From positions 1 to 39,867 of the forward strand of contig CAJLCG010000006.1 in assembly GCA_905205085.1 (NCBI GenBank): DNA of 39,867 nt. Reading direction: 5' to 3'. Made by a program: the position numbers and the translations under genes. This stretch comes from an uncultured Oscillospiraceae bacterium. GTDB taxonomy: Bacteria > Bacillota > Clostridia > Oscillospirales > Oscillospiraceae. A model generated the notes under the pieces. That model searched no databases. It was not told the origin of the DNA and saw only the letters and a list, made by a program, of their open reading frames with translations. Below are positions 1 through 39,867 of this stretch, piece after piece (the stretch's first letter is position 1; every line of letters begins with the position of its first letter).

Positions 1-514
1 CCTTCTCCTCCAGCGCGGCGGCCTGGGCCTGGATGGTGCCCGCCTGCTCCTGAATGGCGGCCTGCTTGTCCTCCAGTTCTTGGGTCTGCTGGGTGATAGT
101 CTCCTCCTGCTGCACCAGCGTCTGTGCCTGAGACTGGATGGTAGCCTCCTTGCTCTCCAGCTCCTGGGCTTTGGCCTGGAGGTCCGCCTGCTGCTGGGCC
201 ACCTGGCCCTCCAGCTCGCTTACCTGGGTTTGATAGCCCGCCACGTCGCCTAAGTACTGCTGTGCCACCTGGAGCTCCACGGTATAGCTGCGGGTGGCAG
301 AGCTGTAACCGATTCCAACCACCGTGAAGCCGTAGCCCTGGGGCAGGATGCACTCCCCCTGGATCTCAGGCTTGTCCCAGGCGATGGCCTCGATGTCCTC
401 CAGGGAGGCAAACTCCCGCTCAAACACCGCCAGGTATCGCCCGTTGCTGCTGCCTCGGGTCACCATACCGCAGGTCACCCCGCCGATTTGAATCTGATTC
501 CCGTACAAACTCAT
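1..514 (-). CDS. Coiled-coil phage tail-end protein, 3' part missing
   Basis: The start codon at 514 overlaps the stop of the upstream gene in an ATGA arrangement, so the two are translationally coupled. The visible 171 residues run off the window edge. Residues 1-85 look globular (it begins MSLYGNQIQIGGVTCGMVTR). From about residue 95 onward the sequence is a Gln/Glu/Ala-rich heptad-like coiled coil with repeated Q-A-x-x-L-E units and no proline. It sits downstream of the tail fibre genes, where phages keep fibre tips, chaperones and lysis genes, so an extended tail-associated protein is the best guess. I do not recognise the family. Confidence 0.75.
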   Translation of the reverse strand, partial: MSLYGNQIQIGGVTCGMVTRGSSNGRYLAVFEREFASLEDIEAIAWDKPEIQGECILPQGYGFTVVGIGYSSATRSYTVELQVAQQYLGDVAGYQTQVSELEGQVAQQQADLQAKAQELESKEATIQSQAQTLVQQEETITQQTQELEDKQAAIQEQAGTIQAQAAALEEK

Positions 515-915
515 GTTTTCTCGCTCCTCTCATGATCTGACTTCTCCATTAAAAAAGGCATCAGGCCCTTAGGCCGCACTCGGCCTGGAACTCGGTACCC
601 TCTGCGGTGGGCCTCCTCCCGGCGAGACTGTTGCACCGCCGGGTCTTCAGGGGCCTTGACAGCTCGCCAGGGCTGCACATCCACCAGTTCCCCGGCAGGC
701 GACACCACCGCCTGCACATAGGGGTAATAGATCCGCAGCCGTTTGGCCAAAGGAGTATCCCCAGGGATTTCCCACCACTCAGCAGGATCCAGCTGGGGCA
801 AATCAGCCAACCTGGCCAACCGCTCCACTGGCACTTTAGACCCAGTCCCGTCCCGACGGTACTGCCCCGTCCAGATATATTCCAGCACTCCCATAGATGC
901 CTTATGTACCAGCAT
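511..915 (-). CDS. Hypothetical phage tail-region protein
   Basis: A 134-residue protein that I do not recognise. It has an aromatic patch near residues 11-18 (LEYIWTGQYRR), the segment AEWWEIPGD, and a basic, Arg-rich second half (SRREEAHRRGYRVPGRVRP). Its start at 915 lies 14 bases inside the upstream regulator-like gene and its stop overlaps the next start by ATGA, so it belongs to the same coupled operon. There is no signal peptide and no membrane segment. The XkdX-like and short tail proteins of related phages sit in this position, but no clear similarity is visible. Confidence 0.7.
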   Translation of the reverse strand: MLVHKASMGVLEYIWTGQYRRDGTGSKVPVERLARLADLPQLDPAEWWEIPGDTPLAKRLRIYYPYVQAVVSPAGELVDVQPWRAVKAPEDPAVQQSRREEAHRRGYRVPGRVRPKGLMPFLMEKSDHERSEKT

Positions 916-2023
916 GGCCGGTCACCATCCTTTGCATTTTCACATAGGTCGCCGGATCCAGCCGGGCACCAAGATTATCGGGAGGTGTCAGGTGTCCAAC
1001 TTGAACACCGCCGCGCCGCAGGCGAGCAAAAGCAGAGCGCACCGTTCTGGGCCGCAGCCCCATCTCCTGGGCTACGGTGTCCGGACTCTCACCCGCCTCC
1101 CGTCGGCGTTCCAGCTCGTAGAGATAACGGCTCATTCCACCCACTTTCTGGCCTCGGAAACAGAAACGGTAGTAGAAATACAGCGGCATCCCGGTTTCCA
1201 AAGCCAGGGAAACTGGATCCGCTCCTTCCCAGTTTTGGATTTCCGGCTTGCAGGTGGGCGTCCCCTGCGCTTCCAGTTGGCGTATGGTTCTCCCTGCTTT
1301 GGCTAGAGTTCGGGATACAGTGCTCGGCCTCAGTTCCAGCTTGTCCGCCAGTTCCAGCTGACTTTTTGGGCAGCCTGAGAGTACCAGCAGCATGAGCTGC
1401 CGTTGACGGTCCGTAAGTACCGGAACCTGGGACAGATACCGCGCCCAATCAAAACCATCCACCCCGTCCCGACAGGAGATAATCAACTTTTGGGCCTCCA
1501 CCCATTGCTCCATCCGATCCAGTCCGTTGTGAATTACCCGGGTGACAGTGGAGGATTTCACGCCATACCGCTGAGCAATAAGCTCCATGGAAAGCCCCTC
1601 GTTATAATAGGCGTTCAGGTACAGCCGCTGGCGGTCAGTAAGCCGTTGTGCTCCCTGGGCCATCCACTCCTGCAGCTGCTCCATGGTAACACCCAGGGTC
1701 ACAGAGTCTCCTGCCTCCACCTGCTGCCAGTTATGGCCCTCCAGGTCGCTCCAGCAGGCATTGGTGTACTCAAAGAAATCAAAGGTCATGGCGCCCACGT
1801 CCAGCCGTTTGCGCTGCGCTTTCCGCGCTTTCCGCTGTGCCGGTGGGTCCAGGTGGTCGATCTGCACTTGCACGTCACGGATAGCGGCCCGATAGGTACG
1901 GATCTTGGCCCGCAGCCCCTCCCGTTCTTCCGGGTGTTGGGCCTGCTTGAGCTGCTCCTGATAAACGTGCAGGCGGTCTTTCAGCTTCTCCAGCTGGGCG
2001 CGGCTCTCCTCCAGGGGAGTCAT
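902..2023 (-). CDS. Multi-HTH (sigma region 4-like) DNA-binding protein in the tail module
   Basis: The protein has 373 residues. Residues 1-75 form a charged coiled coil ending in a basic stretch. Three helix-turn-helix segments follow: about 128-170 (LTDRQRLYLNAYYNEGLS then MELIAQRYGVKSSTVTRVI), 203-248 (LTDRQRQLMLLVLSG then SQLELADKLELRPSTVSRTL) and 311-337 (GESPDTVAQEMGLRPRTVRS). The first two have the L-T-x-R-Q start and spacing of sigma-70 region 4/LuxR-like domains. No sigma region 2 is seen, so it is not a complete sigma factor. It overlaps its neighbours by 4 and 14 bases and is made with the tail proteins. Late regulation is possible, and so is a structural role; neither is shown. 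Confidence 0.85.
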   Translation of the reverse strand: MTPLEESRAQLEKLKDRLHVYQEQLKQAQHPEEREGLRAKIRTYRAAIRDVQVQIDHLDPPAQRKARKAQRKRLDVGAMTFDFFEYTNACWSDLEGHNWQQVEAGDSVTLGVTMEQLQEWMAQGAQRLTDRQRLYLNAYYNEGLSMELIAQRYGVKSSTVTRVIHNGLDRMEQWVEAQKLIISCRDGVDGFDWARYLSQVPVLTDRQRQLMLLVLSGCPKSQLELADKLELRPSTVSRTLAKAGRTIRQLEAQGTPTCKPEIQNWEGADPVSLALETGMPLYFYYRFCFRGQKVGGMSRYLYELERRREAGESPDTVAQEMGLRPRTVRSAFARLRRGGVQVGHLTPPDNLGARLDPATYVKMQRMVTGHAGT

Positions 2024-2442
2024 AGCTGGATGGCGGTGAGTACCGCCCGCCCGTCATAACTGGTGGTGGCGGCGCAGTGGAGAACAATATCCCCGCTGGC
2101 CCCCAGGGTGGCGTAAGATTCTTTCGCTGCCCAACTGTCAGTGACATAGGCCCCGTTTCGTCGGGAGGCAAACTGGTGGTAAAGGACCGTCCCTGTCATG
2201 TTGTGTGTAGCCGCCGGGATGGTAATGGTGCGCTCCCCGCTCCCTTGGACCCAGTCGGCGGCTGTGAAAGTTTTTACATAGTACTCCGCCCCACCCCCCA
2301 GCTGCTTATTGTCCAGCTTGGCTTGAAGAGACTGACCATCGGAGAACTTGACCGCGTCGGCTGGGAGGTTCTTTCCCCGCACCTGGCCAATGGCCTCATC
2401 GATCTGAGGCCCGGTGAAGGCACCGTTATACCCTTCTGCCAT
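2020..2442 (-). CDS. Short tail fibre-like protein
   Basis: The protein has 140 residues, begins MAEGYNGAFTGPQIDEAIGQ and has a good ribosome binding site (GAGGGGGTGAACCT) before the start at 2442. The N-terminal segment (FTGPQIDEAIGQVRGKNLPA) is typical of short phage fibre proteins that attach to the baseplate. The remainder is Thr/Ser/Ala-rich and beta-like, ending in LTAIQL. It overlaps the next gene by four bases. A receptor-binding or fibre-tip role is inferred from composition and position only. Confidence 0.78.
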   Translation of the reverse strand: MAEGYNGAFTGPQIDEAIGQVRGKNLPADAVKFSDGQSLQAKLDNKQLGGGAEYYVKTFTAADWVQGSGERTITIPAATHNMTGTVLYHQFASRRNGAYVTDSWAAKESYATLGASGDIVLHCAATTSYDGRAVLTAIQL

Positions 2443-2446
2443 AGGT

Positions 2447-2821
2447 TCACCCCCTCATGCACAAATAGTCCCGGCCATCCGCCGTCCGATAGGAGGCGGC
2501 TCCAGAGGGAATATACAGGTGATTGTCGTTCCAGCTGCCATCCTCGCCTTGGACAAACAGAGAGATGCGATATTCTCCATCTCCCTGGATCAAAAAGTCG
2601 TCATATACCTCAAAGGTGCGCTGAGTATTGGCTGGGGTGGCGGAGAAAGAGGCCACGAGGGCCCCCTTCCCCAGACCCCAGTCCTCCCCGGTCTTGGTGG
2701 CCCGGCACTCAAAGGCGGTGTAACTTCTATCAGCCTGGAAAGAAACCACAACATGGTCAAATCCTGCCGCCGGGGACACCTTTTCCCCGGATACCGAGAA
2801 GGTCAAATTGGGGGCTCCCAT
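2447..2821 (-). CDS. Hypothetical tail protein, beta-rich
   Basis: The ATG at 2821 shares a base with the upstream stop (TGATG) and has GGAG nine bases before it, so it is preferred to an in-frame TTG at 2836. The product has about 124 residues, begins MGAPNLTFSVSGEKVSPAAG and alternates hydrophobic and polar residues like a beta-sandwich. It probably forms part of the distal tail with the Ig-like protein upstream, whose composition it resembles. I do not recognise a specific family. Confidence 0.78.
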   Translation of the reverse strand: MGAPNLTFSVSGEKVSPAAGFDHVVVSFQADRSYTAFECRATKTGEDWGLGKGALVASFSATPANTQRTFEVYDDFLIQGDGEYRISLFVQGEDGSWNDNHLYIPSGAASYRTADGRDYLCMRG

Positions 2822-3483
2822 CAGGCCACACTCCAAGTTCCTGCCTCGTTGCGCACGAATACCTTTACGATCTTCACCCCGTCACCGGTGCTGGCGGTCT
2901 CCAGGTCGGCGCCGGTGATGGTGACCTGAATATTCGTAGAAGCTGGGTAGCTGCCTTCATTGCCGCTGGTATTCACCGAGCCGCCGGAGGTGGGGATCAC
3001 GGTACCGGCGTCCTGGGTGCTGTTAGAGGCGGGCACCACACACACCTTGTACTCCTCAAAAATTACATCGGCAGTAAAGTTGATCACCGCCTGATTAAAG
3101 CCGCTAACCTTGGAGATCTTACTCTTGTCGGGTCCTGTGACCGTGACCACAGGCACCTTGGTATCCAGAGTGATGTCGTCGGACACCTCTCCACTCTCGT
3201 TTCCTACGTCGTCCCGCACCTTGATATGTACGGTTTTCAGACCATCGCCGCTGGTGAGATTGACACTCTTGGAGGTAGCAAAGGTCTCCCAGTTGGCGCT
3301 TCCTTCATCAGCGGCACCCTCAATGCCCCAGATCTTCATCTGGTATCCGGTGGCTTCCTCATCCCCCAGGCCAATGGTCAGGGAAACAGCAGTGGAAGTG
3401 GCGTACAGCGCCCCGTCGTTAATGGACAACGTCAGCCCGGCAGGGGCAGTGGTGTCTAAGTGCAGGTTAAAATAGCTTGCCAT
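2821..3483 (-). CDS. Ig-like-domain tail protein
   Basis: The protein has 220 residues with two Ig/fibronectin-like beta domains, about 10-105 and 106-220. Markers are D-x-x-G-N-E-S in a turn (VRDDVGNESGEVSDDITLDT), then DTKVPVVTVTGPD opening the second domain and VFVRNEAGTWSVA at the end. Such domains decorate phage tails and are thought to bind surface carbohydrates weakly. The start at 3483 is preceded by AAAAAAGGAGAATGAGAA. The order in the operon places it just after the baseplate genes. A surface-binding fibre role is inferred. Confidence 0.82.
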   Translation of the reverse strand: MASYFNLHLDTTAPAGLTLSINDGALYATSTAVSLTIGLGDEEATGYQMKIWGIEGAADEGSANWETFATSKSVNLTSGDGLKTVHIKVRDDVGNESGEVSDDITLDTKVPVVTVTGPDKSKISKVSGFNQAVINFTADVIFEEYKVCVVPASNSTQDAGTVIPTSGGSVNTSGNEGSYPASTNIQVTITGADLETASTGDGVKIVKVFVRNEAGTWSVA

Positions 3484-3486
3484 TTC

Positions 3487-3630
3487 TCATTCTCCTTTTT
3501 TCGTTTCCAGTTGAATGTACACGTAGGCTCCTGGTCGCTCCAGAATGGGCTGTAAACCCACCAGCGCGCTCTTGATTCCCATTTCCCCCACCATCAGGGT
3601 AGAAACAGGCTGTTCGCCCTGTCTGATCAT
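3487..3630 (-). CDS. Small phage tail-operon protein (47 aa)
   Basis: This short gene sits between the baseplate-upper-like gene (stop at 3635) and the Ig-like gene (start at 3483). It starts with ATG at 3630 after a strong GGGGGTGAGG site and gives a 47-residue product beginning MIRQGEQPVSTLMVGEMGIK and ending in LETKKGE. It fits the tight packing of the operon, where four-base gaps are the rule. No membrane segment is seen. Its function is unknown. Confidence 0.7.
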   Translation of the reverse strand: MIRQGEQPVSTLMVGEMGIKSALVGLQPILERPGAYVYIQLETKKGE

Positions 3631-3634
3631 CGCC

Positions 3635-4222
3635 TCACCCCCGAATCAGATACAGAGTGGAGGAATCTTTTTTCTCCAGGGCCTCGTACTCTCCCCGGTC
3701 AAGCACCCGGATTGTCTGGACCTCCTGGGACGTAATTCCCCCACCACCTTCACCAGGCAGGGGAATGTCGGTGGACACATACTCCCCCAGCTCGGGGTCG
3801 TAACACATCCAAGTACCTCCAGGCCCTGGCTTGGGGGGATTGGCGTTGAGCTGGCGCAGGCGCTCCTCAGCCTGAGAAAATTCGCTGGGCAGTTGGGGCC
3901 ATTGTCCGTCCCCAGACAGGGAGGGCGGGATATAGATGGTGAGCACGTTGGTGTGCCGCACCAGATCCTCCTGAGTCCCCCGGAGCTGGATGCGCCAGTA
4001 CCCCGCCCGGGAGAGCATCTGGGCGGTAAGGTTAATACCCAGCCCATTCTCAGTCTTTTCCAGGGTAATAATGTTGAGTTCCGTCCCCGCTTGGGTCAGA
4101 AGACTCCAGGCCCAGCCGTTAGGGATATCCCCCTCAATATCCAGTCGGCGGGTCAGGTTGTCGTGCTGCCGGGCAATCACTTCCTGTTCCGCCGTGATGC
4201 CCCAGTCTTCAAACCGGATCAT
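3635..4222 (-). CDS. Baseplate upper protein-like (BppU-type) tail protein
   Basis: The 195-residue product begins MIRFEDWGITAEQEVIARQH, followed by a beta-rich domain (LTRRLDIEGDIPNGWAWSLL) like the N-terminal domain of BppU-type baseplate/fibre adaptors. A Pro/Gly-rich linker (PPKPGPGG and PGEGGGG) leads to a C-terminal segment with VLDRGEYEAL...STLYLIRG, a pattern common at fibre C-termini. It is located directly after the DUF2313-like baseplate gene, as in related phages. The assignment rests on pattern and position. Confidence 0.7.
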   Translation of the reverse strand: MIRFEDWGITAEQEVIARQHDNLTRRLDIEGDIPNGWAWSLLTQAGTELNIITLEKTENGLGINLTAQMLSRAGYWRIQLRGTQEDLVRHTNVLTIYIPPSLSGDGQWPQLPSEFSQAEERLRQLNANPPKPGPGGTWMCYDPELGEYVSTDIPLPGEGGGGITSQEVQTIRVLDRGEYEALEKKDSSTLYLIRG

Positions 4223-4313
4223 CTCGTACCTCCTCTCTGTGTGGCGGCTGTTTCAACCTGGGTAGGCAGGGACTGTTTGGTGTATGTTTTTGTCCCGCAA
4301 CGGTCAAACAAGC

Positions 4314-4883
4314 TCATTCTTTCTTGTGGCAGAAGAAAGAAGATTCCAACTCTGCCCAGCTCTTAAAACGTGCCTCCAACTGCTCCCAGGTAAGGCCTGC
4401 TGCCTCCAGATCCTCCCAACGAATTTTCTCAATGATGAATCGCAAATGGGCAGGTTTGATCTCTTCCACAGTATTCAGCAGCAGTTGGGCATCGATGCTG
4501 ATAAAGGTAGCTTCCTCCCCGTAGAAACGCAGGGAAAAAGAGTAATCATGAAAATTCTCGGTTACTGCCGCACCGTAACCGGTGAGGGCTTCGGCCAACG
4601 CTCGGATCATCTCCGCATTGGTGGTACCGGTGGAACACAACTTTGCAACCACAGCCGCCCGTCGTGCCTCCAACGTCTGGCCGTCACTGGGGGAGATACT
4701 TACCAGCCGTTCCCACTCCTTGAGGCCCCAGGTGGCAGTAGGAACAAAAAATTGATCTGCCAGATCCCGGGTCGCCTCCCAGTATTCCTGAGCAAGTTCT
4801 GTCATGGAGTCGGCTACCGCTGCGGTCTCAGGGCTGTCCCGCAGTCTCTGGGGCAGTCGCTCCAGCTTACCCAGTTCTGTCAT
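4314..4883 (-). CDS. Baseplate protein, YmfQ/DUF2313 (XkdU-like) family
   Basis: The start at 4883 follows GAGAGGAGTGAGAGT and is preferred to an upstream codon at 4907 inside the neighbouring gene. The product has 189 residues. Features of the DUF2313/YmfQ family are the N-terminal LPQRLRDSPETAAV...ELAQEYWEATRDLADQFF segment, then LKEWERLV-I-P-S and the later EIKPAHL motif. This family (XkdU in PBSX) forms part of the baseplate wedge. It follows the J-like protein directly, as expected. About 90 bases without a gene separate it from the next gene. Confidence 0.85.
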   Translation of the reverse strand: MTELGKLERLPQRLRDSPETAAVADSMTELAQEYWEATRDLADQFFVPTATWGLKEWERLVSISPSDGQTLEARRAAVVAKLCSTGTTNAEMIRALAEALTGYGAAVTENFHDYSFSLRFYGEEATFISIDAQLLLNTVEEIKPAHLRFIIEKIRWEDLEAAGLTWEQLEARFKSWAELESSFFCHKKE

Positions 4884-4896
4884 ACTCTCACTCCTC

Positions 4897-5982
4897 TCAG
4901 CCGGCACGGATGTAGACTGTCCCCAGTACGGGTACCTGCTCCACAGTCACCGGGACATTTTCTGTCCCATTATTCACAGTGAGCGAGGAGCAGTCCACCA
5001 CGCCCCGGCAGAACAGCAGCATGGCCATGACCCGAACATACCGCACCGGCTCCTGGGCGCCCATCTCCATTCCCAGAAGCATTTCCCTCAGTTTCTCCTC
5101 CAGCTCCTTCTGCACCGTTTCCGGAAGAACGCCACCTTCCAGAGTACAGGTAGCCTCCACGTCGATAGACAAGGCCTGGGCAGACACCACGGTAACCTGA
5201 GCTCCAATGGGCCGCACCGATTCGATGTACTGGGCCACCTGGGTGACGATCAGCTCGTCCAACGGCTCCTTGTCCTCGCTGGCTACCACAACCTTCACCG
5301 TCCCGTTTCCGTTCCACAATGGGATCACCGCCGCATTTCCCACGCCGGACACCGACCTGGCCCATTGTTTGTAGTGGTTGATGTTACCCGATGCCACAGG
5401 CTCGGATAGGAAAGTGTGGATCCGGTCATAGAAGGAGGCATCGCTTTCCTCGTCCGCTCCTCCCTCTCCCGGTTTCTCATTCGTCACCTTGGTGATCCCG
5501 GCCAGGCTTACCGCAAGCCGGGTAACGGTCCCCACTGCTACGTTATAGATCTCACCAGGCTGCTCCGCCGTTGCTGGTACCTGAGCTGTCCCACCGGTGA
5601 TAGAGGCGTCCAAATCGGTGGTAAAACGCAGGCCACTGGTGGATACAGCCACCGTCCCCTTGGGGATCACGGCGCCTTCTTCCCCGGTGAAAGTCAACGC
5701 CACATAGGCTGTGGCCGACGGGGTACGGCGGAGTCCGTACATATCTCCAAAGCGGTCCAGATAGGGTCCGGATTCCTCACTGGGTACAGCAGCCGCCAGC
5801 AGGGTGGGATGGTAGGACAGGCCTTTGTAGATCTGATAGGCAGCCTGGGAATAAAGCAGATCTGTATACGAACCCTCCCGGGTATCCACTGACACTCCTG
5901 CCTCTGACAGCTTCCGCACCATAGCGGCTTTCAGGCTCTCTGGGCTTATGTCCTGAATCAATTCGTCAAAGTCCAGCGGCAT
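4897..5982 (-). CDS. Baseplate J-like protein (XkdT-like)
   Basis: The protein has 361 residues. The N-terminal part carries the baseplate J signature: REGSYTDLLYSQAAYQIYK and then EESGPYLDRFGDMYGLRR (about 36-86). It continues with FTGEEGAVIPKGTVAVSTSG and the D-E-S-D-A-S-F-Y-D-R-I segment near 180. Family members form the outer wedge of contractile-tail baseplates and link the fibre network to the central hub. The start overlaps the XkdS-like gene by 17 bases. Length and motifs match XkdT/P2 gpJ relatives. Confidence 0.93.
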   Translation of the reverse strand: MPLDFDELIQDISPESLKAAMVRKLSEAGVSVDTREGSYTDLLYSQAAYQIYKGLSYHPTLLAAAVPSEESGPYLDRFGDMYGLRRTPSATAYVALTFTGEEGAVIPKGTVAVSTSGLRFTTDLDASITGGTAQVPATAEQPGEIYNVAVGTVTRLAVSLAGITKVTNEKPGEGGADEESDASFYDRIHTFLSEPVASGNINHYKQWARSVSGVGNAAVIPLWNGNGTVKVVVASEDKEPLDELIVTQVAQYIESVRPIGAQVTVVSAQALSIDVEATCTLEGGVLPETVQKELEEKLREMLLGMEMGAQEPVRYVRVMAMLLFCRGVVDCSSLTVNNGTENVPVTVEQVPVLGTVYIRAG

Positions 5983-6397
5983 TTACTTTCACCTCCCCGT
6001 AAATCGTGTCTACCGCACAGCAGATGGCAATGGTAGACCCGGAAAAGTTCACAGAGATCTGCCGCACACCGGTAATGTATGGATTGACTGTCAAACAATC
6101 TCGAACATAGCGCACCGCCTCCGACTCCTTCACCGTCTGGGAAAAGGGCCGGCCGGTGAGCAGCTGCAGCTCGTTACCCCAGTTCCAGGAGAAAATGTCC
6201 AGAGAGGTGCGCACATAATGCAGGGTATTCCACACCCAGGTGGCCACCGCCTGAGCACCAGTGACCCACACTGGGCTTCCGTTGCGCCACCTGGGGCGGT
6301 CGTGTTCAAAATCCCAAGCTACCTCCCGATACAGCGGCAGCGCAGGGCTGCTTTGGTCCCCTTCGGCGGGGACTTGGATTAAAGGAAATAAGGTCAT
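5966..6397 (-). CDS. Baseplate wedge protein, XkdS/DUF2634 (gp25-like)
   Basis: The 143-residue product has the DUF2634 layout: an N-terminal strand region, AVATWVWNTLHYVRTSLDIFSWNWGNELQ in the middle, ESEAVRYVRDCLTVNPYI in the helical part and a C-terminal VDTIYGEVKV strand. XkdS and T4 gp25 relatives nucleate sheath assembly at the baseplate. It overlaps the gene before it by four bases and the one after it by 17, in the PBSX order R-S-T. Confidence 0.88.
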   Translation of the reverse strand: MTLFPLIQVPAEGDQSSPALPLYREVAWDFEHDRPRWRNGSPVWVTGAQAVATWVWNTLHYVRTSLDIFSWNWGNELQLLTGRPFSQTVKESEAVRYVRDCLTVNPYITGVRQISVNFSGSTIAICCAVDTIYGEVKVNAAGL

Positions 6398-6858
6398 ACC
6401 TGTACCGCCTTACAAATCACGTAGTAAATTTGTCCCTCCTGATCTGGCAGCAATACCACCTGGTCCCCTATCTTCAGCCGGTTTTCCTTCAGCGACAACT
6501 TTCCCCTTATGATGCCAAACATATCACCCGGCAGCTCATACAGTGGGATGGATGTAATGGTGGTCAGACCTACTTGGATGAAGGTCTTAACATATCGCCC
6601 TCCTATGTCCAGAGTGGTAAGTGCTCCCTCGGTTTTGATCAAATCGATTCTGATTTCAAATGGTTCCTCGTAGCCAGCCAAGAGGCTGGGATTGACAAGA
6701 AGATCTTCTTGGTCCAACTGCAGTCCATTCGCCTGGATTACAAGCCGCCCCGGTCCGATATCCATTACTCGTCCCAGGCACCATCCCGGTGGCTGAACTT
6801 CAGCAGCCTGCTCCTGCATTTCCAGCAACATACCGGCATAAGGGTCTACTTTACTCAT
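6394..6858 (-). CDS. Baseplate/tail protein, XkdR/DUF2577-like
   Basis: The 154-residue product begins MSKVDPYAGMLLEMQEQAA, then has the G-R-V-x-x-I-G-P-G-R-L-V-I segment and ends in LKIGDQVVLLPDQEGQIYYV, a short OB/SH3-like beta barrel. This composition and the position between XkdQ-like and XkdS-like genes match the DUF2577/XkdR family. It starts at 6858, four bases inside the previous gene, and ends four bases inside the next one. Confidence 0.85.
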   Translation of the reverse strand: MSKVDPYAGMLLEMQEQAAEVQPPGWCLGRVMDIGPGRLVIQANGLQLDQEDLLVNPSLLAGYEEPFEIRIDLIKTEGALTTLDIGGRYVKTFIQVGLTTITSIPLYELPGDMFGIIRGKLSLKENRLKIGDQVVLLPDQEGQIYYVICKAVQV

Positions 6859-7841
6859 TCCAGCTCACTCCCACTCTCCGTTTCATACATCAGATTGCGC
6901 AGGCTCAGGGTCAAGTTGGTGGTGTAATTTCCTTCTTGCCAGACATGGCGGTCACTTTCAATCCAAAGCACTCCGGATAGTCCGGTTACCGGCTGACGCA
7001 CCACCACGGTTTTACCAGTGGTGAGCCGCAGGTCTCCCATGCAGCTCACGGCGATGGTCTGACTTAACCCCTGATCCCTCAGGATCTGCTCCGCCTCCTG
7101 TTTGGCGTCTTGGCCATCCTGCTGGGTGATGTGTTTTTCCAGCAGCCCATACAGTTCCACAGCATCATCGTCCCGAACAGTAGACAGTCTGTTTCCTTCT
7201 TTGTCATAGATCCCTACACTGTTGCGCATATCCTCAATAGATTCTACCGTGCGGGAGGTCAACAGATTGGACTGGGGTTGGATCACCAGATTTTCCGCCG
7301 ACTCGCTCCGCACTGACACCACCAGCTTGTCCCACTCAAAGCGGGCCATGTACTGCTGTCCGGTCTGTCTGGAGGCCAAGGTATACAGGCTGGTAACGAT
7401 GCTCCACAAAGACACCCGTGAGAACTTGCGCCGCACCGGCACCCCAGTGACAGCCAACTGCCCCACGGGGATTCCATAGTTCTTGCAGATCCGGGAAACT
7501 GCTGCCTCCGGGGTCTCGTCACGGATCTTCTCAGTCCCGTCGTTGCCTGCCAGAAACCGGCCCCGGTCATGGGCTACCACAGGCACCATGGCTTGGGTAT
7601 CTTCCAGCTGGCGGGTAACCACTTGTCCTTGAAAGACGGGGATCTTGTCGTCGCTCCAGAAGCTGATGGTGGCTCCCACCGGGCACTCCACGGCCGGAAG
7701 GTTGGGGTCTGCCTGGCTGGTGGCCAGGTCAAAGGTCAGGGTGCGGGCAGCCCGCTGTTTGTCGCCGCTCCAAACCACATTGCCTACCAGGCCCCAGGCA
7801 TTTTCCACTGTGGTAGAACCGCTGGTAATCGTTAGAATCAT
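6855..7841 (-). CDS. Baseplate hub protein, XkdQ/gpD-like
   Basis: The protein has 328 residues. Motifs of the XkdQ hub family are visible: an N-terminal beta domain (ENAWGLVGNVVWSGDKQRAARTL split across strands), then ARFEWDKLVVSV, an R-T-V-E-S-I-E-D-M-R-N-S-V segment and a C-terminal LWIESDRHVWQ. XkdQ corresponds to the gp27/gpD hub around the tail tip. It overlaps its neighbours by four bases on both sides. No lysozyme domain is fused to it. Confidence 0.9.
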   Translation of the reverse strand: MILTITSGSTTVENAWGLVGNVVWSGDKQRAARTLTFDLATSQADPNLPAVECPVGATISFWSDDKIPVFQGQVVTRQLEDTQAMVPVVAHDRGRFLAGNDGTEKIRDETPEAAVSRICKNYGIPVGQLAVTGVPVRRKFSRVSLWSIVTSLYTLASRQTGQQYMARFEWDKLVVSVRSESAENLVIQPQSNLLTSRTVESIEDMRNSVGIYDKEGNRLSTVRDDDAVELYGLLEKHITQQDGQDAKQEAEQILRDQGLSQTIAVSCMGDLRLTTGKTVVVRQPVTGLSGVLWIESDRHVWQEGNYTTNLTLSLRNLMYETESGSELE

Positions 7842-8497
7842 CCGCTCACCCCCAGCTGGGCCTTAGTTGGGATGGTCAGCACCTGTCCAGGAGTAATAAG
7901 ATGAGGGTTTTTTATGCCGTTGTAGGCCGCCAGAGCGTTATAATACTTTGCTGTACCATCGCCGTAGAACCGACGGCATATAACGGAAAGACAATCCCCG
8001 GTGACCACGGTATAGGTCTGGGCGGCCGGCACTTCCTCCGGCTCACCTCGGCTGCTGTTCGACTCGGCTGAGCCGCTCCCAGTCTGGGTGGTCACAGCCT
8101 TTAATTCGGGAGAGGCTTTCAGGTACACCTTAGCATAGACATCTCCGGTACCGTCCCGTTCCTCATAGGTCACCTCCTCAAGGATGACCCGTTCATTTAT
8201 CACTCCAGGAACAACATAGCGCACGATTTTGTGTCCTGTGGCCCAGGCCTTCAACTTGTCTATGTAGTAATAAGGTTCCAGAATGGCCCCGGCAGATACA
8301 AACGGGTAGTTTCTGGCAGGAAGCAAAAACTCCAAGGGGCCAGAATAGGCCGCCGGATCACCGGGCAGATAGACCAGGCCGGTGCCGTTTACAGTGATTT
8401 CCCTGGCCGTCTGGCCGGCGCCCCAACCAAAGGGAACAGGCGGAACAGGGAGCTGCAGCTCCTCGCCGTCCGCCAGAAAGGAAAATACTAGACTCAT
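7838..8497 (-). CDS. LysM-domain tail assembly protein (XkdP-like)
   Basis: The protein has 219 residues. The N-terminal two thirds match the XkdP pattern (LPVPPVPFGW early on, then YYIDKLKAWATGHKIVRYVV). A C-terminal LysM domain of about 50 residues follows (YTVVTGDCLSVICRRFYGDG ... NPHLITPGQVLTIP). LysM in this family is structural and may hold peptidoglycan or the hub. It follows the tape measure gene and precedes XkdQ-like, as in PBSX. Confidence 0.92.
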   Translation of the reverse strand: MSLVFSFLADGEELQLPVPPVPFGWGAGQTAREITVNGTGLVYLPGDPAAYSGPLEFLLPARNYPFVSAGAILEPYYYIDKLKAWATGHKIVRYVVPGVINERVILEEVTYEERDGTGDVYAKVYLKASPELKAVTTQTGSGSAESNSSRGEPEEVPAAQTYTVVTGDCLSVICRRFYGDGTAKYYNALAAYNGIKNPHLITPGQVLTIPTKAQLGVSG

Positions 8498-10524
8498 CGG
8501 TACACCCCCGCCGTCTTGGCCTGCCGGAGTTTCTCCAGCAGGGACTGAGCTACCCGGTCAATATCAGCATCCTCCCGGATCACTGTACCGTTCATAACGA
8601 TCTGCACACTGCTGGCGCCGCCCTGATCGTAACTGCGGGCTTCCGCTGCGGTAAGTACCCGCTCCCCCTCGTGGAGGAGGGCTGGGTAGTTGTTGTAGGG
8701 GACGCGGCCAAGGCCGGTGGCATAGCCATTTAGCTTGGACCAGATGGCACCCTGGGTGGCAAAGGCCCCCTCATTGAACTTCGATGCGTCGCTCTGGTTA
8801 AACAGATTAAAGCCAGAGGAGGCTGCCTGCCCGGCCACCAGTCCCTTGCTGTACTCCTGACCTTTCCGGTATCCAGCGTCCCAATATGCGCTGTTAGTGG
8901 AAGCATCCTCCCGGATAGTTTCAGCAAGGGCCATCTCATACTCCAGCATCAGTTGGGCGCCTTCGCTTGCATTGTACTCATTCATGCCTCGGACCTTAGC
9001 CTCCATGAGCATTCGGCCTGCCTCGGCATAACCCTCGTCGCTTCCTTCCGCCATGGCGGCCTTATAGTCATCGGAGTTGATCACCGCCTCCATAGCGTCC
9101 CGAACATACTGCTCCTTGCTGTTCTCCAGTTCCGCCTGCCAGGCGCCCATAGCCCGGTTGGCCTCCTGGATGATGGCGCCGCTCTCGCCCGATAGCCAGT
9201 TGATTTCCTCCTTCAGCCCCTGCTTCCGGGTCTCGTTATAACCCTCGCCGTAGGCGTTATCCAGCTCAGCCTGAGCGTCGGACAAAGTGGACTCCAGTCC
9301 GCTGAAGGTCTGGGCCATCTCATCCATAACTCCGGCGTACTGATCCAATCCCTGCTGGATAATATCCACCGCCTGGGTACCCGAGATACTACCCTTGGAG
9401 ATCATGTCGTAAATCCCGCCCTGATCTGTGTTCAGAGCGTTGGCCAGCATACCGATCACATCAATGCCGCGCCCCTGGAACATGTTGAGATACTCCAGAG
9501 TTGCCTTGTTGCTGGACTCCATCCGGCTCAGTGCCTGGGCCATGACCGTCATCCCGTTGGCGTCTGTTCCGACTGCACTGCCCGCGTTACCAATCCCCGT
9601 CATTAGGGACAGCATTCGGTCTGGGTCGCTGCCAAATCCAGTAGCCAGAGATCTTGACATCATTGTCAGGTCGCTGTCCTCCATGGGGGTGTCTGCCGCC
9701 AATGTGCGCAAGCGAGCCAGGAAGTTATCTCCCGTTCCTTCACCCAGCAGCTTATTGAACGCAATGGCATCCAGCTCCCGCTGGGCCGCTGTGGCACTGC
9801 CGGAAGAGATGGCCGAGGTAAGCCCCTTCATCTGTTCCTGAGTGGCCTCCTGGACATAGTTTTTAAAAGCATCATCCCGCTGCTGGTAAATCTGGCTGCC
9901 GGCGGAGGCCAGGCCAATACCGCCGCCGATGGCGGCCCCGATTGCAGTACCGATACCAGGCAAAAAGGAACCCAGAGCGGCCCCGCTGGCTGCACCGGAC
10001 AAAGCGCTGGAAAACAGACTTCCGGCATCGCTGCCGAAGGCAGATCCCACCAGAGTGTTAGCCCACTCCCCTACTGCATCTCCAGCCATCTTGACCAAGC
10101 CGGCCTGGCTCAAGGCAGACAACAATCCGTTCTCGCTTCCGTTCTGTCGAGAGAGGCTCCCGCTTTGGTTCTCCAGATTCCGCAAAGCGTTTTGAGTATC
10201 TTTTGATGCCTGGGCGGTCTCCTTCATAACCGCGTTCAGGGCCTCATATTTCTCTTTTGCGCTGGCTAAGGCATCCGCATCGGCGGCCTCGCCGGTGGCT
10301 TTGTAGGCTGACTCCGCCTCCTTCAGCGCCTTTTTCGCGTCCACCAGCTGCACCTGCAGCTCTCCCTGTTGTTTTACAAGCCCGGCTAGCCGGCTCTGGT
10401 AGGCCTGTGCTTTCTGTTGGGTCTCCTCCAGACTTTTTCCAAAGCCGGAGTTTGCGCTGCGCATGGCCTGGACACCGGGGCTATATTGGTCTCGCAGAGT
10501 AACCAGGATACTGGCCTCCGGCAT
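8494..10524 (-). CDS. Tail tape measure protein
   Basis: The ATG at 10524 (MPEASILVTLRDQYSPGVQA) has a near-perfect AGGAGGTGAACGAC before it and is preferred to an in-frame codon at 10548. The 676-residue product has a long N-terminal coiled coil (about 25-130, Lys/Glu/Ala/Gln-rich), a Gly/Ala-rich hydrophobic stretch around 160-220 (FSSALSGAASGAALGSFLPG) and a C-terminal YNNYPALLHEGERVLTAAEA motif found at the end of many tape measure proteins. It sets tail length and is ejected with DNA. It comes directly after the chaperone frameshift region, as is usual. Confidence 0.93.
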   Translation of the reverse strand: MPEASILVTLRDQYSPGVQAMRSANSGFGKSLEETQQKAQAYQSRLAGLVKQQGELQVQLVDAKKALKEAESAYKATGEAADADALASAKEKYEALNAVMKETAQASKDTQNALRNLENQSGSLSRQNGSENGLLSALSQAGLVKMAGDAVGEWANTLVGSAFGSDAGSLFSSALSGAASGAALGSFLPGIGTAIGAAIGGGIGLASAGSQIYQQRDDAFKNYVQEATQEQMKGLTSAISSGSATAAQRELDAIAFNKLLGEGTGDNFLARLRTLAADTPMEDSDLTMMSRSLATGFGSDPDRMLSLMTGIGNAGSAVGTDANGMTVMAQALSRMESSNKATLEYLNMFQGRGIDVIGMLANALNTDQGGIYDMISKGSISGTQAVDIIQQGLDQYAGVMDEMAQTFSGLESTLSDAQAELDNAYGEGYNETRKQGLKEEINWLSGESGAIIQEANRAMGAWQAELENSKEQYVRDAMEAVINSDDYKAAMAEGSDEGYAEAGRMLMEAKVRGMNEYNASEGAQLMLEYEMALAETIREDASTNSAYWDAGYRKGQEYSKGLVAGQAASSGFNLFNQSDASKFNEGAFATQGAIWSKLNGYATGLGRVPYNNYPALLHEGERVLTAAEARSYDQGGASSVQIVMNGTVIREDADIDRVAQSLLEKLRQAKTAGVYR

Positions 10525-10555
10525 GTCGTTCACCTCCTGGGTGGGCATGGGCAGG

Positions 10556-10720
10556 TCAGCGCCGCCGCGCCTCTGCTCTCTGTCTCAACTCCCGAAGCAA
10601 GAAGCCCCGCACCAGGGCCTTTTCTCCTGCGGGAAGGCCCCAGTACTGCCCTGGAGCCCATCCCTTATCCCGAAACAGAAGATACATAAGCGTCAACTCG
10701 CCGTCCCCACCCTCGGTCAG
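10556..10720 (-). CDS. Frameshift-only C-terminal extension of the tail chaperone (gpGT-like)
   Basis: After a -1 slip the reading continues from base 10720 as LTEGGDGELTLMYLLFRDKG and on for 54 residues to a TGA at 10556-10558. It has no start codon or ribosome binding site of its own near its beginning, so it is read as a fusion of about 193 residues with the gene at 10717-11136. The extension contains W-A-P-G-Q-Y-W and a basic C-terminus (RELRQRAEARRR). In lambda the equivalent T part recruits the tube protein onto the tape measure protein. Confidence 0.85.
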   Translation of the reverse strand: MTEGGDGELTLMYLLFRDKGWAPGQYWGLPAGEKALVRGFLLRELRQRAEARRR

Positions 10721-11136
10721 TTTTTTTCAATGTCCTCGGCCACCATCTCCTCGATGGATGACTGCAGCTCATCCATAGGCCGCAGTACCGGCTTGCGGAA
10801 ACCGGACAGCTGCTCCACCGCCACCGATACTGCCCGGATCTCGCCGGGCAATAGCAGGCGGGTCACCAGTTCCGCCGGGGTAGTCACTCCGAATTTCTGC
10901 TGTAACTTGTCTGATTTCCAAATTCCGCTGTCATCCCCAGCCAGAACAGTCTGCAGCTCACTGTTGGCCATGTCCTTGAGTTCCAGGGCCCTGCCGTATG
11001 GCAGGCCCTTCAGCTGCAGGACAAACGGCTCTCCGTAGACCTCTGTTAAGCGTGGCAGCTCATAGCGCCCACGGGCCAACTGTTTTTGTACGTCCGGCGT
11101 GTTCGGCCGGAGCAGCAGGTCTAAAATTTTACTCAT
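10717..11136 (-). CDS. Tail assembly chaperone, zero-frame product (XkdN-like)
   Basis: The 139-residue product begins MSKILDLLLRPNTPDVQKQL and ends EEMVAEDIEKN just after the slippery site. The segment LPYGRALELKDMA and the position between tube and tape measure genes fit the gpG/XkdN tail assembly chaperone family. Its start has TAAGGAGGGTGTGCG before it. A -1 slip near its last codon would extend it by 54 residues, giving the usual short and long chaperone pair. Confidence 0.88.
   Translation of the reverse strand: MSKILDLLLRPNTPDVQKQLARGRYELPRLTEVYGEPFVLQLKGLPYGRALELKDMANSELQTVLAGDDSGIWKSDKLQQKFGVTTPAELVTRLLLPGEIRAVSVAVEQLSGFRKPVLRPMDELQSSIEEMVAEDIEKN
10720..10726 (-). promoter_or_regulatory. 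Programmed -1 frameshift slippery heptamer
   Basis: On the minus strand the zero-frame codons GAA AAA AAC TGA contain the heptamer A AAA AAC in the correct register. The zero-frame stop comes directly after it, and the -1 frame is open for 54 codons. GAGG lies seven bases upstream of the heptamer and could act as the internal Shine-Dalgarno stimulator known from dnaX-type sites. The GC-rich 25 bases downstream may fold. The heptamer, stop and open frame are seen directly; efficiency is inferred. Confidence 0.88.
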
Positions 11137-11148
11137 CGCACACCCTCC

Positions 11149-11583
11149 TTACGCCGATGCGGACTCCAAGAATTTGTGGGAGGTGAAAGTAAAGGGCACC
11201 TCATCCTTGGAAATGGTCTTGCGCTCCCAGTTGACCAATGGTACCTCGTCCAGCGATACGTTGTAGATGGCCACCCGCTCAGAGCCATAGGCATCGGGGT
11301 CATCCAGTTTACTGACAAAGGTTCCGCGCACATCCTTACCGTCCCGCACCGCGTCAGCATACGCCTGAAAGCGGCTGTACACCTTGTAAAATCCCACTGA
11401 GCCGGTTCCTTTAGAGCTCATCACCTTGCCGTCCTCGATCATTTGGCGGGCCAGGTTGACAGTCTCCTTAGTGCTTGTGTATTTGGCAGAAAACTTATAG
11501 CATTCAGCAATCAGCTCTCCGTCCCACCAGAACTCTCCAAAAGTGCCCGACATCACCCGCTTGGCGCTGTCAATCCCGCTCAT
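11149..11583 (-). CDS. Tail tube protein (XkdM-like)
   Basis: The 144-residue product begins MSGIDSAKRVMSGTFGEFWW and contains the XkdM-type pattern AKYTSTKETVNLARQMIEDG followed by a G-T-G-S-V-G-F-Y-K segment. The length is normal for PBSX-like tubes. It follows the sheath gene with a four-base overlap and has GGGAGGTAACGT before the start at 11583. The protein forms the inner tube through which DNA passes. Confidence 0.93.
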   Translation of the reverse strand: MSGIDSAKRVMSGTFGEFWWDGELIAECYKFSAKYTSTKETVNLARQMIEDGKVMSSKGTGSVGFYKVYSRFQAYADAVRDGKDVRGTFVSKLDDPDAYGSERVAIYNVSLDEVPLVNWERKTISKDEVPFTFTSHKFLESASA

Positions 11584-12659
11584 ACGTTACCTCCCATATA
11601 AAACTCCAGATCGAAGTCCTCCATGGCGTCCAGAATGGTGCCACCCATCCGAACAAACAGGCGGCTTCCTGTGTCAGCTTTCAAAATTTCATCATCGGTC
11701 ATGTTGGCTACATCTACTCCCTGCTCCTTCAGCCAAGCGCGCTGCTTGGTCAAATTGAGTTCCACATAGCTGGTACCCGCCTCGATGACACCCTCAGCCT
11801 CTAACTGGGTCAGGAACTCATGGAGGACAGAGACAATGAGCAGCTTGTTATCGTAGCTGTTGCCCTTACCGCGGAATTGATCGTCGATGATCAACTTAGA
11901 CTGCTGACGGATCAGATCCACCGCCTCCACGATTTTGATCTTCTTTAGGGCCTCGCTCTGATCCTTATCCACGGTTGTGAGACTGTTCACCGCCCGGCTA
12001 AGCCGTACTTTACGGCCATCATGGAGCAGAATCAGCTTGCCGGCGGCCACAGCCGCATTGGGATCAGCAATCTCATCTACCGCCGTGACCTCCTCCAGGG
12101 GGGCCGAGGTGGCTGAGTTGCTGATCTCCGTCCCAGCTAACAGGCCGGCGATCCGGCTACAGTAGTCCGCTCCGGTGAAGGTCTCCCCACCGGCCACAAT
12201 GCCGGAGGCAGAGAAGTTAATCACCGCCATATTGTCCGCTTCGTGGTCGGGGAGTACTGCCTTGCCGATGCAGTACTTCTCCCTGGCTTTATCCAGCCAG
12301 GTGACCAGGGCGGTCATCTCCTCTTCGTCCACGTCATTAGGGGCCGACAGATAGTCAAAATCTGTGGCCTCCAACGGAGCGCAGCCCTTGGCCACCAAAT
12401 CGTCCTCCGCCCCGATGATCACCAGCAGTACCTTCTGTGGACGTCGATCTCCGCCTACAAAGGCCCGCTTGATATTGGCCTCCACCGTAGTGCCCAGCCC
12501 GGTGGGGATATCCTCCTCCGAGCCCAACACATACAATCCTGCCTGGGCCCCAGCATCCCGGACAATGACCGCCGCTACTCCGTTTTTCATCCGGGCCGCC
12601 ACGGTCTCCGCAGCCTTCTTGATGGTAATCGTCAAGGTGGGCACGCCCAAATCTGCCAT
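11580..12659 (-). CDS. Contractile tail sheath protein (XkdK-like)
   Basis: The 359-residue product begins MADLGVPTLTITIKKAAETV and has the sheath hallmarks: a central globular domain with LITPEADD-like equivalents replaced here by DLVAKGCAPLEATDFDYLSA, then the conserved C-terminal part with RLFVRMGGTILDAMEDFDLE. The length matches the short PBSX-type sheath. Its presence makes this a contractile-tail phage. RBS GATAGGAGGAATAGCT precedes the start. Confidence 0.92.
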   Translation of the reverse strand: MADLGVPTLTITIKKAAETVAARMKNGVAAVIVRDAGAQAGLYVLGSEEDIPTGLGTTVEANIKRAFVGGDRRPQKVLLVIIGAEDDLVAKGCAPLEATDFDYLSAPNDVDEEEMTALVTWLDKAREKYCIGKAVLPDHEADNMAVINFSASGIVAGGETFTGADYCSRIAGLLAGTEISNSATSAPLEEVTAVDEIADPNAAVAAGKLILLHDGRKVRLSRAVNSLTTVDKDQSEALKKIKIVEAVDLIRQQSKLIIDDQFRGKGNSYDNKLLIVSVLHEFLTQLEAEGVIEAGTSYVELNLTKQRAWLKEQGVDVANMTDDEILKADTGSRLFVRMGGTILDAMEDFDLEFYMGGNV

Positions 12660-12670
12660 AGCTATTCCTC

Positions 12671-13126
12671 CTATCTTCCGTCCGGTGCGACGGAAATGTC
12701 GTAATCCTCCAGCGGAGCCGCCGCCAAAGGAGTGATGTCCCGGTCATCTTGCCAGGACAGGGTAAAGGTAAGTTCGGCGTAGTCATTAAAAACCTCACCG
12801 GCGGTTCCGCTGATATCAAGATACCGATCCCCCACCTGGATGGCCGCGCAGCTGTATAGCTCCAAGGCCACCGTTAGTCGGTCGGACAGGGTCTCGATCT
12901 GACTATCGTGGTAATCGTCTACCGTCTCGAAGAAGGTGATCTTTACCTGGGCAGTGCGGTCAACTGTCCAGCGGGTAGCATCCTCCATGGTCTGCTTCCC
13001 CACCTCCGTGAGGACAGAGGGTCGCTTGAACCCTTTCCGTACCACATTCCGGTATGCTTGCAGGGTCGGGAAGCGCTCCTGGGTAAGGGCCTCCACGGCC
13101 AGCAAAATATCGTTTACACGCAGCAT
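12671..13126 (-). CDS. Tail terminator-like protein
   Basis: The protein has 151 residues and begins MLRVNDILLAVEALTQERFP. A Tyr-Arg-Asn-Val-Val segment, FFETVDDYHDSQIETLSDRL and a C-terminal WQDDRD fit the phage tail-terminator/completion group placed between the gp10-like and sheath genes. These proteins cap the tail tube and join it to the head. Its ATG shares bases with the upstream stop at 13126. Confidence 0.78.
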   Translation of the reverse strand: MLRVNDILLAVEALTQERFPTLQAYRNVVRKGFKRPSVLTEVGKQTMEDATRWTVDRTAQVKITFFETVDDYHDSQIETLSDRLTVALELYSCAAIQVGDRYLDISGTAGEVFNDYAELTFTLSWQDDRDITPLAAAPLEDYDISVAPDGR

Positions 13127-13575
13127 CAGCTACCTCCCAAGTCGTGAGCAAGGCGCTGGCCCAGCTGGGCGGCGGCCTGTTCCGCCGCTCTTTCGGGCAG
13201 CACTTTGGCGTACATCCCTTTGGCCGGCACACGGGCCTTCTTGATACGGGGGGTATACCGCTTTGCCTTCCCACTGGGGGGACGGATCTTATGACCGGAT
13301 TCAATGGCGTTTGTCACGGCCCCCACCGCCCGGCCGTACGCATCGCTGGTCTTTTCTGCCGGGTGGACCGCCACATACCCTCCGCCGGAGCCCAGGTGCA
13401 TGTGCTGCCATCTCTGCACCTTGCCACTTCCCCCAATATTGCCTTGCACCTGGGACAGCAGCTGCTGTCCCAGGCTGTTCAGGACCTCCTTTTTGCTCTC
13501 CGGCGCCTGGCGTACCGCCTGCGCCAGATCGGCGTCCAGCTTTTCCAAGTCATGGCTGTCAATCTGGATGGACAT
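13126..13575 (-). CDS. HK97 gp10-like neck/tail-completion protein
   Basis: The protein has 149 residues and begins MSIQIDSHDLEKLDADLAQA. A basic middle part (IRPPSGKAKRYTPRIKKARV) and a helical end rich in Ala/Gln match HK97 gp10-like proteins, which act at the head-tail joint. RBS GGAGGATCTATAA precedes the start. The call rests on position, length and composition. Confidence 0.75.
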   Translation of the reverse strand: MSIQIDSHDLEKLDADLAQAVRQAPESKKEVLNSLGQQLLSQVQGNIGGSGKVQRWQHMHLGSGGGYVAVHPAEKTSDAYGRAVGAVTNAIESGHKIRPPSGKAKRYTPRIKKARVPAKGMYAKVLPERAAEQAAAQLGQRLAHDLGGS

Positions 13576-14145
13576 TTATAGATCCTCCGTGCGTACAATC
13601 TCATACTCATTTTTGTACGGATCCAGGGTGTGGACCACTTGAACCTCATAATTTACACCGTCCACTTCCACTAGACCGCCTCGCTGCAGCTGGATGATCT
13701 TGGAGGCCACCAGCACATAGGTAAGTCGGTTGATGGAGTAGGGCTCCGGCTGCTCCCATTTGGCATACTTCTCGGTCAAAATCCCAGGGAAGGCTGCGCC
13801 AGGTTCCTCCTCATCGGTGTTTGCCTGGCACAAGACCGGATCCACCAGAGCCGCCTGCACATCCAGGTACATCCGGTCTCTGTTGGTGATGGAGGTCAAA
13901 AATAGGTGCTGGCCCTTCCAGCGCAGGGCCTGGTGAAGGGTGAGCGACTGCCGCCGAATCACAACGGCTGCATTCCTGGCCCCGACCCCCACTTTGGAAA
14001 ACAGGTTGGTCTTTGTGGTCTGCTCCACCTTGGCCCAAATTCGTCGGATGGGGACCCACTCCCAGGTTTGCTCTGCCGTCTGCCGTAGCTCCAGCAGCTC
14101 CAGGCGCTCGCTGAGACTACCAGCATCCACATAGGTATCCGCCAT
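13576..14145 (-). CDS. Head closure / head-tail joining protein
   Basis: The real start is the ATG at 14145 (MADTYVDAGSLSERLELLEL) with GGGGAGGCAGT before it; the frame stays open upstream but into the neighbouring gene. The 189-residue product has the SPP1 gp16/head-closure pattern: early RLELLELRQT, then W-x-x-V-x-I-R-x-I-W-A-K-V-E and the SLTLHQALRWKG and ITNRDRMY segments. It closes the head after packaging and joins the tail. It ends next to the start of the gp10-like gene. Confidence 0.82.
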   Translation of the reverse strand: MADTYVDAGSLSERLELLELRQTAEQTWEWVPIRRIWAKVEQTTKTNLFSKVGVGARNAAVVIRRQSLTLHQALRWKGQHLFLTSITNRDRMYLDVQAALVDPVLCQANTDEEEPGAAFPGILTEKYAKWEQPEPYSINRLTYVLVASKIIQLQRGGLVEVDGVNYEVQVVHTLDPYKNEYEIVRTEDL

Positions 14146-14156
14146 ACTGCCTCCCC

Positions 14157-14483
14157 TTACCCTTCGGTGTTCAAGTTGGACACTTCTGTAAGCTTGAGCT
14201 GGTTGAGCATTCGGCGGAAGACCACATTCTCGCTCACCTGGCTGGTGGGCTCCTTCAGGTCCCGGTGCTCCCAGCTGTCCAACACCATAGCGTTGACGCA
14301 CAGCTCATACTGGGCCCGCCGGGCGGTGCCCTCCTGGGGCTCGGTCACCCCGGCCCCGTCCATGTAGCCCACGGCGGCCTCATAGAAGGCGGGGATCAGC
14401 GCCTCCACCTCCGGGTCGTCGGCCAGTTCGGTCAGCTTACAGTAGGCCAGCAGCGCCGCTTTGCGCTCCTCTGACAGGACCAT
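14157..14483 (-). CDS. Head-tail connector (HK97 gp6-like)
   Basis: The 108-residue all-helical product begins MVLSEERKAALLAYCKLTEL and has Y-x-A-A-V-G-Y-M in the second helix. Length and position directly after the capsid region fit gp6-like adaptors that sit below the portal ring. The final codons (SNLNTEG) contain the palindromic 19-base motif discussed in the findings. Confidence 0.8.
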   Translation of the reverse strand: MVLSEERKAALLAYCKLTELADDPEVEALIPAFYEAAVGYMDGAGVTEPQEGTARRAQYELCVNAMVLDSWEHRDLKEPTSQVSENVVFRRMLNQLKLTEVSNLNTEG

Positions 14484-14485
14484 GG

Positions 14486-14866
14486 TCAGCCCTCGACCGG
14501 CGCCAGGTACTGGCCATTCACAAAGCCATTTACACCGTCAACCGTGACGGGGTACCATACGCCAGTTCCGTCTGCTGTCCACTCCAAGGGATCAATCAGA
14601 AGCTCAGTCCCTGCCGGGAGAACCTGAAGAACGGGTGCATGCATGCCAGGGTTCTTCCGCAGGTTCAGTCTGCTGCAAAATGCCACTCGGCACAGCTGGC
14701 CAGTAGAAACGGAAGCTTCATCCTGTTCGGACGCTGCCGCCTTTTCCTCGTTGACTTCGGCCACATGTTCCGCCTGTACAGCTTCCTCCACAGGCAAATC
14801 GGGCTGTGCGGCTTTCTCGGGAATCGAAGTCACGGTTTCCTCTACCTCTTTCTTTTTCGTGCTCAT
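14486..14866 (-). CDS. SH3-like domain phage head-region protein
   Basis: The 126-residue product has an acidic, low-complexity N-terminal half (residues 1-52, rich in Glu/Ala/Val) and a bacterial SH3 domain at about 56-123: CSRLNLRKNPGMHAPVLQVL followed by AGTELLI and WYPVTVDGVNGFVNGQYL. No signal peptide is present, so it is not a normal wall-targeting SH3 protein. It lies between capsid and connector genes and could decorate the head. RBS AAGGAGGGATTGCA precedes the start. Confidence 0.85.
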   Translation of the reverse strand: MSTKKKEVEETVTSIPEKAAQPDLPVEEAVQAEHVAEVNEEKAAASEQDEASVSTGQLCRVAFCSRLNLRKNPGMHAPVLQVLPAGTELLIDPLEWTADGTGVWYPVTVDGVNGFVNGQYLAPVEG

Positions 14867-14878
14867 TGCAATCCCTCC

Positions 14879-16057
14879 TTAACCGGCCGCAGCGGCAGTG
14901 TCGATGTACCCGTTTACCCAGGCCTCGTCGTCCCAGGAGGTACAGTCGTCCCGCAGACTGCCCCGCCAGATGGTCAGATCCTGCTCAAAGGCGTTGAGCT
15001 CACCCACCGTGGCCACGTCGCTGACCTTGATGGTGAACTGACGGCGGTCCCAGTAGGCGATTCCCTCCATCAGGTCGCCCAGGATCATGGGAATCTTGGT
15101 GCCGGTGCTGGGCATGGTATCGTTGTCGTAGGTCTTCACCGGCAGGATATGGGGGCCGACACACAGCTGGAGCTGTTTGGGATCCGCAGGGTTAGGAGAC
15201 AGCAGATACCGACCAGTGGTGTCCTTCAGAGTGCCCAGCCAGGTCAGGCCGTCGTCGTTGGTGAGCAACTTGCTGGTGGCCCGGAAGGTAGAGCCCAGGC
15301 CGATCCACGCTTTCAGGATGCCGTCTAGGTCCTTCAGGTCGGTGGAGTCATTGGTGGCCACAATGGTCATGATTTCCTTATTGGCAGTGACCCGGGCCTC
15401 ATCGCCCAGCCACTCCTCGGCCACGGCGGCGATGTTGTTGTCGCTGTCCTCCAGCAGCTCATTGGTGACGGGCAGGTAGCCGCCCCGCTTCTCAATGTCG
15501 TAGTTGACGGTGGTGAACTGAGGGGTGGCCGCCTTGCCGAACTTGGCCGCCTCGGCCACGGTGGCAAAGCCAGTGTGCTGGCCCCGCTTCTTGAGGGTGC
15601 GGCGACCGGACTTGGTGGTCACGGGGATCACCCGCACCTCGCTGAGCAGACTCTCCTTGCTGTCACGCAGGTTGATGATCCGGGTCACAATATCCTGGGG
15701 CACAGTATATCCGCCGTCGGCCTCCACACCCTCCTGCATCATGTCGCCGGCGGCCTTGCTTACCCGGAAGCCGCTGCGGGCAGCATCGGCAAAGCTCTTG
15801 ACCGCCTTGGCGTAGCCGTCCTCCTTCCCCTTCTGCTCCAGACCAGGGCCAGGGGTACCAGGCTCCTGCCCAGCAAAGCGCTCCTGCTCCTGGAGCAGCT
15901 TCTCCACCCCCTCGATCTGGGCATTGAGGCTCTTGACCTCCTCATACTTGGTGTTGTATTCCTCCATGTTTCCGGCGTCCAGGGCCGCGTCCGCCGCCTC
16001 CAGGGCCTGGTTTCGGGCGTCCTTCAAGGTGTACAGCTTCTGCTTGTCGATCTTCAT
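14879..16057 (-). CDS. HK97-family major capsid protein
   Basis: The ATG at 16057 (MKIDKQKLYTLKDARNQALE) has GGAGGGACATCAC before it and is preferred to a codon at 16072. The 392-residue product has an N-terminal coiled-coil delta domain (about 1-95) that acts as scaffold and is normally cut by the protease encoded just upstream. The mature part begins around residue 95-110 and shows the HK97 pattern, with GGYTVPQDIVTRIINL and YLPVTNELLEDSDNNIAAV. No separate scaffold gene is seen. Confidence 0.95.
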   Translation of the reverse strand: MKIDKQKLYTLKDARNQALEAADAALDAGNMEEYNTKYEEVKSLNAQIEGVEKLLQEQERFAGQEPGTPGPGLEQKGKEDGYAKAVKSFADAARSGFRVSKAAGDMMQEGVEADGGYTVPQDIVTRIINLRDSKESLLSEVRVIPVTTKSGRRTLKKRGQHTGFATVAEAAKFGKAATPQFTTVNYDIEKRGGYLPVTNELLEDSDNNIAAVAEEWLGDEARVTANKEIMTIVATNDSTDLKDLDGILKAWIGLGSTFRATSKLLTNDDGLTWLGTLKDTTGRYLLSPNPADPKQLQLCVGPHILPVKTYDNDTMPSTGTKIPMILGDLMEGIAYWDRRQFTIKVSDVATVGELNAFEQDLTIWRGSLRDDCTSWDDEAWVNGYIDTAAAAG

Positions 16058-16076
16058 GTGATGTCCCTCCATATCT

Positions 16077-16739
16077 TCAAAATCTCAGTCTTTCCAGCTC
16101 CAGCCGGGCCTTGGCCCTCTGGTTCCATTGGTCTTGGTCAAATTTCTGGGGCAGGCGCAGGGTCTTGACCACCCCAGCCTTCCGCTGGGCAGGCACCGCC
16201 ACAAAGGACCACTCATAGGCGTCGGCCGGCTCCTCCAGGTTGAAGAAGCACAGTTGGCCGTCGTAGATCTGCCCCCGGCGGTGGCCGCAGCTGCCCGCCA
16301 CACTCCCGCAGACGGAGCAGGTGGAACGGTTCACCGCACAGCCCACACTGATTTCTTTCTTGATTCCGCCCTCAATCTCGGCGATCAGATCCTGGTTGGC
16401 CTCTGTGCGCACCATATAGGCGTAGCCCTTCAGCCAGCAGACGGGGTCTCCCGCGCTTGTGGTCTGCCCCGGCTCCTCCACCACCTCAGTCTTGTAGAGC
16501 CGAGCAGCTTGGCCCTGGGCGGACCACACATGATCAAAAATGCCGCTCTTGCCTACAAAGAGTTTGGCTAGGGCCTCCAAGCTCTTTCTGGGGAACCGCT
16601 CAAAGTCCCGGTCCACCTCGTTGTCGCACAATCGCACCGCAAAGGTATAGATCTGTTCCTGGGTCAGCTCGGCCCTGGCCAAAGCGTTGATGGCGGCCAG
16701 ATCCTCTCCGGTCAGCGGAATTTTCATCGTCGTTTCCAT
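16077..16739 (-). CDS. HK97-type prohead protease (S78) with Cys-rich insertion
   Basis: The protein has 220 residues. The candidate catalytic His70 (IFDHVW) and Ser131 (KKEISVGC) fit the S78 pattern, and EWSFVAVPA (about 176-184) is the usual C-terminal family motif. An insertion after the catalytic Ser carries Cys134, Cys141, Cys144, Cys151 and His153, which looks like a zinc site. It cuts the delta domain of the capsid protein during maturation. It lies between portal and capsid as usual. Confidence 0.92.
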   Translation of the reverse strand: METTMKIPLTGEDLAAINALARAELTQEQIYTFAVRLCDNEVDRDFERFPRKSLEALAKLFVGKSGIFDHVWSAQGQAARLYKTEVVEEPGQTTSAGDPVCWLKGYAYMVRTEANQDLIAEIEGGIKKEISVGCAVNRSTCSVCGSVAGSCGHRRGQIYDGQLCFFNLEEPADAYEWSFVAVPAQRKAGVVKTLRLPQKFDQDQWNQRAKARLELERLRF

Positions 16740-16740
16740 T

Positions 16741-18036
16741 TCATTCTCCTTCCGGGGCCTTTCTGCCCAAGGCCCGAATGATACTCAGCTCCTCCCAACG
16801 GGAAAGCGGGCCATAGTTCCAGCTGGCGTACCGTCCGTCCCCTCCTGGCACATCGGGCAGATCCTCAAAGCCGCGAATATCATTGGCACTGTATGCGCTC
16901 ACCTCCCGCATGGCCTTGTACCATGCGGCCTGGGCGGCGGTATCGCCCCGCAGCAGGCCCTTCAGCTCCCGCCGGATCCGCAGGCCGTCTGTCCGCTCTC
17001 GGGGAAGCAGCAGCTTGTCGCTGTCCTCCTGCTCCCGCTGAATGACCAGGGGCTGGAGAGTAAAGCGGGAAAACTCGATGGCATTCTGCTCGTTGGAGGA
17101 ATAGGCCTGCTTGCCCGCGTACACCATGTGCAGCGGAGTCCCGAAAAAGCGGCATACATCGGCCACCCGGATGTCCTCGCTCTCCACAAACTGGGCGTCA
17201 GAGTTGCTCACCGAGAGGGGCTGGTACTTCAGGCCATTGTCCATGACCGCCACCCGGAAGCCGTTATTGGGGCCGGCATGGATCTTTTCCCATTCCCGGC
17301 GGATGAACTCCTTCTTGCTGATTTTCTCTGTGGAGCCGTCGCTGTTTGCAACAGTGACATCTCCGCCGATGTCGGTGTCAGTGGTGAGCACACCGGAGGG
17401 CCGTCCCCCGTTTTGGTACATGGCCCGCTGATACTCCTGGGCCGCCAGGCCCGTCTGGATAGTCAGCGCCGCCCGGTGCAGGATGGACACCCCCTCAATG
17501 CCGTCCTCGGAGTAGGCCTTGTAGTGGAGCACATCGGCGGGCGACAGTCGGAACATCTCCCCCGTCCTGGGGTTGGTGTAGATGTACCAGAGGGAGCTGT
17601 CCAGGGCCACATAGGGGGTCACATGGTCGGGTTGCAGGGGGATGAGCTCCACCGGGTACCCGGTCCTGGGGTCCCGGTTGATCCATGCGTAGGCATTGCC
17701 CCGCAGGTCCAGATTGACCTGCATGAGCCGCTCATAGTCAAAGCGGGTCATAGCCTCATTGGGCCGCCCCCACAGCACCTTAGCCAGCCGGTGGTCCCGC
17801 AGGCGCTCCTTGGTGGACTCCCGCATCAGATAGACTGGAAGAGCCGCCACAGTACAGCTGCGCACCTCCACACACCGGTTCACGGTAGACAGCTTCATGG
17901 CCCGGTCCCGGCTCAAGCTGATGTTCTCCACATCCAGAAAGCCGTCGGGGCCATAGACCGAGGATGAGGTGAGCACACCGCCCAGGGCAGCCCCGGGGCC
18001 GCTGGCGGCCTTGCGGATACCACGCACGATACTCAC
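16741..18036 (-). CDS. Phage portal protein (HK97 family)
   Basis: Translation starts with GTG at 18036 after GAGGGGGTGAGGAGAA, four bases inside the small membrane gene. The 431-residue product shows the HK97 portal pattern: VNRCVEVRSCTVAALPVYL, then DYERLMQVNLDLRGNAYAWI, IPLQPDHVTPY and DVCRFFGTPLHMVYAG. It forms the dodecameric DNA entry ring of the head. Confidence 0.95.
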   Translation of the reverse strand: MSIVRGIRKAASGPGAALGGVLTSSSVYGPDGFLDVENISLSRDRAMKLSTVNRCVEVRSCTVAALPVYLMRESTKERLRDHRLAKVLWGRPNEAMTRFDYERLMQVNLDLRGNAYAWINRDPRTGYPVELIPLQPDHVTPYVALDSSLWYIYTNPRTGEMFRLSPADVLHYKAYSEDGIEGVSILHRAALTIQTGLAAQEYQRAMYQNGGRPSGVLTTDTDIGGDVTVANSDGSTEKISKKEFIRREWEKIHAGPNNGFRVAVMDNGLKYQPLSVSNSDAQFVESEDIRVADVCRFFGTPLHMVYAGKQAYSSNEQNAIEFSRFTLQPLVIQREQEDSDKLLLPRERTDGLRIRRELKGLLRGDTAAQAAWYKAMREVSAYSANDIRGFEDLPDVPGGDGRYASWNYGPLSRWEELSIIRALGRKAPEGE

Positions 18037-18254
18037 TTCTCCTCACCCCCTCCCACGGCGCTCAGAATACCGCCTAAAATGGCCAGCACGCCGCCGGTGA
18101 TCCACCCGGCTGGGGGATAGATGAGCGCAGCCCCCACGGTGAGAGCCATTGACCCTCCACTGAGCAGCATCCCGGCTCCCCATCGCTCCCAGGCCCTCGA
18201 CATCAGGGCTGGGATATTGGGACGGTCTCTCGACTTGTTCTCGGTTGGTTCCAT
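18033..18254 (-). CDS. Small membrane protein between terminase and portal
   Basis: The ATG at 18254 (MEPTENKSRDRPNIPALMSR) follows GGAGGAGGAAGT. The 73-residue product has a hydrophobic Gly/Ala-rich stretch from about residue 28 to 68 (GAGMLLSGGSMALTVGAALI and on), enough for one or two membrane segments, and ends in GGGEEK. Proteins of this type occur in the same place in related phages. A holin is unlikely here because lysis genes lie elsewhere. Function unknown. Confidence 0.75.
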   Translation of the reverse strand: MEPTENKSRDRPNIPALMSRAWERWGAGMLLSGGSMALTVGAALIYPPAGWITGGVLAILGGILSAVGGGEEK

Positions 18255-18283
18255 ACTTCCTCCTCCGGCGCCCAGTGCGCCCA

Positions 18284-20098
18284 TTAGAATGTAAAATCGC
18301 CCCGCTCCAGGGCAGTGTTCAGGTCGGTCACCGTCCGCTTCACCAGCAGCCGGGCCAGGGCATTCATAGCCGCCGCCACGGGGTCAATGCGCTCGGTGTC
18401 GTCCTTGTGCCGCTTGCTGAGCTTCAGGTCTCCGTAGTTGTTCTGGATCTCAATGGCGTTCTGGAGACACCACAGCGCCAGCGGGCTCTCCTCCAGCACC
18501 ACCCGGTCCTGGAGCAGCAGCTCCCGGAAAGTTTTCACCGCCAGGTTCTGCCCAGCACACGTCTGGGCCACCTCCACACAGAAGTCCTCCCGGTTCCGGT
18601 CCTCGTTTATGCGGATGGCTAGGTCGGTGGCGTTGTGGCCGTCATAGTCAACCTCCTCCACCTTCCAACCGTGCTCCCGCTCCCCGGCACAAATCCAGTT
18701 GTAGACATAGCTGTTATCAGTGACGTCACCTGGGGTGAGGGTGCAGTATCCGTCCTTGGCCCAGAAGAGATAGGGCACCCGGTCGGTCTTCTCGTGGCGC
18801 TGGGCCCCGTTTTCCGGGATAAAGCCGTGCATCTTGATGGCCACCCGCCCGTCCGGCAAGTCAAATACCGCCGCCGCACCTGACAAGTCGATCCGCTTGC
18901 CCAGGTCGTAGCCGCAATGACAAGGCAGACCATCGGTGAGGGCAGCGAAGGTCTCCCGGGGCACCGTGGCCTTCCGGGCCTTGGCCATGCAGTTCTCGTC
19001 CAGATAGTGGTTCACGCTGCCCACCTGCCACAGGCACATGCGCCGGGTCAGGAATTTCCGGATCTTGTCCGGGTCGTTGGAGGCGTAGGCAGCATTGTGC
19101 TCGTCCCGGATCTGCTTGAGTAAGATCTGGCTGTACCGGCTGGGGTAGCGCAGGCAGGGGTTGGGCTTGGCCCAGGCCGCCTCGTTGTGGGGGCTGTCCC
19201 CCTCGTCCAGCTCCCGGATCATTACAAAATAGCTCTCGTCTGTGACCGAAGGATCCTCCAGCACCCGCTTGGCGTACAGCTCCTCGGTGTAGCAGGGCTT
19301 GCTGCCCGCGTCATCTCCGGCGGTGGTGATCACGTCCAGCAGAGATTGGACTCGCTTACCGAAGGAGTTGATACCCAGGTCGTAGATCTCCGAATTGGGG
19401 TGGGCATGGTACTCATCCACCACAAAGTAGGTGGGCGCACCGCTGTCCTTGTTCTTGGTGTCCTTGCTCAGGGCCCGCATATAGCCGCCCCGGGTGCGGT
19501 GAACAATGGGGTTGGAGCGCGGGATCACCAGACGTCTGGCAATGTTGGGGCTGGCCTTGGCGATCTTCTTGGCGTCCCCCAGCACCCGCATGGCCTGCCC
19601 CCGGTCTACAGCGGCACATTCCACCTCCGGCTCCTGCTCAAAGCGGGCCAGCTCCGGATGATAGGGCGGGTAGACGGCATCTCCACACATGTGGTACAAG
19701 CCCTGACAAGACTTTTCACTTGACTTGTAGTTGCCCCGGGCCCGCTTGTTGTAGGTGTGAGTGAAGCGCCGGGCGCCGGTGTCTTTGTGGACCCAGCCGT
19801 AGGTGCAACCCAGGTCGAAGATCTGCCAGGGCTCCAGTTGGATGGGCTTGCCCGCGTCCACGCCGCGCACCTGGATACACTGGCCAAACCACCGTACGAT
19901 CCGGTCGGCCCGGGTGGTGTCAAAGACGTAGGGAAAGTCCTCCGTTCCCTGGCGTTTCAGGTCGTCCAGGTGGCGCTGGCATGCAAGGACTTCATACTTA
20001 CAGCACTTGTCCCGCAAGCGTCCTTGGGTCACCTGCTTGGCATAGACCGAGACAGGGTGGTGCAGACCGCTTTTCCATCGTTCCGCCATATCACCCAT
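18284..20098 (-). CDS. terL: Terminase large subunit
   Basis: The protein has up to 604 residues; a second ATG at 20089 (MAERWKSG) has a better-spaced GGGG and may be the true start. The ATPase part has an adenine-side region (IQLEPWQIFDLGCTYGW, about 86-102), a Walker A position at 120-126 (A-R-G-N-Y-K-S, with Tyr where Gly is usual) and a Walker B at 224-229 (FVVDEY, then HAH). The nuclease domain has D398 (GYDLGKRIDLSGAA) and a C-terminal DPVAAAMNALARL. It cuts and pumps DNA into the head. Confidence 0.95.
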   Translation of the reverse strand: MGDMAERWKSGLHHPVSVYAKQVTQGRLRDKCCKYEVLACQRHLDDLKRQGTEDFPYVFDTTRADRIVRWFGQCIQVRGVDAGKPIQLEPWQIFDLGCTYGWVHKDTGARRFTHTYNKRARGNYKSSEKSCQGLYHMCGDAVYPPYHPELARFEQEPEVECAAVDRGQAMRVLGDAKKIAKASPNIARRLVIPRSNPIVHRTRGGYMRALSKDTKNKDSGAPTYFVVDEYHAHPNSEIYDLGINSFGKRVQSLLDVITTAGDDAGSKPCYTEELYAKRVLEDPSVTDESYFVMIRELDEGDSPHNEAAWAKPNPCLRYPSRYSQILLKQIRDEHNAAYASNDPDKIRKFLTRRMCLWQVGSVNHYLDENCMAKARKATVPRETFAALTDGLPCHCGYDLGKRIDLSGAAAVFDLPDGRVAIKMHGFIPENGAQRHEKTDRVPYLFWAKDGYCTLTPGDVTDNSYVYNWICAGEREHGWKVEEVDYDGHNATDLAIRINEDRNREDFCVEVAQTCAGQNLAVKTFRELLLQDRVVLEESPLALWCLQNAIEIQNNYGDLKLSKRHKDDTERIDPVAAAMNALARLLVKRTVTDLNTALERGDFTF

Positions 20099-20247
20099 CC
20101 CCTTCTTCTGCTGCTTGCCGCCTTATCACGCTCCGGCACGCTCGCTGACGCGCGGCTTCCCTCCGACTCGGGCTGGTCTCCAGGCCGCTGTGCGGTCCTC
20201 CGCTCGCCCTCGCTCCAGTCCATCCGCGCTGCTCACGGCCTATGCGC
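20099..20247. other. 149-base region without a gene between terS and terL
   Basis: No well-initiated reading frame is seen. The sequence is very GC-rich with several short GC inverted repeats and lies between the terminase subunit genes. It could hold part of the packaging signal or a spacer; nothing specific can be read from it. Confidence 0.4.
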
Positions 20248-20763
20248 TTAGTCACCAAACAGATCACCGTCCGGATCCGTCTGAGCTGCAGCGGCCGCCT
20301 GGGCCCGCTTTTGGGCCAGACGCACCCGACCGGAAGGAGTGAGTCCCAGCTTCTCGGCATACTGGAGGATGTTGCGCTCCAGGGACTGCATCTTGCCGCT
20401 CATGGTGTCCAACTTGGACACCGCCTCGGCCACAGCCTCCGGGTCTCCCTTGGCATCCTTGAGCTGTCTGGAGGCAGCGGTCAGCAGCTTGCACTGCTGC
20501 TCGTACCGGGCCAGCATCACGCAGTAGACGCCCAGCGTGTCGCTGTCCAGGTCGTCCAGGATGACCAGTCCGTCCATCCGCTCCAGCACCTTCCGCCAGT
20601 AGCGGGCGGCGGCGGGGTTTTTCGTCATGAGGGCGGGCCGCTCCAGGTTGGGCTCCCGGCCCCGGTCGGGAAGTACTCCCTCCTCCGCCTGCTCCCGGAG
20701 CTCCCGCTCCTCCTGGGTCAGATTTTTACTCATGTTGTCCAGCGCTTTTGGCAGTGTCGGCAT
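20248..20763 (-). CDS. terS: Terminase small subunit (P27 family)
   Basis: The ATG at 20763 (MPTLPKALDNMSKNLTQEER) has the excellent site AGGAGGTGAGTACC. The 171-residue product shows the P27 pattern: N-terminal basic/helical part, then NPAAARYWRKVLERMDGLVI, DLDSDTLGVYCVMLARYEQ and a C-terminal LGLTPSGRVRLAQKRA. It recognises the packaging site and guides TerL. It lies just upstream of terL on the minus strand. Confidence 0.92.
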   Translation of the reverse strand: MPTLPKALDNMSKNLTQEERELREQAEEGVLPDRGREPNLERPALMTKNPAAARYWRKVLERMDGLVILDDLDSDTLGVYCVMLARYEQQCKLLTAASRQLKDAKGDPEAVAEAVSKLDTMSGKMQSLERNILQYAEKLGLTPSGRVRLAQKRAQAAAAAQTDPDGDLFGD

Positions 20764-20970
20764 GGTACTCACCTCCTGGTTTCTCCATCGGGGACTTTTT
20801 CTCACACGCGAGGGGCTGCGGGGTCTTGCACACCCGCCCGCCGAAACATTTTCGGGGTGGGGGGAGGGTGGCAAGCCTACGGCTTGTCCCGGGCGCGCCC
20901 GGCCCTGCGTGCCTGCCCGCACCCGCCTGCGCGCTTGGGCGCGGACGTAGCTTCCCCCGGCGGTCAGAGG
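20764..20970. other. GC-rich noncoding region between HNH and terS, candidate cos/packaging site
   Basis: About 200 bases have no supported gene. They contain a perfect hairpin (CAAGCC TAC GGCTTG, 20872-20886), an adjoining perfect 14-base palindrome (CCGGGCGCGCCCGG, 20889-20902) and more GC-rich stems near 20920-20945. HK97-like cos phages often have HNH gene, cos site and terS in this order, so a packaging site is plausible. The repeats are seen; the role is inferred. Confidence 0.45.
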
Positions 20971-21342
20971 TCAGGATCTGGCCTCCTTCTGCCGCTCCTG
21001 GGCCTGCTCTCGGGCCGTCTTCTGGTCATGGTGGTGCTTACACAGGCTTTGCAGATTGCCCCGGTCGATGAACTTGTTCCAGTCCCCTCGATGGGGCTCC
21101 ACATGGTCCACCACGGTGGCCCAGGTTCGGATGCCCCGCTTGGCGCATTCGCGGCAGAACGGCTCCCGCAAGAGCTGCGTGGGGCGGAGGTCATCCGTCC
21201 AGACGGTCAGGCTGTACCAGCTGTGGTACTCCGCCGACGTCCGCCGGGACGCTCTCTTGGGCTTGTGCTTGGGACAATACCCCTCCCGGGTCAGCGCTGC
21301 GCATCCAGGATGCCGGCACGGCTTGAGCGGCTTTAAGGCCAC
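20971..21342 (-). CDS. HNH endonuclease (packaging-associated)
   Basis: Translation begins with GTG at 21342 after GGAGGTGATAGCCC. The 123-residue product has Cys pairs (CRHPGC, CPKH; then CRECAKRG) and the HNH motif VVDHVEPHRGDWNKF ... NLQSLCKHHHDQKT (about 77-109). In HK97-type phages such a protein works with terminase in cos cleavage. The position directly upstream of terS supports that role. Confidence 0.93.
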   Translation of the reverse strand: MALKPLKPCRHPGCAALTREGYCPKHKPKRASRRTSAEYHSWYSLTVWTDDLRPTQLLREPFCRECAKRGIRTWATVVDHVEPHRGDWNKFIDRGNLQSLCKHHHDQKTAREQAQERQKEARS

Positions 21343-21413
21343 GGGCTATCACCTCCGGGCAAAACAAAAAGCGCCCAAGCCAACGACAACCCAAGTTTGG
21401 GTTCTGTCATGGC

Positions 21414-21614
21414 TCAGGCGCTGGTCACTGTGGACGCGGGCTCAGGCGCTTCGATATTCACGAGTGTCTCCTGCCCGCAGCGCTTGCACTTTCGGGGCAG
21501 GTTTCGGGCGGTGGTGTCCGGCCGGATCAGCAGCAGCTTTCCCTTGCCGCATACCGGGCAGATGACCCATCCGTTCCTTATGATAAGTTTACCACATCGT
21601 ACATCCGTTTGCAA
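21414..21614 (-). CDS. Cysteine-rich KTR-type zinc ribbon protein
   Basis: The product has about 66 residues and the only usable start seems to be TTG at 21614, so the exact start is uncertain. Two C-x2-C pairs (WVICPVCGKGKLLL and KCKRCGQETLVNI) form a zinc ribbon and match the pattern of short cysteine-rich KTR proteins, with I-R-x-D-T-x-x-x-N between them. These small proteins are common in Firmicute mobile elements. Function unknown. Confidence 0.75.
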   Translation of the reverse strand: MQTDVRCGKLIIRNGWVICPVCGKGKLLLIRPDTTARNLPRKCKRCGQETLVNIEAPEPASTVTSA

Positions 21615-21687
21615 ACCTTTTCGCCGCCTTTCTGTGTGATATGTAAGAGAATATACTTAACCCCGAGACAGAAAAGAATAGAAAAGG

Positions 21688-22455
21688 CTATTCTTTCTTC
21701 CGTCTCCGCCTGCGACTCCTGGGCCGCTTTTTCCTGTCTGTTTTTGGCAGCATGTACTTGATCCAGGCAAATTCTCCATACCCATTGACCACCGGTCCCT
21801 CCCGGGCTAAGGTCTCTGCCTCGGGCGGTGCTGCCAGGGTCACGCAGTCTGGCACTGTCTCGGTCTCGGCTTTCGGCCGTCTAAGTCCAAGAGATGGTGT
21901 CCAGGTTCGCTCACCCACCTGCGGGTGGCCCCACTCCCGGGGTTCTTTGGTCAGGTAGCTGGCCAGATCCTCATAGGTGTAGTCCCGATGAAAGGCCAGC
22001 CGGCGCAGCTCCACGTTGTCGCCGTAGATCCAAAGCTGGCGGATCTCATCCAAATCGTCCCCGGTGGAATTGAGCACCAGATGGTGGTGCAGCCGCCCTC
22101 CGGGGCACGCCCCTTCGGTGACATAGATATAATGGAGATCCTCTCCCCGTTCGGCTCGGGCTTTACGCAGCTTCGAGAGAAATGAGCGGATCTTGCGCAC
22201 CGCCTTGTCCCGGCTGTCCGGCAGGTGCTTGTCGTCGTAGGTGAGGGTCACAAACAGGTCACCATCGTCAAAGTTGGCGGCCAGGGTTCGCTCCAGCTTC
22301 TGAAAGGAGGTGCGGGCGTTGAGCTTCTCCCGGGCGGCAGTGCTGGCCTTCTGCTTCTGGGCCCGTGCCTTAGGACTATCCCCCGCTGTGCAGGGCGTGT
22401 ACACTACCGCAAAGACCACCCGGCCCGCTCGGATCTTTCGGAGGATCTTACTCAT
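21688..22455 (-). CDS. HUH-type rolling-circle Rep-like protein
   Basis: The ATG at 22455 (MSKILRKIRAGRVVFAVVYT) follows AGGAGGATGGTC and is preferred to a codon at 22494. The 255-residue product has the three motifs of HUH Rep endonucleases: FVTLTYDD (68-75), RLHHHLVLN (121-129) and a YLTKE motif (167-171) with the candidate catalytic Tyr. The C-terminus is strongly basic. Such proteins nick a single strand to start rolling-circle replication or transfer. In a phage with its own initiator and DnaB the role is not clear. Confidence 0.82.
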   Translation of the reverse strand: MSKILRKIRAGRVVFAVVYTPCTAGDSPKARAQKQKASTAAREKLNARTSFQKLERTLAANFDDGDLFVTLTYDDKHLPDSRDKAVRKIRSFLSKLRKARAERGEDLHYIYVTEGACPGGRLHHHLVLNSTGDDLDEIRQLWIYGDNVELRRLAFHRDYTYEDLASYLTKEPREWGHPQVGERTWTPSLGLRRPKAETETVPDCVTLAAPPEAETLAREGPVVNGYGEFAWIKYMLPKTDRKKRPRSRRRRRKKE

Positions 22456-22975
22456 GACCATCCTCCTGTTCCAGTGCGTCCAGGGCGGCCCCAATCTGCC
22501 TCCAGACCTCCATTGGAATTTTCTTTCCCTCCGTGATGAGTTCCCGGATCAGTTCATCGGTAACCGGCTTCCCAGCCAGCCCAGCCACCTTTGCCAGGCA
22601 TCCTAGTCCGTTGTCCTTCCGGTAGGCGGTGAGCCGGGCCAGGATCTGGTTCTTTTCCTTGGCTCCATACCCGACATAACGCGGAAAAGGCGGGTCATCC
22701 GGCGCAATCTCATCATCCGAGTCCTCGTCACTCCCATCCTGCTCATCGTCCGCCCAAGGATCGCTCCAGGTGCATGCCACACCGCCCAAGTCTGGGAAGT
22801 GTTCCAAGGACAGGGTAACACCTTGCCCGATCACCAACACGCCAAGGGCCAGGCTGTCTATCACAAAGCTGCGCAAGGCCCGAAGATCTCCAGGATCTTT
22901 CCACGGCACCCGCACCACCAACACCGGGCGGCCCACCTCCTCTATCTCTGCTCGCAAAACCGTTTCATGATCCAT
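22448..22975 (-). CDS. Hypothetical phage protein with acidic linker
   Basis: The protein has 175 residues. The N-terminal half is beta-like (RPVLVVRVPWKDPGDLRALR). An acidic linker (DDEQDGSDEDSDDEIAPDD) joins it to a C-terminal helical part with KEKNQILARLTAYRKDNGLG. It starts after GGGAGCGTAGAA at 22975 and overlaps the Rep-like gene by eight bases, so the two are probably coupled. I do not recognise it. Confidence 0.75.
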   Translation of the reverse strand: MDHETVLRAEIEEVGRPVLVVRVPWKDPGDLRALRSFVIDSLALGVLVIGQGVTLSLEHFPDLGGVACTWSDPWADDEQDGSDEDSDDEIAPDDPPFPRYVGYGAKEKNQILARLTAYRKDNGLGCLAKVAGLAGKPVTDELIRELITEGKKIPMEVWRQIGAALDALEQEDGHE

Positions 22976-22977
22976 TT

Positions 22978-23457
22978 CTACGCTCCCTTCTTATTTTGGT
23001 CAACCATTTTCGTAGACTTACGAAAATGGTCTGCTCTCTCACAATCCACCAGGTGTCGGAATACCTGATATTCCCCAGTTGGCCGGTCCAATGTCTCGCC
23101 ATCCATGGCGTCCTGCAGCAGTTCCTCAAAGCCGGCTCCTTCCAGAGTCTCCAAGGAGTAAAGCCTGCCATATAGGACTACACCATCTTCATAGCTGCCC
23201 CGATCCCCATCATACTGGGATGGATAAAAGATCCATACCCTATCAAAGTGCATGGTATTCAGTTCTTCCTGTGTGAGCGGAGCACCTGGTTTCACGGCAT
23301 TCACGTGATCTTTATGCAGAGAGATCATTTTCTCTCTGACCAGCTTGTCCACCACCCGGCCCAAATCGCGCAACTCGCCCATCTGTCTCAGACGTTCCAG
23401 GTTGTAGAGCGTCTGGGCGGTCACCCGCAGCGTCAAACGGCGCATATTCTTCTTCAT
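22978..23457 (-). CDS. Hypothetical protein with ribbon-helix-helix-like N-terminus
   Basis: The protein has 159 residues. Residues 1-48 (MKKNMRRLTLRVTAQTLYNL, then LERLRQMGELRDLGRVVDKL) look like a ribbon-helix-helix DNA-binding motif. The remainder (about 55-159) is a mixed domain with WIFYPSQYDGDRGSYEDG and LEGAGFEELLQDAMDGE. A GGAGGATTTTGT site precedes the start. A DNA-binding regulator is possible. It is divergent from the lone plus-strand gene at 23517. Confidence 0.72.
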   Translation of the reverse strand: MKKNMRRLTLRVTAQTLYNLERLRQMGELRDLGRVVDKLVREKMISLHKDHVNAVKPGAPLTQEELNTMHFDRVWIFYPSQYDGDRGSYEDGVVLYGRLYSLETLEGAGFEELLQDAMDGETLDRPTGEYQVFRHLVDCERADHFRKSTKMVDQNKKGA

Positions 23458-23516
23458 ACAAAATCCTCCATGAATGTTCTTTTTGTCATGTGAAATGCTA
23501 CCTCTGAGGTGATTTT

Positions 23517-23780
23517 ATGGCTAAGCAAGGCATGGCACGTCCGGAATGGACCCACACACGCCCTCACAACTCACAGTCCCCTGTCCCTGAGATTCAGGGC
23601 AAGGCCAAGCACGGAAAGCAGAAGGCCAATCCCATCATTCCCGGCACGTCGGGTGCAGACCTGAAGGTGTTCCACTCCAAGCCCTTCCCCACCACCTCTC
23701 TTCTGGACACCGACCTGGGCCTGGATAATCTGACCAACGATCTGCCCGCCGCCGACCTGGAGGATCTGGAAGAGCTGTAA
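23517..23780 (+). CDS. Small plus-strand phage protein of unknown function
   Basis: An 87-residue product begins MAKQGMARPEWTHTRPHNSQ after GAGGTGATTTT. It is basic and Pro/Lys-rich in the first half (EIQGKAKHGKQKANPIIPGT) and acidic at the end (NDLPAADLEDLEEL). It is the only plus-strand gene in a 32-kb leftward region, converges on the SSB gene and has its own terminator, so it is an independent unit. The charge split suggests a disordered protein. I recall similar short proteins in other Clostridia phages. Confidence 0.72.
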   Translation: MAKQGMARPEWTHTRPHNSQSPVPEIQGKAKHGKQKANPIIPGTSGADLKVFHSKPFPTTSLLDTDLGLDNLTNDLPAADLEDLEEL

Positions 23781-23790
23781 CGGATGCGAT

Positions 23791-23818
23791 CCCGCCCCAC
23801 AAAGGGGCGGGACTTTTT
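23791..23818 (+). terminator. Rho-independent terminator of the lone plus-strand gene
   Basis: Stem CCCGCCCC (23791-23798), loop ACAAA, stem GGGGCGGG (23804-23811), then AC and a run of T. It lies 11 bases after the stop of the gene at 23517-23780 and points to the right. On the minus strand no T-run follows the stem. Confidence 0.92.
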
Positions 23819-23833
23819 TACTCCACCAGCCTA

Positions 23834-24256
23834 TCAAAAGGGCAGTTCGCCCTCGTCGTCCTGCTCCATAAATTCCTGGGTAGGCTGTGCTGGAAGGCTG
23901 CACTCATCGGCGTTTCCCTCGCTGGGAGGTGCTGTCTTGGCTCCAGCAAAGTAGATCTGATCGGCCACTACCTCGGCGGTGCGGCGCTTGGCACCCTCTT
24001 TATCTGTCCAGTCCCGGATCTGGAGCCGCCCCTCCACCACGGCCAACTGACCCTTGCGGAAATATTGCTGGGCAAACTTAGCCTTGGCGTTCCAGGCTAC
24101 CACCTCGATCCAGTCGGTAGGCCGTCGGCCCGTGGCCTGGTCCACAAAGTCCCGGTCCACCGCCAGAGAAAAGGAGGCTACCGGCGTGCCGCTCTGAGTG
24201 TACCGCACCTCCGGGTCTCGACCCAGGCGGCCCATCAGGATGATTTTATTCAGCAT
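23834..24256 (-). CDS. ssb: Single-stranded DNA-binding protein
   Basis: The 140-residue product begins MLNKIILMGRLGRDPEVRYT. The OB fold covers about 1-107, with WIEVVAWNAKAKFAQQYFRKG and GRLQIRDW. A linker leads to the acidic tip DDEGELPF, close to the canonical DDDLPF tail that binds other replication proteins. A strong AAGGAGG site precedes the start, and the gene overlaps the small zinc-finger gene before it by 11 bases. Confidence 0.96.
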   Translation of the reverse strand: MLNKIILMGRLGRDPEVRYTQSGTPVASFSLAVDRDFVDQATGRRPTDWIEVVAWNAKAKFAQQYFRKGQLAVVEGRLQIRDWTDKEGAKRRTAEVVADQIYFAGAKTAPPSEGNADECSLPAQPTQEFMEQDDEGELPF

Positions 24257-24407
24257 CCGCGGCCTCCTTATCGTTTATAGCCCTGATCTCATCGAATGTA
24301 GGGAAATATCTTCTCTGCGCAACCAAAGTCAGAAGTTCCAGAATAGCCGGGTCATTCGTTTTAATCGGCTGCCCACAGAAGGGACATGGATCACCGCGTT
24401 TCAGCAT
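24246..24407 (-). CDS. Small zinc-finger-like protein (53 aa)
   Basis: The ATG at 24407 follows GGAGGACTTTTGACC. The product begins MLKRGDPCPFCGQPIKTNDP and has a single C-x2-C knuckle, so a dimer or another ligand would be needed to bind zinc. It ends in NDKEAADAE and overlaps the SSB start. Function unknown. Confidence 0.65.
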   Translation of the reverse strand: MLKRGDPCPFCGQPIKTNDPAILELLTLVAQRRYFPTFDEIRAINDKEAADAE

Positions 24408-24409
24408 GG

Positions 24410-24538
24410 TCAAAAGTCCTCCTCTTCTGCATAACCAAAGGGGCACGAATCGCAGCTCAAAGGTCCGTCTTCATCCACTTCTTCACACGGACGGGACTCT
24501 GGCCCATCCATGGGGAATCCACACTTGTATATGATCAT
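24410..24538 (-). CDS. Small cysteine-containing protein (42 aa)
   Basis: The start at 24538 overlaps the upstream stop in an ATGA arrangement, favouring MIIYKCGFPMDGPESRPCEE over longer forms. Cys residues occur as C6, C18 and a final C-D-S-C-P-F-G pair, so metal binding is possible. It is the second of three short Cys-rich genes in a row. Function unknown. Confidence 0.55.
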   Translation of the reverse strand: MIIYKCGFPMDGPESRPCEEVDEDGPLSCDSCPFGYAEEEDF

Positions 24539-24762
24539 GTAAAATTCTCCTTCATCCATTCTTCTCGGGTCTTTCCCTGGAGGTGCATACATTGACCAGG
24601 TTTATAGTAAATAATACAATCACAGCAGTTTCTGTCCCATCTGTTAAACCGCCGACCACCATCTTTTCGGTGCATCGCCGGGGCCTCCCCGCAGCAGTTA
24701 CAGCAGGAGTGGCCCTGGCACTTCGCTGTGCACGGTTCAAGCTGTACGGGTGGCCGGTTCAT
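24535..24762 (-). CDS. Small cysteine-rich protein (75 aa)
   Basis: The product begins MNRPPVQLEPCTAKCQGHSC and has nine Cys residues, including C-x3-C, the run S-C-C-N-C-C and a later NCCDC segment, so it should bind one or more metal ions. It overlaps the end of the PcfJ-like gene by 26 bases and has AAAAGGTAAGCC before its ATG at 24762. Function unknown. Confidence 0.65.
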   Translation of the reverse strand: MNRPPVQLEPCTAKCQGHSCCNCCGEAPAMHRKDGGRRFNRWDRNCCDCIIYYKPGQCMHLQGKTREEWMKENFT

Positions 24763-26452
24763 GGCTTACCTTTTTCTTGACCTTCGGCAGCTTGGGCGTT
24801 CCGTCCTCATTGCGCTTGCTCCCCGCCCGTAGCCATCGCAGCCAGGTGTCCAGAAATGCCTTGTGAACCACCCTGGGGTTCTGGGCTCCGGTGCCCACCT
24901 CGTTGTGGTACCCGTGGATCTGCTGAATCTGGTTCCCGCTCATCTCAATGGTCACGTAGGGCACCCCGGGCTGGTCGGACTTCCGCAGGAACAGGATGGT
25001 GAGCACCCCTCTGATATGCCGCTCAGCATAGCCGCCCACGCAGTGGTCCAGAGCCTTTCCCTCCCGCTTGATGGCCTGGGCCGTCAGCGGGAAGATAATC
25101 CGCAGGCCGTCCAGTTCGAACTCATACTTTTCCTTCCGGGACTTTCCATCTACGGCCATTCTCTTGCCTTTTGGCTCCGTGTACCGCTTTTCCAGTTCTG
25201 CGGTGAGGGTGTCGTGGGCGGTGTAGAGCTGCTCCGGCCACAGCACCTTGCTGTGCTCCATGCAGTATCCAAGCTGGTAGGCTGCCTCCAGATAGTCCCG
25301 GTACACCTCAAACAGGGTGGCATAATACTCATCATTTTGGAGAAAAACCCCGTCCAGATACCGCAGGAAACGGTCTGGATCCAGGTGGTACCTGTTAAGG
25401 AACCGGAGCACCTCCATGGGTGCCTGATGCACACCCCATAGGTTAAAAAAGTCATAGCAGAATGCGAGGTCCCAGCACTTCCCCCAGTGCCGGCGTACAT
25501 AGTTTCGCACCGCCAGCACCTCCATGGGCGGCTGGACACCCAGGAACCAGGACAGCTCCCGCTTGTTGAGACCGAAGCTCTTTTTCGGGTCGGACTCTTC
25601 CCAGCACATAGCCGTTGCGTTTTTCTTTCGCTCAAAGATCAGGTCGGCTATGGGCCGATACAGTCCGCTCTTGACCAGCATCTCCACCTGCCTGGGGTAG
25701 ATGGCGTAGGCGGTCAGGTAGGAGATAAAATCCGAGAACTTGACCGCATACCCCCGGGCGCCGCCCGGCCGGTACTGCCAATGGTGGAAGTATCCGCAGT
25801 ACTGGAAGAAGGGGTGGCTCTCCAGAACCTCCCGGTTCAGGATGGAGTAGGACTCATGCTGGTAAAAAGATATGCTCCCCCACTTAAAGGGCTCTTGGAC
25901 CCACTTCCGTCGGCCCAGATGGTCCCGCTCGTAGGTAATAACGGGTTTTTCATCGAATACTTGGTGATCCGCCTGCATCACCTCTCCTTTGACAAACCGG
26001 TAACCGCTGGAGCACCAGGCGGTGGGCAGGGCGGTGAGGGCGGTGTCATCCTTGTAGTCTTTCCGGAGAACCAGGGCGTCGGCATACAGGGCATTTCCTC
26101 GGGTATGGAGGAGCAAGGTATTCTTGCTCTGCGCCAGTTTTTTTCGTTTGCCCGCCTTGCTGAGGTTAATAGCCGTCACGCTGCGGCCGCACCATGGGCA
26201 GGTCCAAGGCTCCTTGTGTTTGAGGTGTTCCAGCAGCGCCCGGTGCTTCGGGGTCTCGGTGCGGGGCAGCTCCGGCCGGGTGTCCCGGTGCCCGCAGCAG
26301 GAGGCCATCAGGTCGATGGTCACCAGCCCCAGGGTGTTCACCCGGCGGAAAAACAGGTAGTGTTGGAACAGGTCGTTCATCCGAACCAGGTCCTGCTCGG
26401 TCACGGTGGGCCAATGGTTGAGGATCTCCCTCTCTTGTTCGGTGTAGCTCAT
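24737..26452 (-). CDS. PcfJ-like protein
   Basis: The protein has 571 residues. A zinc-knuckle pair (WTCPWCGRS, about 83-91) follows an N-terminal helical part. The C-terminal PcfJ signature is LDHCVGGYAERHIRGVLTIL then FLRKSD...YVTIEMSGNQIQQIHGYHNE (about 470-525). PcfJ takes its name from conjugative plasmid pCF10. In phages it is widespread and of unknown function, often paired with a PcfK-like protein as here (next gene). Its last codons overlap the small Cys-rich gene. Confidence 0.88.
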   Translation of the reverse strand: MSYTEQEREILNHWPTVTEQDLVRMNDLFQHYLFFRRVNTLGLVTIDLMASCCGHRDTRPELPRTETPKHRALLEHLKHKEPWTCPWCGRSVTAINLSKAGKRKKLAQSKNTLLLHTRGNALYADALVLRKDYKDDTALTALPTAWCSSGYRFVKGEVMQADHQVFDEKPVITYERDHLGRRKWVQEPFKWGSISFYQHESYSILNREVLESHPFFQYCGYFHHWQYRPGGARGYAVKFSDFISYLTAYAIYPRQVEMLVKSGLYRPIADLIFERKKNATAMCWEESDPKKSFGLNKRELSWFLGVQPPMEVLAVRNYVRRHWGKCWDLAFCYDFFNLWGVHQAPMEVLRFLNRYHLDPDRFLRYLDGVFLQNDEYYATLFEVYRDYLEAAYQLGYCMEHSKVLWPEQLYTAHDTLTAELEKRYTEPKGKRMAVDGKSRKEKYEFELDGLRIIFPLTAQAIKREGKALDHCVGGYAERHIRGVLTILFLRKSDQPGVPYVTIEMSGNQIQQIHGYHNEVGTGAQNPRVVHKAFLDTWLRWLRAGSKRNEDGTPKLPKVKKKVSHEPATRTA

Positions 26453-26465
26453 CCCATCCGCCCCC

Positions 26466-26819
26466 TTAGAAGAAGTCGGACAGGTTCAGCAGCAGCCCGC
26501 CCCGGTCCGGCTCTGTCTCCGCCGGCTCCAGCTGAATGGCCATCTGGAACTTGACCTTGGCTCCGTCAAAGTAGAAGGACGCCGCCCGGCGGTAGGCCGC
26601 TAAATCGGAGATGGAACCGCCCACCCCATTGGCTACCGCTTTCATGCAATCCGGAAAACTGCCGCCCTGGGCCACCGCCTGGGCAAACTCCTCATTCTGC
26701 CGGCAGAAATCCAGCAGGGCGTCCCGGACTGCGGAACTCATCGCCCGCTCCTTTTGTCCTTTGACCTCCTTGCACTCCTTGTTCAGCCGTTCCTTGGCCT
26801 GCTCATACCATACGCTCAT
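26466..26819 (-). CDS. PcfK / AcrIIA9-like protein
   Basis: The ATG at 26819 (MSVWYEQAKERLNKECKEVK) overlaps the upstream stop by ATGA. The 117-residue product has the pattern CRQNEEFAQAVAQGGSFPDC-MKAV, then ISDLAAYRRAASFYFDGA and a final LLLNLSDFF, which agrees with what I recall of PcfK-like proteins. That family includes the Cas9 inhibitor AcrIIA9. The PcfJ-like gene is adjacent. A link to CRISPR inhibition is inference from memory only; a general PcfK role in DNA metabolism is the alternative. Confidence 0.7.
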   Translation of the reverse strand: MSVWYEQAKERLNKECKEVKGQKERAMSSAVRDALLDFCRQNEEFAQAVAQGGSFPDCMKAVANGVGGSISDLAAYRRAASFYFDGAKVKFQMAIQLEPAETEPDRGGLLLNLSDFF

Positions 26820-27790
26820 TCCGCACACCTCCCAATGACCTCGGACAAGGCCCGCAGGGCCTTCTCTACCCCCTGGGCGGCAGTGGGGTCGGTCCGGCCC
26901 CGCAGCTTGAGGAGTATCCCCCGCATTTTGTTGGCCTGGTCCTGGGCTTGCTGGAATAACACCTGGAAGGTGGCCATGTCCTCGTCGGAGGCCAGCACCG
27001 CGTTCTTCCGAGCCCGTTCAGATTCTTGGAGTTGGGTTTTGACCTGGGCCAGATCGACCTGGGCCTCCTTGGCCTGGGCCTCGGCTTTTTTCTGCCGCTC
27101 CTTGGCCTTGTCCAACTTGGCCTGCATCTCGGCTATGGCTTCCGCCCGGGCCTTTTCCAGGGCCTCCGGGTCGGCCACCGTCTCCACAGCTACATCCACC
27201 GGCCGGGTTTTCAGCTCGGCCAGCTCCTCTTCCAGCTTGGCGGCATCTTGTAAAGCCCGCTCCCGATCTTCCCGCGCACCGGCCAAACGCGCGTTGAGCA
27301 AAGTCATATCCTCGGCCATCTTAACCCGGGCCTGCTCAGCTGTGCTGGCCTCCGCCTTGGCCGCCTCGGCGGCCTTGCGAGCTTCGTCCCGCTCCTTAAT
27401 CGCCTGCTCCAACTGCCGAGTGGTCATGTCAATGACGTTGTTGTCCTCCATGAACCGCTCCCGTTCCTCTGCCGGCAAAGCCAACAGAGTCAAGGCTTTG
27501 GTGGCTCCCAAATCCGACAGCGCTGTCGGATTTGACCACTCTCTTGCCAACCTCATAAACCGCTGCGCAGCTCGCTCTGAAAACTCCCCCCGATCGGCCA
27601 GCCAGTCCTTCCACTCCCCATGGGGCAGCATCTCTTTTGCCTCAATGAGGCACCGGCCAATGGTGAGGATGGCCTCTCCCCCGGCCCGCTTTGCGTCCAA
27701 TATTTCCCCAGTGATGGCCTCAATCGTGCGGTTTTCGGCGGGTTTAGCCATAGTCTGGGCGATGATCCGCCCCAAATCCGGCTTACTCAT
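26816..27790 (-). CDS. DUF3102-type coiled-coil protein, partner of ParA
   Basis: The protein has 324 residues. Residues 20-100 carry the DUF3102 pattern (LDAKRAGGEAILTIGRCLIE then AKEMLPHGEWKDWLA and SERAAQRFMRLA). A helix-turn-helix-like stretch (LSDLGATKALTLLALPAEER) follows, then a long Ala/Glu/Lys coiled coil (about 125-280). It overlaps parA by eight bases. The pair resembles partition systems in which this protein would bind DNA in place of ParB; that is inferred. Confidence 0.82.
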   Translation of the reverse strand: MSKPDLGRIIAQTMAKPAENRTIEAITGEILDAKRAGGEAILTIGRCLIEAKEMLPHGEWKDWLADRGEFSERAAQRFMRLAREWSNPTALSDLGATKALTLLALPAEERERFMEDNNVIDMTTRQLEQAIKERDEARKAAEAAKAEASTAEQARVKMAEDMTLLNARLAGAREDRERALQDAAKLEEELAELKTRPVDVAVETVADPEALEKARAEAIAEMQAKLDKAKERQKKAEAQAKEAQVDLAQVKTQLQESERARKNAVLASDEDMATFQVLFQQAQDQANKMRGILLKLRGRTDPTAAQGVEKALRALSEVIGRCAE

Positions 27791-28556
27791 GGACCATCCC
27801 CTCCTTCTCCAGCAGTTCAGCCACCCACGCCCGGTAGTCCCGAGCGGCAGAACACCAGGGGCTCCAGGCCTGGACAGCCATCCCGGCCCAGGAGCTCTCC
27901 GGCACCTTGTCGGTGCGTCGGATCACGGTATTGTAGACGGGCACTCGTCCGTCCTCACGGAGATAGGCAGCTGCATCCTCTACCACCGGAGAACGGTGCC
28001 ACTGGTTTACCAGCACCCCGGCCACGCGAATCTCAGGACGGATATATCGCAGGCTGTCAATCTGGACCATCAGGTCACCCACGCCGGTGGCCGAGCAGGC
28101 ATCAGACAAAACTGGTATAATCACAGCATCACTGGCCAGGATGGCGGAAATACAGGCCACAGACAAGTTTGGAGGGCAGTCCACGATTATCACATCGTAG
28201 GCATCGTCCTCAGCAATAGCATCGCGCATACTCATCATTGCGCTGTATCTCAGAGCTGCCTCATCCTTCTCCAGTTCCATTGCCCACAGATCCTCCGAGG
28301 CGGGCAGCACGTCCAGCCCAACCACGTCGGTATGTACCACAAGCTCTTCATAGCTGCTGTAATAACCACGCAGCAGCGCCCCAAGGCCCGCATATTCTCC
28401 CTTGGGCAGGAGGATGCCGGTGGCATTGGCCTGCCCGTCGGCATCGATGAGCAGCACCCGCATGCGGCAGCTGGTAGCCAACACATAGGCCAGATTCACG
28501 GCGGTGGTAGTCTTTCCTACTCCGCCCTTTCGATTAACAATGGCAAATGTTCTCAC
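27783..28556 (-). CDS. parA: ParA-family partition ATPase
   Basis: Translation begins with GTG at 28556 (MRTFAIVNRKGGVGKTTTAV) after AAAGGAGTTATCACC. The 257-residue product has the deviant Walker A K-G-G-V-G-K-T-T (10-17), LLIDADGQANAT (34-45) and VIIVDCPPNL as Walker B. The type is a small ParA without an N-terminal HTH. In a prophage it may serve segregation of a plasmid-like state or act in another way. The start codon lies inside a motif repeated upstream of the initiator gene. Confidence 0.93.
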   Translation of the reverse strand: MRTFAIVNRKGGVGKTTTAVNLAYVLATSCRMRVLLIDADGQANATGILLPKGEYAGLGALLRGYYSSYEELVVHTDVVGLDVLPASEDLWAMELEKDEAALRYSAMMSMRDAIAEDDAYDVIIVDCPPNLSVACISAILASDAVIIPVLSDACSATGVGDLMVQIDSLRYIRPEIRVAGVLVNQWHRSPVVEDAAAYLREDGRVPVYNTVIRRTDKVPESSWAGMAVQAWSPWCSAARDYRAWVAELLEKEGMVHE

Positions 28557-28570
28557 GGTGATAACTCCTT

Positions 28571-28768
28571 TCAGTTCTTCGGTATGATTTGAAATGCCTC
28601 CCGGATGGTGCGGCCTCCCACCTGGCCTTCGGCCACAAAGTAGCGCCGGCGCGGGTGGATGTAAACGACATGTCCCTTCACAGCTCCGGTCCGCTCCAGG
28701 ATACTTTCAGAGCCCTGACCATGGACCCAGCAGTCCGGCAGGAAAGTAATCGGGTCCCCCACTCTCAC
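28571..28768 (-). CDS. Small phage protein (65 aa), SH3-barrel-like
   Basis: Translation begins with GTG at 28768, overlapping the dnaB stop. The product begins MRVGDPITFLPDCWVHGQGS and contains GHVVYIHPRRRYFVAEGQVG, a beta-barrel-like pattern. It ends in REAFQIIPKN. The small proteins found between helicase and parA in related phages are unnamed. Function unknown. Confidence 0.72.
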   Translation of the reverse strand: MRVGDPITFLPDCWVHGQGSESILERTGAVKGHVVYIHPRRRYFVAEGQVGGRTIREAFQIIPKN

Positions 28769-30081
28769 GGCACGTCACCCCCTTCCTCAAATGGGATCGG
28801 TTCACTGTCCGCTAAAGAGGTGAACGTAATCTGCTTGTATTCCGGCTCCCGCCGCACCGGCTTGTCCACCACGCTGGGCTTAAAGCTCTGGTGCGCGCCG
28901 TCAAAGACCAGGTATACGATGCCTCCCGCCTCACCGTCCTTGTTCTTGGCAATCTTGAGACAGCGGCGGCTGCGGGGGTTGTTGGGCTCTTCCTTGTACA
29001 GCAGCAACACGCCGTCGGCGTCCTGCTCGATCTGGCCAGACTGGCGCAGGGAGTGTAACCCCGGGGCCTTCTCGTTTTCTCCGCCCTTCTGGGGTCTGGA
29101 GAGCTGGGACAGAGCGCACACGGTGATGCCGGTGGTCTGGGCCATCACGTGCAGGTCCTTGGAGATCTGGGTCACCTGCTCCACGTCGCTGCGCCGCCGG
29201 TCATCTGGGGCAATAAGCTGCAAATAGTCGATGTAGATGATCTCGTACCGTCTCGCCAGGGCCAGGGCCTGAATATCTACCACAGAGAGGCCGCCCGCCT
29301 GGATGATCTCCAGCTTCCGGCCTACCATGGCACTGCTGCGGTACTCAATTTCCCTCCAGTCCGCGTCCTGGAGGGTGTGCTCTTTGATCCGGCCGAAGTC
29401 TACCCCGCACACGGCGGTGACGGTGCGGTCCATGATCTTGTCCGGGTGAGTCTCTAGGGAGAAGTAGCCCACCCGCTTGTCCTTGGCCTGAGTCCAGGCC
29501 AACTGGAGAGACAGGGCCGTCTTGCCCGCGCTGGGATAGCCCCCCAGCACGATAAAGTCCCCGTACTCACACCGGAAGGTGCCATCCACCTTCTCCATCC
29601 CCCAGGGAATCAAGTTGGCGGGTTGGCGCTGGCGCTCGTAGAAGTTTAAAAGGCCCTGCTCCATGCTCACGATCTTCACCCCGGGCCGGTCTCCCAAGAG
29701 CCTTTGCTGCTGCTGAGCAATAACCTGGGCATTCTCAAGGGATACGCAGCTCACCATGCTGGATGCCAGGCTCTTGAGCCGCAGGAGTTTGGATTGCTCC
29801 ACCAGGATATCCAGGTAGATCTCCACGTTGGCAGAGGTTGGTGTCTCGTCCATCAGTTCCACCAGCATGGTTACATACTGGGGGCCGACCCGATCCTTGA
29901 CCGTTACCGGGTCAATAGGCTTTCCGGCCTGAAAAAGGTCCCGGCAGGCCTTGAACAAAGTCCGGTACTCTCCGGTGTAGTCCTCCTCCCTGGTTCGGTG
30001 AAGGACGGTGCCGGCTACTTTGTCCCCGTCCAGCAGCATGGAGCCGATCACCGAGCGCTGCGCGTCATAGTATTGACTCAT
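28765..30081 (-). CDS. dnaB: Replicative DNA helicase (DnaB-like)
   Basis: The protein has 438 residues. The N-terminal helical domain begins MSQYYDAQRSVIGSMLLDGD. The RecA-like domain has Walker A GGYPSAGKTA (180-189), the sensor segment GYFSLETHPDKIMDR and Walker B IIYIDYLQLIAPD, followed by ALSQLSRP and QIEQDADGVLLLYKEE near the end. It unwinds the phage origin after loading by the initiator encoded just upstream. The ATG at 30081 overlaps that gene's stop. Confidence 0.95.
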   Translation of the reverse strand: MSQYYDAQRSVIGSMLLDGDKVAGTVLHRTREEDYTGEYRTLFKACRDLFQAGKPIDPVTVKDRVGPQYVTMLVELMDETPTSANVEIYLDILVEQSKLLRLKSLASSMVSCVSLENAQVIAQQQQRLLGDRPGVKIVSMEQGLLNFYERQRQPANLIPWGMEKVDGTFRCEYGDFIVLGGYPSAGKTALSLQLAWTQAKDKRVGYFSLETHPDKIMDRTVTAVCGVDFGRIKEHTLQDADWREIEYRSSAMVGRKLEIIQAGGLSVVDIQALALARRYEIIYIDYLQLIAPDDRRRSDVEQVTQISKDLHVMAQTTGITVCALSQLSRPQKGGENEKAPGLHSLRQSGQIEQDADGVLLLYKEEPNNPRSRRCLKIAKNKDGEAGGIVYLVFDGAHQSFKPSVVDKPVRREPEYKQITFTSLADSEPIPFEEGGDVP

Positions 30082-30869
30082 AGCAGGTAGGTCCCCTCCT
30101 CCTCCAGTACCCGGGCTGACTTACCCTGGGCGGGCTGGGTACGGGTTGGCAGAGGCTTGTCCTCATCCTCCCAGCGGCGGTTGTTGAGCCAGGTGGAGGC
30201 ATACGGGATCCCAATGCCACGCTGCCACTCCTCGCTTGCCATCTGACGCTTGAGGGCACGGGCCATTACCACCAGCAGCGCGTCGTCCGGCTTCAGCTTG
30301 TCCCAGGCTTTGATGGCCGCCTGTTTGGACCGGCCGCATGGATACGCAGCCCAGAAGTCCGCAAACCGCTCCGGCTTCCAGTCCGGAGCCTCTTTCGGGG
30401 CATTGGACCGCTTGCCGCGCTTTTTCGCTGGCTCGTCCCCCTTGGGGGGATTATAGGGGGGATATTCTACTGTACTATTACTTGTATTATTCTCTCCGCC
30501 ATTTTTGGCAGGAGGTCCCCCCGATTTTGGCGGGACCCTCCCCCCATTTTTGGCGGGAGGGGGTACAGCGGATCCAGGGGGGCCACAAATCCAGATTTTC
30601 CGGCAAAGGACTTCCTGGCTCTCGGGGTCCCGCTCTACCTCTATATGGATGTGTCCCCGATCTCTAAGCTGCTTGAGCAGATCCTCCACGGTCCGCTTAG
30701 CAATGCCAAGGGTATCGGCCAGCCGGGCGTTCCAGGCCCAGCAGTAGCCCTCAGCCTGGGCCAAGGCGGACAGTTCTCCATATAGTAGCTTGGCATTGGG
30801 CCTCAGGGTGTGGTCATCCCGCACCCGGGCCGGGATCACGGAGTATAAACTCCGGTATATCTCCCCCAT
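30078..30869 (-). CDS. HTH replication initiator / helicase loader-type protein
   Basis: The protein has 263 residues. Residues 15-75 form a winged HTH (LTPN-like: LRPNAKLLYGELSALAQAEG then AWNARLADTLGIAKRTVEDL). The middle (95-150) is a Pro/Gly/Lys linker in which short units such as PPAKNGG and PPKSGG repeat; these are encoded by the origin iterons. The C-terminal part (PDWKPERFADFWAAYPCGRS, then AAIKAWDKLKPDD) is typical of phage replisome organisers. RBS AAGAGGTGATTTGAG precedes the start. It binds the origin within its own gene, as lambda O does. Confidence 0.88.
   Translation of the reverse strand: MGEIYRSLYSVIPARVRDDHTLRPNAKLLYGELSALAQAEGYCWAWNARLADTLGIAKRTVEDLLKQLRDRGHIHIEVERDPESQEVLCRKIWICGPPGSAVPPPAKNGGRVPPKSGGPPAKNGGENNTSNSTVEYPPYNPPKGDEPAKKRGKRSNAPKEAPDWKPERFADFWAAYPCGRSKQAAIKAWDKLKPDDALLVVMARALKRQMASEEWQRGIGIPYASTWLNNRRWEDEDKPLPTRTQPAQGKSARVLEEEGTYLL
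30446..30570 (-). repeat. Probable replication origin: three iterons next to an AT-rich stretch
   Basis: Within the initiator gene, three copies of a motif with core (A/G)TTTTTGGC(A/G)GG occur with GGC at 30507-30509, 30529-30531 and 30552-30554, 22 and 23 bases apart. Each copy has C-runs before and G-runs after the A/T core, giving dyad symmetry (GCC-A/T-GGC). Beside them, 30462-30494 is an AT-rich run in a GC-rich gene, a good unwinding element. Origins inside initiator genes are well known (lambda, P22). Repeats and AT run are seen directly; origin function is inferred. Confidence 0.75.
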
Positions 30870-30887
30870 CTCAAATCACCTCTTGTG

Positions 30888-30931
30888 TTTCTCACGGTGG
30901 TGTGCTATCATACAAGTGTTCTCACGGTGGG
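30888..30931 (-). promoter_or_regulatory. Direct repeat pair upstream of the initiator gene
   Basis: On the plus strand, TTCTCACGGTG(G) occurs twice, near 30889-30899 and 30919-30930, 31 bases apart, in the short gap before the initiator start. A third copy, GTTCTCACGGTG near 28551-28562, overlaps the GTG start and ribosome site of parA. This suggests a shared regulator, perhaps ParA/DUF3102 or an XRE protein. The copies are seen; the binding is inferred. Confidence 0.5.
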
Positions 30932-30975
30932 CTCCGCCCATCGGCCCGGGGGTCGGCAAAGCCCTCGGGCATTTT

Positions 30976-31101
30976 TTACGCCATGACGGCCGCCCAGTAG
31001 GTCAAACCGGCCAGCACTGCCGCTACTAGGGACAACCCGCAAACAAACCACTCCAGCGCCTCGTACAATACGGGGTGCTTTTTTCTTATCCTCTCCCACA
31101 T
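30976..31101 (-). CDS. Small single-span membrane protein (41 aa)
   Basis: The ATG at 31101 lies four bases after the stop of the AbrB-like gene. The product begins with the basic MWERIRKKHPVLYEALEWFV and continues with one hydrophobic span (CGLSLVAAVLAGLTYWAAVM). The positive N-terminus suggests a cytoplasmic N-terminus. A conflicting frame over the same bases has no such character. Function unknown; small membrane proteins near immunity regions often block superinfection. Confidence 0.6.
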   Translation of the reverse strand: MWERIRKKHPVLYEALEWFVCGLSLVAAVLAGLTYWAAVMA

Positions 31102-31104
31102 GCA

Positions 31105-31359
31105 TCAGTCCTCCAGGATGTCCAGCAGCTGATTCATCTGGTAGATCACCTCGACCGGAGCTCCCTCCTGGATGGCCTCCTCCCGCAGGCGGCGCACCCG
31201 CTCAGACAGCGGCAGTTCCTGCTGCTTACGAAGAAAAATACCATCATCGGTCCCGATGATTTCCATAGGGGTACCTGGGCCCATTTCCAGCTGCGTCCGC
31301 ATCTCTTTGGGTATTACTACTCTACCCAAATTGTCCATACGGCGAACGATTGTCGTCAT
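31105..31359 (-). CDS. AbrB/SpoVT-like transcription regulator
   Basis: The ATG at 31359 follows AGGAGGATTACTT. The 84-residue product opens with the swapped-hairpin AbrB motif (MTTIVRRMDNLGRVVIPKEM, then RTQLEMGPGTPMEIIGTDDG). The C-terminal part (LPLSERVRRLREEAI) is helical. It likely binds DNA as a dimer or tetramer and controls early genes. It forms part of the leftward early operon. Confidence 0.9.
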   Translation of the reverse strand: MTTIVRRMDNLGRVVIPKEMRTQLEMGPGTPMEIIGTDDGIFLRKQQELPLSERVRRLREEAIQEGAPVEVIYQMNQLLDILED

Positions 31360-31423
31360 AAGTAATCCTCCTATTCTGTGCCCCACATCTGCGGAGCCTT
31401 TTTCTTATGTACACATATCCAGC

Positions 31424-31768
31424 TCACCAGATCCCGGCCCGGATCATCAGCTGGGTGGCCACCTCGATGACCCGCTTACGGCCCTCGGCCTTCTCCTCCT
31501 CGGTGAAGGGTACCTCCCGATGCAGCTCATAGCCCAGAGCCACCCCCATCTTTGGCCCACGGTCTGTGGTCATGGAGCGATCCACGTCTAGTTCCTGGTC
31601 CCCCAGGATCAGCAGGTGGCGGCCTCGCCAATCCCGCAGCACTTTCTGCCGTTGCTGGCCGTTGCAGATCTCCGTGCGGTCCTTCACGATGATCTCCACT
31701 GGATATCCATCCAGTTCTTTGCGGTAACAGGTTTTGTTCTGATGCTCAAACTGTTCTACTCGCCCCAT
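31424..31768 (-). CDS. Hypothetical phage protein
   Basis: The protein has 114 residues, begins MGRVEQFEHQNKTCYRKELD and has GAGAGGAGGTGACGTC before its ATG. It has a beta-rich first half (YPVEIIVKDRTEICNGQQRQ) and a helical end (EEEKAEGRKRVIEVATQLMI). I do not recognise it. It lies between XRE and AbrB-like regulators, so an early role is likely. Confidence 0.72.
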   Translation of the reverse strand: MGRVEQFEHQNKTCYRKELDGYPVEIIVKDRTEICNGQQRQKVLRDWRGRHLLILGDQELDVDRSMTTDRGPKMGVALGYELHREVPFTEEEKAEGRKRVIEVATQLMIRAGIW

Positions 31769-31815
31769 GACGTCACCTCCTCTCTGAACGTATGGGCTGC
31801 GGCTCGTCCGATATG

Positions 31816-32265
31816 TCAGTCCCCGTGCTCACAGAAGCGCAGCTCCATGCCGCACTGGATCAGCTCCTTCAGGTCTTCTACGATGGCGTCATACTCTGCC
31901 CGCTCTTCCTCGTCAATCTGGCCATCCTCAGCGATTTCCAGCAGACGCTCCACCGAGTGGTTCTTGGAAAAACGGGTAAGTCGATTACACAACCGCACCA
32001 CCGACTCCATCAGGGTACGGGGCTGGATCACGGGGATGATGCTTGATGCCAGCTCGTCATGCAGGTTGACGTGCTGCACGGCCAGTCGCTGGGCGTCGTA
32101 GCAGATCACCATCCGTGAGACTACATGATTGGGCGGAATGCGCTGGCCGGTTTCATAGGCACGTACACTCTCCACGCTGATACTCAGCTGCTCGGCTGCC
32201 GCTTCCTGGGTGATACCGGCATTCCGCCGAGCTATTTTGTAGATATTCCGGTATTCCTCCGGCAT
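31816..32265 (-). CDS. XRE-family regulator
   Basis: The 149-residue product has an N-terminal HTH (NIYKIARRNAGITQEAAAEQ, then LSISVESVRAYETGQRIPP, about 6-45). The C-terminal part (LMESVVRLCNRLTRFSKNHS and the acidic IDEEERAEYDAIVEDLKEL) looks like a DUF-type helical domain found in Firmicute phage regulators. RBS AAGGAGGGAGTTCCC precedes the start. It is the second leftward gene after the control region. Confidence 0.88.
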   Translation of the reverse strand: MPEEYRNIYKIARRNAGITQEAAAEQLSISVESVRAYETGQRIPPNHVVSRMVICYDAQRLAVQHVNLHDELASSIIPVIQPRTLMESVVRLCNRLTRFSKNHSVERLLEIAEDGQIDEEERAEYDAIVEDLKELIQCGMELRFCEHGD

Positions 32266-32296
32266 GGGAACTCCCTCCTTCTAGGGGTAGAATATA

Positions 32297-32509
32297 TTAA
32301 GCAGAGGTACGGCCAGGGGACTCCCGGCCATACAGCGCGTCGATGGAGCAGCCGAACAGATCGGCTAACGCAGGGAGCTTGTCTGCGCTGGGATTGGCTT
32401 GTCCATTGATCCACTTAGAAACAGCATTGCTCGATACATTCAGTGCTGCCGCTACCTGAACTCCCTGAATTCCACGCAGCTCCATCAGTTCTCTGATTTT
32501 CAAATCCAT
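32297..32509 (-). CDS. XRE-family Cro-like regulator
   Basis: The ATG at 32509 (MDLKIRELMELRGIQGVQVA) follows AAAGGGGGA. The 70-residue product is a single HTH domain (VAAALNVSSNAVSKWINGQA, then LADLFGCSIDALYG) with no effector domain. As the first leftward gene, facing the plus-strand genes across the operator region, it fits a Cro-type role. The rest of the leftward early operon follows it. Confidence 0.88.
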   Translation of the reverse strand: MDLKIRELMELRGIQGVQVAAALNVSSNAVSKWINGQANPSADKLPALADLFGCSIDALYGRESPGRTSA

Positions 32510-32528
32510 TCCCCCTTTCACTTTGGCC

Positions 32529-32557
32529 TTGTTCCCAACTGTTCAGTATGGTATGAT
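32529..32557 (+). promoter_or_regulatory. Plus-strand promoter in the divergent control region
   Basis: -35 TTGTTC (32529-32534), a 17-base spacer and -10 TATGAT (32552-32557) precede the plus-strand membrane gene at 32616. The site lies in the 106-base gap between the Cro-like gene and that gene, so it shares regulatory DNA with the leftward early promoter. Confidence 0.6.
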
Positions 32558-32569
32558 TTAGCCATAGGT

Positions 32570-32582
32570 TGACTGTCAGTCA
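32570..32582. promoter_or_regulatory. Palindromic operator candidate
   Basis: The perfect palindrome TGACTG T CAGTCA lies in the divergent control region, just after the plus-strand promoter. On the minus strand it overlaps a CTGACA that could serve as a leftward -35. It is likely bound by one of the XRE regulators encoded nearby. Confidence 0.55.
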
Positions 32583-32615
32583 CATTGAGCGCAGCTGGAT
32601 AAAGGACGTGATCGA

Positions 32616-33053
32616 ATGCCTGCTGAACCTGTTTCCACTGGAGTAGATCTCTCGCTGGTCATAGCTGTGGCCGCACTCGTCTTATCCGCTTTGTCTCCCT
32701 TGATTACCTCCTTGATAGGTGGAATATTCCGCCTTAAAGAAAAATCACTGGATATACATGAGCGGCAAAACGATCAAGAAACAGAGTTCTATTACCGCCA
32801 TCGTGCCGAGGTAATTGAGCAGTACATCAAAGCAGTTGGACAAGTAATTGAACTAGACACACCCAAAAATGAAGAAACCTTTGGGTCCACTATGGGAGAG
32901 GTCTATCTGTATGTAGATAAGTCTCTATGGCCTCTCTTGGACAGCATCACAGACTACATCCATACGGGTAGAAATGCTTCTGCAAAGGAGGACTTTATCA
33001 AACTTTGCAAAGCCTTATCCTCTAAAAATATCCGTACCAAAGATCAAAGCTAG
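32616..33053 (+). CDS. Membrane-anchored phage protein
   Basis: The 145-residue product has one N-terminal membrane segment (about 11-36, DLSLVIAVAALVLSALSPLI) and a long cytoplasmic or external helical part (RLKEKSLDIHERQNDQETEF and on). It is preceded by AAAGGACGTGATCGA and a good promoter and lies in the immunity region on the strand of the repressor. Superinfection exclusion or another lysogen-expressed role is plausible. I do not recognise the family. Confidence 0.75.
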   Translation: MPAEPVSTGVDLSLVIAVAALVLSALSPLITSLIGGIFRLKEKSLDIHERQNDQETEFYYRHRAEVIEQYIKAVGQVIELDTPKNEETFGSTMGEVYLYVDKSLWPLLDSITDYIHTGRNASAKEDFIKLCKALSSKNIRTKDQS

Positions 33054-33185
33054 CCCCAGCATACCGATCCCCCCAAAACTCCAAACCAAAGGACGTGTAA
33101 TTTCACCCCCTTTGGAGACAAGTTTATATACGGGGATGCAGGTGCCACATAACACAAATAGTACGAATACACAAAATAACTTCAC
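33015..33185 (-). CDS. Possible small two-span membrane protein (56 aa)
   Basis: A GTG at 33185 opens a frame to 33015 with two hydrophobic runs (LFCVFVLFVLCGTCIPVYKL and FGGIGMLGLALIFG). It overlaps the end of the plus-strand gene at 32616-33053 tail to tail. The ribosome site is weak (TGGAAGC). It could be real, since this gap has no other gene, but chance is possible. Apart from this the 33054-33330 gap holds only the operator repeats below. Confidence 0.3.
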   Translation of the reverse strand: MKLFCVFVLFVLCGTCIPVYKLVSKGGEITRPLVWSFGGIGMLGLALIFGTDIFRG

Positions 33186-33247
33186 GCTTCCATCTGTCGT
33201 TATTCCTGTGGTTTCTTGTCAACTTCTGGTTAAATCATAAATCCGAA

Positions 33248-33298
33248 ATTTCGTATTGTCAACGCAATTTTAGTATTATTTCGTATTTTATACGAAAT
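33248..33298. promoter_or_regulatory. Operator repeats upstream of the repressor gene
   Basis: A perfect inverted repeat ATTTCGTAT-TTT-ATACGAAAT occupies 33278-33298. The same nine-base half-site ATTTCGTAT also occurs at 33248-33256, inside the palindrome CGAAATTTCG (33244-33253). The sites lie just upstream of the XRE gene at 33331, so autoregulation by that protein is likely. The repeats are seen; the binding protein is inferred. Confidence 0.72.
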
Positions 33299-33330
33299 AT
33301 CGAATTCTTTTTATATAGGAGTGATGTCGC

Positions 33331-33666
33331 TTGGATGCCTCCACTTTTGTACAAAATGTAAAATACCTATGTTTAAAAAAGGGCATTAAACCAACTAACG
33401 CCTGTAAAGATGCTGGAGTTGGGGGAAGCTTTTTGAGCGACATCTTGAACCGTGGTAGCACCCCATCAGTTGCCAAAGTACAGATGTTGGCTAACTACTT
33501 GGGTGTAACCACCAGTGAACTTTTAGGAGAAACAAAAAAGCCCACCGTCCAAGACGATGGGCTTACGGAAGCTGAGCAGGCACTTATGGATTTGTTTCGT
33601 CAGCTGACGCCGGATCAGCAGGACATGGTGATCCGTATGGTGCAGGCGGCTGCTGACAAGCAATAA
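33331..33666 (+). CDS. XRE-family phage repressor (CI-like)
   Basis: Translation begins with TTG at 33331 after AGGAGTGATGTCGC; no ATG is available in frame. The 111-residue product has an N-terminal HTH (about 15-63: KKGIKPTNACKDAGVGGSFL then LNRGSTPSVAKVQMLANYLG) and a C-terminal helical part (LTEAEQALMDLFRQLTPDQQ) seen in short Firmicute phage repressors. No peptidase domain for RecA-driven cleavage is present. Its operators lie just upstream. Confidence 0.9.
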   Translation: MDASTFVQNVKYLCLKKGIKPTNACKDAGVGGSFLSDILNRGSTPSVAKVQMLANYLGVTTSELLGETKKPTVQDDGLTEAEQALMDLFRQLTPDQQDMVIRMVQAAADKQ

Positions 33667-33751
33667 TAGCCTGGGCGGCTATGACAAGCAGCGCAGCAGG
33701 ATCTTTGCTGCCGCGGATGATAGATAACAGTGTCTCTTCCCTGCTGGTCAT
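33584..33751 (-). CDS. Small protein antisense to the repressor gene end
   Basis: The ATG at 33751 (MTSREETLLSIIRGSKDPAA) follows AAAAGGGGGCGGCAAT. The 55-residue product has a hydrophobic centre (LLVIAAQAIIACQQ) and a Pro-rich end. Its last 83 bases are complementary to the 3' end of the repressor gene at 33331. It is well initiated but short, so its reality is uncertain. Confidence 0.45.
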   Translation of the reverse strand: MTSREETLLSIIRGSKDPAALLVIAAQAIIACQQPPAPYGSPCPADPASADETNP

Positions 33752-33778
33752 ATTGCCGCCCCCTTTTATGTTGTGGTA

Positions 33779-33807
33779 TTGCAATTATAGAACATATGTA
33801 CTATAAT
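33779..33807 (+). promoter_or_regulatory. Promoter of the lipoprotein cargo operon, with a LexA-like box
   Basis: -35 TTGCAA (33779-33784), a 17-base spacer and a perfect -10 TATAAT (33802-33807) make a strong promoter. The spacer holds TAGAACATATGTACTA (33788-33803), a near-perfect palindrome one base from the Gram-positive LexA core GAAC-N4-GTTC. SOS control is possible. Confidence 0.75.
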
Positions 33808-33827
33808 TTCAATAGAGCAGAAAAAAA

Positions 33828-33848
33828 TTGTGTCCAAGTTGGACACAA
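33828..33848 (+). promoter_or_regulatory. Inverted repeat operator or leader hairpin
   Basis: A perfect inverted repeat with arms TTGTGTCCA and TGGACACAA and spacer AGT lies between the promoter and the AGGAG site of the lipoprotein gene. It could be an operator or a leader hairpin next to the ribosome site. Its core recurs at 992-1010 and 14165-14183. Confidence 0.7.
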
Positions 33849-33862
33849 TAGGAGTGTTCATC

Positions 33863-34507
33863 ATGAAACCTAAGGTTTTCAGTATGCTATTACTAACAGC
33901 ATGCCTTTTATCTGCTTGTGGACAATCGGTCGATAAAGAAAGTTGGACCACCGCTTATGATGTTGTCGGTACGGAACACACACAACTCTGGGATTTAAAA
34001 GCTGATGATTTTTTGGCTCAAATCAATAGTGCAAGTCCAGAAGATATGCAACTTTCATATCTAAAAGAGTATGATCCCAGCAGTATGAACTGTATGCTCA
34101 CTCAAAACGGTGAGACATGGAAGATAAATCTAAGTGTTTTTCCTTCTTCTGAAGCAGACACACTTACTTATAAAGACGAAGCAAATGCTTCTGATTGGAT
34201 AAACAATATCGGGAAGGTTGAGCTAAGTTTATACTCGGATAGTGAAGAAACCTCAAAGGAAAACGGAACATACGTGCGGGAAATTATTTCAATATTTACC
34301 CCTGGAGCAGAAGAAATCGTAGAAAATGCCATTGGTTTATATGGCGAACCAGAAAAAGAAGCTGTCATTTCTGAAGGCGTATACAGGGTGTCAATTGATA
34401 GTGTCGCATATACGTATATTCCAAATCAAAACAAATTTACAGCTCAGCCACATATTGAGTCATGGCCTGAAGAAAATATAACTCCTTCTGTGATTAAGCC
34501 AGATTGA
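33863..34507 (+). CDS. Predicted lipoprotein (cargo gene)
   Basis: The ATG at 33863 follows AGGAGTGTTCATC. The product has 214 residues with a lipoprotein signal peptide (MKPKVFSMLLLTACLLSACG; lipobox L-S-A-C). The mature part is hydrophilic (YDVVGTEHTQLWDLKADDFL, then a domain around 110-180) and matches nothing I recognise. The gene is AT-richer than its neighbours, which suggests separate origin. It leads a plus-strand operon with a second lipoprotein and a PH-like protein, typical of lysogenic conversion cargo. Confidence 0.85.
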   Translation: MKPKVFSMLLLTACLLSACGQSVDKESWTTAYDVVGTEHTQLWDLKADDFLAQINSASPEDMQLSYLKEYDPSSMNCMLTQNGETWKINLSVFPSSEADTLTYKDEANASDWINNIGKVELSLYSDSEETSKENGTYVREIISIFTPGAEEIVENAIGLYGEPEKEAVISEGVYRVSIDSVAYTYIPNQNKFTAQPHIESWPEENITPSVIKPD

Positions 34508-34524
34508 CTGAAAGGAAGATAACC

Positions 34525-35247
34525 ATGAAAAAGCTCTTTGCGTTCTGGATTTCCTTGACCCTTGCCGTTTCTCTGGTCGCTTGCTCTGGAGACGCAGGCC
34601 ACTCTGCCACTGAATCCAACAGCGATATATCCGCCTCTCTCTCCTCTGTCTCTATCTCTGAGCCAGAAACCCCCGCTATCACCTCCCTCTCCCTGGACTG
34701 TGACCAGTCTATCGAGATGGACGTGAAGGACACCAAGTCCATCCCTGTTCTGGTGCTGGAGGAAGGTGCTGATGCCACGGATGTGGAGTTCACCAGCTCT
34801 GCCCCCGACGTTCTTACCTTCACCCCGCAGGACGACAGCGGCACTTTGATAGGCGTAGCCACCCCAAAGGCTGAGGGTACCGCAGAGATCTCCGTCTCTG
34901 CCGGCGACGTCAAGAGCCAGATTGTCACCATCACTGTCATCGACTCGGAGCGCATCGCCGCCGAGGAGGCTGCCAAGAAAGCCGCGGAAGAAGAAGCAGC
35001 TCGCAAGGCCGCCGAGGAGGCAGCAGCTCAGAAAGCGGCAGAAGAGGCTGCTGCTCAGCAGGCCGCCCAGCAGCAACAGCAGCAGAACCAGCAGTCTCAG
35101 TCCAATGGCCGCACCGTCTATATCACCCCCACCGGCAAACGGTATCACTATGACAACCATTGTAACGACGGCACCTATATCCCATCCACGCTGGCAGAGT
35201 CTCAGGCCAAAGGTCTGACTCCCTGCAAGAAGTGCGCGGGAGGCTAG
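34525..35247 (+). CDS. Ig-like lipoprotein with C-terminal metal-binding motif
   Basis: The ATG at 34525 follows AAAGGAAGATAACC. The 240-residue product has a lipoprotein signal (MKKLFAFWISLTLAVSLVAC), a BIG2-like domain (about 50-143: ITSLSLDCDQSIEMDVKDTK then EGTAEISVSAGD), a low-complexity Ala/Glu/Gln/Lys linker (about 150-195) and a C-terminal motif VYITPTGKRYHYDNHC...GLTPCKKC (about 200-240). The last motif, with one His-x4-Cys and a C-x2-C pair, recurs at the end of secreted Firmicute proteins. Cell-surface role inferred. Confidence 0.88.
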   Translation: MKKLFAFWISLTLAVSLVACSGDAGHSATESNSDISASLSSVSISEPETPAITSLSLDCDQSIEMDVKDTKSIPVLVLEEGADATDVEFTSSAPDVLTFTPQDDSGTLIGVATPKAEGTAEISVSAGDVKSQIVTITVIDSERIAAEEAAKKAAEEEAARKAAEEAAAQKAAEEAAAQQAAQQQQQQNQQSQSNGRTVYITPTGKRYHYDNHCNDGTYIPSTLAESQAKGLTPCKKCAGG

Positions 35248-35273
35248 TAAAATATTTAGAAGGAGACTGTACC

Positions 35274-35648
35274 ATGATTGACTTTAAAAACGCTTCTTAT
35301 TTAAAACTCAAACCCGTCCCCAACAGCGATTTTTCCGGCATGATTCAGCCAATGTTTGTTCCTGGAGAAGAGATCATCCAATCTTTCCGTGGCATCCGCG
35401 ACGGCGTAGTCTTTACCAACAAGCGCATTTTTGCAATCAATGTCCAAGGCATCACTGGTAAGAAAAAGGACTTTACCAGCCTTCCGTATAGCAAGATCCA
35501 GGCGTTCTCTGTTGAAACTGCCGGCGTGATTGATCTGGACAGCGAGCTGGAGCTCTGGTTCTCCGGCATGGGCCTGGCCAAATTTGAATTTGTCTCTAAT
35601 GCAGATGTCTCCGGTATCTGCCGCATGATCAGCGAAAAAGTTCTCTGA
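35274..35648 (+). CDS. PH-like domain protein
   Basis: The ATG at 35274 (MIDFKNASYLKLKPVPNSDF) follows AGAAGGAGACTGTACC. The 124-residue product has the short bacterial PH pattern: GEEIIQSFRGIRDGVVFTNK, then IFAINVQGITGKKKDFTSLP and a final helix. No signal or membrane segment is present. It ends the cargo operon just before a strong terminator. Confidence 0.82.
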   Translation: MIDFKNASYLKLKPVPNSDFSGMIQPMFVPGEEIIQSFRGIRDGVVFTNKRIFAINVQGITGKKKDFTSLPYSKIQAFSVETAGVIDLDSELELWFSGMGLAKFEFVSNADVSGICRMISEKVL

Positions 35649-35674
35649 TCTCTGAGCCCTACATCAAGTCAACA

Positions 35675-35703
35675 AAGAAGCCGCCCCATCCGGGCGGCTT
35701 CTT
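35675..35703 (+). terminator. Rho-independent terminator after the cargo operon
   Basis: A perfect 12-base stem (AAGAAGCCGCCC at 35675-35686 and GGGCGGCTTCTT at 35692-35703) with loop CATCC lies 26 bases after the PH-like gene. The T content is partly in the stem. It separates the cargo operon from the integrase gene. Confidence 0.85.
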
Positions 35704-35717
35704 AAAACCCCAGCATT

Positions 35718-35731
35718 CGAACATTCGTTTT
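35718..35731 (+). promoter_or_regulatory. LexA-like box before the integrase gene
   Basis: CGAACATTCGTTTT matches 12 of 14 positions of the Gram-positive LexA consensus CGAAC-RNRY-GTTYG, as I recall it. It lies 20 bases before the integrase start, between terminator and ribosome site. A clear promoter is not seen in this 47-base gap. Confidence 0.5.
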
Positions 35732-35750
35732 CTTTCGACAGGAGGCCGCC

Positions 35751-37271
35751 ATGGATCACAACCGAAGCGCCGACCTCACCGGCCTGGACGCCGCCGTCTA
35801 CCTGCGCAAATCCCGCATGGAGGAGGGCCTAGCCACTGATGAGGTGCTGGCTAAGCACCAGAAGACCCTCTATGACTACGCTGCCGCCCACGGAATCCAC
35901 ATCCTGGCGGAGTACCCCGAGGTAGTCAGCGGTGAGTCTCTCTATGCCCGGCCCCAAATGCTCCGGCTCCTTCAGGACGTGGAGGATGGACACTACGACG
36001 CGGTGCTGTGCATGGATCTGGACCGGCTTTCCCGCGGCCGCATGAAGGATCAGGGCATCATCCTGGACGCCTTTCGGGAGTCCGGAACTCTTATCATCAC
36101 CCCGGAAAAGGTCTACAACCTCTCCGACGAGATCGATGAGGAGTACGCCGAGCTGAAGACCTTCATCTCCCGCCGAGAGTACAAGATCATCACCAAGCGT
36201 CTGCGCCGGGGACTCCAGATGTCCATCCAGGAGGGCTGCTACGTGGCCAACGCCCCATACGGCTATCACAAGACCGTGGTGGACCGCAAGCCCACCCTGG
36301 AGATCTACGAGCCGGAGGCAAAGTTTGTGCGCATGATGTTCCAGCTCTACGCCCAAGGGTATGGCTGCGTCGCCGTGGCCCGGCACGTCAACGCCCTGGG
36401 GGCCCGCCCCCACCGCTCCCCGGAGTTCTCCCGCAACAGCGTGGCCAAAATCCTCCGCAACCCCACCTATGTGGGCAAGATTGTCTGGAATCAGAAGAAA
36501 CACATCCGTAAGGGGGCCAAGGGGAACCCTAAGCACATCACCATCTACCAGCCCCGGGATCAGTGGACCATCACCGATGGCCTCCACCCCGCCATCGTGG
36601 ATCGGGAACTCTTTGACCAGGTCCAGGCCATTATGGATGGCCGCTACCAGCCGGCCAAGAACGACGGCACGGTGCGTAGCCCCCTGGCTGGGCTGGTAAA
36701 GTGCGTCAACTGCGGGCAGAACATGCAGCGCATGGTGATGAAACAGAAAGCCTACTTGCTGTGTATGCGGCCCGGCTGCTGCTCCTCCACCCAGTTTGAC
36801 CTGGTGGAGGACCAGATTCTGGACTACCTGGAGGACACCTTGGCCAAGCTGACTATGGACCAGCCGCAGCACATCCCCGGCCGGAACACCGACGTATTGG
36901 AGACCACCCTAGCTGCTGTGAAGAACGAGCTGGCCGGTACCGACCGGCAGAAGAACCGGCTGTATGAGCTACTGGAGTTGGGCGAGTACGACCTTCCCCT
37001 CTTTCGGGAGCGTATGGCCGCAGTGAAGGAGAAGCGGGCTGCGCTGGAAAAGAAAGAGGCGGAGCTGGAGCGCTCCCTGCGGGAAGTCCAATGCTCCAAC
37101 CCCACCCTGCTGGCGGAACGGATCCGGGCAGTGTTGGATGCCTACGGCACCGCCGATCCCGCCGGCAAAAACGCCCTTTTGAAGTCAGTGCTGGACACCG
37201 TCTGGTACCAGAAGGAGAAGAAAACCAAGCCCTCCGACTTCCAGCTGACCTTCACACTCCGCGCCCTGTGA
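35751..37271 (+). CDS. Large serine recombinase (integrase)
   Basis: The protein has 506 residues. The catalytic domain (about 1-145) starts AAVYLRKSRMEEGLATDEVL with the nucleophile Ser in RKSR and DAVLCMDLDRLSRGRMKDQG as the second motif. The recombinase domain (about 150-290) contains APYGYHKTV, RNSVAKILRNPTYVGKIVWN and HPAIVDRELFDQVQ. A zinc ribbon (CVNCGQNMQRM ... CMRPGC, about 323-346) and a coiled coil (about 380-450) complete the family layout. RBS GACAGGAGGCCGCC precedes the start. It acts at att sites just downstream of its gene. Confidence 0.96.
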   Translation: MDHNRSADLTGLDAAVYLRKSRMEEGLATDEVLAKHQKTLYDYAAAHGIHILAEYPEVVSGESLYARPQMLRLLQDVEDGHYDAVLCMDLDRLSRGRMKDQGIILDAFRESGTLIITPEKVYNLSDEIDEEYAELKTFISRREYKIITKRLRRGLQMSIQEGCYVANAPYGYHKTVVDRKPTLEIYEPEAKFVRMMFQLYAQGYGCVAVARHVNALGARPHRSPEFSRNSVAKILRNPTYVGKIVWNQKKHIRKGAKGNPKHITIYQPRDQWTITDGLHPAIVDRELFDQVQAIMDGRYQPAKNDGTVRSPLAGLVKCVNCGQNMQRMVMKQKAYLLCMRPGCCSSTQFDLVEDQILDYLEDTLAKLTMDQPQHIPGRNTDVLETTLAAVKNELAGTDRQKNRLYELLELGEYDLPLFRERMAAVKEKRAALEKKEAELERSLREVQCSNPTLLAERIRAVLDAYGTADPAGKNALLKSVLDTVWYQKEKKTKPSDFQLTFTLRAL

Positions 37272-37291
37272 GCCCGGTTTTTCTTTTTCCC

Positions 37292-37417
37292 TCAAAGTAT
37301 TAAAGACGCTATATCTTCCTCTTTGCAGGAATCAAAAATTTTCTTCGTGTGTATGCACACGGCTTCCCGAATGCGGCGCTCGTCGCTCACGGGGCCGGGC
37401 ACGACCTTTTCAGGCAT
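37292..37417 (-). pseudogene. N-terminal fragment of a host gene split by the prophage
   Basis: A strong TAGGAGGGATTCCAT site precedes the ATG at 37417. The frame reads MPEKVVPGPVSDERRIREAV, then CIHTKKIFDSCKEEDIASLI-L and stops at 37292-37294. The first ~31-35 codons look like the start of a conserved Clostridia protein with the motif I-H-T-K-K-x-(Y/F)-D-S-C-R-D-K-D-C (recalled, not searched). The last codons do not match that pattern and lie in phage DNA next to the integrase. The remainder of the gene should lie beyond the left end of the prophage. Confidence 0.72.
37308..37330. other. Right prophage-host junction (att site) candidate
   Basis: The codons for D-S-C-K-E-E-D of the host fragment cover 37313-37333, and the change from host to phage sequence is expected there, about 40-60 bases after the integrase stop. 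Large serine recombinases keep attP beside their own gene, in line with this placement. The precise crossover needs the left junction. Confidence 0.6.
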
Positions 37418-37536
37418 ATGGAATCCCTCCTAAGCTCTGGATGGCCCCGGCAGGGCCCTGGCAGGCCGCGCCGGGTACACCTCATACTATGACCGGGAAT
37501 TTTTTTGGTGCGGGCTTCCCCATCGGAAAAGAGCCC

Positions 37537-37565
37537 TTGTCCTGGGCCACATTTTTGGGTATAAT
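37537..37565 (+). promoter_or_regulatory. Promoter of the DUF4364 gene
   Basis: -35 TTGTCC (37537-37542), a 17-base spacer and perfect -10 TATAAT (37560-37565) lie 36 bases before the start at 37601. The 37418-37536 stretch before it has no gene; it carries the ribosome site and probably the minus-strand promoter of the split gene, plus a GC-rich CAGGGCCCTG palindrome at 37449-37458. Confidence 0.85.
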
Positions 37566-37600
37566 ATTTTTGTATGAGCCTTTGGAAGGAGGAGGACCCC

Positions 37601-38161
37601 ATGTCCCGGACCGGATTTATTCAAAATGAACTGGATCTCAAGCTATTGGTGCTGTATATTATGGACCGCGCGGTGGCTCCCATCACCTTTTTGCAGCTGC
37701 TGGATCTGGCCCTGTGTGATGCAGGGGTGGACTACTTCTCCCTCACCGAGGCAGTCAATCACCTCACCGAGACCGAACACCTCTCCCTGAACGGGGAGCT
37801 CTACTCCATCACCGAAAAGGGTCGGCGCAACATCGAGATCTGCCAGAGCAGCCTGCCCTACTCGGTGCGCCTGCGGTGCGACGAAAATCTGGTCAAGCTC
37901 AACGACGCCCTCATGCGCCAGGCCCAGGTACAGACCGGCCTTCAGCCCAATGAGGACGGCACCTGCACCGTCCGTCTCTACCTGGCCGACGAGGCGGGAC
38001 CCCTTATGGAGCTCAAGCTCATTTCCCCCTCCCTGGCCCAGGGTCAGACCCTCACCAGCAAATTTCAGCAGTCCCCTGAGGCCATCTACCACGAGATTAT
38101 GGCCCTGCTGGTGCGCCACTCCCAGGAGGAATCTGATTCATCTTCGGAACAAGAAGCGTAA
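37601..38161 (+). CDS. DUF4364 family protein (host)
   Basis: The ATG at 37601 (MSRTGFIQNELDLKLLVLYI) follows GGAGGAGGACCCC. The 186-residue product has a winged-helix-like N-terminal part (ITFLQLLDLALCDAGVDYFS then TETEHLSLNGELYSITEKGR) and a mixed C-terminal domain. Length and pattern match DUF4364 proteins, common in Clostridia chromosomes and thought to be regulators. It marks the host side of the junction. Confidence 0.88.
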   Translation: MSRTGFIQNELDLKLLVLYIMDRAVAPITFLQLLDLALCDAGVDYFSLTEAVNHLTETEHLSLNGELYSITEKGRRNIEICQSSLPYSVRLRCDENLVKLNDALMRQAQVQTGLQPNEDGTCTVRLYLADEAGPLMELKLISPSLAQGQTLTSKFQQSPEAIYHEIMALLVRHSQEESDSSSEQEA

Positions 38162-38195
38162 AAACAGCCGCAAGCAGCTTGCTTGCGGCTGTTTT
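38161..38195. terminator. Bidirectional terminator between convergent genes
   Basis: AAAACAGCCGCAAGC (38161-38175), loop AGCTT, GCTTGCGGCTGTTTT (38181-38195), with T-runs on both strands. It serves the DUF4364 gene on the plus strand and the VanZ-like gene on the minus strand. Confidence 0.93.
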
Positions 38196-38232
38196 TGTTT
38201 CAAGCCATAGAGCACTTTACAATAGAGCTATG

Positions 38233-39657
38233 TCATTTCAGGGCAGAGACATAATCTGTCATCCTCTCTTGATCTTGAAGCTGCAATTCCAAACGATAGA
38301 CCGGCTGATAAAAGCCCTTCGTATCCGCTTTCCACTCCAACACGCAGGAAAGAACCGTTACTTGAGGTACTTGGTAATACTCCAGTATTTCCCCCTGGAA
38401 ACTGTGGCCGTCGTATAGCTCCTGGACGGCTTGCGCAGGGCTTAAAATGGATTCTTCCCTGCATGGTAAAAGCGTGACAATACGATAATCGATTTGGTCC
38501 AGCTCTGTTTTTCCGTCTTGATAGTGCAGATCACATTGTAATGTACCGTACCATTGTTTTTCTGCTCCGGGAACCAATTTTACTTCTGCACTCGCTGTAA
38601 AAAACTCATTTTTGTCTGGAGATTGGATGGTAAACTGTATGTTCTGGGGAACTTCTATCCCCAACTGATGCAGAGCGTCCAATACATCCTCTGACCGGAT
38701 TTCTTCCGGGTGTACGTCAAATACAGGGGTCGTCTCCCTGCCAAGGTTATACTCCCAGGTACCGTCCAATCGATTCACAAAAAGGAAATCTCCGCTGGAG
38801 TGGTTGCCAAACCAGATGGTATCATCATAGTAATAGATATCTTCAACGGAAAATCCTACTTTTTGGGCAAACTGAGTTCCAAATTGCTCACATGCCGCCT
38901 GATCCAACCGTCCCACCTCATATACCCAGGCTGTGACCGGTTTATCCTGCGGGGTAAATCCCAACTCCCATCGCACATTTTTTAGGTTTGCCGTAACTGC
39001 AGGCGCATCCTGCAAATTACCATACGGTTTTACTGCATAGCCCACAAAAATACCTGCAAGCACAAGAATCAAGGCCATTGGCACGGAGAGATAGACAAGG
39101 CTTTGGCCTTTCCAGCCGTTTTTCCGCTCCAGCACACTCAAAACCAGCATGGCGATGCTCCATCCCACCATCGTTCCCAGGGTATTGGTAAACAAATCGT
39201 CTACATCAAACATTCCCCGTGCAGTGGCCAGCTGTCCCAACTCAATAGCAAGAGAGAATCCAAATCCCATCAGCAGTACGGCATACCATTTTCGAAACAC
39301 GCGGGACAGCAGCGGAAGCAAAATCCCCAAAGGAACAAACAGCGCGATATTCAGCAGCACATTGAGCCACGCGCGCAGGGCAAACTGATTCCAGGCCTCT
39401 CTCCATGCCAGAAACAAGTGAAAATTCCACTGCCGGGCTCCAGGCTCACCTCGAAACAACGTAACAAACAAGGTCAATCCAAGCCAGCTAATCAGCAGCA
39501 ACAGGACAATCGCCCGCCGCCACGGAAAGTGCCATCCCTTTTTCCGCGAAATCCCCCACCCAGCCGCTAAAATCAACACACAAAGTAAGACTGCCGGTAC
39601 AACAAACCAGATTCCTCGCTGAAGTAAGTAGAGAATATACTGAATAAAATCGTTCAT
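38233..39657 (-). CDS. VanZ-like membrane protein with extracytoplasmic domain (host)
   Basis: The protein has 474 residues. The N-terminal part (about 1-205) has four or five membrane segments and the VanZ pattern (LNVLLNIALFVPLGILLPLL, FSLAIELGQL, DVDDLFTNTLGTMVGW). Another membrane segment at about 190-210 leads to a soluble domain of about 260 residues that is not usual for VanZ (beta-rich, with TAWVYEVGRL and WYGTLQCDLHYQDG). The start at 39657 follows GGAGGTCCGCC. VanZ in the narrow sense gives low teicoplanin resistance; most family members have other, unknown roles. Confidence 0.88.
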   Translation of the reverse strand: MNDFIQYILYLLQRGIWFVVPAVLLCVLILAAGWGISRKKGWHFPWRRAIVLLLLISWLGLTLFVTLFRGEPGARQWNFHLFLAWREAWNQFALRAWLNVLLNIALFVPLGILLPLLSRVFRKWYAVLLMGFGFSLAIELGQLATARGMFDVDDLFTNTLGTMVGWSIAMLVLSVLERKNGWKGQSLVYLSVPMALILVLAGIFVGYAVKPYGNLQDAPAVTANLKNVRWELGFTPQDKPVTAWVYEVGRLDQAACEQFGTQFAQKVGFSVEDIYYYDDTIWFGNHSSGDFLFVNRLDGTWEYNLGRETTPVFDVHPEEIRSEDVLDALHQLGIEVPQNIQFTIQSPDKNEFFTASAEVKLVPGAEKQWYGTLQCDLHYQDGKTELDQIDYRIVTLLPCREESILSPAQAVQELYDGHSFQGEILEYYQVPQVTVLSCVLEWKADTKGFYQPVYRLELQLQDQERMTDYVSALK

Positions 39658-39792
39658 GGCGGACCTCCTCTCTCTGTGTCCTCAATTATGTTCCAGGATA
39701 TTACCATCATAGCATGAAATAGTTCTCTTTTTTCTTAACTTCTTCTTAATTCTGCATGTCGCCTTCTTATTCATGCATATTTAAACGATGAA

Positions 39793-39828
39793 ACGGTCCC
39801 CGGCTGATGAAGCCGGGGACCGTTTTTT
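39793..39828. terminator. Strong hairpin terminator
   Basis: ACGGTCCCCGGCT (39793-39805), loop GATGA, AGCCGGGGACCGT (39811-39823), then TTTTTT on the plus strand. On the minus strand it follows the stop of the partial gene at 39827 directly, with only a short T-run. The 39658-39792 stretch before it holds the VanZ-like gene's ribosome site and probably its promoter (TATGAT on the minus strand near 39703-39708); no gene is seen. Confidence 0.85.
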
Positions 39829-39867
39829 ACAGCAAGACAGCCAATCGTTCAAGGGCCTGGGGCAGCC
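39827..39867 (-). CDS. C-terminal end of a host gene (partial)
   Basis: The last 12 codons (LPQALERLAVLL) and a TAA at 39827-39829 are visible, directly followed by the hairpin terminator. Too little is present to identify it. Confidence 0.5.
   Translation of the reverse strand, partial: LPQALERLAVLL

Follow-up and report, generated by a model that had tools for sequence, protein, structure and literature searches.

Sporulation gene rearrangement by mobile elements has been described for a few genes in Bacillus and Clostridium (PMC5025042, PMC5595907, PMC10747680, PMC4191935). In the case of phage SP-beta, the recombinase gene sprA is reported to be expressed in growth, and the directionality factor SprB to be produced both in the mother cell and in response to mitomycin C (PMC4191935). 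In the case of the Clostridioides difficile skin element, the recombinase is described as constitutive, with excision restricted by a mother-cell directionality factor (PMC5025042).

Here we describe a locus of an uncultured Oscillospiraceae bacterium, contained in a stretch of 39,867 nt that was analysed as a whole and is referred to below as the window. A search of the literature, at the level of titles and abstract beginnings, returned no account of the gene concerned or of split genes in Oscillospiraceae; a nameless gene is hard to search for.

The split gene and its junctions

An earlier note on this DNA had placed a prophage in a host coding gene, with an N-terminal fragment left beside a serine recombinase, had read the first 31-35 codons of the fragment as the start of a conserved Clostridia protein, and had located its stop in phage DNA about 20 bases from the integrase stop. 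Results of our analysis bear out all three points. The 41-residue frame (Table 1), preceded by the ribosome-binding site AGGAGGGATTCCAT-ATG, reads MPEKVVPGPVSDERRIREAVCIHTKKIFDSCKEEDIASLIL. Its match to the host gene, which encodes a Clostridia protein of about 280 residues, covers the first 32 codons and extends two bases into codon 33; beyond this point lies the phage arm GGAAGATATAGCGTCTTTAATA, closely resembling the arm at the same junction in six relatives (L002, L003, L023, L040, L042, and L044). The recombinase frame ends at 37271, that is 20 bases from the stop of the fragment and 48 bases from the crossover core. When the intact homologue of Clostridiales bacterium CCNA10 (L004:8969-9817:-, 282 aa) was compared to the window by tblastn, the N-terminal piece was matched with an E value of 6e-16, and no remainder of the gene was found in the window, all other matches having E values of 1.6 or worse. 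The window stops inside the prophage and contains one junction; the left prophage end and the attL belonging to it are beyond the window. The repetition of the same-codon cut in relatives excludes chance, and the splitting of a conserved host gene by a prophage at 37292-37417 is confirmed.

Where whole, the gene encodes a conserved, unnamed protein. A strict N-terminal motif finds it at 39 of 46 DUF4364 loci and at none of the other seven (L014, L019, L026, L033, L039, L046, and L048). At 30 of the 39 loci the frame exceeds 240 residues, so the phage-free relatives carry a full-length frame and no short one; five loci are cut at the codon of the window (L003, L023, L040, L042, and L044), two near residue 153 (L006 and L015), and in two the gene runs off the contig end. 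The protein of L004 shares 71-91% identity with the 29 other intact ones. Neither Pfam nor NCBIfam has a name for the family, and no functional annotation or clear fold match was obtained; one query gave 2,685 relatives, and among the 120 matches listed all those with a source name are hypothetical proteins. Homologues thus do extend beyond the 41-residue piece, as the proposal of an interrupted gene had implied.

The other end of the element was sought in relatives with the same junction. The remainder of the gene, from about residue 32 to the end, was found at the far end of the element in G001, G003, G004, G005, and G006, and an order-wide search contributed G081 and G125; in these seven same-cut relatives the element precisely splits the coding gene and the other piece is kept. 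The two pieces are 37-44 kb apart on a single contig in G005, G081, and G125, and one contig also carries both of them in G031 and G035. In the sense of the gene, and with minor differences among genomes, attR reads ..TGCAAR-GA-GGAAGATATAGCG.. and attL reads ..CGCTATATCTTCC-GA-YAARGAC..; the phage arms are mutually reverse complementary, which makes attP a palindrome around GA. When attL and attR were joined in silico at the 2-bp GA core, an uninterrupted frame of 275-279 residues resulted in 7/7 same-cut relatives, which all share one type of phage arm, the computation being confined to these seven as the attL of the window lies outside it. Five C-terminal parts were read from stop to stop; in these, no start codon follows the phage stop ahead of the joint, and the gene in its split state is therefore expected to yield no product. 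The same codon is cut in G031 and G088 next to another type of phage arm: their N-terminal parts, which are weak matches (E 0.003-0.004), end with ..YDSCS-GA, and their C-terminal parts begin with GA-TAAAGAC. In IMG/VR, the attP pattern had no match and the attR pattern had one, in the record of L002 itself, which ends at the N-terminal part and contains no C-terminal part.

Window 134-514 was tried as a candidate for the gene remainder and rejected: it matches DNA just 3' of the C-terminal part of G001, and it is a different, phage-type gene. In G001 (L090 16481-17500, L147), this similar gene directly follows the C-terminal part, and by eye the region after that part looks like a tail- and lysis-type remnant followed by host DNA, in which spoIIGA and sigE are among the genes lying a few kb further along.

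Table 1. Features of the window
Feature	Position	Strand	Basis or remark
Prophage carrying contractile tail genes (left end outside the window)	1..37319	.	PHROGs
Tail sheath	11580-12659		PHROGs
Major head protein	14879-16072		PHROGs
Portal	16741-18036		PHROGs
Terminase	18284-20098		PHROGs
DnaB-like helicase	28765-30081		PHROGs
Transcriptional regulator	31816-32265		PHROGs
LexA-type box GAACATTCGTTT	35719..35730	+	20 bases upstream of the recombinase start; the only GAACNNNNGTTY site of the window
Large serine recombinase, 506 aa, presumed integrase/excisionase	35751..37271	+	PF00239, PF07508; phrog_95 integrase E 2e-98
N-terminal fragment of the split gene	37292..37417	-	32 host codons + 9 phage-arm codons
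attR phage arm	37300..37319	.	Half of palindromic attP CGCTATATCTTCC-GA-GGAAGATATAGCG, assembled from sequences of relatives
attR crossover dinucleotide, GA in gene sense	37320..37321	-	GA common to attR and attL in seven relatives; in-frame rejoining
Predicted promoter of sigma-K type for the split gene, CACC - N15 - CATAGTAT	37484..37510	-	Pattern in 40/40 upstream regions
Host DUF4364 gene in divergent orientation to the split gene	37574..38161	+	PF14277 E 3e-38
Host gene with VanZ-like domain, neighbour outside the switch	38233..39657	-	PF04892 E 4e-22

The prophage part of the window also includes baseplate genes. A blastn search with window 34000-39867 matched nine phage records, SP-beta not being among them. 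On the host side, the DUF4364 protein is most similar, within the species genome collection, to that of L003, another uncultured Oscillospiraceae bacterium (95% identity over 185 residues), and is 75% identical to that of L004. ARAGORN detected no tRNA in the window, no DUF4364 was found in IMG/VR, and the window flank had no match among plasmids. A bacterial PH-domain protein is encoded on the phage upstream of the recombinase gene, at 35232-35648(+); this DNA shares about 70% identity with a Lactococcus phage ul36 gene.

Control of the recombinase and selection on the gene halves

The recombinase gene of the window is preceded by a site of the GAACNNNNGTTY type, which we take to be a LexA box. 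The same letters recur in G007 about 100 bp ahead of lexA, and four of eight lexA loci have a site of this kind. A LexA-type site is also located 5' of the recombinase genes in L001 and L003, and none was seen by eye before those of L089, L094, and L096. No sigma-E or sigma-K site was found upstream of the recombinase gene in the window or in relatives. As the recombinase gene has a LexA-type box, the timing of excision in sporulation is probably set by a separate directionality factor. A 114-aa phage ORF at 31424-31768(-), with a sigma-E-like site just upstream and also present in G001, is a weak candidate for this factor.

Taken together, the sequences make it likely that the locus is a switch of the skin and SP-beta type, in which a temperate phage with contractile tail genes would be integrated by its large serine recombinase at the 2-bp GA core in codon 33 and would be excised in the mother cell, thereby restoring a late spore gene. 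This gene would be silent in growing cells, and its insertional splitting would therefore be without cost to them. Within the mother cell, the recombinase and a phage-coded directionality factor would excise the phage and join the halves, sigma-K would then transcribe the whole gene, the mother cell would die, and the prophage would stay in the spore chromosome. The recombinase gene looks LexA-controlled, hence DNA damage would also be expected to cause excision, for lytic growth, as with SP-beta.

The prophage could instead have merely inactivated a dispensable gene, as in an ordinary gene-disrupting lysogeny, with excision on lytic induction only and with the halves decaying. We regard this as unlikely. 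The LexA-type box at the recombinase gene is what damage-driven induction would predict, about half of the spoIVA-positive genomes of a class-wide sample have no match to the gene model (39/80, gaps in MAGs being possible), and the median omega over all pairs is higher in the split C-terminal parts (0.29; nine parts, without G081 and G125, 29 of 36 pairs usable) than in 29 intact copies (0.20). However, the startless C-terminal halves remain open, the in-frame rejoining is obtained in all seven same-cut relatives, open pieces are also left by elements inserted at other positions of the gene, and in close pairs purifying selection is strong. The C-terminal parts of G081 and G125 show 0 non-synonymous vs. 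37 synonymous differences (563 non-synonymous sites), those of G031 and G088 show 0 and 33, respectively, and omega is 0.05 for G005/G006, 0.12 for G004/G005, 0.16 for G004/G006, and 0.27 for G003/G005. In close pairs, the downstream half is thus under purifying selection despite the split. If the gene were never reassembled, dN would not be expected to stay at zero.

Comparison of synonymous divergence gives some indication of the age of the insertions. In the pair G081/G125, the dS of the recombinase gene (0.23) is close to that of the C-terminal part (0.26), which suggests an ancestral insertion, probably older than the two species. The corresponding values for G005/G006 are 1.98 vs. 0.38; this mismatch points to different phages, which may have arrived separately. 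Between the window and G001, the dS is 0.49 for the recombinase gene and 0.58 for the DUF4364 gene. The DNA of G001 matches window 21567-37513 in blocks of 77-97% identity, and the structural half of the window has no G001 match except 134-514. The DNA of G031 and G088 is 89% identical over 5.6 kb covering the C-terminal part and the recombinase gene.

Indications of a sporulation role

The earlier note had left the link of the gene to sporulation open; it now gains support, at the level of sequence, from a sigma-K-type promoter and from an association with spoIVA. In C. difficile, sigma-E and sigma-K promoters share the -10 element and differ in the -35 element, which is ATA for sigma-E and AC for sigma-K (PMC3789822). 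The motif GCACC-N-CATAAGAT, or a near form of it, is common to the regions upstream of the gene. The pattern AC-N15/18-CATANNWT, which, like the sigma-E form used for comparison, was composed after viewing the same sequences, occurs in 40/40 upstream regions, those of the 39 loci plus that of the window (0.1 on average in shuffled sequences), and in 41 of 58 additional copies that the order-wide and class-wide searches yielded (1.7 on average in shuffled sequences, 6 at most); the sigma-E form occurs in 0/40 and 7/58 (3.3 on average in shuffled sequences), respectively. An ACC-CATACAAT site is located about 80 bp upstream of the dipicolinate-synthase-A-like gene at three of ten loci (L168, L170, and L171), the genes used for this promoter check scoring below the family cut-off.

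The gene and spoIVA tend to occur together. In the order sample of 147 genomes, 117 have both, 20 spoIVA only, 3 the gene only, and 7 neither (Fisher p 2.8e-4). In the class sample of 108 genomes, where the gene was scored as present at E <= 1e-20, the respective numbers are 41, 39, 3, and 25 (Fisher p 1.2e-4), the gene being present in 3 of the 28 spoIVA-negative genomes; both tests treat genomes as independent of kinship, and genomes outside the match lists were entered by inference. From these data we infer that the gene probably belongs to the late sporulation genes that sigma-K controls in the mother cell, a reading with good support at the level of sequence, and that its product probably serves the spore coat or surface.

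One may argue that the gene is not a sporulation gene at all and that elements land in it for its conserved sequence, with spontaneous excision restoring it frequently enough within the population. The case for sporulation is made by a promoter motif and a phyletic association, and purifying selection and restorability would also be compatible with the landing-site explanation. Nevertheless, we find this explanation quite improbable, given the presence of the sigma-K-type promoter vs. the lack of the sigma-E type in all 40 upstream regions, and given that the other split genes encountered are spoIVA and a dpaA-like gene.

Recurrent insertion and comparison with known systems

The gene was found in two or more pieces in 27 genomes. 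The cut is at codon 33 (site 1) in G001, G003, G004, G005, G006, G031, G035, G081, G088, G098, G125, and G141, at about residue 153 (site 2) in G007, G008, G021, G041, and G115, and at about residue 77 in G040. The class search added eight genomes by coordinates (G170, G184, G196, G220, G221, G225, G244, and G247), with a recombinase gene between the pieces in G184, G220, and G225; in several of the eight the pieces are on separate contigs and may reflect contig breaks. The recombinases associated with site 1 are 70-74% identical to that of the window in G004, G005, G006, G081, and G125, 47% identical in G031, G088, and G098, and 42% identical in G011 and G141. Those at other positions of the gene (G021, G040, G041, and G115) share 25-35% identity with it, and the second recombinase of G011, located by the residue-72 end, shares 37%.

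Several of the individual loci show peculiarities. G011 (G011:C2:66552-97162; L081, L082) has three pieces of the gene, next to which two serine recombinases are encoded, and, by eye, flagellar-type genes lie between the pieces; the middle piece is reversed, and restoration would therefore need inversion as well as excision. In G021 (L076 and L077 for G021 and G115), the inserted element is of 3.75 kb, non-phage, and encodes a recombinase, NagA, and NagB, and G115 has the same layout, so that amino-sugar catabolism genes are housed within a probable spore gene. The element of G184 encodes a recombinase, a protein of pyridine-nucleotide-disulphide/sulphite-reductase type, and FecCD, that of G040 a ketoacyl synthase and an AMP-binding enzyme, and that of G220 a GAF protein and a short recombinase. 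G010 has a second, paralogous N-terminus (MAEYIEPGP..; L068, G010:C19:23614-23733) with the same-codon cut and a similar phage arm, in addition to the usual copy, of which at least 120 N-terminal residues are present up to the contig end. In G008 (L015 5842), housekeeping-looking genes, MnmG-like by eye, follow within about 0.5 kb of the N-terminal part cut near residue 153, and the C-terminal part is on another contig, which suggests a rearrangement or a misjoined MAG. An assembly or binning artefact fusing phage DNA to the end of a host gene, for which the number of MAGs among the relatives and this possible misjoin or rearrangement in G008 might speak, has a negligible probability as an explanation of the split, as the same junction is base-exact in independent assemblies, including the non-MAG-labelled Colidextribacter sp. 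OB.20 (L040), and both pieces share a single contig in the five genomes named above.

Two further genes were encountered in pieces. The spoIVA gene is cut near model residue 400-410 in five genomes: G131 (G131:C14:34901-41279, L101), G206 (L099, L100), G171 (L102, L103), G011, and G233; G025 and G257, with two spoIVA matches each, were left out of this count. A serine recombinase gene is located by the C-terminal spoIVA piece in 3/3 inspected genomes (G131, G206, and G171). In G131, the recombinase frame continues straight into the C-terminal domain of SpoIVA (641 aa), and a 632-aa frame of G011 suggests the same fusion. In G151 (G151:C7:326253-339452; L177, L178), about 12 kb separate the two pieces of a dipicolinate-synthase-A-like gene.

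The presence of pieces of the gene in 27 genomes of cultured and uncultured Clostridia, with recombinases of several degrees of relatedness, marks it as a probable late spore gene. On balance, we are inclined to regard this unnamed, class-wide gene as a recurrent docking site for unrelated serine-recombinase elements, phages as well as small islands with metabolic genes, which would use several positions and in one genome would have brought two recombinases to a single copy. Many gut Clostridia would then assemble this gene, and some of them spoIVA too, by excision in a dying cell, which would offer mobile elements a cost-free and conserved home. If this is true, prophage-gated spore genes would be common among gut bacteria. 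The elements also provide natural sets of attB, attP, and recombinase.

The vfbin element in spoVFB and the yin element in yabG are, as is proposed for the window phage, prophage-like elements in sporulation genes, although the genes and hosts differ from those described here (PMC10747680). The gin element of B. cereus interrupts the mother-cell gene gerE, is not a phage and has serine recombinases, and in this it resembles the small non-phage elements of the relatives; however, gin is of 28.6 kb and resides in a regulator gene, while the small elements are of 1.3-7.7 kb, carry metabolic genes and occupy positions in their gene that differ from the insertion point of the window phage (PMC5595907). 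The skin element in sigK of B. subtilis and C. difficile interrupts a mother-cell gene and allows restoration of the frame, as is proposed for our locus, and likewise has a serine recombinase, but it splits the sigma factor itself, whereas here a predicted sigma-K target is split (PMC5025042). SP-beta in spsM of B. subtilis is similar as a temperate phage with a large serine recombinase and in-frame rejoining, located in a late spore-envelope gene, as our gene probably is too, and in both cases damage and development are the expected triggers (PMC4191935). The two differ in the gene and the host class, probably in the recombinase, and in the place of control: in SP-beta it is sprB that responds to mitomycin C and to sporulation, and here the LexA-type box is at the recombinase gene (PMC4191935). 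Systems of this kind are already known; the literature searched, at the level of titles and abstract beginnings, gave no description of this gene, of such a system in this host group, or of a single gene used repeatedly by different elements.
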